The notes under the pieces: generated by a model
What the model saw: only the letters and a program-made list of their open reading frames with translations
Database searches by the model: none
What the model was told of the DNA's origin: nothing
Part shown: positions 1 to 64,000 of the stretch, one piece after another
How positions within the stretch are numbered: the stretch's first letter is position 1
Layout of the letters: the number at the start of each line of letters is the position of its first letter
Translations under genes and position numbers: made by a program
NCBI GenBank assembly: GCA_028554755.1
Contig: JAPTOF010000038.1
Span: 124,001 to 188,000, forward strand
From: Cordia subcordata
Taxonomy: Eukaryota; Streptophyta; Magnoliopsida; Boraginales; Cordiaceae
Length of the DNA stretch: 64,000 nt
Direction of reading: 5' to 3'

Positions 1-345
1 CTCAATCTGCTGAAGATCTTGCTCCACCAAAGAAAAACTCAAATCTAATTCTTGCGAATTAAATTTGATGAAAACAAAAGAAAACAAACTTTACAATGAG
101 TTTGTACAAGATATACAAATCATGACCCAAATCTGGTGGTCAACCAAATTTGGTCAAAACAGAAACACAACTGGCTCCTCCAGCCGTCATCCCTGTCTCC
201 CTTGGTTCTGTCCCTCCGTCATGTTGTGCTTGCTCCTGCGTACCTTCCAATCAGTTTCCTAGGACTCCTGATAGCGTTTCTTTTCTTAAGTTCTGCTGGG
301 TGGAAAATGGAATGAGAAGCCTTTTCCTCCAGTGCCAAAGACACC
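1..345. other. unassigned left edge
   Basis: No feature can be supported here. A short plus-strand open frame (150-371) runs out of this stretch into the antisense of LINE-A, so it is not credible as a gene. The stretch may be a decayed, variable part of a LINE ORF1, but I see no DUF4283 or zinc-knuckle motif. LINE-A homology begins around base 300-346. Confidence 0.3.
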
Positions 346-2584
346 TTCACAAAAGGATGAAAAATGGATGAGAATAATTGCTCCTTCATTTTGACTCATT
401 TGTGAAATTCTTGGCAATTCCTTTCACATTCCAGACAAAATGAATGGCAGTTTCTAAGAGATGCTTGAGTATGGTAGCTTTGAGGTTCCCTTCAAGCACA
501 TGAGGCGTAATGTATGCAATGATCTATTCCTAATCAATCAAGGAATCTTGCATCATAAGAAGATGAAGACCCATTCACCAAATTCTCCTAGTAAAACAAC
601 AATTGAAGAAAAGATGGTCTCTAGTTTCACACCCAATGTTGCAAAAGATACAGTGGGATTAATCTCAATGCCTCAAGTTAACATTCTTAATTTTGTATTA
701 AGGCGATCATGAATTGCAAGCCCAGCAATAAATGCATGCCGAGGAGTATGCCCTTTAAACCACACAATGTTGTGCCATCCAACTTTATTTTGCTTGGTTC
801 AAATATTCTCCCAAGTATGTGCAAAGCTAAAATCTCCCTTTGGAGAAAGATCCCAAGTATCCAGATTTTCTTCCACAAGCTCAAGGTGTGGGGCATTAAT
901 GTGCAAGAGGTGGGAAGGCCAACACCAATTGCCTTGAGAGTAGAAATCACTATCCTTTGCGTAAAAGGGTAGATTGTTAAAAGTGCTACTCCAATGGATG
1001 CCAAGAATGCCTTCCATGTGCCAATTATCATGCCAAAAGTGTGTGTACTTTCCATTGCCAATGATATGAGTGATATGAGACCTTGCAAAGTTTTGACATT
1101 TAAGAAGGCTTTTAAAGATCCAACTACCATCATTTGAGGGAGTTGCTGTCCAAATTGATCCATTTTTGATGTAGTTTCCATGAATCCAATTACTCCAAAG
1201 AGTTTTCCAGCATGCATACATTCTCCAAAAGGTTTTTAGAAGATAAATGTCGTTAATATCTTCAATCTTCTGGATTCCCAATCCACCATCATCAAAAGGA
1301 GTACAAATAAATGTCTTTCCAAGCAATTTTAGCTCTGGTATCCCTCCAAAGGAAAGTGCAAAATTTGGATTCAATTGCTACAACGATTCCTTTAGGTAGA
1401 AGAAGTGCACCAGCCAATAAGCACAAATTTGAAAGAGGATAGACTTTATAAGAGTTAATCTACCTGCATATGAGAGCCAATAAGTGGTCCAGTTTCAAGA
1501 ATTTTCTCTGTGAGTGGTAAGCAATTAGCCTTTCTAAGCTTTCTAGATACAAGGAGAGCATCCAAATATCTAATAGGTAGGGTACCTTCTTTAAACTCCA
1601 CTTGATTTAGAATAGAAAGTTTTTCCTCTTGAGAGACTTCTCCAAGAAAGATTTTAGTTTTGGCATAATTAACTTTCAAGCTGGAAAGAGAAAAGAAATT
1701 GCTCAAAACTTCCATGATACACTCAATTGAATCCAAATTTCCTTTGCAAAAGATGAAAAGGTCATCCGTAAAGCAAAGATGATTAAGCTTCAATATTGCA
1801 CATTTTGGGTGGAAACCAAACCTTGGATTGTGCTTTAAACAATTTAGCACGCAAGAAAGGACCTCCATACAAGTAATAAAGAGATAAGGGGAAAGAGGAT
1901 CTCCTTGTCTAATTCCATTTGCCCTTTTAAAATATCTCTCAAGATTACCATTTAGAGCAATAGAGAAGCTTGAAGAAGTGATGCAAGTGATAATCCATTT
2001 CACAAAGAATTCCAGAAATCCAAAAGCAAGAAGTGTAAACTTAATGAACCTCCAATTGAGAGAATCAAAAGCCTTTATGATATCAATTTTGAAGGCACAC
2101 CTAGGTGAAAGATGTGATCTTGTGTAGCCTTTAAGAAGGTCATATGCCACAAGGATGTTCTCATTAATAAGCCTTCCCTTCATAAAAGCTGATTGATTCC
2201 ATGATATAATAGAAGGTAAACGATCTTTGATTCTATTTGCAAGCGACTTTGAGATGCATTTATAAATGGTGTTGCAACAAGATATAGGTCTAAAGTCCTT
2301 TACCGAAGAAGGATTTTGGACTTTAGGAGCAAGGGCAATATACATTGCATTTACCTCTTTAAGAAGCTTTGATGAGCTGAAGAAAGAGCTAATGGTCATA
2401 AGCACATCTTCTCCAACAATGTCCTAAGCCATCTTATAAAAGTGGGAGGTGTGTCCAAGAGGGCCTGGACTTTTGTTTGGATTGAGTGAGAAGAGCGTTT
2501 CTTTGATTTCCTTAAAAGTAAAAGGGGCAGCAAGATTCTCCAAGCAACTTTCCCAATGGTTTTCCCAATAATCGTCATATGATA
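346..2584 (-). mobile_element. LINE-A, truncated L1-type LINE (ORF2 remnant)
   Basis: A minus-strand non-LTR retrotransposon fragment. It keeps the RT and the C-terminal zinc domain of ORF2 but lacks ORF1, the endonuclease and the 3' poly(A) end. It abuts LINE-B at about 2585 without a TSD or tail, so the contact is probably a deletion joint rather than a fresh insertion. Homology to LINE-H, LINE-D and LINE-U runs colinearly through the whole fragment. Confidence 0.85.
430..2584 (-). pseudogene. LINE-A ORF2 remnant: reverse transcriptase and zf-RVT domain
   Basis: On the minus strand the order is the pre-RT region (NPNKSPGP), RT fingers (FRPISCCNTIYKCIS), motif A (IIKAFDSLNW), motif B (GIRQGDPLSPYLF) and the catalytic box. 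The box reads FTDD (plus-strand bases 1761-1772) where relatives have FADD; both aspartates are kept. A stop near 1455 and frame changes near 2410 and 1380 break the frame. The C-terminal part (799-1374, then about 430-800) contains WFKGHTPRHAFIAGLA, typical of the zf-RVT domain. In an intact LINE this protein would make cDNA at a nicked target by target-primed reverse transcription. Not functional. Confidence 0.85.
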
Positions 2585-4787
2585 CAACAATACTAACCAA
2601 ATCTAGATTTGAGGGGCAAGAAAAAACAAGGAAGAGATACAAGAAAATCAAAAGCAAGGCAAAGCAAGAAGAAACAAACATCACCCCGATTACCAAAACT
2701 AGGGTAAATCATCCAGAGCATGTCGAGGGGGAGCAACATTTCCTTCTTGAGCATCTTCCTCAAGCAGTTCAAAGTGGTTATGCACGAGGGAGCTAGGGGA
2801 AGATGTCCTAGGAGATTGAGGCCGAGAGCCTCTTTGAGCTTGAGAGCTAACTTCAATTGTCTTTCTTGGTGATTTAGGAGAACTAGGCCGAGAAGGATTG
2901 TTGCCTTGTTCATGTGCAATAGTAGATTGCTTTCTTCCAGCTTCAATCCATTTATCTTTGCTTCTGTGATCAACATTTGGTTGTGCTTCTTGAGTGTGTT
3001 GATTTAAAGGACAAGTATTATCAAAGTGTCCTACCAATTTACATTTTGAGCATTTTGGGGGCCTCCATGCATATTCAATTTCAACCTTGGCTCAAGAACC
3101 ATCCTTAAGCTTTGGGAAGATAAAATCTGGCAACTCATCTTCCAAGTTTACGTCAATGCAAACACGAGCAAATTCAAGATTATTTCTTGATTTCATAAGT
3201 GAATCCATTTGCAAAGGGGTTCTAATGAAGGATGCCACATATCCTAGCCCTCTATTAGACCAAAGACAAAAGGGAACATCCCTAAGTTTGATGCAAATTG
3301 GAACTTTATCACATTTGAGAATTACAAATTGGAGATTGGGCTCCTATTTTCTAAGAAGAAGTGGCCTGTGATGGACATGCCACAATTGTTGAACTTTTTG
3401 ACAATACTCATTTTCAAACTTAAAGACAAATAACCCTTGGCCTTTAGTTTTGATTTCAATTGTTCCATATTGCTTCCAAGCAAAATCAACCATGTTCCTA
3501 ATAAGGAAGAAAGGGGGAAGAGCTCCAAGAAATCGACCAACAAGGCAATTTTTTCAATATTCTTCCCTATCTTCATAGAGGTCCAAAGATAGATCCTCCA
3601 CATCCCTTTTATCGTCAACATAGAAAGCATTACGTTTTTCAGGATGCTTGTTATTCATGCAATGTTCAGCAAAGGTTATTCCCCAATTAGGAGTAGGAGT
3701 GTTGAGGTTAGGGACAAATCTTGGCCTCAAAGGCCTTCTCCAAGCATTTGGTGGTTTTTTTACCTAAATTTTCTATTGTAGAAGGCATAATTCTTTTTCT
3801 TAGTGTAGTGGACTTGGTTGGAAGGCAAAGAGTTGGGTCAACACAATCCTTGTTGGCAAATGCCATGTCATTTTGGCAGCCAAGTCATGATTTCCATGTG
3901 TGAAATGAAATTTCAAAGAATCCAACTTCGGGAAGAAGCCAAGAGAGGAAAAATCTTTCGAAAAAGTATTTGGAAAGGTATGCTCATTTTCCAGAGGAGT
4001 ACTAACCTTATGAGTTGTCGAGTATGAGCCTAAAGGAGCTAAAAAGTGGCTAGAATTTTTAGGAAAAGGAGCTAACACATTGCGGATATTATCCAATACA
4101 CTTTTGCGACCAGTGGGTAATAAACCATAGTTGATTGTTTGTTGAAATGGTGTATCCGAAGCATCTTTTGAAGGTGAAATCTGATTGCAAACAACTTCAT
4201 CAAGTCTTTCCATAGATGGGACCAAGTTCTCTTTACCTTGAGCATTAAAAGAAGTACCAACATTGCTATGTTTAAGGGGGGTCAAAGTGGGCTAGCTTGG
4301 AGGAGGATTCATTTCCATGGTCGTTTTAGTAACATTAGGACATGAAGAGCTCCCTTCTTCCAGACAAGCTTTGCACAAGAGCTTGTTTGGAGATATTATA
4401 TCTCTCCTCAAGAAAATTGCCTAAACCAATGGCGAAGGGATAGATTTGTCTAGCTTCATCAATTTTCTTATCAAGCTGTTCTAAATAATTTTCATCACAT
4501 ACCTCTTTGTTGTTCTTCAAGAGAAGAGAAGTCTTACTAGCTGAGCATGAGTGTGTGTCAAGACCATACAAGATGTCTTGCTCTTTGTTAGACAAAGAAG
4601 CAGCATCATACGGATCTTCAAGAGGGCAAGGGTTTTCATACTCAAAAGGAGAACTTGCATTGAAATATTTAGAGCACTTGGCTACCAAACGAGCACTAGG
4701 ACGAGTCTTGAAGGATGAAGCACATTTTTTCTTGCCCATAAATGTCGAAGATGATGATGGAAAAGGGTGGTAGTGATGGTCCCCAAG
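2585..4787 (-). mobile_element. LINE-B, ORF1-only LINE (3' tail missing)
   Basis: A minus-strand element with a 5' leader, one ORF1-type reading region and a short 3' UTR that matches the other ORF1-only copies (CCCCTCAAATCTAG on the minus strand). No ORF2 sequence follows the ORF1 stop. The terminal poly(A) is absent because the element is cut at about 2585, where the LINE-A RT fragment begins. The 5' end is placed at about 4787, where plus-strand ORF1 sequence of LINE-C starts. Confidence 0.75.
2699..4739 (-). pseudogene. LINE-B ORF1 (DUF4283-like and CCHC RNA-binding protein)
   Basis: The start is chosen at MGKKKC (ATG at 4739) because the MGKKK opening is shared with other copies; an in-frame ATG further upstream lies in the leader. 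A serine- and acid-rich N-terminal half (4739 to about 3650) is followed by a DUF4283-like domain (motifs CLVGRFLGALPPFFLI, QLWHVHHRPLLLRK, VASF) and a zinc knuckle CSKCKLVGHFDNTC. A serine/proline-rich tail ends at 2699. In related LINEs ORF1 coats the element RNA. Several frame changes are present, plus an in-frame TGA (plus bases 3554-3556) just before the CLVG motif. The same TGA occurs in LINE-X. Confidence 0.8.
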
Positions 4788-5630
4788 GAAGTTCTTATCC
4801 CTCAAAATTCATATGAAATGCAAAATGACTTCCCTCCTCTTACACATTTCTCGGCCAAATCTCTTGGTCTAGACCACGTGGCAAATGAAGACAAGAATGA
4901 GGTGAAAGCCAACTCAAAAAGTTTTACCACATCATCAGAAATTGGAAAAGATGACTTGACTAAATCTAGCTCACCTTCAGGTGTTAACCAATGAAATGAG
5001 AAGCCAAAGGCTCTATTGGTGGAAATAGAGGATGAAACCCGAAGTAAAGCAAGCATGCAAGAAGAAAGGGCTACTCTACCACAAAATGCTTAGAAGAAGC
5101 CACCCTTCTTAATTTATGAACCCTCACCAAACAATCCTACTTCCAATTGGGAAAATGACTTTACTGAATTTACGGAGACAAATTTGCATCTTGAAGAAGA
5201 ATTTAAAGTTGAAACATGTGATGGTATTAGAGACGTTGAGGACCCACCTCAAGACTTGTATGATGAAGGGGAAAGCTTTTGAATAGTGCTCCCCCCTTCC
5301 CCCCTTTTTGCTTTATCAAAAATGTGATGTACAATGCATGGTGGAAGTTTGTTAAAGAGGATATATATCCCAAAGGAAAAGGGTTGTTTATGTTTAATTT
5401 TGAAAAAGAGGAATATTGCCAAAGACTTTTACAACAATTTTGGCATAAAAATCATAGGTCTTTGCTTCTTAGGAAATGGAAACCCAACCTTGAATATGTC
5501 AATTTATCTTGCAACAAAGTGCCAATTTGGGTCAAACTTAAGGATGTTATACTTAGCTCATGGTCTAAGAGGGGTTTTAGTTATATTTCATCCTATGTTA
5601 GAAGGCTTATACAAATTGATGCCATAACTG

Positions 5631-5647
5631 AATCAAGGAGAAATCTT
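5631..5647 (+). repeat. left target-site duplication of LINE-D
   Basis: AATCAAGGAGAAATCTT, 17 bp. It is repeated exactly at 14137-14153 on the other side of LINE-D. The last T residues run into the LINE-D tail, so the length is 15-17 bp. Confidence 0.9.
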
Positions 5648-8600
5648 TTTTTTCTTTTCACAAAGTAAGTGAGGATTTCATTAAGAGTGAAAGAATTTAC
5701 AAAGAGAATAAAAGAGTTCAGCACCTATACAAGAATTTCTTCTAATTTCAATGATTTGCATATGGCTTTGCTTAAACAATTGGAAGTGAACTTTTTCCCA
5801 AAAATACATTTGATTCGGACTTCATTATAGATGTTGGAGATGATTGGTCTTCGGTTTTTGCATTCATGCTAAAAACTCGGCTATTTCTTTCTTTCCATAT
5901 ATGATAGATGGTGGCTCCCAAATAGTGCTTCATAATAGTTGCCATCAAATGCTTCTCGAGTGCAAATGGAGTGAGAAAATCCACAATCTTATCCCTTGCA
6001 AACAATGGCTCTTTGACAAGAGTGAGTTGCAAGCGCTTCTTCTAGATTCTATTTATGAAGCTACATTCAAAAAATATATGGTTTCTAGTTTCACATCCCA
6101 AATTGCAAAAGGAGCAAGTGGGGTTAATATTGATTCCCCAATGAAGGATATGAAACTTTGTGTTGAGCCTATCCAAGAAAGTAAGCCAACAGATAAAAGC
6201 ATGCCGAGGTGAATGTCCTTTGAACCAAACAATATTATGCCAATTAACCTTATTTCCCTTGATTCTAATAAACTACCATGTGTGTTTAAAGGAGGATTCA
6301 CCATTTGGAGATAATTTCCAGCAAAAGGAATCAGATTTTCCTTCTTCAAGTTGGTAGGTAGGTGCATTGAAATGGGAGAGGTAAGAAGGCCAACTCCATC
6401 CATTTTGAGTGTAGACATCACTAACCTTTGCAAAGAGGAGAGGATGAAGAAAGATGTTATTCCAAGATTTCCCTCCGGGTGCTAAGTGTCCAGCCAAAAA
6501 TAAGTATCCTTGCTATTCCCAATAATATGTTTGATGTTTTCTCGAGCTATATCGCTGCATTTGAACAAACTCTGCATTATCCAATTATGATCATTTGGAA
6601 TGATGTAGGTCTAAACGGGACCATCCTTAATGTAATTCTCGTGAACCCAAGAGCTCTAAAGTGTATCCCTGAATGCATACATTTTCCAAAGAATTTTTTG
6701 CATGAAAGTTTCATTAATTTCCAGAATTCTTCTAATTCTAAGACCCCTTTCTTCATGTGGCAATCAAATATCTTTCCAAGCAACTTTTGTTCCAGTATCT
6801 CTCCAAAGGAAGGTTTTAAACTTCTTTTCAATTGTTGCAATGACCCTCTTGGGGATGAGAAAAACACTAGCCCAATATGAACATATTTGGATAAGAGTAG
6901 ATTTGATGAGAAGTAACCTTCCAGCAAATGATAACCATTTTGTTGTCCAATGCTCAATCTTCTTTGTGATCTATTCCAAAAAAGGATAGCAATCAGCCTT
7001 ACAAAGTTTTCTTGTTACAAGAGGAACACCCAAGTAACGAAAGGGGAGATTACCTTCCTTGTTCTCAAGCTTATCAAGGATTGCATTTTTTCTCTCCAAA
7101 GGAACACCTCCAAAGAACACATCACTCTTGTCTTTGCTGATTTTTAAACCTGTGAGAGAATGATAAGCATTGAGCGTATTCATAATGCATTCAAGAGGAA
7201 GTAATATTTCCTTTGCAAAAGATAAGGAGGTCATCTGCAAAACAAAGATGGCTAAGCTTCATATTGCCACATTTAGGATGAAATTGAAACCCATCTTCCT
7301 TATCCAATTTGTTAAGCATACATGTAAGGACTTCTCTGCATATCACAAAGATATAGGAGGAAAGGGGGTCACCTTGTCTAATGCCATTAGCTTCTTTAAA
7401 GAAACCTTCAAGACCACCATTGATAGCAATTGAGAAGCTCGGGGAAGTAATACAAGCCATCAACCAATCAACAAACTTTTTAGGGAAGTCAAGAGCAATA
7501 AGAGTGCATTCAATGAAATGCCAATTCAATGTATGAAATGCCTTCATGATGTCAATTTTGAGTACACATCTTGAAGAGATATGGTTTCTAGAGTATCCTC
7601 TAAGTAGCTCATGGGAAATTAGGATGTTCTCATTAATGAGTCTACCATTAATGAATGCTAATTGGTTTTTTGAGATGATGTTGGGAAGGCATTTCTTAAG
7701 TCTATTGGCTAGGATCTTGGAAATGCACTTGTAGATGGTATTGCAACAAGAGATGGGGCAAAAATGTTTGACCATAGTGGGATTTTGAACTTTAGGTACA
7801 AGGGTGATGATAGTGATATTTACCTCTTTGAGGAGATTGTTGGTTGAGAAGAAAGACTTGATTGCATGCATCACTTCATCACTAATGATTTCCCAAGCCG
7901 CCATGTAGAATTTTGATGCATAACCGTTGGGTCTCGGACTTTCATTGGAATTGAGGGAGAAGAGACTCCCTTTAATTTCCTTATTAGAGACGGAGGTGGC
8001 AAGCATTTCCTTCTATTCTCCTTCAATTGTTTTGCCAAGTATGGATTTGATGCTTTGAACAGTGGAAATTGAGTTTGTTTTAGTTCCAAGAAGGTCCTTG
8101 TAGAAGGAAAGAAATTGGGCCTTCACCTCTTCATCCTTGGTAATCAAGTTGCCATTTGCATCTTGAATTGCATTGATGGTGTTCTTGATCCTTCTACTTT
8201 TAACCACATTATGGAAGAACTTAGTGTTTGCATCCCCCTCCTTGATCTATTGCATGCGAGCCTTTTGATAGAGGATTTTCCTACAAGAAGCTTCAAGAGT
8301 CTTAATATCCTTCAAAATTTCCCCCTCTTTATCAATCACCTCTTCATTACAATTTCCATTAAGAATATCAACTTGTACTTCTTCAAGATCTTTCTTGAGC
8401 TCACGGATTTGGTAAGGAATAGTAGAAAAATGCTTGTCGAATTACTTGAAAGCATGTTTGAGGATCTTTTGTTTTTGTGTGAGAACAAACATTGGTGTGC
8501 CTAAAATCCTTGCCTTCCAAGCTTCTTCAACCACCTTGAGAAATACTTCATGGGAGGTCCAAGCATTGAAGAATTTGAATGGTTTTGGGAGAGAAGGGTT

Positions 8601-8955
8601 AGACTTACATGTGTGCATGACAAGGGAGCAATGATCGGAAATCCCCGGATTGTCAACCAAGAGGAAGGAGCTATCCAAGAACTCAAGCCATTGCGAGTTG
8701 ACAAGTGCTCTATCAAGTTTGCTTGCCATGAAGTTAGTTGGAGAGCCTTTGTTTGTCGAAGTGAAGTGAGGACCAAGCACTTTATGCTCAAGTAAACAAG
8801 ATTTGCTAATGCATTTCTTAAAATCCCAAGCATTAGGGGGGATGGAAGCATAAGAGGACCTATCCCTACAATGGAGGATTTCATTAAAATCCCCAATCAC
8901 AAAAAATAGGCTATCTTTACACCATGAGCTCCATTCCTCAAGCGTTTCTCTAAAG

Positions 8956-8972
8956 AATGCTTCTACCTTTGG
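8956..8972 (+). repeat. left target-site duplication of LINE-E
   Basis: AATGCTTCTACCTTTGG, 17 bp. The identical copy is at 11567-11583, right after the LINE-E poly(A). Removing LINE-E and one copy restores the reading of the LINE-D endonuclease region. Confidence 0.92.
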
Positions 8973-11566
8973 AAAAGAAGGTTCAAATATTCTATCAAAG
9001 TGAGATGATTCTCTTTCTAGATTTTTTGCTCTCAATTCTCTCTACACTCTCTTTGTACCTTTACCCTTCTTCTTCCTCTTAAACTCCTTCTTTCCATCAT
9101 GCCTAAAAAGAAGAATCACCTATCATCTAGGAAAAGTGCAAGAATCAAAGCCATTAATGCAAAGCTTAAAGAAACCTATGAAGAACTCCTTTTTACTGGT
9201 GTTCAAAATGATTTGCATGGTGCTGGAAACATCCTTGCTTCTCCCTCAGTGCTTGAAAATTCCTCGTCTTTGCTGGTTGGAGATGATGATTCCTCCATCA
9301 ACTCAAACCTCGAGCTCAAGAAAGCTTATGATGACTGCTGCAACATGGGATCTTTACCTTCACAATCTTCTTCTTCTAAGTCCATGGGCTCCACTCCATG
9401 CTTGGATTTGGATGGGGAAAAGACGCTTGCTACAATGACGAAAACTCCGAAAGGTTACCAAGCACAAAATGTTTTTAATGCAACAACTATGAAAGAAGTC
9501 TCTTTTGATGAGCTTCGAGATGCTCCCATGGTAGCCAACTCTGTTTTCGTTTTGAATAGCTTTAAATCACCTAAGCTCAATGAGTCTCATTCTGATTCTC
9601 TTTATATCGAGAACTCGTTTCTGGTCACAAACTCCAATTTTTAGCGTGGGAAATTGATGAAAAATGATGCAAAATTGAATCTGAACTAGGCGAGCAATGA
9701 GCTTGAAGAAGATGATAAAGCATAGTGGTTATTACCCACTGGTTTTTCTAAAAATGAAGCACATACTTTTCCTATTTTTCCAGCTACCTTTTCAGGTCAT
9801 TCTAGCTTTTTGGCTACCACCACTTATAAAAAATCGACACCTCATCACCCAAATATCAATGAATCATCACAAGTACATTTTCAAAATACTTATTCGGCTC
9901 AATATCTTGAGGAATTCCCTCCATTAAGCCTGCCACCAACAAACTTATGTGGCTACCACCTCAATATTGACTTGGCTGCCACTTCAAAAATTAATTCCAC
10001 ATCATCAGTCCATGGTGACCAACAAAATAATGTCCAAAAAGCTCCTTTTGCAGCTGTTACTCAAGGCCAAACTTCCTTCTTTTGCCATGGACGAAATGCT
10101 CATAGCCGGTTCAATGCTAGGCAAGGCAACTTTGACTCACGTCCCCAACCAGATTTCAATGGTGGGCAAGATCGTTTCTCTCAACATCAAGGTAATGGAA
10201 GTCATTTTGCATCTCATAATGCATGGAGAAAGCCTCTTAGGCAAAAGTATAAACCTTCTTCTACTTCTCCTAATCGAAATTGGAAAGGTGTTTTTGCTCA
10301 ATTTTGCACTATTAACTATAAGCTTGAAGGTCATGTTACAAATATTGTTGATGGTATTAGAAATGTTGAGGACCCTCCGATCGATATATATGAAGATGGT
10401 GAAAACTTTTGGCAACATTGCCTTATTGGCAAATTTCTTGGTGTCCCTCCATCTTTTTTCCTTATTAGGAACATGGTGGAAAATGTTTGAAAAAGCTTTG
10501 GAAGAATTGAAATCTTTTCTAAAGGAAAAGGATTGTTTATTTTCAAGTTTGAAAATGAGAAAAATTGCCAAAAAGTTTTGGAACAATTATGGCATATAAA
10601 CCATAGGCCATTATTGTTGAGAAAATGGGAACCTAATCTTGAATTTGTTAATCTCACAAGCAACAAAATACCAATTTGGGTAAAATTGAGAGATGTCCCA
10701 TTAAGTCTATGGTCTAGAAGAGGCCTTGGATATGTTGCTTCTTCAATGGAAACCCCCTTCAAATGGATGCTTTAACGGCATCAAGAAGGAATCTTGAATT
10801 TGCAAGAGTTTGTGTTGAGGTTAATTTAGAGGAAAAGCTTCTGGAGGATATTTTTGTGAACCTTAGAAATGGCTCTAGGGCTAAAGTGGAAGTGGAATAT
10901 GCTTGGAAGCCCTCCAAATGAGATTTTTGCAAAATTGTTAGGCATGTTGAAGACCTTTGTCCTATGAAACCTGAACCCTAACCCATGCAAATTAAAATTG
11001 ACCAAAATGCTTCTAGGCGAAAATTACAAGAAGAATGGATTGTGGTTGGTAACAAATATGCTACTCTTGAAAGGAAAAATAATGGATCTTGCTCTCAAGT
11101 AAGCAATGCATCTCAGCCTCAATCACCCAAGAAAATTTCTTATTCAAAGGCACCAAGCCCAAAAGTGCAAAAATGCAACCATTTTGAAGTGTTAAGTAAG
11201 GATCCGCTGATTGAAGAGAAAATGCAAGCACATAAAGATCCGATTGAATGTTCGAATACCGGCTGATTTGGCTGAAAAGGACGATTTTGTCTTTCATCTC
11301 AAGTGCCCTCCATCAACTCACACTTTATCCTTGAGTGGTTTTTTGGGATTTCTTTTGTATGTTTGGAGTTCCAAACTTTTTGTCTTGTTGATTAACTCTC
11401 ATTCCTTGTTTTATAGGATCAATGTATAGTGGAATGAGGGTTTTTTTTCTTTTTTTCATTTTTACCATGCCCCTCTTACCCTTGTGCTTTTGAGATTGTT
11501 TTTAGTGGGATTGAGGGGCATTAGACTGTTTTGTGATGAATTAAACTTACTTACCCCGCAAAAAAA
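8973..11566 (+). mobile_element. LINE-E, complete ORF1-only LINE
   Basis: A 2.6-kb plus-strand unit with a 5' leader (8973-9098), one ORF1-type region, a 3' UTR of about 300 bp, the terminal motif ACTTACTTACCCCGC and a poly(A) tail. It has an exact 17-bp TSD, so both ends are fixed. No endonuclease or RT sequence lies between the ORF1 stop and the tail. It is therefore a whole mobile unit of an ORF2-less LINE and not a 5'-truncated or decayed two-ORF copy. It sits in antisense orientation inside LINE-D ORF2. Confidence 0.9.
9099..11266 (+). pseudogene. LINE-E ORF1 (DUF4283-like and CCHC)
   Basis: Starts with MPKKKNHLSSRKSARIKA, a lysine/arginine-rich opening equivalent to MGKKKR in other copies. 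The first open stretch runs to 9644. After stops near 9644, 9688 and 9725 the frame continues 9810-10490 and 10533-10775. The DUF4283-like domain is recognisable (CLIGKFLGVPPSFFLI, QLWHINHRPLLLRKWEPN, LWSRRGLGYVAS). The zinc-knuckle region near 10915-10965 is damaged: its first cysteine is replaced by a stop. A C-terminal tail ends at 11266. The role in intact form would be RNA binding and particle assembly. Confidence 0.85.
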
Positions 11567-11913
11567 AATGCTTCTACCTTTGGGGTTGTTTCTATCATAG
11601 ACAAAAGCCATACAAATACAACTTTTATTGGCCAAGCTAATGTGATAAAGAGCGCCTTGATCAATAGATTCCACAAAAGTAAAGTTGATTGAGTTCTTCC
11701 TGAAAAACTAAAGCCTACTAATCATATTTTCCTCCACATGATTTTTGAAGCCCAATATTTCAAAATAGGTTGCAATAGTAGTAAACAATGCATCTCTAAC
11801 AACCTTTGTTTCCAAAATGCAAAAACAATCAATCTTGTGTTTAGAGATCCAAAAGTTCACTTCCCTTTGTTTGCTTGGGGTATTAAAACCCCTAATGTTC
11901 CAAGAACCAAAAA

Positions 11914-11917
11914 TCAT
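11914..11917 (-). promoter_or_regulatory. ATGA overlap of ORF1 stop and ORF2 start (LINE-D)
   Basis: On the minus strand the ORF1 C-terminal frame ends PSQ-stop at TGA. The ORF2 ATG shares its TG with that stop (ATGA). Equivalent overlaps occur at 14733, 21069 and 36798, and a decayed one at 46282. Confidence 0.85.
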
Positions 11918-13959
11918 TGGGAAGGAGGAGTATGAGCAAACATGCTTGCGTTCTCCTTGCTTCCAGCAATTAGTTGATTTGAATTTGTATTGGCCTTAGA
12001 TGCCAAATTACAGGTGAACCCCAAGGCTTTCGATGATCTTACCCTCCTCCTCCACATCAAGAGTTTCAAAGTGGTTTGATTGTATAATCCCATGTTCAAT
12101 GTTCTTTGGGGAGCTATGATGAGCTTCGGTATTAACCTTTGGTTCTTCTTGGCAAGAAGCATTCTTCTCAACATTAGTTTGCTTTATCCTAACAATTTGC
12201 CATTCATCATTAGGAGAAGCATATCTAGCATTATAGTAGACTCTTTGCCTTTGTTGTTGTGTAGTAAATTGACCTTTAGATGGTTAATTTGTTGGCTTTG
12301 AGTTTGAAGGAAAAAAGTTTTCATTGTGACCCATCATTTTGCATAAATCACATTTAGGTGGACGCCAAGCATGTTCAACTTCCACTTTTCTCTTTGTACC
12401 ATCTTTTAATTTCACATAGACTTCTTCCGGCTAGTGACCTTCAAGATCAATCTCTATGCACACTCTTGCAAACTCAAGATTTCTCCTTGATTCCGTATGT
12501 GCATCCATTTGAAGGGGCTTTCCAACGAAAGAAGCAATATAGCTTAGTCCTCTCCTAGACCAAAGGCTAAGTGGAACTTCCTGAAGCTTGACCAAAATGG
12601 GGATTTTGTTGAATTTGAGGTTCACAAATTGGAGATTAGGTTCCCATTTCTTAAGGAGGAGTGGTCTATGATTTACATGCCACAATTGGTGGAGCACTCT
12701 TTGGCTAGCTTTTTCCTTCTCAAACTTAAACACAAATAATCCCTGGCCTTTTATGAAGATATCAATATGCCCAAATCTTTTCCAAGCAAATTCAACCATG
12801 TTCTTTATAAGAAAGAAAGGGGGAGGGGCACCTAAGAATCGGCCATCTAGGCAATTTGTCCAAAACCTTTCCCCGTCTTCATAAATTTCCTCAAAGGTTC
12901 ATCAACTTCTCTAATACCATTAACAATTTTTACTTATGCTCTTCAAGTTGTAAATTCGAGCAAACAAATTGAGAAAATTCTCCTTCCCAATGAAGTGGTG
13001 GCTCATTAGTTATAGGCTCATACCTTATGCTTGGGGGTTTCCTCTAAGCATTTTGCTATCCATTGTTTCTTTCCATCTTTTTCGGGTGTTGCTCCTTGAT
13101 TTCTCCATAAAGCATGTGCGGAAAGTGAGTAATTGGAGCTTGAGAGGTTTTGCTAACTCGGCCATGAGTTGGATTGGCTTAAATGTCAAAATGCTTGTAT
13201 GGCAAGCCATGTTGAGATGAAGTGGCTGCCATATTGAAGGGGAGATCTTCTTTCTACCGAGTTGGTAAAGGAGGGAAAGAAGTTTCGTTAGCTTCCAATG
13301 CAACATTTGAAATGAGTGGGACCCCTTGGCTATCAAGTTTACTTGTCTTAGGAGACAAAATGGGGCTGGTAGGTGGATGAAAAGGTGAAGGCTTTTCCTG
13401 AAATGATGCTGAAACTTCAGCAACTTTTGTACTTTTAATGACCTCTAGTCTTTGCCTATTGGCTAAAGCTTCATCTTCTCTATTTGCACGTTCTGTCTCA
13501 AGACTTCTATTAATGTTAAAGGTAGCATTTCTCTTAGCGCTACACAATTTGGCTCCATATTTGATTGAGATTTTAAAGGAGAAGTAAAGATTTTCTTTGC
13601 AATATTAATCTGGCTTGTAACTTATTGTTTTCATTCATACATCTTGATCAATGGCTTGGAGGAGAGTGAGGGCGTGAGCTAAGGATTAGATTCTTGACCA
13701 TGTCCCTTTTAGCACAATCTTTCATCTCCTCAAAAAGTTTGAAGGAATGACCAGATTCAACAGCATCGTAGACCTCCTTGAATTCTTTACTAGTGGTTGA
13801 ATAGGCATCTTCACTTCTGAGAGGTGAAGAGGCTGATTCAACCTCCATGGAAGAAACACTCTTGAGTTTGTGAGATGAGAGGCTCTCAAGAGATTGAGCT
13901 TTAGTATTCAAATGCGTACTAGATCTCACCGGGGGTGAAGTTCTTTTCTTTTTTCCTAT
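11914..13959 (-). pseudogene. LINE-D ORF1 (DUF4283-like and CCHC)
   Basis: The conserved opening GKKKR is present but its ATG has become ATA (minus strand at 13959), so no clean start remains. The acidic and serine-rich N-terminal region is broken near 13640 and 13250. The DUF4283-like domain (12431-12799: VEFAWKRFGHIDIFIKGQG, LWHVNHRPLLLKKWEPN, GLSYIASFVGKPLQMDA) is well kept. The knuckle reads CDLCKMMGHNENFF: the last cysteine is replaced by Phe, so it could not bind zinc normally. The C-terminal frame (12174-11914) is open to the TGA that overlaps the ORF2 ATG. Confidence 0.83.
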
Positions 13960-14136
13960 GAGAGTCCAGTAATGATGGGGCAAGGGGACGACTTGTAGAA
14001 GTGTTTAGGCAAAGTAGATGAAGGTTGTTTGAGGGTGGTAGCCGTGTGTAGTGGTGCGTTTGCTGGTTGAAGAAGTTCTAGAGAGAAGTGAGAGGATTTT
14101 TATGGTAGAGAGAGAAAATTCTTTTTCATCTTCCTT

Positions 14137-14153
14137 AATCAAGGAGAAATCTT
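14137..14153 (+). repeat. right target-site duplication of LINE-D
   Basis: Second copy of AATCAAGGAGAAATCTT. LINE-C ORF1 continues directly after it (NLKYARVCIEVN in the reading frame that follows ESRRN). Confidence 0.9.
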
Positions 14154-14732
14154 AAGTATGCAAGAGTTTGTATTGAGGTTAATCTTGAAGACAAACTCGT
14201 GGACCAAGTCTTTCCTAAACTTAGAGATGGCTCAGAGCAAGAATTGAGGTGGAGTACGCATGAAAGTCAAGCAAATGCTCCCATTGCGAAATGGTTGGCC
14301 ATAATGAAGATCATTGCCTATTGAAACCTAAGGCCGTCTCCAAACCGGCCACAATACAACAATATCAAGGGATCAAATTAGCCTTAACAAGTACAAAGCT
14401 AAGAACTTTTGAAACATGGAAGGTTGTTGGCAAGAAAAAGGCTTCTCAAGAAAGAAATGTCTCCAACTATGAAAGGGCTCATGAACCTAGTTCTAGTACA
14501 AAGGGTCAAGGTGATCATATGCAACCAAAGAATCAATCTTCAAGAGGAACGGATTCTACTTCTAGTGGATCACATCAAATCAAGCGAAGAATTCTTTTTA
14601 TGCTCTTGATACTCTTGATGGGAAAGAGGATGGTGAATTGATTGAGTGTGGAGATCAAATTAAAGAGAGAAAATTTGAACAAGACTGTGAGCTTGTTACT
14701 TTAGGGCTCCCTCAAACTCCCCAACCTTCTAG

Positions 14733-14736
14733 ATGA
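14733..14736 (+). promoter_or_regulatory. ATGA overlap of ORF1 stop and ORF2 start (LINE-C)
   Basis: ORF1 ends LPQTPQPSR-stop with TGA at 14734-14736. ORF2 begins at ATG 14733-14735 (MIFLAWNTRGFN). Confidence 0.85.
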
Positions 14737-15257
14737 TTTTTTTAGCATGGAACACAAGGGGTTTCAATTCCTCTAGCAGATACAAGGAAGTTAAGCTTTT
14801 GATTAATAAGTACTCCTTGGAGAGTTTTTGTATCTTGGAGACCAAGGACAGGAATGATACACATATCACAAAGTACTTCCTCTCCTTGGAGTTTGAAAAT
14901 TGCTTGGATGATAACATGGCTGGCCGTACTTAGTTCTTTTGGATGTCTCATATCTCCACCACCATTCTTGACACTTTTGACCAAGGTATGCTTTGCTACT
15001 TGGAATCTCCCTCTTATTTCCCAATCTTTGTTACTTTTGTGTATGATAGGAATGACCCACAAAGAAGGCTTCATCTTTGGAGAAGAATCAAAAGATGGAG
15101 TGCTTGGTTCAGAGGCACCTCACTTTGCATCTTGGAGATTTTAATGAAATTCTTTATTATGGTGAAAGATCCTCTTGCTCTACTATCCCCCCAAGTGTTT
15201 GGAGCTTCAAGAATTGTGTCACTCAATCGGGGTTCGTTGAGCTCAAATCTTTTGGCC

Positions 15258-15262
15258 CTTAC
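15258..15262. repeat. 5-bp target-site duplication of solo LTR 1
   Basis: CTTAC, repeated at 17292-17296. Joining the flanks across one copy restores the endonuclease reading GPYFTW. Confidence 0.85.
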
Positions 15263-15813
15263 TGATGCTTCTTGCTAATTAAGCACTAAGCCTTACTTAA
15301 AAGCCTGCAAGTGCACAGGTCGTGTAGTCTAATGTGCAAAAGCGAGGTCGATCCCTCATGGGGGCGGGAAATGGGGAATGAAAGCTAAATGTGTGTCCTA
15401 GAAAACTAGAAAGAAGATAAGCTAAACTAAGAATTCATTTTGGTCATTTTAAATGTGAAGGGAGCTCAAAGTAAATTAAACTATTCTAAACAAACTAAAT
15501 AAAATAAAGGTAAGAGAAAACAAGCAAGTAAAAAGGGAATTAACACAAGAAATAGGACAATGGGTGAAATCCGCTTAACTATGGGTGATTTGGGTACTAA
15601 CTTTGCTATAGGACTACCTTTGATGGTTTTCCTAAGAAGGGTGCTCTAAGCTAGAATCTAACCAACCTCTCCTACAATCCCTAGACTCGGTGTGGGTCTA
15701 TCCCTAGGTGCTAGCTACCTAGAAGTATAGCGTGGTCCTTATGAACTAGGGCACGGATTAGCTAATTACGTTCCTAGGTGATGATAATTGGTCTTACCCT
15801 AGGTTCTAACTGA

Positions 15814-15894
15814 TTGGCTGGGTTTAAAGCCAAGAACTAGGCTTCCTAAGGTCAATTAAGCTAGCTCGACACTATTGGCTAGGTTTAAAGCCAA
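15814..15894. repeat. two TTGGCT/AGCCAA hairpin units in solo LTR 1
   Basis: The 20-nt element TTGGCTNGGTTTAAAGCCAA occurs at 15814-15833 and 15875-15894. The arms TTGGCT and AGCCAA are inverted repeats, and a third relative is in solo LTR 2 at 33008-33027. The position is well downstream of the TATA box in LTR orientation, so it would lie in the transcribed part of the LTR. Confidence 0.6.
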
Positions 15895-16645
15895 AGGAGA
15901 CTAAACTAGGCCTAATTACTAGTGAAGCACCACCAATCATAGCATTACGCAAGCAGGATTTAACAATGAAGCACATCATACATGTTCTCGAGCATGGTAC
16001 AAATGAATATAAAGCATATTCTAGTCCTAAATACTTAGACATATTTAGGTCATACCAATTTACGCATTAGAATCCAACATGTATGTCATAGAAGCTAAAA
16101 TTGATATTAAGGTATGTAAAAACACACACAGACATGTATAGCTACAAGACCCACTTCATGGGATCACTACATAAACACCTAGACATGCTCATATAATGAT
16201 TTAAAAGTGTTGAATAGCAATCAAGCCTCTAAATATATATGTTCTTTCACCTAGGCATATCAACAAACACATAGACATGTATGTAAGTAGCCATTGAAGC
16301 ATTAAGAGCAAACATATATATTAAACCATCAAAATCTCATAGCAAAGTGATACTCAATCAACCCATAATACAAGCCTCAATCACCCATAAAAGATCTATT
16401 CTAATATAGAGAAAACTAAGTACAAAAGGAGAAAGATGAACCTCCTTTTCATGCTTAGCTTTGCTCTTCAAATCCTTGTCTTGATCTTGCAATTACAAAT
16501 GTTAAAACCCTAATTACAAGCTTGGATCTAGGTGCATTTTTGTGTGATTTAGTGTGTGAGAGGTGGTTTTAAGTGGATTTTGGGTTTAGGGAAAATGAGT
16601 GTTTGATTTAGGTGTTCTCTCCCTTCAAAAAGGGCTGAAAAGTGG

Positions 16646-16654
16646 CTTAAATAG
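16646..16654 (-). promoter_or_regulatory. TATA-like box of solo LTR 1
   Basis: CTATTTAAG on the minus strand; conserved at the same place in solo LTR 2 (33770-33778). It is preceded upstream (higher coordinates) by the GC-rich GTCGACCGG cluster. Confidence 0.5.
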
Positions 16655-16678
16655 AGCTTTAAGCGCGTCCAACCAGGG

Positions 16679-16797
16679 GCCCAACCGGTCGTCCGACTTT
16701 GGGGCTAAGTCATCCGGCTAAATTGGCCCAGATTCTAATCCAGCCAGTCGACCTCAGCCGGTCGACCGGCCTTGAAAGGAGGTCGGTCGGTCTTGTC
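16679..16797. repeat. GC-rich cluster with GTCGACCGG-type palindromes
   Basis: A local GC-rich island in an AT-rich LTR. It contains several short CCGGTCG/CGACCGG words, including the palindromic core CCGGTCGACCGG. A colinear cluster is in solo LTR 2 (33793-33905). It lies upstream of the TATA-like box in LTR orientation, so it could be an enhancer-like U3 repeat (inference). Confidence 0.55.
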
Positions 16798-18411
16798 AGT
16801 AAAATGTCCATATCTTCTTCATTTTGGCTCCGATTCGCGCACCATTTTTTTCATGGCTTCGTATCATTGTGGGGGATCTCCCAAGCCATATTTTGCACCC
16901 TAAAACATGTCCAAAATTTGTCCATGTCCTTTTTAGGTTTCAAGCTTTGAATTTGGCTTACGTTGCGCTCGGTTTCGCCTTGGTCGCTCCTTCTTTCACC
17001 CAGCCACTTCCAAATGCACTTTTCTTTATTCCTTTGTCTAAAACACCCTTGGCTTAGTTCCACACACCAAGTACCCTCAATTGAGCTCTAATTATCTCTC
17101 CAAATCACACCTAAAACAAGTAATAAACGCGCATTAGTGTAGCATTTAAGTCTTAACTTCAACTATGAACATGTAAACTCTAATATGCATACGTATGACC
17201 TAAATGTTAAACTAATACATCAAATGAAGCTCAAAACACCTCAAAACAAGTATATAATTGCAAAATATAAACACACAAAACAAACACATCACTTACTTTA
17301 CTTGGACCAACAGTAACACTCATGGCAATCTTATTGCTTGCAAGTTGCATAGGGTCTTGGTCAACTCATATTGGATGGAAAGTTTGAAGAACTCTCATCT
17401 TATTATTGGCCAACCTGCACCTCAGACTACTGCCCAATTATTGCTCATTCTCACAAGGCAAGGCATCTCTCTCCTAAGCCATTCAAATTCTATATTGCTT
17501 GGACTTCTCATGGGTTATTCTTATGTACTATTTCATGAGGAATGGAATGGTCGGGTTCTTGACACTCCAGTGTTCATCCTCTATCAAAAGCAAAAGTTGC
17601 TCAAGAAGGCTTTGAAGGAGTTTGATAAAAAGCATTTCTTGTGCATTCCTCAACAACTAAATGATTTTAGAAATTCACTTGAGAGACATAATATTCTCAA
17701 TGGCTATCTCAATGAGGATATTCTTCTTAAGGAGAAAGTGCTTATGGTGAATATTGAGGAACTCGAAGGCACATACAAGAAGATGCTCCACCAGAAAGCT
17801 AGAATTCAATGGATTAAAAAAGGTGATGCAAATACTAAATTCTTCCACAAATTTATCAAAGGAAGAAGGATTAGAAATACTATTCATGCCATCAATGATG
17901 AAAATAGGTCTCCTATCACTTCTATAGGTGGTATCAAAGTCGAGTTCCTCAAATTCTTCATGAATCTCATTGGCACTCCATCTTAATCCAAAGCAAATAT
18001 GGACATCATTAAAGGGATTCATGGCAAGCGAATTCCCAATTACCCCAGAAGAGATCAAAGAAACTCTTTTCTCTCTTAATCCAAACAAAAGCCCTGAGCT
18101 GGATGGTTTCACTTCTCATTTTTATGAGGAAGTTTGGAGCATTGTTGGGGATGATATGCTCAAAGCTATTGGCTCTTTCTTCAATTCTAATAAGCTCCTT
18201 AAAGAGGTAAACTTTACATACAATGCCCTTGTACCTAAAGTTCAAAACCCTACTTGGGTTAAAAACTTTAGGCCAATTTCTTGTTGTAACACAATCTACA
18301 AATGCATTTCCAAGTTGCTTGCAAATAGGCTCAAAGATTGTTTGCCAGCCATTATCTCTTGGAACCAATAAGCTTTTATCAAAGGGAGACTTATTAATGA
18401 GAATTCTTATT

Positions 18412-18579
18412 AATGAGAGTTAGATGTTCTTTGCATTGTAAATTTCCCTCAAGTACTATGAACAAAAAACTTTGTACATTTTGGGGCATTGAAAATATTC
18501 TTGTATAGACTTGGTCCCTTTGTTTTTGTTTGTACATCTTTCTCTTGGGATTGATATCAATCGCTTTTAACTTGAAAAA
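18412..18579 (+). mobile_element. LINE-F, 168-bp 5'-truncated LINE 3' end
   Basis: A very short insertion in LINE-C RT. It ends in an A-run and is flanked by the direct repeat AATGAGAAT(AT)TCTTATT at 18396-18411 and 18580-18597; the left copy lacks two bases. Its sequence resembles LINE 3' UTRs in this window (ATTCTTGTATAG, then CCCTTTGTTTTTG, then TGTACATC). It is therefore a strongly 5'-truncated LINE copy rather than a SINE: no tRNA-like A/B boxes are visible. Confidence 0.7.
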
Positions 18580-18884
18580 AATGAGAATATTCTTATTGCA
18601 CATGACATCTTTAGAGGCTATTCTATATCTCATATTTCTCCTAGGTGTGCACTCAAAGTGGATATCATGAAGGCTTTTGACTTTCTCAGTTGGAACTTTA
18701 TTTAGCGCACACTTATTGCTTTTAAATTTCCAAAATTCTTTATAGATTGGATTTTAGTTTGTATCAATACACCTAACTTCTTTATTGCTTTGAATAGAAG
18801 TCCTTGAAGGTTACTTTATGGGGGCAAATGGCATTAGACAAGGTGACCTGCTTTCTCCATATCTTTTTATTATTTGCATGGAAG

Positions 18885-19243
18885 TTTTTTTTTGGCAAGA
18901 AAAGTGAGAATTTGCATTATATGCACATCATGTACAAAAGGAAATCAAAAGTGGGGGCAGCCTAGACAATGATCTCCTCAATCCCCCAAGATTTACAAAT
19001 AGATTTATTAATACAAGAAGAAGTGAAATGCTTTCCAACTACATTTAAGCCGAATATGGTTGAAAATGGATGAGAAAATTTGTTCTTCTATCTTGACTTC
19101 TTTATTAAAATCTCGATTATTTCTTTCAATCCATACAAAGTAGATGGTGGCCTCCAAAAGGTGCTTGAGAATAGTTGCCTTGAGATTCATCCCAAGTCCT
19201 TGAAGAGTGATAAAAGCAATGATGTCCTCCCAATTGATTAATG
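18885..19243 (-). mobile_element. LINE-G, 3' fragment of an ORF2 LINE
   Basis: The poly(A) appears as a T-run starting near 18885, followed by the conserved terminal motif (CTCACTTTTCTTGCC on the minus strand). The 3' UTR and the last 75 or so codons of ORF2 follow (WEDIIAFITLQGLGMNLKATILKHLLEA, IYFVWIERNN). It stops where LINE-H begins at 19244. No TSD is found, so its right end was probably lost. Confidence 0.75.
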
Positions 19244-21072
19244 AGAGAGGAGATGCTTCATCCACCTCTAGTAAAGAATTTTAGGATGTGTTTAAAGCAC
19301 TTGAATTTGGTTGCACATATAAGGAACACCTTGATGCACAATCCAAAGCTAAGGTTGATTTGATTCATAAGCTCTCTTGTACTCCTCACTCAAGAAACTC
19401 TTCCTCTTCTAAATCTAACACTTTTGTTAGTCCGCAAAAAAAGAAAGTGGAAAAAGAGCTTGCACAACACCTTTTTCATTCCCAAACTCCTTGTTTCGGC
19501 CATGGTGTCTTCAACGAAGAAGAAGAAGACTTGGATGCCCATACTTTACCCATTGGTCAACAACTTCCGGATAATAGCATTATTCCCGAGGTAATGCATA
19601 GAGAAAAGGAGATTGGCAGCACCTTTTCAACCCACTCCAAACAAGACTTGACAACTCACTCAAGTCAAACTCACTCAAAATCTGATCCATGTGACACTAT
19701 GCTTGAAACACTTGAGCCATTGGAACTTTTCCCTCATCTTGGAAACTCAAATCTCAAGAGCTTGGCTGACCCACTTAAGCCAAGTCAGCCCTCTTCATTA
19801 AATGACATGGCAGCCATGTCGTCAAATCCTCCTCTCAAAAATGACCCCAAGGCAGAAACATATGCAAGCTTTGGAAAGTAAGAACACAACACTAAAGCAA
19901 ACTATAATCAAGGTCGAGTCTTGCACCATGCTTACAGCCAACCTAATGCTTGGAAAAAGCCTCTTAAACTAAGGTATGTGCCTTCTACAAATGAACCTAC
20001 TTCTGATCGGGGTGGGGTTTTTGTGGAGCATATGCATACAAATCTGAAGTTTGAGGAAGAGCATGTTTATAATGTGGTTAATGGTATTAGAGAAGTTGCT
20101 GATCCTCCTGAGGATTTATATGATAATGGGGACAATTTTTGGAGACATTGCTTAGTTGGACAATTTTTAGGTGCCCCCCTACCTTACTTCCTAATCAAGA
20201 ACATGGTTGATTTTGCTTGGAAGAAGTTTGGCAAGGTTGACATTCATACTAAAGGAAAAGGTCTCTTTATCTTTAAATTTGCAAAAGATGAATTTTGTCA
20301 AAAGGTTCTACAACAACTATGGCATGTTAATCATAGGCCTTTTCTTTTGAGAAAATGGGAGCCAAATCTGGAATTTGTTAATCTTTCATGCAAAAAAGTC
20401 CCTATTTGGGTTAAACTATGGGATGTTTCGATGTGCCTCTACTCCAAAAGAGGACTTGGTTATATTGCTTCCTTCATTGGGAAACCACTCCAAATGGATG
20501 CACTTACGGATTCAAGAAGAAACTTAGAGTTTGCTAGAGTGTGCATTGAAGTTGATTTGGAGAATAACCTTCTGGATGCTATATTCCCAAAGCTAAGAAA
20601 CGGCTCTAAAGCAAAAGTTGGAGTTGAATATGCATGGAAACCAAAAAAGTGCTCCTTTTGCAAAATGGTTGGTCACATTGAAGATTCTTGCCCGTCAAAG
20701 CCTCAACCTCAAAAGCAAGCTCCTAAGCAACAACCCAAAGTTCACTATGAATGGCAAATTGTTGGCAAGAAGCAAGACCACAAGAAGAACACTACCAAAG
20801 AGCCCATGGTTGCTGATTTGTCTCTTAATAAGAAGCACTCTACTTCTCAGCCTTCTACTCCTTGTCCCAAGATTACCAATGACCCCTCAAGCTCCAAGAT
20901 GGTACATGCTAATCAATTTGAGGTTCTTGATCAAGGAAGGAATGTTAAAAGTGATACATTGCAACACACTAAAAAGTCAAGCTTGGATGAGAAGTTGGAT
21001 TGCTATAGCAATCTCAATGCCAATGATAATCAAATTTTGGAGCAATCAGCTCCTCTCCCAATTGGCCAATGA
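19244..21072 (+). pseudogene. LINE-H ORF1 (DUF4283-like and CCHC)
   Basis: The N-terminus is missing: the sequence starts inside the EREDASSTSSKEF region known from LINE-U ORF1. Stops at 19282 and 19881 break the N-terminal half. From 19921 to 21072 the frame is open for 383 codons. Within this open part, the DUF4283-like domain spans roughly residues 45-205 (GIREVADPPEDLYDNGDNFW, CLVGQFLGAPLPYFLI, QLWHVNHRPFLLRKWEPN). The knuckle CSFCKMVGHIEDSC sits at about 244-257 with all four ligands, and a charged tail ends at TGA 21070-21072. Expected role: binding element RNA in cytoplasmic particles. Confidence 0.87.
21069..21072 (+). promoter_or_regulatory. ATGA overlap of ORF1 stop and ORF2 start (LINE-H)
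   Basis: ORF1 is open for 383 codons up to this TGA and ORF2 opens at the overlapping ATG (MRICSWNIRGFN). This is the clearest case because both flanking frames are intact. Confidence 0.9.
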
Positions 21073-24000
21073 GGATTTGCTCTTGGAATATAAGGGGATT
21101 TAATTCCCCAAATAAGCAAAAAGAAGCGTTGAAGCTAATCAATAAACATCAATTAGACATTATTTGTCTTTTGGAAAACAAAGTGACTTGCAAAGATAAA
21201 GTCAATCTCATTGGTTCTCATTTTTGGAAGCTTGGATTTTCACACCATATGGATGATAAGGTTAAAGGTCGGATTTGGCTATTTTGGAGGAGCAACATTC
21301 AAGCAACTTTTATTGATTCTTGTGATCAAGCTCTCCTCTTTCATTTTGTTGACTCTTATAATTCACCATTCCTCGTTGCTTTTGTCTATGGCAGGAATGA
21401 AGCTACAAATAGGAAAAAGTTTGGAATAAACTTGCAAGCTAGACTTTTTGGTGTAAAGCTTATAATCTTTGCATTTTGGGTGACTTTAATGAGGTCTTGC
21501 ACTGTGGGGATAAATCAAGCTCTTCTACTATCCCCAAAAGTGCTTGGGACTTTAAATCTTTTGTTGCTAAAACAAATGTGCACAAAGCAAAAGGACATGG
21601 ACCTCATTTCACTTGGACTAACAAAGGTGATGTTAGCAACTTTTTGGCAAGCAAACTTGATAGGGCATTTCTGAATTCTATTTGGCTTCACAATTTTCAT
21701 CTCTCTTTTCTTTTGGTGGAATGCCCAGGTGCTTCGGATCATTGCCCCCTTATTTTGCATACATGTAAGGCATGGAAATCTTCACCAAAACCATTCAAAT
21801 TCTATAATGCTTGGACTTCTCATCCGGATTTCTTGAAGCTTGTGGAGGAGCATTGGAGTACACGGGTCTTTGATACTCCAATGTTCATCCTCTTTCAAAA
21901 GCAAAAAATTCTCAAGCAAGCTCTCAAGTCCTTTGATAAATCTCATTTTGCTTGTATTCTTAATGCTATCAAAGATCTTTATGGGGAGCTTGAAGCCACC
22001 CAATGTGCTCTTCTTAACAGTGGATATAGTGCTGCCCTTCTTGACAAGGAAAAGGACATTTTAGCTAATTTCGAAAGGCTTGAATCAACTTACAAGGCTT
22101 TGCTTATCCAAAAAGCTGGATTATCTTGGATCAATGAGGGGGATTCAAACACCAAGTTCTTTCATAATGTTGTGGAAGGAAGAAAAATCAGAAACACCAT
22201 TCAAGCAATCAAGAATGAAAATGGGAATCTTCTTCTTGAGGACTTTGAGGTGAAAATGAATTCATTGGCTACTACAGAAAGCTTCTTGGTTCAAAAGCTA
22301 TTACTCATGTTAATGTGGATATCTTGAAGAGTATTATTGGAAAAGCAATTGATGATAATTTTGCTACCACCATTTGTGCACCTATCACAAGGAATGAAAT
22401 CAAGGAAACTCTTTTTTCCCTTAATCCCAACAAAATTCCGGGTCCGGATGGCTTCACATCTCATTTCTATATGGTTGCTTGGGATATTGTTGGTGAGGAT
22501 GTTACTAATGCTATCAGCTCCTTCTTTGAATCAAGCAAGCTTCTTAAGGAGGTAAATTCCACCATTATTGCACTTGTACCTAAAATTCCAAATCCCTCCA
22601 TGGTTAAAGATTTTAGGCCAATATCTTGTTGCAATACTATTTACAAGTGCATTTCGAAGATTATTACTAATAGGATCAAAGCTTGCTTGCATCACTTAAT
22701 TTCATGGAACCAATCAGCCTTTTTAAAGGGCCGGCTTACCAATGAGAATATCCTTCTTGCACATGATATTTTAAGAGGTTATTCTAGAAGCCATATCTCC
22801 CTAAGATGTGCCATCAAAGTTGATCTTATGAAAGCTTTTGACACTCTTAATTGGAGCTTTATTGAATGCACTCTTCTTGCATTTGGTTTTCCTTAAAAGT
22901 TTGTTGAATGGATTAAAGTATGCATTACAACTCCTAGCTTCTCTATTGCTCTTAATGGTGGTTTGGAAGGCTATTTTATTGGAGCAAATGGAATTCGACA
23001 AGGTGACCCCATCTCTCCCTATCTTTTTGTTCTTTGTATGGAAGTGCTTTCTTGCATGCTTAACAAATTGGAGAATTGTTCAAGCTTTCGTTTCCATCCA
23101 AAATGTGCTCACTCGAAGCTGAACCACCTTTGTTTTGCGGATGATCTTTTCATTTTTTGTAAAGGAGACTTGAGCTCTATTGATTGTATTTTGAATACTT
23201 TGAAGAACTTCTCTTTTTATTCTGGTCTGAAAATCAATGAAGCTAAGAGTGACATTTTCTTTGGAGGGGTCTCTTATGAAACTAAAATGGCTATCCTTGA
23301 AAGAGTTCGTTTCAATGAAGGTGATCTTCCAATTCGATACTTGGGCATTCCACTTGTTTCTAGAAAACTAAGGAAAGCCAATTGCTATCCTCTCTTGGAA
23401 AAAATTAATGCAAGAATTGATTCATGGTGCAACAATTGACTCTCATTTGCGGGAAGACTTGTGCTTATCAAATCCATTCTTATTCAACACTTGCTTATTG
23501 GGCAAATGCTCTTCTTATTCCTAAAGGTGTCTTGGCTGCCATTGAATCAAAGTTCAAAGCATTTTTATGGAGAGACACAGGGCCCAAAGTTGCTTGGAAG
23601 GAAGTTTGCCTCCCCATGCATGAAGAAGGACTTGGAATTAGAAAGTTAGAGGAAGTCAATTTGGTTTGCATGCTTAAAGTCTTCTAGAGAATATATTCAG
23701 CCAAGGAAACACTATGGAGTCAATGGATTCATACAAATTACATCAAAGATTCTTCCATTTGGGTGTTGCATACTCCTAAGGATGCTAGTTGGATTTTGAA
23801 GATTCTTCTTAAATGCCGAGGTCTCGCAAAGAATTACATTCAGCATAGAATTGCGAATGGTACAAACACATTCTTTTGGATTGATAATTGGTACAAAGAT
23901 GGTTCACTCTTGGAACATTGGTCAAGTACATTTCCAGCCCCTTCTCTCCTCTCAAAGGTATGTGACATCTTCTCTAATGGAGCATGGAATTGGCCAACTC

Positions 24001-24642
24001 ACCTTCAACATATTGATGTTCCAAATTTTATTCTTCATGGTGACAACATTGATAAAATGCTTTCGACTCTTACTCCAAATGGAGACTTCTCTTTCAAACA
24101 CACTTGGGAGCATTTTCGAAGAAAGGGCAGCCACTTCAAGGGTTATAACCTCATTTGGCACAAGGGGCACAATTCAAGGCATAGCTTTATTGTTTGGCTT
24201 GCATTCCTTGACCGTTTGAGTACAAGGTTCAGAATTCTTCATTGGGGGCTCAATATTAACCCATGTTGAATCTTTTGTAGAATGGGTTGTGAAATGAGGG
24301 ACCATCTTTTTTTCGAATGTAGTTTCACTGGAAGGATTTGGAGAAATGGTCTTCTTCTCACCAAAATTTCGGAAAGCTTGATCTCTTGGGAAGACATTAT
24401 CACTTATATCACTCCTTTTTCCCTTGAAAAGCATTTGAAAGCAACCATTATCAAACATTTCTTTTGTGCAGCCGTGTACCACATTTGGATTGAAAGGAAT
24501 CAGCGCATCTTCAAAGACAAAGCTAAAACTGAGGAGTTCATCTTCTATGCTATTTTTAATGATGTTAGAGTTAAACTCTCAAATTGTAAAAAGTTTCCTT
24601 TCTCACCTTTGAACAAATCATTATGCAAAGATTGGAGATAAG
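21069..24642 (+). pseudogene. LINE-H ORF2 (EN, RT, zf-RVT), lightly damaged
   Basis: About 1,190 codons when lesions are ignored. The endonuclease (21069 to about 21800) keeps RICSWNIRGFN, LLENK, GDFNEVLHC and ASDHCPL. RT (about 22400-23350) keeps DFRPISCCNTIYKCIS, LMKAFDTLNW, GIRQGDPISPYLF and catalytic FADD (23134-23145). The zf-RVT region (about 24140-24350) keeps WHKGHNSRHSFIVWLA and the metal-binding pattern IFCRMGC...DHLFFEC. I see a frameshift in an A-run near 21415, a TAG near 21442, a frameshift near 22280, and stops at 22897, 23439, 23687 and 24268. Not functional, but the best template for the family. Confidence 0.87.
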
Positions 24643-24746
24643 AAAATATTTTTGTATTGGTTCTTTTTGTACCTTCTCATCTTGTACTTGTATATTTAAC
24701 ACATTTTTATGAAAATTCTCACTTATCCAGCGAAAAAAAAAAAAAA

Positions 24747-26275
24747 TTTAACTTGTGGGTCACTCCTGAGATCAAGACTAATGTGACCAAAAGATGATTG
24801 ATATCTTGGACTAGCTATTCCAAGGTCTTGAGGTAGTCAAGGAGGTGATGGTATAGTCAAAGGACCGACCTTGACTACGGGAGTACATAGAGGGACGTTT
24901 TGGTCATTTTGCTTAGTGGGTCAAAGACAAAGGCCACTCGTTGTTGTGATGAGCTTCTGGCATCCAGTAATTATCCTTGGAGTGCGGCTTTAGACTTGTG
25001 CTAAAGTAGACTAGGGTCAAATGGTCATTATGTCGCCTAAGAAAAGGTAAGGGCATCTTGGTTATTTTGGGAGCCAAGGGTGGTTATGTCTTTTGGTCCC
25101 TTTGCTAGCCGAATATTATTTTAAGCATAAGAAGTCTTTTCTTAAATATTTCCTTATTGGTTGATTGCTAAATATGTGTTTTCATAAGAGTTCTAATTGC
25201 ATTAGGATTTTGAAAATAGGAAATAAGATTTGTTCTTAATTCTTATTGGTCCAAGTTCTAATGTAGATAATTAGAATATATCTTAATCTCTTTCCTAAAG
25301 CTTCTAGGTATGCAAGACGTGACTTTTGAGTAAGGTTTCCAAATTAGTACGGAGTTGCGATATTTTTAAAAGATAATTCAAATATCTTGAACTCCAAATT
25401 TCCTATTTTGGAATATTCAATTTGTCAAGTCGTTTTGTAGAGAGGTGTCCAAATTTGGAAAGAAGACAGAGATAGTGAGCCGCACATATTCTAGAACATT
25501 TGTAGGGATTTAAATTCTAGAAGATTAGGCAAGAGTTTTTGAAACTCTTATCTTCTAAAGATCTTCTACTTGAATTTAAACTCAAGATAAAATCCTAGTA
25601 TACCTAGAAGTTCTATTGCTAAGAGAACTCTTAAGGGGATCGACTAAGTATGATTAAATGCAAAAAATTTTTGTATGCCAAAAAATTTTTCAGAGACACA
25701 TACGTTCTTGGAGAAGATTAGAAAAGAAAGAATTCTCTTCTCCTTCTCTTCTTCTCTTGATCAACTAAAAACAAAAATAGACTTTTACAATTTTAAAACC
25801 AATTCTTTCACCAAGAATTTGGTTCTTGCTCACTGATATCATCTCTGGTCATCATAGGGAAGATCAAAAGCATTTAGGGTCATTCTTGTAGAGGTCTTGG
25901 AAAGAAAAACACAAGAGGACAAAGTTATTTTTTTCCCATCACAGTCTGTGCAATCTCAGATCTAGGCTTGATCGGGTGTCCATCACTTATTGGATTGTGC
26001 TGAAATTTTAGGAGGACATTCTACACTTCGAGCACTTCAAATACAATAGTTGGATTGTCAATCAGGGTTCCAAAAGATAGTCAGATAATTAGCAAAAATT
26101 TCTAGTCATTTTTCTGCTCTAAGAGGTAAACTTGATCTAAATAATTTTTCTTTTGTTTTCTTGTTTATTTATGCATGTGTGGTATTATTGTATGCAAGTT
26201 GTTTTTTCTACTGTGCCTAGGATTAATAATTTAAAAAATGACCTAGGTTTAGTCTTGGATGCCCCATTAAATCCT
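24747..26275 (+). mobile_element. diverged copia-type LTR, truncated
   Basis: This gene-free stretch follows the LINE-H tail. The words and their order match the U3 of the copia LTR at 59410-61305: a 'gggtcrctcc-gagatcaaga' region, then GTACATAGA, then a 'gtcaaagacaaag' region, then 'attatgtcgcct', then 'gtcccttt-ctag'. Similarity is patchy, so this is an older or sister subfamily. The first 700 bases or so of U3 and a clean 3' end are missing, and no TSD is visible. The right part (about 25250-26270) holds no ORF I can support. LINE-I starts at about 26276. Confidence 0.55.
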
Positions 26276-27009
26276 TCACAAACTCCTTCTCAATCATAAT
26301 GTCTTGGATTCTTTCACTTGGGATTTATCTTCTAATGGAAATTTCTCTTTCAAGCCTAATTGGGACTTCTTAAGGAACAAACCAAGAAAAGTTGATTGGT
26401 ATAATTTAGTTTGGTTCAAAGGCCACACACCACGACATGCATTCATTACTTGGCTTGCCTTTCAAGACAAGCTCAATACAAAGCATCATCTCGTTGCTTC
26501 GGGTATGACCATTAACCCTGATGTGCATCTTTTGTTTTATGGATTATGAAACAAGGGATCATCTTTTCTTTGAGTGCTCAGTCACTAAGAGGATTTGGTG
26601 CAAAGGATTGGAACTTACTAAGGAGAACGAATCCCTCACAAATTGGGATAGCATAATCCATTATATTTCTCCTTTTGCCCTTAAAAAGAACTTGAAGGCC
26701 ACAATCATCAAACTCTTTCTTGGTGCTGTTATTTATCATATTTGGAAGGAAAGAAATGGGTAGGAATTCAATGCAAAGGCCATGACCAAAGAGCCAATTT
26801 TCATTGCCATCTATAATGATGTAAGAACAAAATGTACCTTTGGGAAAAAATTTGCTTCCTCTTTTATTAACAAAGATATATGTAAATCATGGGGACTTGT
26901 AGAAATCTTGAACTGTTAGTTTTGTTCCCCTCTTTCTGTAAAGTTTTTTTTGTACATTGTTGTAACTACTCTTTTGTGAAATGATATACTCCCTTACGAC
27001 GCAAAAAAA
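26276..27009 (+). mobile_element. LINE-I, 3' fragment of an ORF2 LINE
   Basis: The plus-strand C-terminus of ORF2 (DSFTWDLSSNGNFSFK, NLVWFKGHTPRHAFITWLAF, DHLFFECSVTKRIW), a 3' UTR and the tail ACTCCCTTACGACGCAAAAAAA near 27000. The frame is broken at 26549 and 26763. It may be the lost 3' end of LINE-C, which is cut at 18884, but I cannot prove it. Confidence 0.75.
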
Positions 27010-27180
27010 GAAAAAAACAATACGAATCCCCTAAAGCTAGATTACATCAATACTAACCAAGGAGTTGTTGAGCTTCCACATGTTCCAATATCAAGATTAG
27101 CTTTATTTGAAGGAAACTTTTTATAAAAAGAGACTTTACATCTTACATCATTGTAAATAGTTACAAAATATTTTCTTCAG
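27010..27180 (-). repeat. LINE 3'-UTR fragment with 20-bp direct repeat
   Basis: Short minus-strand remnant of an ORF2 C-terminus and 3' UTR; the same sequence is at 28640-28738. The 20-mer ACATCAATACTAACCAAGGA at 27044-27063 is repeated exactly at 28522-28541, which may record an insertion event in this pile-up. Confidence 0.5.
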
Positions 27181-27705
27181 TTTTTTTGTGAGGTAAGAAA
27201 AGTTTATTTCAACGCAAATTTGCAAGTAGTACATCGCGATACCCCTCAAATCTTTAGATACAACAATTCCTAAAAAAAAAAACTAGATTTGAGGGGTATG
27301 AATCAAAATAAAAGATTTGGGGAATTCCAACATAACAAGACAAACATTACAAAGAAACTAAGGAAAAACAAGCTAAGTATCTAAATGACTAGCCAAGTTG
27401 AGCGGATCATCATGCATTAGTCTCCCATTTTCTTCCTTATCAACCACAAGCTCCACAACATTTCTGACAACATCAATATCACCTCGAGTGGAATTACCAA
27501 CATTTGTAAGCTCTTCATGAGCATTGCTTGCCCTATTGTTTTCCTTGCTAAAGCAAACATCATTTGTCTTTCCTTCTTCATCATCAAGAATGGAGAAATG
27601 GTTTGCATTCATAAGGACCTTTGGAGTAAAGGCCAAGTTGGCATTGCCAATATTTGGAGCTTTGGAGTAGAGGCCAAGTTCATTTTTTTTGGTTTGTGCT
27701 TCATT
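27181..27705 (-). mobile_element. LINE-K, 3' part of an ORF1-only LINE
   Basis: T-run at 27181 followed (minus strand) by the terminal motif CTTACCTCAC, a 3' UTR with ATTTGAGGGGTAT and an ORF1 C-terminal frame (27700 to 27373: VLMNANHFSILDDEEG...). ORF1 goes straight into the 3' UTR, with no ORF2. It is cut at 27705 by the tail of LINE-L on the same strand. Confidence 0.65.
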
Positions 27706-28333
27706 GCTTTTTTTTTTTGCGAGGAAAGTGTGAGGTATTTGTATTAATGAATAAAAGATATACAAGTGCAAAAGAGAAACAAAAAGGGGGCTAATCCTAT
27801 ACAAGAATTTCTTCTATCCCCCATGATTTACAAAGAGTTCTGTTAATACAAGAGTAATTGAATTTTTTTTCAACAATACATTTAATGCGTACATGATTCA
27901 AAATGGATGAGAAAATATGCTCCTTCATTTTCGCACCTTTGTTGAAAATGTGATTGTTTCTCTCATTCCAAATGAAGTAGATGGTTGTTTCCAAAACATG
28001 CTTCAAAATAGTGGCTTTAAGGTTACTCTCCATGACTTGTGGAGTAATAAAAGCAAGGGTGTCTTCCCAAGTGATAAGCAAGCAATGGACAAAAATGAGT
28101 TGAAGGCCTCTTCTCCATATTCTTCATGTAAAGCAACATTAGGAAAAAAGATGATCACATGATTCATATCCAAGATTGCAAAATATGCAAGTGGGATTAA
28201 GCTTCATTCCTCAAGTAAGCATTCGAAACTTTGTATAAAGCCTATCATGAATGGCCAACCAAGCAATGAAAGCATGTCGTGGGGGATGCCCTTTGAACCA
28301 TATGATGTTATGCCAATCAACTTTGTTTCCTCT
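27706..28333 (-). mobile_element. LINE-L, 5'-truncated ORF2 LINE fragment
   Basis: The T-run at about 27706 and terminal motif (CACACTTTCCTCGC) are followed by the ORF2 C-terminus (ITWEDTLAFITPQV, IYFIWNERNN) and the zf-RVT stretch (NKVDWHNIIWFKGHPPRHAF). It ends abruptly at about 28333, where a second ORF2 C-terminus is fused in frame; this creates a misleading 87-codon open frame (28211-28474). Confidence 0.7.
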
Positions 28334-28565
28334 GAAGAGCCTTCTATTCCTTTCCAGCCAAAGATGGTATATTGATGCACCAAGTAAAAGCTTTAAAATA
28401 GTGGCCTTTAAATTCTTCTCCAATGTATACGGTGTCAGATAATAAATAATGTCTTCCCAATCAACAAGATGCATAGGGTTGTTTGTGAGAAGAAGCCCTC
28501 TTCTCTAAATTCTCCTAGTAAACATCAATACTAACCAAGGATTCACTTGAGGAGAAAAATGTATT
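28334..28565 (-). mobile_element. LINE-M, ORF2 C-terminal fragment
   Basis: Short minus-strand piece with DWEDIIYYLTPYTLEKNLKATILKL-type sequence (read in pieces) and LLGASIYHLWLERNRRLF. No tail of its own is present. It lies between LINE-L and the T-run at 28566. Confidence 0.6.
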
Positions 28566-28738
28566 ATTTTTTTTTTTTTTTGCAGAGCAAGTAAGTGTGG
28601 TATTTCTTTAATGTCAAAATATATACATGATACAATTACAAAAAAAGAAGCTCAAGCAAAATTGTTATCAAGCTTCCACATGTTCCCAATATCAAGATTA
28701 ACTCTATTTGAAGGAAACTTTTTACGAAAAGAGACTTT
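28566..28738 (-). mobile_element. LINE-N, 3' end hosting the composite insertion
   Basis: T-run at 28566 with terminal motif CACACTTACTTGCTCTGC on the minus strand, then a 3' UTR and the last ORF2 codons up to 28738. The sequence continues at 38549 beyond the 9.8-kb composite insertion, as shown by the parallel copy at 27060-27180. Confidence 0.65.
28723..28738. repeat. left TSD of the composite LINE insertion
   Basis: TACGAAAAGAGACTTT, 16 bp, repeated exactly at 38533-38548. The sequence on the outer sides of both copies rejoins LINE-N, matching its relative near 27120. Confidence 0.85.
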
Positions 28739-29227
28739 TTTTTTTGTGAGTTAAGTAAGAATTTATTAAAACACAAAATTGGTACAAGCCATCCAAACCC
28801 CTCAAACCAAAGCATATAGCATTTCAAAGCAAAACCAAGTTTGAGGAATGAGTACATCAAAAGAGACATTCAAAAGAAAGAAACAATCAAAATCAAGTGC
28901 AAGGTGAGAAATGAGCTCTATCATAACCATTTCCGAGATTGTCAAGCTGAACTGGTTCCAACAAATTAACACCATCAACAAGAGCGGCCAAGTCGGAGGA
29001 TCGAGTTCCAAATCATCCCGATCTTCCTTTGAAGCCAAATCATCTTTTTCTTCATCTCCAAGAGCGACAAATCTATTGCAATCCAATGCTTTTTTGGTAG
29101 TTTGGGCCGAGAGGCCATTGCTTTCATTTGGTGCATTCTCTTTCTTTGCTTTGAGGTTAACACTAGAAAAAGGAGTAGGATTTGCATTTGACACCTTTCT
29201 CCAAATTTTCTTTGGTTTTGATTCCTT
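28739..29227 (-). pseudogene. ORF1-only LINE tail: ORF1 C-terminal remnant and 3' UTR
   Basis: Minus strand: KPKKIWRKVSNANPTPFSSV (compare KTKKVWRKTHNVDPKPFSSV in LINE-Y), then NRFVALGDEEK, then a 3' UTR with the CCCCTCAAA word and the terminal motif CTTACTTAACTCAC before the tail. The open frame has no knuckle or DUF4283 part because the 5' portion is absent. ORF2 sequence is not present. Confidence 0.75.
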
Positions 29228-31374
29228 TTCTTTTTTTTTTTTGCGAAGCAAGTATGTGCATTACTAAAAATGTACAAAGGGTCCATGTACATGAAACAAA
29301 AGAGATCAAACAAAAAGTCCCAAGCGTGGAAAGTCCTATACAAAAATGTCATCTATCTTCCACATCTTTCCAAGGACAATATTTGTGCGGGAGGGTGGGA
29401 AATTTTTACAACAAGAGACTTTGATTCATACATCATTATAAATGGTAAGAAAAATGCTTTCTTCCGTACGTGCTTGCTGATTGTGGATATGATTGTTACG
29501 TTCCAGCCATATGCAGTAGATAGAAGCTCCAAACAAATGCTTGAGGATGGTTGCCTTCAAATTTTTCCCAAGGACAAGAGGGGTGATGTACTCCAAAATG
29601 TCTTCCCAAACAATTAAACTTTCGGCTGCCATGGTAATTTTCAGTCCTTGCCTCCAAATTCTTCTTATGAAGCTATATTCAAAAAAGTGATGATCGTGTG
29701 TTTCACTTCCCATGTGACAAAAAGTGCAAAGAGGGTTGAGAGGAATTGCCCAAGAAAGAATTCTAATTTTGTGCTAAGCCTATCCTTCATTGCAAGCCAA
29801 ACAAGAAAGCTGTGTCTTCGATTATGCCCTTTGTGCCAAACAAGATTTTTCTAAGGGAAAGGGTCTCCTTTTCTCCTAAAATGTTCCCAAGTGTGTTTGA
29901 AAGAGAACTCACCATTGGCTGAAAGAGACCAAATGAATGTATCCTCCATGTTTTCCACAACATCAAAATTCGGAATACTCACTTGTTGTTGGAGGTAGTT
30001 TGGCCATTGCCAAGTTCCATTGCTGTATATAGTGGCTACTTTTGCATTGTAAGCAGGAGTTGGAATAATTGAGCTCCAATAAGTTTCAAGAATGCCCTTG
30101 GGGTGCCATTTGTCATGCCAAAAAGAAGTGTCTCCCATTTCCAACAATGTGGTAAATGTGTTGTCTAGCAAGGTTACGAATGGAAAGAAGTATTTTCATG
30201 ATCCAACTAGAATCCTTTGGACAAGAGATTGTCCAAATAGTTCCTACCTTGATATGAATGTGTGTAAAGGCCCCTTGACTTGAACTAATGACTTGGGTAC
30301 GCAGTGAGGCTGGACGCACAGTAAGTCCAAGTCTAGATTTAGTCCGTAACTAAATGGTAGTGTTGGTAGTGTTGGGCACTCTACCAGGATAAGGTTATAT
30401 TGAGCAAGTCTCCTTGTTAAGGGTGATCTACCTAGGTCATTGGAGGACTTTTTGGATTTGTCTAGATAGTACGTGTGTCACGTATTGGACAGGACCATTA
30501 TGAGTATGTTTTCTAGAGACGTGCTATCAAAGAAAGAAAATAAGATACTCACTGCTACTAAATGATCATTACTCTTAATCTTGAGTATATGTGGATGACC
30601 TAATGAAATTAGGGTTTGGTACTTTAATTCACTGTGGGTGAGATCTTACTTTATTAGGATCAACAGCCTTGTGCATTGAGTGCTAATTTCTAATTAATTG
30701 GAACATGCATATGAAAAATGGAATCTATGTGCCTCCTTCGGGATTGTTCAAATTTATCATCCGAACCTAGATCTAGTGATACTACCCTTATAGGTGTAGC
30801 GGTCATGTGGCTTGAGGGTCGCTCCCGAGATCAAGAGATTCCATGACCAAGGATGGTTGGCAATAGGACAAGAAACCCAACGGAAAAAGATATAGCTAAG
30901 GAGGTGATAGTACACAGGCCAAAGGACTGGTCTTAGCTGTGGGTATACATGGAGGGGCATTATGGTCAGTTATTTAGTAAGTCAAAGGCAAAGTTCATAT
31001 TCTTTTGTGATAAGCTTCTGGGTAATAGCAATTATTCTTGGGGTGCAACTGTGATCTTATGGTGGAATAGATCGGAGTTAAAAATAATTATTATGTCGCC
31101 TAGATCGAGCAAGGACATTTTTAATTATTTTGGAAGCCAAGGTTAATTGTGTCTTCTTGGTCCCTTCCCTAGTTGAAATGATTTTGAGAAAGTAATCTTG
31201 AAAGAGCAAATTCCATATTGTGGTAGTAACCTTATTGGGCCAAAGCTTGGAATTGGGTTTGGGCTTTCTTTAGAGTCCAAGATAACCTAATTGGGCTTGG
31301 ATGGTTTCCTATTGGGCTTGGGCCTTCACATGGATTATGGACTATGTATTGGGCTTGGATGGTGGGCTTGGCCC

Positions 31375-31452
31375 AAGTCTTCCAAGACAAGTGGACAACT
31401 TGCAAATTCTACAAAAACAAGTGGACAACTTGCACAAGTCTTCCAAGACAAG
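31375..31452 (+). repeat. nested direct and inverted repeats in copia U3
   Basis: Arrangement: AAGTCTTCCAAGACAAG, then CAAGTGGACAACTTG twice (31388-31402 and 31418-31432), then AAGTCTTCCAAGACAAG again. The 15-mer is itself a stem (CAAGT/ACTTG). The same block is kept in the LTRs at 41717-43458 and 59410-61305, 90-170 bp upstream of the TATA box, so it is a plausible promoter element. Confidence 0.65.
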
Positions 31453-31539
31453 ATTGATAAGTTACATAAAGGAAATACTACATGGAAATTTTTTCTCCCA
31501 CATTGAAAGATTAGCAACTTTGGGTGCCAAGGTTCTCTC

Positions 31540-31547
31540 TATAAATA
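31540..31547 (+). promoter_or_regulatory. TATA box of copia LTR
   Basis: TATAAATA in the context tctctcTATAAATAgacaag, conserved in the other two copies (60827-60834 plus; 42186-42193 minus). Confidence 0.7.
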
Positions 31548-32297
31548 GACAAGACCTTACACCTTTTATGCAATCCATTTTGTAGTTAATTTCTTCCTTT
31601 TTGGCAAGAAAATACTACAGCACATAGTACACACTTATTGTGTGATTTTTTCTCTAGTTTTTCAAGAGCATATTACTTTGCTTCTTACCACACAAGAGGC
31701 TATATTCTCTCAAGATAAGTCTCTTTAATCATAGAGAAGAAGACTAGGGAGTTGCCTATTGCGACACCCTTATAGTAAAATTTTTGGCGGCCTTGTTCAT
31801 GTACGGGAGCAAAGCTCATGATGGTTTTACCTTCATCAAGGGCACCATGCTTCAAGAGGTTAGCTTTACATATTTTTGCAAGTACTAGTTATATTCTACA
31901 TGTTCTTAAGCATGTTCTTGTGTGCGTGTTATGTGATTATTTTATTTTCCTAGCATGTTTTCTTGGTAGAGTTTTTGAAAATATGGACTAGGATACATCA
32001 CACTTAATAATATCGATCCTACAAAACCATCTACTCCAAAGAGAAGCCCGATTAAAATACATCCTCCAAAAAGTTTTCAATAAGAATGTGTTATTGATTT
32101 CAACAAGCTTTCTAATTCCCAACCCTCCTTCATGAAAGGGTAGACAAACTTCACTTTAAGCAACTTTTGGCCCCGTATCTCTCCAAAGAAAAGCTTTAAA
32201 TTTGATTTCAATGGCATTCAAGATTCCTTTTGGAAGGAGAATAACATTTGCCCAAAAATCACAAATTTGAATAAAGGTGGATTTAATAAGGAGAAGC

Positions 32298-34412
32298 TGA
32301 TATCGCTAATTGAGCACAAGCCTAAATAGCCCGCAAGCACACGAGTCGTGTGTAGTACGGTGTGTGCGAGTACGGGGTCGAATCCACGGGGAGGCCTAAT
32401 GTGTATGGTGTTCTAAGCTAAGTGCGTCCTAAAGAGCTACTTGTTGGGGTCCTAACTACAATGTTTTTGGTGTTTTTGGTTTGAGGGGAGCTCGGGAAAA
32501 GTAAACCTAATCTAAGAACAAGGAAATAAAAAGGTAGCACGTATGTGTGTGATGGGGGAATCAAGCGATCTAAGGGGATTCAAATGTTGGAAATGGGAGA
32601 CTAAGGTGATTACATCTTGTTTATGGTGATTACTACGTCTTTCTAGGGTTACTTGATGGATTATACTAAGTGCTCTAATCTAGACCTATAATTAGCCTCC
32701 TAATTGGTACCCTAAGCCTCAGTGCGGGTCCGTCCCTAGGTGGCGATGCCTAGTAGTACGGTGTGGTCTTTATGACTTAGGAATTAGGGCTAGCCAATAA
32801 GATTCTAGGTGAGTGTAGATCGATCTAACCTTAGCACTTAGTCCTTTAATTAGTTCCCCAATCTGGCCCTAGGACTCGGTGCGAATCCGTCCCTAAGCTT
32901 CGCCTCACTCAGAGCTACGGCGTGTTCCTTATGAACCTAGGGTGTTAGGGTGGACTAGCTAGCCTTCCTAAGTGAACTAAGGTCATCTAAACCTATCCGG
33001 ACTCCTATTGGCTAGATTTAAAGCCAAAGGGGACTCGACCTAGGCTAGATACTAGTTGTGCACCATCGATCGCATCACAATTAGCAGAAATTGACATTAA
33101 AGAGCATGGCAAACACATCTAGGGCATGGCATTTGAGAATACACCGGTATATTCTACTACTCAACACATAGACATGTTTAGATTACACCAATTTAAGCAA
33201 TGGCACCCGACATGTATGCGATAGAAGCTGGTTATGCTATTAAGTATGCTAACACACACATCAACATGTATATAGTCATACCCACTTTATGTAATCACCA
33301 CACAAACACATAGACATGCTAGCATAATGATTTAGAAATGGTTAATAGCACAATAGACTTCAATATATATATGCTACATCATTGAGGCATTTCAGCAAAC
33401 ACATAGACATGTACGTAAAATAGCCTTTGAAACCATAAGCATAAGGCATATATACATAAATCCATCAAGTTTTCATTAATATAAAGTAGTAATCAATCCA
33501 TAAATACAAGATATAATCACCCTACATAGCTCTAATCAAACATAATTAGACTTAGGATAAAAGAGAGATACCCTTCTATCCATAGCCAAGCTTTACAAAC
33601 CATGAGCTATGCCCCAAATCCTAGTGTTTGATCCTCTTAGATCCTTGATTCCAAGTGTTAAATGTGTTTAGAAGTGAGAGTGTGACGTGATTTTTGGTGG
33701 ATTTTGGGTTTTGGAAAATGGGTGTTTGATTTGGGTGGTGTTCCACTTAAAAAAAGGGCTGAAAAGTGGCTTAAATAGAGCTGTTAATGCGCCAAGCCGG
33801 GGGCCCAGTCGGTCGACCGGCTTTGGGCCTAAGTCATCCGGCCAAAATTGGCCCAGGTTCTGATCCGTCCGATCGACCGGCTTGGTCGTTCGGCCTAGAC
33901 AGAGGCTAACCGAGCTTGATACTAAAATGGTCATATCTTACTCGTTTTAGCTCTGATTCGCGCACCATTTTTTTCTATGGCTTTGTATCATCGTGAGGGA
34001 TCTCCCAAGCCATATTTTTCACCCTAAAATGTATCCAAAATTTGTCCATGTCCTTGTTGCAAGATCCGAATTTGGCTCACGTTGCACTCAGTTTCGCCTC
34101 GGTCGCTCCTTCTTTCGTTCGACCACTTCCAAAAGCACTTTTCTTCATTCCTTTGCATCGAAAACACCCTTGGCTTTGTTCCGCACACCAAGTACCCTCA
34201 ATTAAGCTCTAATTATCTCTCCAAATCACATCTAAAACAAGTAATAAACGCGCATTAGTGTAGCATTTAAGTCTTAACTTCAACTATGAACATGTAAACT
34301 CTAATATGCATAAGTATGACCTAAATGTTAAACTAATACATCAAATAAAGCTCAAAACACCTCAAAACAAGTATATAATTGCAAAATATAAGCACACAAA
34401 ACAAACACATCA
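32298..34412 (-). mobile_element. solo LTR 2 (2,115 bp), same family as solo LTR 1
   Basis: Starts TGAT and ends CATCA. The flanks GAAGC (32293-32297) and GATGC (34413-34417) are a TSD with one change. Excising it restores LINE-P coding (LSFA-RLLLIKS). It is colinear with 15263-17291, with the last 200 bases nearly identical. It contains a duplicated 'gtgcgrrtccgtccctaag' block (about 32715 and 32880), a TTGGCT/AGCCAA hairpin (33008-33027), a GC-rich palindrome cluster (33793-33905) and a TATA-like CTATTTAAG (33770-33778, minus). No coding region. Confidence 0.85.
33770..33778 (-). promoter_or_regulatory. TATA-like box of solo LTR 2
   Basis: CTATTTAAG on the minus strand, at the same place relative to the GC-rich cluster as in solo LTR 1. 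Confidence 0.5.
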
Positions 34413-36797
34413 GATGCCTACTAGCGAAGGAGAGACATTTGTTCACCTACCCATCAAGCTTCCTATTAATCCTCTCCAAAAGTGGCATACAATCTGATTT
34501 TCAAAGCTTTCTTGTGACAAGCGGAATGCCCAAGTATTGCATCAGGAGAGTACCTTCCTTGAATCCAACTTTTTCAATGATTTGAATCTTTTCTTCATGA
34601 GGAACACCACCAAAGAAGATGTCACTTTTGGCTTTATTAATGGTCAACCCCAAAAAAGAAGAGAAAGTCTCAAGAGTATTCATAATGCAATCAACCGATT
34701 CCATGTTACCTTTACAAAAGATAAAGCGATCATCCATAAAACAAAGATGTGTGAGCTTCAGATATGCACATTTTGGGTGGTACTTGAAAGCCATAGAATT
34801 GTCAAGCTGATTTAACATGCAAGAGGGCACCTCCATACAAATGACAAAGAGATAGGGGGAAAGAGGGTCCCCTTGTCTAATTCCATTTGCCCTAATAAAA
34901 TAGCCATCCAAGCCTGTATTGATGGCTATTGAATAAGAGGGTGAATTGATGCAAGCCAAAATCCAATCAACATAATCTCTAGGAAATTCAAAAGCAACCA
35001 AAGCAACTTCAATGAATTTCTAATTAAGTGAATCAAATGCTTTCATAATGTCAACTTTGAGTGCACACCTAGGGGAGATGTGTCTTCTAGAGTACCCTCA
35101 TATAATGTCATGGACAATAAGGATATTCTCATTGATGAGCCTATTTTGGATAAGGCTGATTGCGTCCAAGAAATGATACTTGAGAGACATGGTTTAAGCC
35201 TATTTGCAAGCACTTTAGATATGCATTTATAGTTGGTATTGCGACATGAGATAGGCCTATAATCTTTAACCATGATGGGATTCTTGATCTTAGGGATAAG
35301 AGCAATGATAGTAGCATTTACCTCCTTAAGCAATTTGCATGAGTTGAAAAAGGATCCAATAGCATTTTTGACATCTTTTCCAACAATCTCCCAAGCGGAC
35401 ATATAGAAACGAGAAGTGAAACCATCCGGGCCGGACTTCTATTTGGATTAAGGGAGAAGAGTGCATTCTTGATTTCTTCATTTATAATAGGGGCAAGGAG
35501 AACAGCCCCTATCTCCTCCGGAATGGATTTCTCAATGATGCTCTTTATCATTTCAACATTTGCAATTGTGCTCTTTGATGTTCCAAGAAGCCTTTGGAAA
35601 TAGCCAATGAATTCAGCCTTGACCTCAATTTCCTTGGTAAGGAGAGAACCTTCATTGTTATAAATGGCATGAATAGAGTTATTTTGTCGTCTCCCCTTGA
35701 TGACATTGTGAAAAAAGCTTGTGTTTGCATCACCTTTCTTGATCCATTGAAGTCTAGATTTTTGGAGGAGGATGGCTTTGTGTGTTGATTCAAGAGAGTC
35801 AATATGCATGACAAGGGCCTTTTCTTTATCAACCAAGCCATCATAATGGTAACCATCATAGAGAGCCTTTTGAGTTTCAGCAAGCTCAGCCTTAAGTTCC
35901 TTCAATTTGTGAGAGATGCAAGCATAAAACTCCTTGTCAAAAACTTTTAGCGCATGCTTGAGAGTTTTTTGCTTTTGATAGAGAATAAACATTGAGGTGC
36001 CAAAAACCCGTGCACACCAATTTTCCCAACAATTTCCAAGTAACCCTCATTAGAGGTCTAAGCATTAAAGAATTTGAAGGGCTTGGGGGTGGGAGACCAT
36101 GACTTACAAGAGTGCAAAATGAGAGGGCAATGGTCAGATAACCCGAGATTGTCCACAATAAGGAAGGTCTCATGAAGGTCTTCCATCTAATTTGTGTTGA
36201 TCAAGGCTCTATCAAGTTTGCTTGCCAAGTAGGAGTGTGAAGAGCTTTTATTTGACCAAGTGTAATGTGGCCTATGGCCATCAAGATCATGGAGATTTGA
36301 AGCTAAAATGCATTTTTTGAAGTCTTTGGCACTAGATGGAATGGTTGAGGATGAGGATCTATCACCACAATTGGGAACTTCATTGAAGTCTCCAAGAAGG
36401 CAAAGATTTCTATCTTCACACCAACTGCTCCATTTGACAAGTTTGGCCCAAAGGTTTCTTCTTTTGATATGGATATTCTGGCCATAGATGAGGCCCACAA
36501 CAATTGATTCATTGACATTTTCAAAGTTGAAGAGAATGGCTTGGTCAAAGGAATCAATAAAAGTAGCCTTGATGTCCTTCTTCCAAAAGGTCCAAAGTCT
36601 TTCAGAAATGTGATCATCAATATGATTGTCAAAACCCAATTTCTCAAAAGAGGAACCAATAGAAAGGATGCTATCTTTATTCACCACTTTAGTTTCCAAA
36701 ATACAAAAGATGTCAATGTGGTATTTATTGAGAAAAATCTTCATTTCCTTATGCTTATGAGGGAAATTGAAACCCCTAATATTCCAAGCGCAAAAAA

Positions 36798-36801
36798 TCA
36801 T
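36798..36801 (-). promoter_or_regulatory. ATGA overlap of ORF1 stop and ORF2 start (LINE-P)
   Basis: ORF1 C-terminus ends SPPTT-stop and ORF2 starts MIFCAWNIRGFN; TGA and ATG share two bases. Confidence 0.88.
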
Positions 36802-38412
36802 GTGGTAGGGGGAGAAGTGTCTATGACCCCTATTGGCATTTCACGATTTGTGATGTGTTGCAGCTCATCTTTCTTTTGTGCAATCAAAGGAGGACAAGCT
36901 TGAATTTCTCCTTCTTCAAGGTTTTGCACTTCATCAAGGATCCCAAATGGATTATTTGAACTAGAGGGGTCAAGAGGTGATTTAGCTATAATAGATGGCC
37001 AAGAATTCCCATTGAAGCCCCTTTGTTGAATATGCTCTTTTTGCTTGTCTTTTGTTGGTTTCTTCTTTTCAATGACCCTTCATTTAGTGTAGTACTTTGG
37101 CCGAGAGGTATTTTGCCTAGCAAGAGGGTTAGGATGTTTTGGTTGAGGTTGTTGAGAGGACGGCTTTAAGGGGCATTTCTCTTCAACATGCTCAACCATC
37201 TTGCAATGTTCACACTTTAATGGCTTCCATGAATACTCCACTTCAACTTTTGCCCTAAATCCATCCCTAAGTTTAGGATAAATAGCTTTCGATAATTTCT
37301 CATCCAAATTGACTTCAATGCAAAATCTAGCAAACTCTAAGTTTTTCTAGATTCCATAAGGGCATCCATTTGCAAAGGCTTCCCAATAAAGAAAGCAACA
37401 TATCCCAAGCCTCTCTTAGACCAAAGACTCAAAGGCACATCCCATGATTTAACCCAAATTGGAACTTTATTGCAATGCAAGTTGACATATTCACGATTTG
37501 GTTTCCATTTCCTAAGGAGCAAGGGCCTTTGATTAACATGCCAAAGTTGTTGAAGCACTCTTTGACAATACTCTTCTTTTTCAAATTTGAAAACATATAA
37601 TCCTCTTCTTTTATTGAATCCACTTTGCCAAATTTTCACCATGCAAACTCAGCCATATTCTTTATTAGGAAGAAGGGAGGTGGGGTGCCCAAGAATTTCC
37701 CAACAAGACAATAAGCCCATAGGTTTTCACCTTCATCATAAATGTCACCCAAGGGGTCACTCTTGTACTTTTCCTTCTCCAACCACGACAGAGCAAGAAA
37801 TAGCATTTTGAGCATGAAATTTTTAGGATTTTCCATCTGAATCAAGAGGACGAATCTGATTTGAAGACAAAATATTTTTCCCCATGCTATGAGGATGAGA
37901 GCAAGTACCATATTGTATGGGAGAATCTTGACTGATATGGGCGAAGTAACTTTTGCCAAGGAAGAAACTTCAAGTTCTTGACCATTTGTGCTTGAAAAAG
38001 AAGGAGAGCTTTGACAATTACCTATGCCATGCGAATCTTTAGCATTAACCCGCTTTAAGATTGAATCTTCATGGCTGGTAGCAACAAGATCTTCGTCCAG
38101 ATGGCTAGCAACTGTGGGAGAATCATAGGAAATCATCTTTGAAGAAAAAGCTCCATTTTTGGTCAAGCTTAGCACGAGTTGCCTCTTTGCCTCATCAAGG
38201 TTTTGTCCAAGTTTTTTCATGCAAGAAAAGGGAGAAGAATCAGCTGAGCTTGACATAGCATTATTGATGGAATCACAAGTCTTTTTGAGCTCAATGTATG
38301 AATCTCTTGTGTATTCCTCATCATCGTCTTTAAAGTAGCCATGGTTGTATTTTGATGCAAGTCTTGCACTCTTCCTAGTTTTAGAAGCATTAGATCTTTT
38401 CTTTTTCCCCAT
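36798..38412 (-). pseudogene. LINE-P ORF1 (DUF4283-like and CCHC)
   Basis: Start MGKKKRSNASKTRKSARLAS at 38412, matching other copies. The N-terminal serine/acid-rich region and the domain start are open for 258 codons to 37636 (CLVGKFLGTPPPFFLIKNMAEFAW). After a frameshift the DUF4283-like domain continues 37642-37337 (LWHVNQRPLLLRKWKPN, WSKRGLGYVAFFIGKPLQMDA). The knuckle CEHCKMVEHVEEKC (near 37165-37205) has all four ligands, though the usual Gly before His is Glu. The C-terminal frame (about 37090 to 36798) is open to the overlap. At most two or three lesions. Confidence 0.85.
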
Positions 38413-38532
38413 GAAAGATGAGGAAGAGGGAGGAAGTGGTAGTGAAAATGGTGGTCAATGATAGAAGGTTGATGGTCAATGTAGAGAGTGGTGAAAGCAT
38501 TTAGTTTCTAGAGAGAGAAGCTATCCAACAAC

Positions 38533-38682
38533 TACGAAAAGAGACTTTGCACCTACATCATTGTAAATAGTTACAAATAATTTCTTCAGTTTCTTTTCTT
38601 TTATGTGAGGTAAGAAAAGTTTATTTCAACACAAATTTGTAAGTAATGCATTGCAATACCCCTCAAATCTTTAGATGCAACA
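38533..38682 (-). mobile_element. right TSD, rest of LINE-N and an ORF1-only 3' UTR
   Basis: 38533-38548 is the second TSD copy. Up to about 38600 the sequence continues LINE-N. From about 38600 to 38682 is a copy of the LINE-K 3' UTR (terminal motif, then AACACAAATTTG, then CCCCTCAAATC). The whole 38535-38680 stretch parallels 27125-27280, so this pair of fragments exists twice. Confidence 0.6.
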
Positions 38683-39012
38683 ATTTTTTTTGTTAGGGGA
38701 AGTAAGAGTGATTTTATAGATACTCAAAATATATATGAGTACAAAAGTGGAGAAATTGGACAAAAAGCCCTATACAAGAGGAAGAAAATTTCCTGCCAAA
38801 AGAGATTTTCATTCTAACATCATTGAAGATGGCACAAAAAATGGACTCTTCGAATTTGACTTGATTGTTGAAGACTCTTTAATTCCTTTCCATCCAAATA
38901 TGATAGATTGATGCACCCAAAAGAAGTTCAAAATAGTTGCCTTCAAATGCTTTTCAAGAGCCAATGGTGTGATATAATTAGTAATATCATTCCAATGAAT
39001 AAGATGGTCCAG
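38683..39012 (-). mobile_element. LINE-Q, 3' fragment of an ORF2 LINE
   Basis: T-run near 38683, terminal motif CTTACTTCCCCTAAC, 3' UTR, then ORF2 C-terminus (ELLLGASIYHIWMERN, FEESIFCAIFNDVRMK). It ends where the 5' leader of LINE-S begins at about 39013. Confidence 0.65.
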
Positions 39013-40615
39013 TATGAATTTCTCTCTCTAAAAACTAAATGCTCTCAATTCTCACTATCTTGTTTTCCATCTTTCATCATTTTCCACCATTATTGCCATC
39101 ATTAACTTCCATCTTCATCTTTCATGGGCAAAAAAAAGAGAACTAGCGCATCCAAAACTATAAAGAGTGCAAGATTGGCTTTAAAGAATGTTCATGACTT
39201 CTATGAAGATGACGAAGATTACACGTTGGAGTCTTATATGGAACTCAAGAACACTTGCAACACCATTAACAATGCTATGTCAAGCTCGACTGAACGTTCT
39301 CCTCCTTCTTGCATGAAACAACTCAAGCTTAAAAATGCTTGTGACACTTTCGAAAAACCCGCCATAGATGAAGAAGATTCCAGCTCGCCTAAGGCATTTG
39401 CTGAGGAGGATGTTTTGTCTCCTTTGTCAAAAATGAACTCGACCTCTGGTTTGGTTAAGCTTGTACAAAACTATGATTATGCGAAGAAGGCCTTCGTTCA
39501 AAGCTTGGGTAAGAAAGGACACAATCAGTAATAAGCTAAGTTGAATGTGTTTACTTCAAATTTGTCAACCATGGCTGCAACTTCCTTGAATATCGACCTT
39601 TTTTCCTCCTCAAAAAAGCTTGTTTCTCCTACCCGTGATAGAGCTCGATCTACTCCTATTGTCATGAAGGACAATAATCTGGTCGCAAACATTGGTAATC
39701 TGCAAGCTGGATCAACAATTTTTGCTTAGGATATGAAGCATGGCAACTTAATCTTGCAAGAAAGTCTAGCGCGGTCCTTGCACAATGGTCGATCGCATAA
39801 CATGGAGTTACCTTCTGACTTCGCAGTCATTTTTCTAGCAAATAAGAGTAGTTTTTGTAGGCCACTTAATCCTAGCTCGACAACTCATAGTGGCAGATCT
39901 AACTCGGGTAGCAAAGATCATCTTAGCCGCTCATTTTCAAATGCAAATTCTGAAAAGTTGTCTTCTCAATCAGGAAAATATGTTGACCTTAGAACCAACC
40001 TTGCAAATCAAACGAGATGGTCCATGCTCATCTGGTCCCCTCTTAACTTCAAGATGCTTACGCAGAAAATGATCCCACTTACGTAGATTTGCAGCCAGGT
40101 CATACTCTAATTAAGCAACATCATTTTTCTTCGGCTACTTCCAGTAAGCAAGAAAATAACTCATCCCAATTGTTTGAAAATTTTTCTCCACTTCAGAATG
40201 TAAAAGGTGCTCTTTCAAGCTTTAACATTGTTGAATACAATGATGAGTCTCCTTCATTATCCCAAGTAAATGCTGGACAAGATTCACACAAGCAGCCCCC
40301 TCCACAAGTACAACATAAACAAGCTTATTGTGAGGAAAATCATTGCCATTCTCAAGCTCAACTGCAACAACCAGCCACGAATTTTGACAAAAAATGGAAG
40401 TAAGCCTGCTTAGGTAAACTCCAAAACTGAAGAAAACTTGATTATTTTGATCCTATTATGGAAAATGGAGTCACAGGAGCAGCCCCTGCTAGTGATGTTT
40501 TTGAGAAAGAAGATGATCATTAGAGAAATTGTTCGATCGACCAATTCATTAGTAAACCCCCCCTTCTTCCTTATTCATAGAATGGTTGATATACATTGGA
40601 AAACATTTGGTAATG
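39013..40615 (+). mobile_element. LINE-S, 5' half of a LINE (ORF1 part)
   Basis: The conserved leader start (TTTCTCTCTCTAAAAACTAAATGC) is followed by ORF1 from 39124. It is cut by LINE-R at 40616. The 3' UTR at 43459-43572 may be its distal end, with the middle lost. Confidence 0.7.
39124..40615 (+). pseudogene. LINE-S ORF1, N-terminal part
   Basis: MGKKKRTSASKTIKSARLAL opening, open to 39531 (135 codons). Stops at 39531 and 39729 and frame changes near 40080 follow. The serine/asparagine-rich middle is longer than in other copies. The start of the DUF4283-like domain is visible at the end (PPFFLIHRMVDIHWKTFGNV), closer to LINE-Y (RRMVDTHWKSFGKV) than to LINE-H. The rest of the domain is missing because LINE-R interrupts it. 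Confidence 0.7.
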
Positions 40616-41716
40616 TTTTTTTTTTCACGAGGAAAGTGTGAGATATTAAATTGATGAAAAAATTTACAAGAGCAAAAGAGAATCAAGGGGGGCCCTATAC
40701 AAGAATATCTTTGATCCCTCATGATTTGCAAAGATTTCTATTGATACAAGAGGAAGTGAAGTTTTTCCCAACGATACATTTAATGCGAACATGGTTATAA
40801 ATGGATGAAAAAATATGCTCTTCAGTTTTGGCTCCTTTGTTGAACAATCGGCTATTTCTCTCACTCCAAATGAAGTAGATGGTAGCTTTAAAGAGATGTT
40901 TCAAGATGGTGGCTTTAAGGTTCTTTTCATCAGCTTGAGGTGTGATGTATGCAAGGATGTCTTCCCAAGCAATGAGGGTGTCTTGAACAAGGGTGAGTTG
41001 AAGGCCTCTTCTTTAAATTCTACTTGTGAAGCAATAGTGAAAGAAAATATGGTCCTATGTCTCACAACCAATGTCGCAAAAGATGCAATTCGAGTTGATG
41101 CCCATTCCCTAAGATAACATTCTATATTTTGGGTTGAAGCGATCATGAATAGCAAGCCAAGCAATGAAAGCATGTCTTGGAGTATGCCCCTTAAACCAAA
41201 TGATGTTATGCCAATCAACTTTATTTCTTCTAAATCTAATATGCTCCCAAATGTGCAAGAATGAGAAGTGACCATTGAGGGAAATAGTCCAAAGGATGAT
41301 GTCCTCAATTTCATCCAAAAGGACATAATTTGGTGTATCAATGTGTGAGAGGTGCGTTGGCCATAACCAAAAACCATGGGAGAAAATGTCATACACCTTT
41401 GTGTAATTTGTGGGCTGGTTGAAGATGTTGCTTCTACAAGTATCAAGAATGCTATAAGTATCAAGAATGCCCGCATTGTGCCAATTATCATGCAAAAGTT
41501 GGTATTTTTCCTATTGCCGAGAGAGTGTGTGATAAGAGGCCTAGCCATGCTAGTGCAATTGGAAAGGCATTTAAAGATCTGGCTTGCATCTTTTGTAGAA
41601 GTGTTTGTCCAAATAGAACCTTCCATGATATGGTTTGTATGCATCCATTTGCTCCAAAGAGTTTCTCTAAAAACATACATTCTCCAAAAGATTTTGAGGA
41701 GAAATGTGTTGCTAAT
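40616..41716 (-). mobile_element. LINE-R, 5'-truncated ORF2 LINE
   Basis: T-run at 40616 with terminal motif CACACTTTCCTCGTG. The ORF2 C-terminus follows: IYFIWSERNSRLF, the zf-RVT stretch NKVDWHNIIWFKGHTPRHAF, and the post-RT region FWRMYVFRETLWSKWMHTNHI. It is cut at 41716 by the minus-strand copia LTR. The open frame 40901-41680 is a shifted reading of the same region. Confidence 0.75.
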
Positions 41717-43458
41717 TGTAGGATCGATATTATTAAGTGTAATGTATCCTAGTCCATATTTTCAAAAAATTCTACCAAGAAAACATGCTAGGAAAATAAA
41801 ATAACCACATAACACACACAAGAACATGTTTGAGAACATATAAAATATAACCAGTACTTGCAAAATATGTAAAGCTAACCTCTTGAAGCGTGGGGCCTTT
41901 AATGAATCTAAAATCGTCACGAGCTTTGCTCCCGTTCACGAGCAAGGCCACCAAAAATTTTACTATAAGGGTGTTGCAATAGGCAACTCCTTAGTCTTCT
42001 TCCCAATGATTAAAGAGACTTATCTTGAGAGAATAGCCTCTTGTGTGGGAAGAAGCAAAGTAATATGCACTTGAAAAACTAGAGAAAAAATCACACAATA
42101 AGTGTGTACTATGTGTTGTAGTATTTTCTTGCCAAAAAGGAAGAAATCAACTACTAAGTGGATTGCAAAGGTGTAAGGTCTTGTCTATTTATAGAGAGAA
42201 CCTTAGCACCCAAAGTTGCTAAACTTTCAATGTGGGAGAAAATTTCCATGTAGTATTTCCTTTATGTAACTTGTCAATCTTGTCTTGGAAGACTTGTGCA
42301 AGTTGTCCACTTGTTTTTGTAGTATTTTGCAAGTTGTCCACTTGTCTTGGAAGACTTAGGCCAAGCCCATTATCCAAGTCCAACACATAGTACCACAACA
42401 TGGAATTTGCTCTTTCAAAATTACTCTCTCAAAGTCATTTCAACTAGAGAAGGGACCAAGAAGACACAATTAACCTTGGCTTCCAAAAATAATTATTTTT
42501 AACTCTGATCTATTCCACCATAAGATCAAAGTTGCACTCCAAGAATAATTGCTATTACCCAAAATCTTATCACAAAAGAATGTGAACTTTGTCTTTGACC
42601 TACTAAATAACTGACCATAATGCCCCTCTATGTATACCCACAGCTAAGACCGGTCCTTTGGCCTGTGTACTATCACCTCCTTAGCTGTATCTTTTTCCGT
42701 TGGGTTTCTTGTCCAATTGCCAACCATCCTTGGTCAAGGAATCTCTTGATCTCGGAAGTGGCCTTTAAGCCATATGACCGACACACCTATAAAGGTAGTA
42801 TCACTAGATCTAGATTCAGATGATAAATTTGGACAATCCCAAAGGGGGCACATAGATTCCATTTTGCATATGCATGTTCCAATTAATTAGAAATTAGCAC
42901 TTAATGCACAAGGGTGTTGATCCTAATAAAATAAGATCTCACCCACAGTGAATTAAAGTGCTAAACCTTAACTTTATTAGTTCATTCACATATACTTAAG
43001 ATTAAGAGCAATGATCATTTAGTAGCAGTGAGTGTCTTGTTTTCTTTCTTTGATAGTACATCTCTAGAAAACATATTCACAATAGTCCTGTCCAATACAT
43101 GACACACGTACTATTGAGACAAATCCAGAAAGTCCTCCAATGACCTAGGTAGATCACCCTCAAAGAGGAGACTTACTCAATATAACCTTATCAAAGTAGA
43201 GTGCCCAACACTACTATTTGGTTATGGATTCAATTTATGACGTGACTAAATCTAGACTTGAACCTACTGTGCGTCCAGCCTCACTGTGCACCCAAGTCAT
43301 TAGTGCAAGTCAAAGGACCTTCATACATGCATCGATAAAACATAACAGAGATTATATGTAAGAAACTCGTAATGCCATTTAACAAAAATATGATTATACA
43401 TTGTTTCATATCCAAAATTTCATGTACAAGTGGGCTTTAGGGCATACTAATCCTAACA
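41717..43458 (-). mobile_element. copia solo LTR, complete ends, no TSD
   Basis: Reads TGTTAGGAT...ATCCTACA on the minus strand (1,742 bp) and is colinear with 59410-61305. The TATA box is at 42186-42193 on the minus strand. The bases outside the two ends differ (CTAAT against TGGAT), and different LINE parts lie on each side. This suggests recombination between LTRs at different places, or loss of one flank, rather than a simple solo-LTR event. Confidence 0.82.
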
Positions 43459-43572
43459 TGGATGGGATTTATTTGGGGAGAAAGTGGGGTGAGTTGTCAG
43501 TTTAGGAGGCAATTTGGAGACATCTTTGTCCTTATGACTAGAAAATAAACTCACTTAATTCACAAAAAAAAA
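43459..43572 (+). mobile_element. LINE 3' UTR with poly(A)
   Basis: Ends ACTCACTTAATTCAC plus an A-run (43561-43572), the family's terminal signature. It resembles ORF1-only 3' UTRs (GGGG-rich, no ORF2 C-terminus). The upstream part was lost at the LTR border. Confidence 0.6.
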
Positions 43573-43974
43573 AAATCCTCATCGTACTGGGCAGCAATTA
43601 GACGAGCAAACTTACCGTGAAGGAGTTGCTGAGAACCATCAAAGCCTTCATGAAAAGAATTCTCAATATTTGCACAGAGCAAAGGATTCTGGTAAGCAAA
43701 ATTAATTTTAGTCGTGGTCCAAAAGATTTGTTGAGTTGTAGAGAGAGTTGGAAATTCCACATTGCCTCATGAGGGTGAAATGGAATCCAAGATGGTAGCC
43801 TTGTAGTTTGAAGCACTGGAAAAGTTTTGAGCTAAAGTGGCTGATTTACCAGAATGGCTAGAAGAATTACACGCTGGTTCATGAGTATTGTCCAATGAGC
43901 AATAATGTGTTGTCATGTTTCCATTGAAAGGGGCTAAAGTTGTGTACTTAATCACGTGAACAGTTGTATTTTGT
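43573..43974 (-). pseudogene. LINE-T ORF1, distal piece (split by LINE-U)
   Basis: Continuation of the minus-strand ORF1 that begins at 58044. Across the LINE-U insertion the frame reads STQNATVHVIKYTTLAPFNG, which joins 57326 to 43962. It is serine/asparagine-rich with no domain reached before LINE-T is cut at 43573. Confidence 0.7.
43963..43974. repeat. left TSD of LINE-U
   Basis: GTTGTATTTTGT; the right copy at 57314-57325 is GTTGCATTTTGT (one change in 12). The outer flanks join into one continuous LINE-T ORF1 frame. Confidence 0.82.
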
Positions 43975-44167
43975 AAGTAAGGTCGGCACTAAGTTTTCTC
44001 TCTTTACCATGAAAACACACTCTCTTCTGTCTAAAGCTCTTGCATCCAGCCACCTTTTCTCCTCCACATACCACCACTACACCACTTTCATTCACCAAAA
44101 ACCCAAACACTAAACCTTAAACACTCTTCTAAACCATCCTTTTGCCTCAATCATTTTGCTTGTTTTC

Positions 44168-46285
44168 ATGGGAAAGAAAAAGAGAAATTCCTCTTCTTTA
44201 TGGCAAAGTGCTGGAATTTTGGCTAAGAAGCAATCTCTTGCTAGCTCTCTACAAGGTACTTTCTCTTTTGATAATCTTGATGAGGTGGATTTGCCCTCTT
44301 CTCCTTCTTTTCTTGAGAGGGAAGATGCATCATCCACCTCTAGTAAGGAATTCAAGGAAGTTTTTAAAGCTCTTGAATCTTGTCATACCTTTAAGGAACA
44401 CTTTGATGCTCAAAACAAAGCAAAATCTGATTTTGTGCGAAATCTCACTAACAAAACTTGCTCAAGATTCCCTCTTTCTCCTACCATAAGGCTTGATGTT
44501 GGCCCTTGCAAGAAGAAGCCAGAAATGGAACTTGCTCAACTTCTCTTTCATCCCCTTCTTCAAGTCATTCCTCTTCTTTGGGTCGTAATAGCCCTCTTCA
44601 GTCTTCAAAGCATGTATCCTCAGTCAACAAAGCTTCTTCAATCGGACATGGAGATATGAATGAAAGTGAAGAAGGACTGGACATTGGCTTATTATCTGCT
44701 GGACAACAAACTTCTCATGGGCCGGTCAATGATTGTGCACCCGAGTTATTGCAAGGAGTCAAGGAACATGGCAGCACTTTTTCAGGCCCCTCCAAGCAAA
44801 ATTTGACAACTCACTCTTTTCAAGTAAATCCAAATCTAACCCTCATGCCATTGGACTTCAGGCACTTGATACAATTGAACATTTCCCTCCTCTTAAAGCC
44901 CCAATTTTCAAATGCACATCGATTAGACCCCCAAAGCCAAGTCAGACCACTTTTTTAAATGATGTGGATGCCAACATGGCCACCAATGCCACGCAAGCTC
45001 AAGTTACATTCCAAAAAAATACAACGGGAAGAACCTCTTCAAAGTACGCCAAGCAAGACAATATTCTCAAGCCATACATGGAACTCAGTCCATGTAGCAA
45101 AGGAGATTCAAGTCATGCACATCAAAATGTTCTCGTCTTGTGCCTAAACAACCAGCCAACAAAATGCTTGGAAAAAGCCACTCAAACTAAGGTATGAACC
45201 TTTTCCAAATGTCCCTTCTTTTGATCAGGGTGGTGTGTTTACAAAACATATGGATGCTAACTTGAAATTTGAGGAAGAACATAACTACAATATTGTTGAC
45301 GGGAATAAGGAAATTGTAGATCCACCCGAGGACTTATATGATGATGGTGACAAATTTTGGAATTATTGCCTTGTTGGGCAATTCCTTGGTGCCTCCCCCC
45401 CTCCCCCAAACCTTTCTTTCTTATTAAAAATATGAGTTTCCTTGGAAGAAATTTGGCAAAGTTGACATACATACAAAAACAAAGGGTCTCTTTGTCTTCA
45501 AATTTGAAAAGGAAGAATTTGGCCGAAAAGTTCTTCAAAAACTTTGGCATGTGAGTCATAGACCAGTTTTGTTGAGAAAATGGGAACCAAACATGGAATT
45601 TGTGAATTTATCATGCAAAAAAGTCTCAATTTGGATTAAACTTTGAGAGGTCCCAATGAGCCTTTATTCCAAAAGAGGACTTGGTTATGTTGCATCCTTC
45701 ATTGGAAAACCTATTCAAATGCATGCACTTACAAACTCAAGGAGAAATTTAGAGTTTGCTAGAGAATGCATTGAAGTGGATTTGGATGGAAATCTCTCGG
45801 CCACTATCTTTCCAAAATTAAGAGATGGTTCAAGAGCAAAGGTTGGAGTTGAGTTTGCTTGGAAGCCAATAATGCAAGATGGTTGGACATGTGGATGATA
45901 ATTGCCCTTTGAACCCCCAACCTCAAAGGCAAGTCACTAAGAAGCCCCTTAAAGTTCATTATGAATGGCAAGTTGTGGGCAGGAAACAAGATCCTTTGAA
46001 GAGCATTACTCCTACTAAGGAATCTCATAATGATGATAAGCCTTCCAAAGCTAAGGAGACTATCTCTCGGTCTCCCTCCCAGAGGTAACACTTGATCCCT
46101 TTAGGTCTAAAATGATACATTCCAATCAATTTGAGGCCCTTGACCAAGAGGGAGATGTTGAAGATAGTGCTTTCAATCATTCTAAAAAGTCTATTTTGAA
46201 TGCAGAGTTGCAGTCAAGTTGCACGCCAAATGCTCATGGGAATCAAAATCAGGGGCCTAATGCTCCTTCCCCATCATCTCAATAA
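44168..46285 (+). pseudogene. LINE-U ORF1 (DUF4283-like, broken CCHC)
   Basis: The start is at MGKKKRNSSSLWQSAG (44168), not the ATG four codons upstream, because MGKKKR is the family opening. EREDASSTSSKEFKEVFKAL identifies the N-terminal region. Frameshifts near 44560, 44850, 45190 and 45430 separate the pieces. The DUF4283-like domain runs over about 45240-45850 (CLVGQFLGA, SKRGLGYVASFIGKPIQMHA). A small deletion removed the first half of the zinc knuckle, leaving CKMVGHVDDNC without the first cysteine. The C-terminal frame ends SPSSQ-stop at TAA 46283-46285. Confidence 0.83.
46282..46285 (+). promoter_or_regulatory. decayed ATGA overlap (now ATAA), LINE-U
   Basis: The ORF1 stop is TAA and the ORF2 start codon position reads ATA (then NFCFWKIRGLNSPNKQKE). 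A single G-to-A change in ATGA explains both: the stop is kept and the start is lost. Confidence 0.75.
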
Positions 46286-47770
46286 ATTTTTGCTTTTGGA
46301 AAATTAGGGGTCTTAATTCCCCTAATAAGCAAAAAGAAGTTATGTTGCTGATCAATAAGCATCATTTAGACATTTTTTGTCTTTTGAAGAACAAGGTGTT
46401 TTGTGTGATAGCATCAATTTCATTAGCTCCCGTTTTGATAATCTTGGTTTCGCAAATCATTTGGATGATTCAGTCAAGGGGCGAATTTGGCTATTTTGGA
46501 GGAAAAATATTCATACAACTTATATTGATTCTTGTGATCAAGCCCTTCTTTTCAACTTTGATGATCATATTCATCAATCTTTTCTTGTTGCATTCATCTA
46601 TGGCCGCAATGATGCTACAAGTAGAAGGAAACTTTAAAACAAACTTGAATCTTGGTCTTCATGGTGTGATGAAAGTAAGTTTTGCATTTTGGGTGATTTC
46701 AATGAGGTCTTGCATTGTGGGGATAAATCTAGCTCTTCCTCTATTCCTAAAAGTGCATGGGACTTTAAATCTTTTGTTGCAAATGCTAAAATGCAAGAAG
46801 TAAAAGCTCATGGGCCTTACATTACTTGGACAAACAAAGGGGATGATGGCAACTTTTTGGCAAGCAAAATTGATAGAGCCTTGATTAATGCATGTTGGAT
46901 TCACAACTATCATCATTCTTTCTTATTGATGGATAGTCTCAGTATCTCTAATCATTGCCCTCGCATCATGCATACTTGTAAGTCTTGGAAATCTTCTCCT
47001 AAATCCTTCAAATTTTATAATGCTTGGACCGCTCACTTGGATTTCATGAAGCTTGTGGAAGAACATTGGAGTGCACGGGGTTTTGGTACTCTAATTTCCA
47101 TTCTCTGTCAAAAACAAAAGATCTTCAAACAACCACTCAAAGCATTTGATAAGAAGCACTTTTCTTGCATTCCTAATGCAATTAAGGATCTTCGTGGGGA
47201 GCTTGATATTGTTTAATGTGCTCCCTTTAATGGTAAGCATAATGCTGCACTTCTTGACAAGGAAAGGAACATCGTGACCCACTTGGAAAATCTTGAAGCT
47301 ACTTATAAAGCTATGCTCATCCAAAAATCAAGACATTCTTGGATCAAAGAAGCGGATACAAATACCAAATTCTTTCACAATGCTATGAAGAGAAGGCAGA
47401 TCAAGAATACTATCCACGCAATCAAGAATGAAAATGGACATCTCCTTTTGAAAGACTTTGAAGTGAAGAATGAATTCATTGGCTACTACAAAAAACTCCT
47501 TGGCACTAAATCTTCATCACATGTCAATGTGGATATCTTGAGGAACATCATTGATAAATCAATTGACAATGACTTTGCTGCCACCATTATTGCTCCTATC
47601 TCAAAGATTGAAAGCAAGGATGCACTTTTCTCTCTTAATCTGAACAAAAGTCTGGGTCCAGATGGTTATACCTCTCTTTTCTATAAGGTTGCTTGGGAGA
47701 TTGTGGGAGAAGATGTTACAAATACAATCAACTCTTTCTTTGAATCAAGTAAGCTTCTTAAGGAGGTAAA

Positions 47771-47783
47771 TTCTACCATCATT
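47771..47783 (+). repeat. left TSD of insert A
   Basis: TTCTACCATCATT, 13 bp, repeated exactly at 48963-48975. Excision restores VNSTIITLVPKV in the RT. Confidence 0.9.
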
Positions 47784-48962
47784 TTTTTTGTGAGGTAAGT
47801 GAGTTTTTATAAAATCGCAAAAAGTACAATCCATTGCACACCACTCTTCCACTAAACATGAACCAAACAAACAAGAATAAGGGGCTGCCAAATACAAGAC
47901 AAATTCAAATTCAAATGCCCTTCAATTCTAAAACACAAAAAGCAATGCTCAATGAATTACAGGTCAAAATGAAGAAGTAAAATACAAATAGAAACAAAGA
48001 TGCAAGCAACCAACACAATAAAACTTCAAAGAGAAATGACCCGAGAGCTTGTCCCCTGCATAAAGGTAGGGTTCGAATCATCATCATCATTTCAAAAATC
48101 ATTGTTAAGAACTTCAAAGTGGTTGCGGATCTTCACAACGGGCTAGAGCTATTTTGAGGAGAGGGAGATCTCCTAGGAGAGAGTGGCCGGGTGTCTCTTG
48201 GAGAATTTGGCTGAGGGCCTTTTTGAGTAGTATCCAGTGGCCTATTTGGTGAGCTTGGTGCATTTTGTCTAGAACCACTTGAGAATTGACCCTAAGTGAC
48301 TTTTTTCTTTCCAACTTCAATCCAATCCTTTTTAGTTATTTGCTTTGAAGCATTATGATCCACATTTTGAATGTCATCAGGGGGATTTTGTTCAATGGAT
48401 ATGCAACATCAATGTGACCAACCATTTTACATTTAGAGCACTTTGAAGGCTGTCAAGTGTAATCAACTTCAACCTTGGCTCGTAAGCCATCTCTAAGTTT
48501 GGGAAAAAAAACCTCTGGTAAGTCTTCCTCAAGATTGACCTCCACACATACTCTAACAAATTCAAGATTGTTTCTTGACTCTGTAAGAGAATCCATTCAC
48601 AATGGTGTACCAATGAAAGAGGCCACATAACTAAGTCCTCTCTTAGACCAAAGACTAAGGGGAATATCTCTAAACTTGACCAAAATTGGAACTCTATCAC
48701 ACTTGAGATTGATAAATTGTAAGTTGGGCTCCTATTTCCTAAGGAGAAGAGGCCTATGATGAACATGCCATAATTGTTCTAAAACTCTTTGACAAGAATC
48801 CTCATTCTCAAACTTAAAGATAAATAACTCTTGGCCCTTGGTTTTGATTTCCACCTTGCCATATTGCTGCCAAGCAATTTCAACCACATGCTTAATGAGG
48901 AAAAAAGGTGGAGGAGCTCCAAGAAATTGTTTGACAAGACAATGTTTCCAATATGTACCACT
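47784..48962 (-). mobile_element. insert A, 5'-truncated ORF1-only LINE
   Basis: A 1,179-bp minus-strand insertion with T-run, terminal motif CTCACTTACCTCAC, a 3' UTR and an ORF1 C-terminal half. The 13-bp TSD is exact, so both ends are known. It has no ORF2. Together with LINE-E it shows that ORF1-only LINEs move with the marks of target-primed reverse transcription, here with 5' truncation. Confidence 0.9.
48080..48960 (-). pseudogene. insert A ORF1, C-terminal half
   Basis: Minus strand: TYWKHCLVKQFLGAPPPFFLI, VEIAWQQYGKVEIKTKGQ, LWHVHHRPLLLRK (DUF4283-like), then a knuckle region (CSKCKMVGHI-type, partly shifted) and a Ser/Pro-rich tail. Frame changes near 48730 and 48400 and a stop near 48300. 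Close to LINE-B and LINE-X. Confidence 0.78.
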
Positions 48963-49507
48963 TTCTACCATCATTACTCTTGTGCCTAAAGTTTCTAGCC
49001 CCTCTATGGTTAAAGATTTTAGGTCTATCTCTTATTGCAACACCATTTACAAATACATCTCCAAGATTATTGCAAATAGGCTTAAAGATTGCTTACCACT
49101 CATCATTTCATGGAATCAATCTGCTTTCATCAAGAATAGGCTCATACATGAAAACATCATGCTTGCACATGACATTATGAGAGGCTATGCTAGATGCCAT
49201 ATTTCCCCAAGATGTGCTCTCAAAGTTATCTTATGAAGGCTTTTGACACTTCGAATTAGAGCTTTATTGAATACTCTCTCCTTGCTATTGGTTTCCCTTA
49301 AAAATTTGTGGATTGGATTGGGGCTTGTATTTCAACTCCTAGTTTTTCTATTGCTCTTAATGATGGTTTGGAAGGCTACTTCTTTGGTACAAATGGGATT
49401 AGGCAAGGAGATCCTGTATCACCCTACCTTTTTGTTCTTTGTATGAAGGTGCTTTCTTGTATGCTTAACAAGTTGAAGAATAATCCAGGCTTTCACTTCC
49501 ATCCAAT

Positions 49508-52500
49508 ATTTTTTTTTTGGCAAGGTAAGTGAGTTGCTTTGCATTCATGAAAAAGGATGTACAAAAATCAAGGCATTTACAAAAAAAGGGGCTGGCCTAA
49601 TTAAGAATTTCTTCTATCCCCCACAATTTACAAATTTTCCTATTAATACAAGAGGAAGTAAAGTGTTTTCCAATGATACATTTAAGTTGGACATGATTAT
49701 AAATGGATGAGAACAATTGATCTTCCATCTTGATGCCCTGGTGGAATTCACAGCAATTCCTTTCATTCCAAACAAAGTAAATTGTAGCCTCTAGGAGATG
49801 CGTCAAGATGGTAGCTTTGAGGTTTCTTTCATGTGCTTGAGGAGATCTCATCCCATTCAATCAATGTCTTGAATCATGGTGAGATGAAGACCTTTGTGCA
49901 AAATTCTTCTAGTGAAACATCAATTAAAGAAAAGATGATCTCGAGTTTCACACCAAAAATTGCAAAAGATACAAGTGGGATTTATCTCTTTTCCCCAACA
50001 TAACATTCTAAACTTTGTGCTAAGTTGATCTAGGACAACAAGCCAAGTTAAAAAAAGCATGCCGAGGGGTATGTGCTTTGAACCACATAATGTGATGCCA
50101 ATCAACTTTAGTCTTCCTCATTCTAATATTCTCCCAAGTATGCAGAAAAGTGAAATCACCATTTGGGGAAAGATCCCAAGTGAAAGAGTCTAGCTTTTCC
50201 TCCAAAAGTTGGTTACTAGGGGTATTAATATACAAGAGGTGAATAGGCCAAGACCATAGCCTTGTAAGCAAAAATCACTAACCTTTGCATAGTAGAGAGG
50301 ATTGTTGAAAGTGTTACTCCAATTGTTGAAAAGAATACCGTCCATGTGCCATTTGTCATGCCAAAAGAGTGTTTGCTTTCCATTACCAAGAACATGAGTA
50401 ATGTGAGGTCTTGTAATGTCATAGCATTTGAGAAGACTTTTAAGAATCCAACCAGAACCTTTTGATGGAATTAAAGTCCAAATGGATTTACATTTGATAT
50501 AGTTTTCATGCATCTAATTGCTCCAAAGAGATTCTCAAAAAGCATACATCATCTAAAAGGATTTGAGGATAAATGTGTTGTTTATATCTTTAATTTTTTG
50601 GATGCCAAGGCCACCTTCATCAAGTGGCACACAAATGTCTTTCCAAGCAATTTTAGCCCCCGTATTCCTCCAAAGAAAGGCATGGAATTTGGATTCAATT
50701 GTTTCAATCATACCCTTAGGAATAAGTAAAGCACCAGCCCAATAAGATCAAACTTGCAAAAGAGTAGATTTAATAAGAATTAATCTACCCGCATCGAAAA
50801 GCAATTGAGTGGTCCAATTTTCAAGTCTTCTAGTGATTTTCTCCAAAAGTGGAAGACAATCAGCCTTTCTAAGCTTCCTAGATAGAAGAGGAATAGCCAA
50901 GTATCTAATGGGAAGATTTCCTTCCTTGAAATCCACAATGTTAAGAAAATCAAGTTTTTCCTCATGAGAAACACCCCCAGAAAAGATATCACTCTTTGCA
51001 TTATTCACCTTCAAACTCGAGAGGGAGAAAAAAGTATTCAACATTTCCATGATACTTTCAACGGAACTAATATTGCCCTTGCAAAAAATAAAGAGATCAT
51101 CGACAAAGCAATGGTGATTTAACTTCAACTTAGCATATTTTGGATGAAAACCAAACTTTAAGTTTTGCTCCAATTTGTTGAGCATGCAAGAAAAGACTTC
51201 CATACAAATAACAAAAATATATGGAGAGAGAGAATCACCTTCTCTAATGCCATTTGCTCCTTTGAAGTACCTCTCAAGACTTCCATTTAAATCAATAGAG
51301 AAACTTAGAGAAGAAATGCAAGCCATAATCCAATTCACAAAAAAATTTGGAAACCCAAAGCAAGAAGAGTATATTCAATGAACTTCCAATTAAGGGAGTC
51401 AAAAGCCTTCATGATATCCACTTTTAGTGCACATCTAGAAGAGATTTGTGATCTAGTATAACCTCTAAGAAGATCATGGGCCACAAGAATATTTTCATTA
51501 ATAAGTCTCCCTTTGATGAAAGCTGGCTGATTCCAAGAGATAATGGAAGGCAAACAATCTTTGAGCCTATTTACAAGCAATTTGGAGATGCATTTATAGA
51601 TAGTGTTGCAACATGAGATAGGCCTAAAGTCCTTCAACCAAGAAGGATTTTGAACTTTAGGTATAAGGGCAGTGTAAGTAGCATTTACCTCCTTAAGCAA
51701 TTAGAATTGAAAAAAGATCCAATGGCATTTAGCACATCATTGCCAACAATATCCCAAGCCATCATATAGAAAAGAGAGGTATAGATATCTTATAAAAAAG
51801 AGAGGTATAGCCATCTAGTCTTGGGCTCTTATTAGGATTAAGAGAGAAGAGAGTGGCTTTGATTTCCTCAAAAGTGAAAAGGGCAGCAAGCTTTTCCAAA
51901 CAACCTTCATCAATAGTTTTGCCTAAGATATCTTTAATAATCTCCATACTAGCATGAGAATGAGAAGGCGTGCCAATGATATTCTTGAAATAAGAAATAA
52001 ATTCAGTTTTGATCTCCTCCGTTGAAGTGATGAGCTTCCCTTCTTTATTATTGATGGCATAAATGAAATTATTGCTTTTCCTCTCTCGAATCTTGTTGTT
52101 GAAAAAGCTTGTGTTTGCATCTCCATCTTTGATCCAATTCACCCTAGACTTTTGATGGAGCATGTTTTTGTAGGCGGCTACAAGATCTTCAATTTCCAAT
52201 ATGAGCTCCTTTTCTTTGTTGAGTACACCATCATCAAGGTTCCCATTGAGCAAAGTGAATTGCATTTCCATAAGAGATTCTTTGAGATCCTCAATATGCT
52301 TTGGAATACAAGAGAAATATTTTTTTTAGCAAAATCCTTGAGAGCCCTCTTGAGTATCTTTTGCTTTTGGAAGAGAATGAACATTGGAGTGCCAAAGAAC
52401 TGTGCATTCCAATGTTCATTCACCACTTGTAAAAAAAGAGCATGAGATGTCCAAGCATTACATAATTTGAATGGCTTTGGAGAGAAGTGCTTGACTATGC

Positions 52501-53139
52501 TAGTGTGGACAATAAGAGGACAATGATCTAAAATGCCTATATTGCCAATTAAGAGAGAAGAATTATCCATATGCTCCATCCAAGTTGCATTAAGAAGAGC
52601 TCTGTCAAGCTTGCTAGCAATAAGATTACCCCTTGAGATTCGATTAGGCCAAGTAAAATGAGGGCCTATGGCTTTAAGTTCATAAATGTGTGCATGACTT
52701 GTACAATCTTTGAAATCCCAAGCACTAGAAGGAATGGACATAGAAGCTAACCTATCTCCACAATTTAAGATTTCACTGAAAACACCAAAAATGCAAAGGG
52801 GCCCCTCTTCACACCAAAGACTCCAATTTCTTATCCTTGCCCAAAGTTGTTGCCTTCTTGAGGGTTCATTCCTACCATAGAGAAAAGCAACAAAGAGAGA
52901 CGGTTGTGATGAAAATTCAAGTGACACAAAATGCCTTGCTCCATAGTATCAATGATGGTGGTTTTTATGTGGTGCCTCCAAAAGAGCCAAATTCTTCCAG
53001 CCATATTCTCATCCATGTAGTTTGCAAAACCCAAAGTGTTGAAGTAAGAGTCAATAAGAAAATCATTTGCCACTTTGGTCTTCTAAAGACAAAAGCAATC
53101 TAACTTATGTTTATTGATCAAGTCCTTCACTTTCTTGGC
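49508..53139 (-). mobile_element. insert B, 5'-truncated two-ORF-type LINE
   Basis: Minus-strand 3.6-kb insert. T-run at 49508, terminal motif CTCACTTACCTTGCC, 3' UTR, and ORF2 back to the first endonuclease codons (VKDLINKHKLDCFC), where it is truncated. No clear TSD; a few host bases were lost at the junction (host HPK|CSHLK rejoins across it). Confidence 0.82.
49600..53139 (-). pseudogene. insert B ORF2 (EN, RT, zf-RVT)
   Basis: Endonuclease from about 53130 to 52440, with LASMSIPSSAWDF and ILDHCPL; GDFNE is changed to GVFSE, losing catalytic residues. RT over 51840-50750: FRPISCCNTIYKCIS, DIMKAFDSLNWKF, catalytic FVDD (plus 51096-51107). The C-terminus (50513-49600) carries VDWHHIMWFKAHTPRHAF and WNERNCCEF. 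Frame breaks near 52330, 51730, 51340, 50750 and 50190. Confidence 0.83.
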
Positions 53140-53403
53140 TGCTCTCACTTGAAGCTTAATCACATTTGCTTTGTGGATAACATCTTTATCTTTTGCAAAG
53201 GGGATTTGAATTCTATTGATTGCATCATGAATACCTTGAGGACTTTCACATCATACTCCGGGCTGCATATCAATTATGCTAAAAGTGATATCTTCTTTGG
53301 TGGGATTTCTCATGATGTAAGAATGACAATCGTGAATAGGGTTGGATTCAATGAAGGAGATCTCCCAATTCAATATTTGGGCATCCCTCTTGCCTTAAGA
53401 ATT

Positions 53404-54313
53404 ACATTCAACATAGAATTGGGAATGGTACAAACACATTCTTTTGGATTGATAATTGGTACAAAGATGGTTCACTCTTGGAACATTGGTCAAGTACATT
53501 TCCCGCCCCTCCTCTCCTCTCAAAGGTATGTGACATCTTCTCTAATGGAGCATGGAATTGGCCAACTTACCTTCAACATATTGATGTTCCAAATTTTATT
53601 CTTCATGGTGACAACATTGATAAAATGGTTTGGACTCTTTCTCCAGATGGAGACTTCTCTTTCAAACACACTTTGGAGCATTTTCGAAGGAAGGGCAGCC
53701 ACTTCAAGGGTTATAACCTCATTTGGCACAAGGGGCACAATTCAAGGCATAGCTTTATTGTTTGGCTTGCATTCCTTGATTGTTTGAGTACAAGGTTCAG
53801 AATTCTTCATTGGGGGCTCAATATTAACCCATGTTGCATCTTTTGTAGAATGGGTTGTGAAACGAGGGACCATCTTTTTTTCGAATGTAGTTTCACTAGA
53901 AGGATTTGGAGAAATGGTCTTCTTCTCACCAAAATTCCGGAAAGCTTGATCTCTTGGGAAGACATTATCACTTATATCACTCCTTTTTCCCTTGAAAAGC
54001 ATTTGAAAGCAACCATTATCAAACATTTCTTTTGTGCAGCCGTGTACCACATTTGGATTGAAAGGAATCAGCGCATCTTCAAAGACAAAGCTAAAACCGA
54101 GGAGTTCATCTTCCATGCTATTTTTAATGATGATAGAGTTAAACTCTCAAATTGTAAAAAGTTTCCTTCCTCACCTTTGAACAAATCATTATGCAAAGAT
54201 TGGAGATTAGAAAATATTTTTGTATAGGTTCTTTTTGTACCTTCTCCATCTTGTACTTGTATATTTAACACATTTTAATGAAAATTCTCACTTATCCCGC
54301 GAAAAAAAAAAGA
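53404..54313 (+). mobile_element. insert C, 0.9-kb 5'-truncated LINE, near twin of LINE-H 3' end
   Basis: A same-strand insertion into LINE-U, running from the middle of the post-RT region to CTTATCCCGCG plus poly(A). The host codons IPLAL-RRLRKAD rejoin across it with a short AAGAA duplication. Over its whole length it differs from 23832-24742 at only scattered bases. It lacks the LINE-H stop at 24268 (it has TGC for Cys there), so it derives from a sister of LINE-H rather than from LINE-H itself. Its zf-RVT frame (53478-54227) is open for 249 codons. Confidence 0.85.
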
Positions 54314-54945
54314 AGGCTTAGAAAGGCTGATTATTTTCCTCTCTTGAAAAAAATCAATGCAAGACTTGATTCTTGGTGCGATAAATGGCTTTCTTTTACG
54401 GGTAGGCTTGTGCTCATCAAATCCACCCTTACTCAAATTTGTGCGTATTGGGCAAATGCTCTTCTTATTCCTAAAGGTGTATTGGCTGCAATTGAATCTA
54501 AATTCAAGTCTTTCTTATGGAGAAATGCTGGTCCCAAGGTTGCTTGGAAGGAAATTTGTCTTCCTTTGCGCGAAGAGAGGCTTGTTGTTAAAAGTATTGA
54601 AGAGATCAATAAAGTCTACATGCTTTAATTTTTTGAAAAATGTATGCAGCAAAAGAAACACTATAGAGCCAATGAATTCATTCAAATTACGTCAAAGATT
54701 CATCCATTTGGGTGTTACAAGCCCCTAGAGACACTAGTTGGATCTTTAAGATGCTGATGGGGTGCCGAAGTGTTACTAAAAGTCTCATACAACACAACAT
54801 TGGCGATGGCTCTAGCACTTATTTTTGGATTGATAATTGGACAAGCATTTTTCCAGATCCTCCCCTCTTTTCCAAGGTGAGTGACATACTCACTAATGGC
54901 ACTTGGAATTGGCCAATTCATCTTCAACACATTGAAGTCCCAAAC

Positions 54946-56741
54946 TTTTTCTTTTTTTGCAGGACAAGTATGATTATATTCCACTAAATCATGTAGTATA
55001 TACATGTACAAAGTGGAAGGGAACAAAAGAACCTATACAATAATATCTTCTAATATCCACAATTTGCATAAAGATTTGTTCAAAAGTGAGGAAGCAAATT
55101 TTCTACAATTTGAGAGTTTGTTTAACTCTAACATCATTGAAAATAGCATGAAAGATGGACTCCTCAGTTTTGGCTTGATGCTTAAAGATGCATTGATTCC
55201 TTTCAATCCAAATATGATAAACGACTGCTCCAAATAGATGCTTGACAATGGTGGCCTTCAAGTGCTTCTCAAGCACAAAGGGATTGATCTAAACAATGAT
55301 GTCTTTCCAACAAATCAAGTTTTTTGGAATTAAAGAGAGTTGGAGCCCTTTCCTTCAAATCTGTCTAGTGAAACTAAACTAGAAAAAGAGATGTTCTCTT
55401 GTTTCACAAACCATATAACAAAAAATGGAAGAAGGATTTATGTTGAGCCCCTAATGTAAAATTCTGAATTTTGTACTTAGTCGGTCAAGCTAGGCAAGCC
55501 AAACAATAAAGTTATGCCTTGGAATATGCCCCTTGTGCCAAATGATATTGTACCCCTCGAAATGATTGCCCTTTTTTCTAATGTATTCCAAAGTATTTTT
55601 TTGGGAGAAAGAGTCCATAAAGTTTTATCCAAGGTGTCTTCATGAGGTGCAAAACTTTGTACATCAATGTGAAGAAGAGAAGTTGGCCAATTCCAAGTGC
55701 CATTTGTGAAGATGTCACTAACCTTAGAAAAGAGAGGAGGAATCGGAAAAATTCTTGTCCAATGCTCCAAGAGGGAACCTTCTTTGTGCCAATTGTCAAT
55801 CCAAAAAAAGGTATTAGTGCCATTTCCAATATTGTGTTGATTGATACTTTTTGCAATACCTTGGCACCTCAAAATCATCTTGAAGATCCAACTAGTATCC
55901 CTTGGAGTTTGCAACACCCAAATGGAAGAATCTTTGATGTAATTTGTGTGGATCCATTGACTCCAAAGTGTTTCTTTTGCTGCATACATCCTTCAAAATA
56001 TTTTGAGCATGTAGACCATATTGATCTCCTTAATACTTCTAATACCAATCCTCTCTTCATGCATGGGAAGACAAACCTCCTTCCAGGCCACCTTAGGGCC
56101 CGTACTTCTCCATAAGAAAGCCTTGAATTTTGATTCAATGTCAGCCAAGACACCTTTAGGAATAAGAAGAGCATTTGTCCAATATGCACAAAGTTGAGTA
56201 AGGATTGATTTAATAAGTACAAGTCTACCTGCAAATGAGAGCCAATTGTTGCACCAAGTATCAATTCTCGCATTGATTTTTTCCAAGAGAGGATAGCAAT
56301 TAACTTTTCTAAACTTTCTTAAGAAAAGAGGGATACCCAAATAACGAATTGGAAGTTCTCTTTCATTGAATCCAACTCTTTCAACAATTGCCATTCTATC
56401 ATCACAAGGGACCATACCAAAGAAAATGTAACGTTTAGCTTTAATGATTTAGCACGGAGTATGAAGAGAAAGTCATCAAAGTATTCATGATACAATCAAT
56501 AGAGCTCAAATCCCCATTGCAAAAGATAAAGAGGTCACCTGCAAAACAAAGGTGGTTTAGCTTCAAGTGAGAACATTTTGGATGGAAATGAAAGCTTGTG
56601 ATATTCTTCAACTTGTTAAGCATACAAGAAAGAACCTCCAAACAAAGAACAAAAAGGTAGGGAGAGATAGGGTCTCCTTGCCTAATTCCATTTGCCCTAA
56701 GAAAGTAGCCTTTCAAACCACTATTAAGGGCAATAGAGAAG
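54946..56741 (-). mobile_element. insert D, 5'-truncated LINE (RT to tail)
   Basis: T-run at about 54946-54957, terminal motif CATACTTGTCCTGC, 3' UTR, the ORF2 C-terminus (55989-55477) and RT from motif B on (KGYFLRANGIRQGDPISPYLF). The catalytic box is FAGD (Asp to Gly). It is truncated at about 56741 within FSIALNSG. LINE-U resumes at RKGNHFEGYN, with about 30 codons of target missing. Confidence 0.82.
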
Positions 56742-57313
56742 AAAAGGCAATCACTTTGAGGGGTATAACATCATTTGGCATACAAGGCATAACCCAAGAC
56801 ATAGCTTCATCATTTGTCTTGCTTACCTCGACTGACTTAGCACAAAATTTAGAATTTTACACTAAGGGCTCAACATTAATCAATCTTGCATCTTTTGTCA
56901 TATGGGTTGTGAAACAAGAGAGCATCTTTTTAATCCCAGAAAACCTAATTTGTTGGAAAGACATCATTGATTACATCACGCCTTTTGCATTTGCGAAGCA
57001 CTTAAAGGCCACCATTATTAAGCATCTTTTTGGAGTAGCCGTATACCACATTTAGATTGAAAGGAACCAACGCATTTTCAAGCATCAAGCGAAAATCGAG
57101 GAGTCTATCTTTAATGCTGTTTTCAACTATGTTAGAGTTAAACTCTTTAATTGTAGAAAATTGGTTTCCTCTATTTTGAACAAATCTTTATGTAAATCGT
57201 GGAGTTTAGAAGATAATATTGTATAAGTTTCTCTTGTATACTCTCCAATTTTTGTACATACTCTTTGACTTTGCGAAATACATACATACTTACTTGCCCC
57301 ACAAAAAAAAAAT

Positions 57314-58150
57314 GTTGCATTTTGTGTAGAAAAAATCTCACTTTGACCAACAAGAGAATCCACTTTTTCAGCAAGGTGCAAAGGTCCAGAGGAAACATCG
57401 CAATGACCAGCAAGTATTGACTCCAAGTTTTCACCTTCTTTTTCATCCTCGGCTAATGAGTTCTTTGGAAAATTCGACCAAAAATTTTGCTTAACTTGTA
57501 ATGGAAAATCATGAGATGGTGCTGCGTCATGTTCCCTAAACCAAAGGGAATAGATTAAGTAGTGATTTGCATAGGAGTAGCATGAATTTGCGAAGCACAA
57601 TGAAGCTCAGCAGCCATGGATGAGGTTTCAAGCTTATCATTTTCTCCAAAATGATCAAGGGCAAGTTCATGGGAGTTTGAGCTAGAGGAATTATGAGTAG
57701 AAGAAAAAGGTGAGCTTTTTCTTATCAAACTTTGCACGAGCTCACGTTTGACTTTATCATAATTGTCCTTAAAAAGCTTCATGGACCCAGACACGAGGAA
57801 GGAGGAGAAGAAGACGAACCAAAATCTTCTTTATGAGCTTCAAAAGGTAGATCATGCTCTTTATTTTCCACGGAGACAGATTTGTCGATCATATTACAAG
57901 CATTTTTAAGCTCTAAGTATGACTCCATGAAGTATTCTTCCTCATCTTCATAGTATCTTGAAGCTAACCTTTTTGTGGGGGTCTTGAAGCTAACCTTACA
58001 CTTTTCCTAGCTTTTGTAGTACGAGATCTCTTCTTTTTACCCATGAATAAAGATGAAGATGGAAATTAATGGTGGCAATAATGATGGATAATGGTGGTAG
58101 GTGGTAGACAAGCTAGTGAGAAGTGAGAGCATTTAGTTTCTAGATAGAGA
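57314..58150 (-). pseudogene. LINE-T ORF1, N-terminal piece, with 5' leader
   Basis: The 5' leader ends near 58150 (TTTCTCTATCTAGAAACTAAATGC). MGKKKRSRTTKARKSVRLA starts at 58044. Frame changes near 57990 and 57790 follow. The region is serine/acid-rich with no recognised domain. The right TSD of LINE-U is at 57314-57325, and the frame continues at 43962. Confidence 0.72.
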
Positions 58151-58522
58151 AACTAATTTCTTCTTGCTCCTCCTAACTTTGCTCTTGATAATGAAGCTTC
58201 GGATATCATTATTTGGAATGTTGCACATTTTGGCACTTTCTCCTTCAAGCATGCATGGGATAGGATCCAAAAAAGAGGCAACCACTTTGATGCCACAATA
58301 TTATTTGGTTCAAGGGGCATAATCCAATGTATGGATTCATTAAATGGCTTGCTTTTCATGGTCGCCTTAACACAAGGTATAGATTGCATACTTAGGGCTA
58401 CAACATCAATTCCTCCTATATCTTTTATGAAACTTGAGAGCACTTATTCATTGAATGCAACTTTAATAAAAGGATATGGGGAGGAGGACGTGGCATCGCA
58501 CTTGTGTTTGACCATCTTATTC
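58151..58522 (+). mobile_element. LINE-V, ORF2 zf-RVT fragment
   Basis: Plus strand: FGTFSFKHAWDRIQKRGNHF, then NIIWFKGHNPMYGFIKWLAFHGRLNTR in shifted frames. It corresponds to the C-terminal zinc domain of ORF2. Both ends are truncated: at LINE-T's 5' end and at the T-run of LINE-W. Confidence 0.65.
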
Positions 58523-58624
58523 TTTTTTTTGCGAATTAAGAAAGTTCAAGATTAATCGCAAAAATGGCACAAACCATCCAAGCTCTTCAAGTGAAGGATA
58601 CAACAATGCAAATCAAATCCATGC
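58523..58624 (-). mobile_element. LINE-W, ORF1-only-type 3' UTR fragment
   Basis: T-run 58523-58530, terminal motif CTTTCTTAATTCGC. It is followed by the word 'gcacaaaccatccaagctct', which parallels the ORF1-only 3' UTR near 28785. Cut by the copia fragment at about 58625. Confidence 0.55.
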
Positions 58625-58636
58625 TCTAAGAAGGCC

Positions 58637-59395
58637 TTGTTACCTTCTAGACATGGAGTTTATCTATCTCGGGATCAATGTCCTAAAACACCTGAGGAGA
58701 TAGAGAGCATGAAGCGAGTTCCTTATGCTTCAGCAGTTGGAAGTCTCATGTATGCCATGTTATGTACTAGACCAGATATCTGCTTTGCTGTTGGCATGGT
58801 TAGTAGATATCAGTCAAACCCTAGACTGGCACATTGGGTCGCGGTTAAGCACATATTCAAATTCCTGCAAGGAACAAAGGATTATGTGCTAGAATACCAT
58901 GTAGATGATCTAACACCATTAGCCTATACAGACTCGGATTTCCAGTCCGACAGAGATTCCAGAAAGTCTACTTCTGGATATGTTTTCACTCTGTCAGGAG
59001 GAGCTATTTCATGGAGAAGTGAGAAGCAAAATTGTATTGCTGACTCTACCATGGAGGCCGAGTATGTAGCAGCATCTGAGGCTGCGAAAGAGGCAGTATG
59101 GCTAAGAAAGTTCCTGTTAGACCTAGAGATTGTACCGGCAGCTCACAGACCAATAACGTTGTATTGCGACAACAACGGTGCTGTTTCACAGTGTAAAGAG
59201 CCCAGGAATCACAAAAAGGGTAAACACATTGAACGGAAATATCATTTGATTCGTGAGTTTATCCAAAGAGGAGATGTAGTAGTTGATAAGATAGCTTCAG
59301 CAGAAAACCCGCACCCATTTACTAAGACTCTTTCGGAGAAAGTGTTTGCCACACATTTAGAGTCTTTGGGTATTAGGCTTTGCAGTAATCTTTAG
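58637..59395 (+). pseudogene. copia pol C-terminus: RT end and RNase H
   Basis: An intact 252-codon frame, but only a fragment of pol, so the displayed ATG is not a true start. Residues about 30-60 (YASAVGSLMYAMLCTRPDI) are the end of RT. RNase H follows: AYTDSDFQSD with catalytic Asp near residue 98, STMEAEYVAASEA with Glu near 141, LYCDNNGAV with Asp near 178, and the terminal KHIERKYHLIREFIQRGDV. A short gap in the ASAENPHPFTK stretch relative to the usual family pattern is likely a small deletion. RNase H would remove RNA from RNA-DNA hybrids during element replication. Confidence 0.88.
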
Positions 59396-59398
59396 TGC

Positions 59399-59409
59399 AA
59401 GTGGGAGAT
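59399..59409 (+). other. polypurine tract of the copia element
   Basis: Purine-rich AGTGGGAGAT just before the LTR start TGTTAGG. In LTR elements it primes plus-strand DNA synthesis. Confidence 0.6.
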
Positions 59410-61305
59410 TGTTAGGATTAGTATGCCCTAAAGCTCACTTGTACATGACATTTTGGATATGAAACAATGTATAATCATATTTTTGTTAAATGGCATTATG
59501 AGTTTCTTACATATAATCTCTGTTATGTTTTATCGATGCATGTATGAAGGTCCTTTGACTTGCACTAATGACTTGGGTGCGCAGTGAGGCTGGACGCACA
59601 GTAGGTTCAAGTCTAGATTTAGTCACGTCATAAATTGAATCCATAACCAAATAGTAGTGTTGGGCACTCTACTTTGATAAGGTTATATTGAGTAAGTCTT
59701 CTCTTTGAGGGTGATCTACCTAGGTCATTGGAGGACTTTCTGGATTTGTCTCAATAGTACGTGTGTCACGTATTGGATAGGACCATTGTGAGTATGTTTT
59801 CTAATGACGTACTATCAAAGAAAGAAAACAAGACACTCACTGCTACTAAATGATCATTGCTCTTAATCTTGAGTATATGTGGATGAACTAATGAAGTTAG
59901 GGTTTAGTACTTTGATTCACTGTGGGTGAGATCTTATTTTATTAGGATCAACAGCCTTGTGCATTGAGTGCTAAGTTCTAATTAATTAGAACATGCATAT
60001 GCAAAATGGAATCTATGTGCCCCCTTTGGGATTGTCCAAATTTATCATCCGAATCTAGATCTAGTGATACCACCTTTATAGGTGTGTCGGTCATATGGCT
60101 TGAGGGTCGCTCCCGAGATCAAGAGATTCCATGACCAAGGATGGTTGGCAATAGGATAAGAAACCCAACGGAAAAAGATACAGCTATGGAGGTTATAGTA
60201 CCCCGGCCAACGGACCGATCTTCGCTTTGGGTATACATAGATAGGCATTATGGTCTGTTATTTAGTAGGTAAAAGACAAAGTTCACTTTCTTTTGTTATA
60301 AGCTTTTGGTTAATGAAAATTATTCTTGTAGTGCAACTTTGATCTTATGGTGGATTAGATCGAAGTTAAAAATAATTATTATGTCGCCTAGATCGGGCAA
60401 GGATATTTTTAATTATTTTTGGAAGCCAATGATAATTGTGTCTTCTTGGTCCCTTCCTAGTTGAAATGACTTTGAAAGAGTAATCTTGAAAGAGCAAATT
60501 CCATATTGTGGTAGTAGCCTTATTGGGCCAAAGCTTGAAATTGGGTTTGGGCTTTCTTTAGAGTCCAAGATAACCTAATTGGGCTAGGATGGTTTCCTTT
60601 TGGGCTTGGGCCTCCACATGGATTATGGACTATGTGTTGGACTTGGATAATGGGCTTGGCCTAAGTCTTCCAAGACAAGTGGACAACTTGCAAAATACTA
60701 CAAAAACAAGTGGACAACTTGCACAAGTCTTCCAAGACAAGATTGACAAGTTTCAAAAAGGAAATACTACATGGAAATTTTCTCCCACATTGAAAGTTTA
60801 GCAACTTTAGATGCCAAGGTTCTCTCTATAAATAGACAAGACCATACACCTTTTATGCATTCCGCTTTGTAGTTGATTTCTTCCTTTTTGGCAAGAAAAT
60901 ACTACAACACATAGTACACACTTATTGTGTGATTTTTGCTCTAGTTTTTCAAGAGCATATTACTTTGCTTCTTCCCACACAAGAGGCTATTCTCTCAAGA
61001 TAAGTCTCTTTAATCATAGGGAAGAAGACTAGGGAGTTGCTTATTGTGACACTCTTATAGCAAATTTTGGTGGCCTTGTTCGTGAACGGGAACAAAGCTT
61101 GTAACCGATTTTAGCTTCATCAAAGGCCCCACGCTGCAAGAGGTTAGCTTTATATATTTTTGCAAGCATTAGTTATATTCTATATGTTCTTGAGCATGTT
61201 CTTGTGTGTGCAATGTGGTTATTTTATTTTCCTAGCATGTTTTCTTAGTTATAATTTAGAAAATATGGACTAGGATACCCCACACTTAATAATATCGATC
61301 CTACA
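59410..61305 (+). mobile_element. copia 3' LTR (1,896 bp)
   Basis: Starts TGTTAGGAT and ends ATCCTACA (near-perfect inverted repeat). U3 is about 1.4 kb and contains the repeat block at 60663-60741 and TATAAATA at 60827-60834. This is the reference copy for the LTRs at 30270 (plus) and 41717 (minus). A 67-codon minus-strand frame at 60045-60248 recurs in the other copies but is simply conserved LTR sequence. Confidence 0.88.
60827..60834 (+). promoter_or_regulatory. TATA box of copia 3' LTR
   Basis: TATAAATA, same context as in the other LTR copies; transcription would start about 30 bases downstream. Confidence 0.7.
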
Positions 61306-62791
61306 ATCCATCCATGCAAAATCCACTTCTTATTAAAAATTTAGAGGAGTTCCTCCTTTGAATCCTTTTTCGGCTGAACATTCCATGACCCCACGTGCCT
61401 TGGAATATCCAAATGACATGGCAGCCACGTCAATTAATGATGCCATGTCACATTTGAACAATTTTCAGCCAAATAACGTCTAGAAAGCTCATTCTCAAGG
61501 CTTTTCTCTTGGCCTTGATGGCTTTGCTCCTAAGGGAAGAGACATTTCTTTTAGAAATCAAGCTGGCCGAACCAACTATGGAGGTTACAATTCAACTAGA
61601 TATAATGCTCCTCAAAGCTTTAGTGGGGGTCATTTTCAACCCCAAGGAAGAAAGGAGTTGCTGCTAAATGCTTGGAGAAGGCCACTTAGACAAAGGTATG
61701 TTCCAACACTCAATGATCCCACTCCAAATTGGAATTTCACATTTGCAAAACATTGTATTAATGATAAGCAACTTGAGAGACATAAAGTGTTTTATATTGA
61801 TGGTAAAAGACATGTTGAAGACCATCCATTGGACTTTTATGATGAATGTAAAGAATATTGAAAACATTGTCTTGTTGGACAATTCCTTGGAGCACCACCA
61901 CATTTCTTTGTTATAAGGGACATGGTTGATTTTGCTAGGCGACAATATGGTAATGTGGAAATCAAAACCAAAAGTCAAGGGTTATTTATCTTCAAATTTG
62001 AAAATGAAGACTCTTGTCAAAAAGTTCTTGAGCAATTGTGGCATGTTCATCATAGGCCACTACTTCTTAAGAAATGGGAGCCCAATCTACAATTTGTCAA
62101 TCTTAAATGTGATTGAATTCCCATTTGGGTTAAATTAAGGGATGTTCCCCTTAGTCTTTGGTCTAAAAGAGGACTTGGATATGTGGCTCCATTCATTGGA
62201 ACTCCATTGCAAATGGATTCACTCACCGAGTCAAGAAACAATCTTGAGTTTGCAAGAGTTTGTGTGGAGGCGAATTTGTAGGAAGATTTACCGCAGGTTA
62301 TTTATCCAAAGCTTAGAGATGGGTCACAAGCCAAGGTTGAAGTTGATTATGCATAGAGGCCCTCAAAATGCTCAAAATGTAGATTGGTTGGCCACTTTGA
62401 TGATGCTTGTCCATTGAATCAAACCTCCTATGAGGATATCACTAAAGTTGACGCTTCAAAGCCAAAAGTGAAAGAAGATTGGATTAAAGTTGGGAAGAAA
62501 CAATACATAAGGGGTCCATCTACAAATGATTCCAAGACAAGTGCACCAAGCTCTCCAATAAAGCCATTGGAAACTAGTCATCAAGCTCAAAGAGGCTCTC
62601 AGCCACATTCTCAAAGGAGATCCTCCTTTTTCATTAAAGTCCCAAGCCCGATTATGCAAACAAGCAACCATTTTGAGGCTCTTGAAGAAGAAATCCGAGA
62701 AGATAATGAAGCTATTCCCCAACATGGATCGGATGACCCAATCATTATTGTGGGGGAAATGTTCAAAGATAGATCTTCATTAAAACCTTAA
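61306..62791 (+). pseudogene. LINE-X ORF1 (DUF4283-like and CCHC)
   Basis: Reads in one frame with only point stops: FPPLNPFSAEHSM at the start, NAWRRPLRQRY, then a TGA at 61859-61861 just before KHCLVGQFLGAPP. MVDFARRQYGNVEIKTKSQG, LWHVHHRPLLLKKWEPN and GLGYVAPFIGTPLQMDS complete the DUF4283-like domain. The knuckle CSKCRLVGHFDDAC is complete. The open tail 62384-62791 is Ser/Pro-rich and ends HFEALEEEIREDNEA...SSLKP. Stops also at about 62114, 62278 and 62354. The frame is otherwise unshifted, suggesting a young copy. Confidence 0.83.
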
Positions 62792-62991
62792 ATTCCTTGC
62801 TCTTTTGGCTTAATGTTTTGTGGAATTTAAAGGCATGTGTTTCTTTGTTTTGTCTCTTTTGTTCTTCATTTTATCAGCCCCTCTTTTCCTTGTTGTATTG
62901 GATCTATGTCTAGTGGATAGAGGGGTTTCCACATGGATTGTACTTTTGCGAATTTCAATAAAAACTTACTTACCTCGCAAAAAAAAAAAAA
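61306..62991 (+). mobile_element. LINE-X, ORF1-only LINE (5' part missing)
   Basis: ORF1 is followed directly by a 3' UTR of about 200 bp, the terminal ACTTACTTACCTCGC and poly(A) (62979-62991). The 3' UTR shares the words 'ggatctatgtctagtgga' and GAGGGG with LINE-E. The 5' end is lost at the copia LTR border. No ORF2. Confidence 0.82.
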
Positions 62992-64000
62992 CAAAGAGAT
63001 GCATCACAAAATCAAACAATGAAAGAAAGAAAAGAAAGCAAAGACAGAAAAGATCAAGATGGCGCAAACGGAGTGTTACTTTTACTCGAGGGTGCTAACA
63101 CCCTCGGGCTAACAATGTTAACACCTCTAGCAACATCCCTAGCCTCATGCTCATTATCATTGTGGCCTCCATCTGAATTCCTTTCATTCTTTCCAATAGG
63201 AGTACTCACTCGAACTTCATTTGTTTCAAGCTCATTTTCTTGGAGTGTAGGAAACCGATTGCTAACCAATGGGGCTTTTTGTGATGTGGCCAAAATCTTA
63301 TCGTCATTTTCCTTAACTTGAGAAATATTTGGAGGTAACACTACACTTGAGAAAGGCTTGGGATCCACATTGTGGGTTTTTCTCCACACTTTCTTAGTCT
63401 TAATGCTTTTCCAATCACCATCTTTCTTCTTATCCATATGTGAAACAAACTTAGGGGTGTTGTGATTGATTACAAGAGGGCATATAGAGATGGAATGTCC
63501 AACGATTTTACAAGAAGAGCAAACTAGAGGCTTCCAAGCATACTCAACATCGATCTTTGCCCATTCCCCATTCCTCAATTTCACAAAAGTGTAATTTGAC
63601 AATTCCTTGGAAAGGTCCATTTCAACACAAGCTTGGGCAAATCCCACAAATGTTCTAGATTCTGCTAGCCTATTCATTTGCAAAGGGAATCCCAAAGTAC
63701 TTGCAATATAACTCAATCCTCTCTGTGTGATGAGAGAACATGGGACATTCCTAAGCTTAATCCAAAGTGGAACTCAATCCAACCAAAGTGAAACAATTGT
63801 GCATTTGGATCCCACCTTCTAAGTAAGAGTGGACGATGGTTTACATGCCATAATTGTTCCAAAACAAGACAACATGCAATCCCATTTTCAAATTTGAAAA
63901 CAAAGAACCCATTTTTCGCTGATTTTACTTCCACTTTTCCAAAGCTTTTCCAATGTGTATCAACCATGCGTCGTATAAGAAAGAAAGGTGGAGGTTTTTC
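62992..64000 (-). mobile_element. LINE-Y, ORF1 LINE running off the window
   Basis: Minus-strand ORF1 with a short 3' stretch (62992-63053) before the LINE-X tail. LINE-X seems to have inserted into its 3' UTR. The 5' part lies beyond base 64000, and whether ORF2 follows cannot be seen. Confidence 0.65.
63054..64000 (-). pseudogene. LINE-Y ORF1 (DUF4283-like and CCHC), partial
   Basis: The open frame 63716-63054 (220 codons) contains SYIASTLGFPLQMNRLAES, the knuckle CSSCKIVGHSISIC with all four ligands, KKVWRKTHNVDPKPFSSV and a charged tail. Upstream (63967-63713) comes PPFFLIRRMVDTHWKSFGKVE and LWHVNHRPLLLRRWDPN, separated by a frameshift near 63770. It belongs to a different ORF1 subgroup from LINE-H and is shared with LINE-S and the 28739-29227 segment. 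Confidence 0.78.

Follow-up and report, generated by a model that had tools for sequence, protein, structure and literature searches.

An ORF1-only LINE family in Cordia subcordata, a probable parasite of two-ORF LINEs

A LINE that keeps ORF1 and lacks EN and RT may be a broken copy, or it may belong to a family that moves without its own enzyme. This question is raised by LINE-E, which lies at 8973..11566 (plus strand) of the window, that is, the whole 64,000-nucleotide stretch of Cordia subcordata DNA analysed here (contig JAPTOF010000038.1, positions 124,001 to 188,000). A preliminary description had reported a leader, ORF1, 3' UTR, poly(A), an exact 17-bp TSD and no EN or RT, and all of these were confirmed. 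The left TSD, aatgcttctacctttgg (8956..8972, plus strand), is repeated exactly at 11567..11583 (plus strand), with mismatched flank pairings as the control; an A-tract follows the 3' UTR, and no EN or RT match was found inside LINE-E. The element had also been called complete, which holds for its structure but not for its ORF1: the ORF1 region, from ATG 9099 (9099..11266, plus strand), runs through several frames and is broken by stops and frame changes, and its best conserved stretch is the DUF4283-zinc-knuckle block at 10215-10977. LINE-E is a structurally complete yet decayed ORF1-only LINE.

An ORF1-only-type 3' UTR lies at 11267..11559 (plus strand). It includes a hairpin at 11467..11521 (plus strand), where ATGCCCCTC (11467-11475) is paired with GAGGGGCAT (11513-11521). 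One stem ranking scored a different LINE-E stem above this hairpin. Positions 11529..11563 (plus strand) hold a terminal stem, TTTTGTG / CGCAAAA, with ACTTACTTACCCCGC-poly(A) as the tail, and this part is similar to two-ORF ends. The host of LINE-E is a two-ORF LINE, H (5648..14136, minus strand), which LINE-E interrupts within EN; H has its own 17-bp TSD AAGATTTCTCCTTGATT, and its EN matches lie at 8702-8923 and 11564-11905. Two other copies, L002 (near-full) and L013 (a 5' piece), have the left host flank of LINE-E at 96% and 95% identity, respectively, and are therefore duplicates of one insertion. Independent full-length relatives are present elsewhere in the genome.

Seven other places in the window had been listed as ORF1 followed directly by a 3' UTR, and they fared differently. 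Insert A (47784..48962, minus strand) was borne out as a 5'-truncated ORF1-only element that sits within two-ORF LINE RT sequence and has the exact 13-bp TSD AATGATGGTAGAA; 15.26-17.2 kb was tried as insert A and rejected, because it has no ORF1 match and the TSD belongs to 47784-48962. LINE-X (61414..62980, plus strand, the start being the first matched base) also stands, with ORF1 and a LINE-E-type 3' UTR; a TSD was looked for there and none was found. The place at 28739-29227 stands as well. The 3' end at 58523 received weak support (58522..58612, minus strand, E 1.2e-5) and possibly belongs with the ORF1 piece at 63054-63994 (minus strand), while 43459 is not distinguishable as an ORF1-only 3' end (profile match E 0.13). 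LINE-B does have an ORF1 that the tree places with the ORF1-only elements, and an ORF1-only 3' UTR after it, but only the first half of this 3' UTR is there before an RT segment is joined on. LINE-K, if it is the ORF1 at 5082-5653, has to be removed from the list, as this ORF1 resumes at 14138 into EN and so belongs to a two-ORF element.

Two further ORF1-only 3' ends can be added to that list. One is a fragment with a profile match at 38599..38683 (minus strand). The other (match at 27179-27328) belongs to an ORF1 tail with ORF1-only 3' UTR at 27181..27707 (minus strand), which adjoins a two-ORF 3' end and starts right behind its A-tract. A composite at 28739..38532 (minus strand) consists of a two-ORF LINE, from leader to A-tract, plus the 3' ~490 nt of an ORF1-only element; it is enclosed by a single 16-bp repeat, AAAGTCTCTTTTCGTA, and later insertions are nested inside it. 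This order of two-ORF end, A-tract and ORF1-only piece (27.7 and 29.2 kb) may come from template jumps, read-through RNAs or two-step A-tract insertions. The window also holds T19 (19243..24743, plus strand, from the first ORF1 match), a two-ORF LINE with ORF1, EN, RT and a short 3' UTR, which is representative of a young two-ORF family.

The 472-Mb host genome contains a multi-copy family with full-length members without ORF2, as had been predicted. A young ORF1-only subfamily gave 248 first-look candidates, and all 40 copies scored among them showed 93-100% identity in 3' UTR matches that cover 337 or more of 342 nt. In a deeper ORF1-only clade, all 40 long matches scored (of 1400 candidates) were at 90-100%; at eight fetched loci of this clade, an ORF1-only 3' end lay downstream in six and EN directly downstream in none. 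Five near-full copies share 97.3-98.9% mutual identity over about 2.58 kb. Eight TSD-flanked full-length copies measure 2.5-2.8 kb, and no ORF2 match was found between their ORF1 and 3' end. ORF1-only copies carry a poly(A) tail and TSDs, sit nested inside other LINEs, and in one case (L015) show a 5' inversion. Of 43 copies, 12 had an exact TSD of at least 13 nt, whereas mismatched pairings gave one in 10 of 1752 cases; the other 31 copies had none of this length, and many loci were cut off on the upstream side.

ORF1-only and two-ORF elements carry the same ORF1 domain, the plant L1-type DUF4283 (PF14111; E 2e-31 in L019). One ORF1-only copy encodes an intact ORF1 of 777 aa, with DUF4283 as the sole Pfam match at E 0.001, and a protein search with its residues 400-700 gave no match at E 0.001. 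Among seven young copies checked, only one had an uninterrupted reading frame between the usual ORF1 start and its stop. The dN/dS of ORF1 was 0.12-0.25 in 27 of 35 pairs (nine ORF1-only copies). Purifying selection has acted on the ORF1 of ORF1-only elements, and such values in a non-autonomous element argue for an action of ORF1p on the RNA that encodes it, also when RT is supplied from elsewhere.

LINE-E-like 3' UTRs that normally follow an ORF2 had been named as a finding that would refute the family, and the partition of 3' ends in the sample shows the opposite. ORF1 was the nearest upstream coding match of 18 of 32 ORF1-only ends and ORF2 adjoined 0/32, versus 25 of 30 two-ORF ends located at the end of ORF2; since the profiles were trained on window copies, the loci were picked by similarity and the 32 ends include duplicate loci, this partition does not represent a random genome sample. 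None of the examined two-ORF LINEs showed the long ORF1-only 3' UTR.

The hairpin of this 3' UTR had a stem score of 15.5 against 9.1 in shuffled sequences (41 copies), and the two-ORF control had 8.5 against 7.7. Compensatory pair types were found when each of 31 distinct rows was searched for its best stem; such a search seeks pairing, so its counts lean towards the hairpin, and in a few rows (e.g. 47780, L036 and L046) it chose stems other than CCCCTC/GAGGGG. The shuffle and two-ORF controls are free of this bias. None of 25 two-ORF ends contained GAGGGG. Run on the aligned 3' UTRs, RNAalifold returned no structure (energy 0), we think because the right arm is split by a column in the MAFFT alignment.

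The last ~45 nt are similar to two-ORF ends. The two-ORF-end profile matched four of seven ORF1-only ends of the window (E 1e-5 to 5e-5), with no significant match in the other three (E 0.4, 3.1 and one not listed); the two kinds of element have 3'-terminal sequence in common, like a stringent-type LINE/SINE tail pair. Compared with the majority letters of two-ORF ends, the ORF1-only tail has 14.4 of 22 identities, and 8.1 when shuffled. The terminal stem alone scored barely over shuffles (6.6 against 5.7 in ORF1-only and 6.3 against 5.3 in two-ORF ends), so it is not used as support.

The best reading is that the family consists of diverse plant L1-clade elements which encode ORF1p alone and end in their own 3' UTR. 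Very probably it is a long-lived LINE parasite, with ORF1p in cis and EN/RT taken in trans via the shared tail. Translation of the element RNA would yield ORF1p, and this protein most likely acts in cis by coating the RNA that encoded it; selection on ORF1 in an element without an enzyme would thereby be explained. The EN and RT that copy the RNA by target-primed reverse transcription would come from resident two-ORF LINEs, as suggested by the similar 3' termini and a captured ORF2 fragment of the two-ORF type. The recognition signal may be poly(A) with the ~45-nt tail common to both kinds, and the parasite-specific conserved hairpin upstream of it probably aids competition for ORF1p or RT.

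How such a lineage arose can be asked of the ORF1 trees. In an unrooted DNA tree a single branch with modest support parts ORF1-only from two-ORF ORF1s, and one change is needed. Whether ORF1-only copies form their own clade, a check proposed in the preliminary description, depends on the outgroup. With closer outgroups the protein tree makes the ORF1-only rows paraphyletic (single clade rejected, AU p 0.012) and the two-ORF rows one clade nested among them (95/98); with another outgroup set a single ORF1-only clade is not rejected (p 0.22). Duplicates (L034, L010, L018) and matches spanning fewer than 480 model positions were excluded from the trees; L002 and L012 were relabelled by hand as ORF1-only and 5082 as two-ORF, and six rows are unlabelled. 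Protein searches gave 21 matches with a two-ORF ORF1 query and 55 with a mixed alignment, all without genome context, and the matches P0022 and P0002 group with the two-ORF clade.

One history that deserves consideration, though we do not favour it, is that template switching let a single old lineage of ORF1-only elements, with a 3' UTR of its own, trade ORF1 with two-ORF LINEs, either one way or both ways. It would fit the homology of the 3' UTR between ORF1 clades which the rooted tree keeps apart, but the rooting is unstable. Reticulate evolution of ORF1 is proposed for animal LINEs in PMC4120745. The composite inside one TSD (28739..38532) also speaks for it, as does a template-switch-like junction in L017/L018, where a 39-nt piece with 95% identity to the T19-type ORF2 start region lies between the TSD and the element, at its 5' junction. 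These two loci are duplicates, so the captured piece counts as one event, and it could derive from repair. Three elements, L002, L012 and LINE-B, have a LINE-E-type 3' UTR that breaks off within the hairpin, with ORF2 sequence following in the same direction, which gives three more joints. None of the three keeps an ORF1-only 3' end at the joint, so they are read as later insertions or chimeras; searches for the other half of the 3' UTR, beyond the left edge of the window for LINE-B and within their own loci for L002 and L012, did not find it. Against an exchange, the L002 joint postdates insertion, because L002 and LINE-E have the same left flank.

It is somewhat doubtful that ORF2 was lost repeatedly, by HAL1-like internal deletions in several two-ORF LINEs with an ancestral long hairpin 3' UTR which present two-ORF LINEs have since lost. 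The paraphyly and the nested two-ORF clade under closer outgroups would be expected from it, but the other outgroup set, the single change in the DNA tree, the lack of GAGGGG in two-ORF ends and the lack of ORF2 matches in the eight TSD-flanked full-length copies speak against it. On a bolder view, which we regard as unlikely, an ORF1-only hyperparasite lineage, at least as old as the two-ORF lineage serving it, has a selected cis ORF1p and a private hairpin and exchanges sequence by template switching with the hairpin as preferred joint, so that the two-ORF ORF1 of this clade may stem from the parasite.

Prematurely polyadenylated or spliced two-ORF transcripts, reverse-transcribed afresh each time, would share the ORF1 domain and a similar 3' tail, but one branch separates the two ORF1 kinds and the long 3' UTR did not turn up in the two-ORF LINEs examined; the ORF1 tree and the tail comparison of two-ORF ends make this origin highly improbable, and we rejected it. 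That LINE-E is a one-off internal deletion or pseudogene product would suit its broken ORF1 and its small own subfamily (14 3' UTR matches, 7 long, two further copies being the same insertion duplicated), but it is ruled out to near certainty by large related subfamilies of the same architecture with young copies, in several ORF1 clades, two of them with 40/40 scored copies at 90-100%.

The reading as a parasite with cis ORF1p has parallels. HAL1 ('half-L1') of mammals has ORF1 only, and is described as dependent on the RT/EN of full-length LINEs (Bao and Jurka 2010, as cited in PMC5322556). The present family likewise has ORF1 only, poly(A) and TSDs and would work like HAL1, but it is not a member of HAL1 proper: its ORF1 is of plant DUF4283 type, its 3' UTR with a conserved hairpin is unlike that of the examined two-ORF LINEs, and two deep subfamilies have young copies simultaneously. 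HeT-A of Drosophila, as presented in PMC4700185, has a single structural-protein ORF and no RT and needs a two-ORF partner, a reliance that would be matched here; it is telomere-specific, whereas our copies have TSDs, nest in other LINEs and carry a plant L1-type ORF1.

With plant L1-clade LINEs (DUF4283 ORF1 plus EN/RT ORF2), such as Celine of poplar with TSDs of 10-30 bp (PMC11288735), the family shares the ORF1 domain, poly(A), TSDs and nesting, but it is without ORF2, and its 3' UTR is longer than, and different from, that of this genome's two-ORF LINEs. LINE-dependent SINEs, among them maize and sorghum SINEs with a stringent-type plant L1, are described as sharing a 3' tail with their LINE (Ohshima, PMC3747384); these too are non-autonomous partners with the last ~50 nt common to their LINE, but the partner here encodes a protein under selection. 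The ORF1-only lifestyle is already known from mammals (HAL1) and flies (HeT-A), and the plant family adds a variant. TR-GAG elements are gag-only plant LTR retrotransposons that take the enzyme in trans; they likewise encode a nucleocapsid-type protein alone, but as LTR elements they are unrelated.

Our literature searches found no report of an ORF1-only LINE lifestyle in plants. Such elements are easily mistaken for truncated LINEs or DUF4283 host genes in annotation. The family offers a natural experiment on what plant L1 RT recognises, a 3' structure or poly(A) only, and on why ORF1p must come in cis. Such a rich case from plants would point to the ORF1-only LINE lifestyle being general.

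The source assembly comprises 472 Mb in 62 contigs, and the window (124001-188000 of contig C32) consists of nested L1-clade LINEs whose ORF1s are of the DUF4283 kind; the named relatives of its LINE ORF1 in protein searches were plant proteins, which points to a plant host. LINE-E, at 8973-11566 (+), is flanked on both sides by exact 17-bp repeats. When segments of T19, the two-ORF LINE at 19.2-24.7 kb, served as tblastn queries, ORF1 was matched inside LINE-E, and EN and RT were not. Its ORF1 is decayed. LINE-E splits the EN domain of another two-ORF LINE, H (5648-14136, minus strand). H is bounded by a 17-bp TSD of its own and sits inside a third LINE's ORF1.

Two further ORF1-only copies, LINE-X (61414-62980, +) and insert A (47784-48962, -), could be aligned to LINE-E from ORF1 through the 3' UTR up to the poly(A). 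Insert A has an exact 13-bp TSD and interrupts RT sequence of a two-ORF LINE; a TSD was sought for LINE-X and none was found. The profile of ORF1-only 3' ends, built from five ends (these three and those at 27.2 kb and 28.7 kb), picked up further ends at 38599-38683 and 58522-58612. In the window's two-ORF LINEs the 3' UTR is short, with about 80-110 nt after the ORF2 stop. The end at 58522-58612 (-) may belong with an ORF1 piece of a deep ORF1-only clade at 63054-63994 (-), the two being apparently split apart by LINE-X and a Copia piece. Judged by eye, an open frame at 58637-59395 (+) resembles a Copia polyprotein at its RT/RNase H end.

For each 3' end, the closest coding match upstream on the same strand, up to 900 bp away, was scored in the window and in 20 loci fetched from the host genome, among them the duplicates L009/L010, L017/L018 and L022/L023. 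For 32 ORF1-only-type ends it was ORF1 in 18, nothing in seven, the ORF2 C-terminus in three, EN in two and RT in two. Where it was the ORF2 C-terminus (362-472 bp off), a two-ORF 3' end lay between in all three cases, and the four ends with EN or RT nearest (401-534 bp) are read as 5'-truncated copies nested in other LINEs. ORF1 lay at most 522 bp upstream in 16 of the 18 ORF1-preceded ends; in the other two it lay at 852-853 bp, with another such end between. Two-ORF 3' ends (n = 30) were found at the ORF2 C-terminus in 25 cases, with RT in three and with nothing in two. In the larger set, the conserved ORF1 block was followed after 414-577 nt by the 3' end in rows that the script labelled ORF1-only, except one row (115 nt), and after 309-396 nt by EN in rows that it labelled two-ORF.

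The ORF1-only elements bear the marks of target-primed reverse transcription. Of the 43 ORF1-only 3' ends whose flanks are distinct, 12 had an exact upstream TSD of 13 nt or more; when flanks were paired across different loci, this was so in 10 of 1752 cases. For eight of these 12 ends the element bounded in this way was 2.5-2.8 kb long (LINE-E, L014, L017, two in L020, L021, L027 and L045), and no same-strand EN, RT or ORF2 match was found inside them. One locus, L015, has a 5' inversion.

Searches of the genome with LINE-E gave at least 52 matches (40 scored of 2491 candidates). Its own 3' UTR gave 14 (14 candidates, all scored), seven of which, LINE-E itself counted, cover at least 267 of 377 nt. 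The left host flank of LINE-E recurs in L002 (96%) and L013 (95%), so these two are duplicates and not new insertions. A large sister subfamily exists: a search with its 3' UTR yielded 248 candidates, of which the 40 scored showed 93-100% identity across 337 or more of 342 nt. Read by hand, 18 of 23 sister-type ORF1 hits had this 3' UTR about 180-230 bp downstream; for the remaining five it was not among the 40 scored of 248. The LINE-X 3' UTR had 33 matches, five of them near whole length, LINE-X itself counted. The deeper ORF1-only clade gave at least 40 long matches, all at 90-100%, plus a short one (40 scored of 1400 candidates), and eight of its loci were fetched, one already in the set (within L027); an ORF1-only 3' end lay downstream in six, nothing was recognised in two, and EN directly followed ORF1 in none of the eight. 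The two-ORF family T19 gave at least 40 matches at 87-100% and two short (40 scored of 2083 candidates). Five near-full young ORF1-only copies were 97.3-98.9% alike over 2575-2603 aligned bases, and three T19-type stretches were 96.3-97.3% alike. Common flanks or neighbours were seen in the locus pairs L002/L013, L009/L010, L017/L018, L022/L023 and L042/L043; segmental duplication therefore seems common in the LINE-rich regions and inflates the copy counts. By eye, the listed copies of both LINE kinds were bunched in narrow bands, for example in contigs C1 (about 24.7-25.7 Mb), C12 (18.0-19.9 Mb), C61 (its last 0.7 Mb) and C6 (its first 0.3 Mb), which may be pericentromeric enrichment, as in Celine of poplar.

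An unrooted DNA tree of 45 ORF1 rows parted 25 ORF1-only from 14 two-ORF rows by a single change (shuffled labels needed 11.7 changes on average, and 0 of 500 shuffles were as low as one), but support for the branch between them was modest, at 81/69. Rooted protein trees placed the two-ORF rows within the ORF1-only rows. A single clade of ORF1-only rows, when tested, had p = 0.22 under one outgroup set and p = 0.012 under a second, closer set; the ORF1-only copies may have one origin or several. Because the two-ORF rows were drawn from the window, the locus flanks and similarity to T19, deeper two-ORF relatives may be missing from the trees.

In one young copy, L019, a single frame encodes an ORF1 of 777 aa whose sole Pfam match at E 0.001 is DUF4283 (E 2e-31); ORF1 was broken in the six other young copies examined. 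We calculated NG86 dN/dS over the block from DUF4283 to the knuckle in a selection of nine ORF1-only rows and six two-ORF rows, and the values are rough since dS above 1 is near saturation. The young subfamily against LINE-E, L026 and L014 gave 0.12-0.15 (dS 0.76-0.82). Among 35 ORF1-only pairs with a value, 27 were at 0.12-0.25, four at 0.28-0.32, three at 0.06-0.11 (dS 1.5-4.3) and one, the closest pair (LINE-X and L048, dS 0.19), at 0.49, where decay after insertion should dominate. The 15 two-ORF pairs were at 0.11-0.19.

A hairpin lies about 50 nt ahead of the poly(A) in the ORF1-only 3' UTR, with a mean stem score of 15.5 in 41 copies against 9.1 when shuffled (maximum 10.1); two-ORF ends at the same distance (n = 25) scored 8.5 against 7.7 (maximum 9.0). 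Its 3' arm carries GAGGG or GAGAGG in 31 of the 41. Among 31 distinct copies, 24 had a stem of at least 9 bp, loops were 23-39 nt, and pair types varied compensatorily (C-G and U-A, A-U and G-C). GAGGGG was present in 30 of 45 ORF1-only ends and in none of the 25 two-ORF ends. Over the last ~45 nt the two kinds are similar: of the window's seven ORF1-only ends, the two-ORF profile matched four (E 1.3e-5 to 5.1e-5) and gave no significant match to the remaining three, and in the last 22 nt 14.4 positions agreed with the two-ORF majority letters, against 8.1 when shuffled. According to the Ohshima review (PMC3747384), a monocot L1 lineage and SINEs have in common a conserved 3' end of ~50 nt with a hairpin, which is taken as stringent recognition.

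At several places sequence of the two kinds is joined. In LINE-B (2577-4805, -), L002 (near 4019) and L012 (near 1402, -) a LINE-E-type 3' UTR ends abruptly within its hairpin and gives way to ORF2 sequence of like orientation; the other half of the 3' UTR was sought past that sequence and not found. Joints or insertions may be favoured at the hairpin. L002 keeps the left host flank of LINE-E, so its joint is later than the insertion. In the duplicate loci L017/L018, a 39-nt piece between the TSD and the ORF1-only element is 94.9% identical to the T19-type ORF2 start region, and both RNAs may have been brought together in a single reverse-transcription complex. In the composite at 28739-38532 (-), a two-ORF LINE runs from leader to A-tract with an ORF1-only 3' piece behind it; a single 16-bp TSD encloses both, and a paralogous uninterrupted site exists at 27.1 kb. 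It may reflect one event or two; a template jump or a read-through RNA is possible. The short host sequence that supplies this uninterrupted site recurs at 27.1, 28.7 and 38.6 kb, so parts of the nest are duplicated.

Searches of the open part of PubMed Central gave no plant ORF1-only LINE among the titles and abstract openings listed; one may be described elsewhere, in subscription papers or Repbase. HAL1 is described as ORF1-only, poly(A)-tailed, flanked by TSDs and dependent on RT and EN (PMC5322556). The ORF1-only family of this genome appears to work likewise, and in a similar way to HeT-A (PMC4700185), yet it is a member of neither; its elements would supply ORF1p in cis and take EN and RT in trans.
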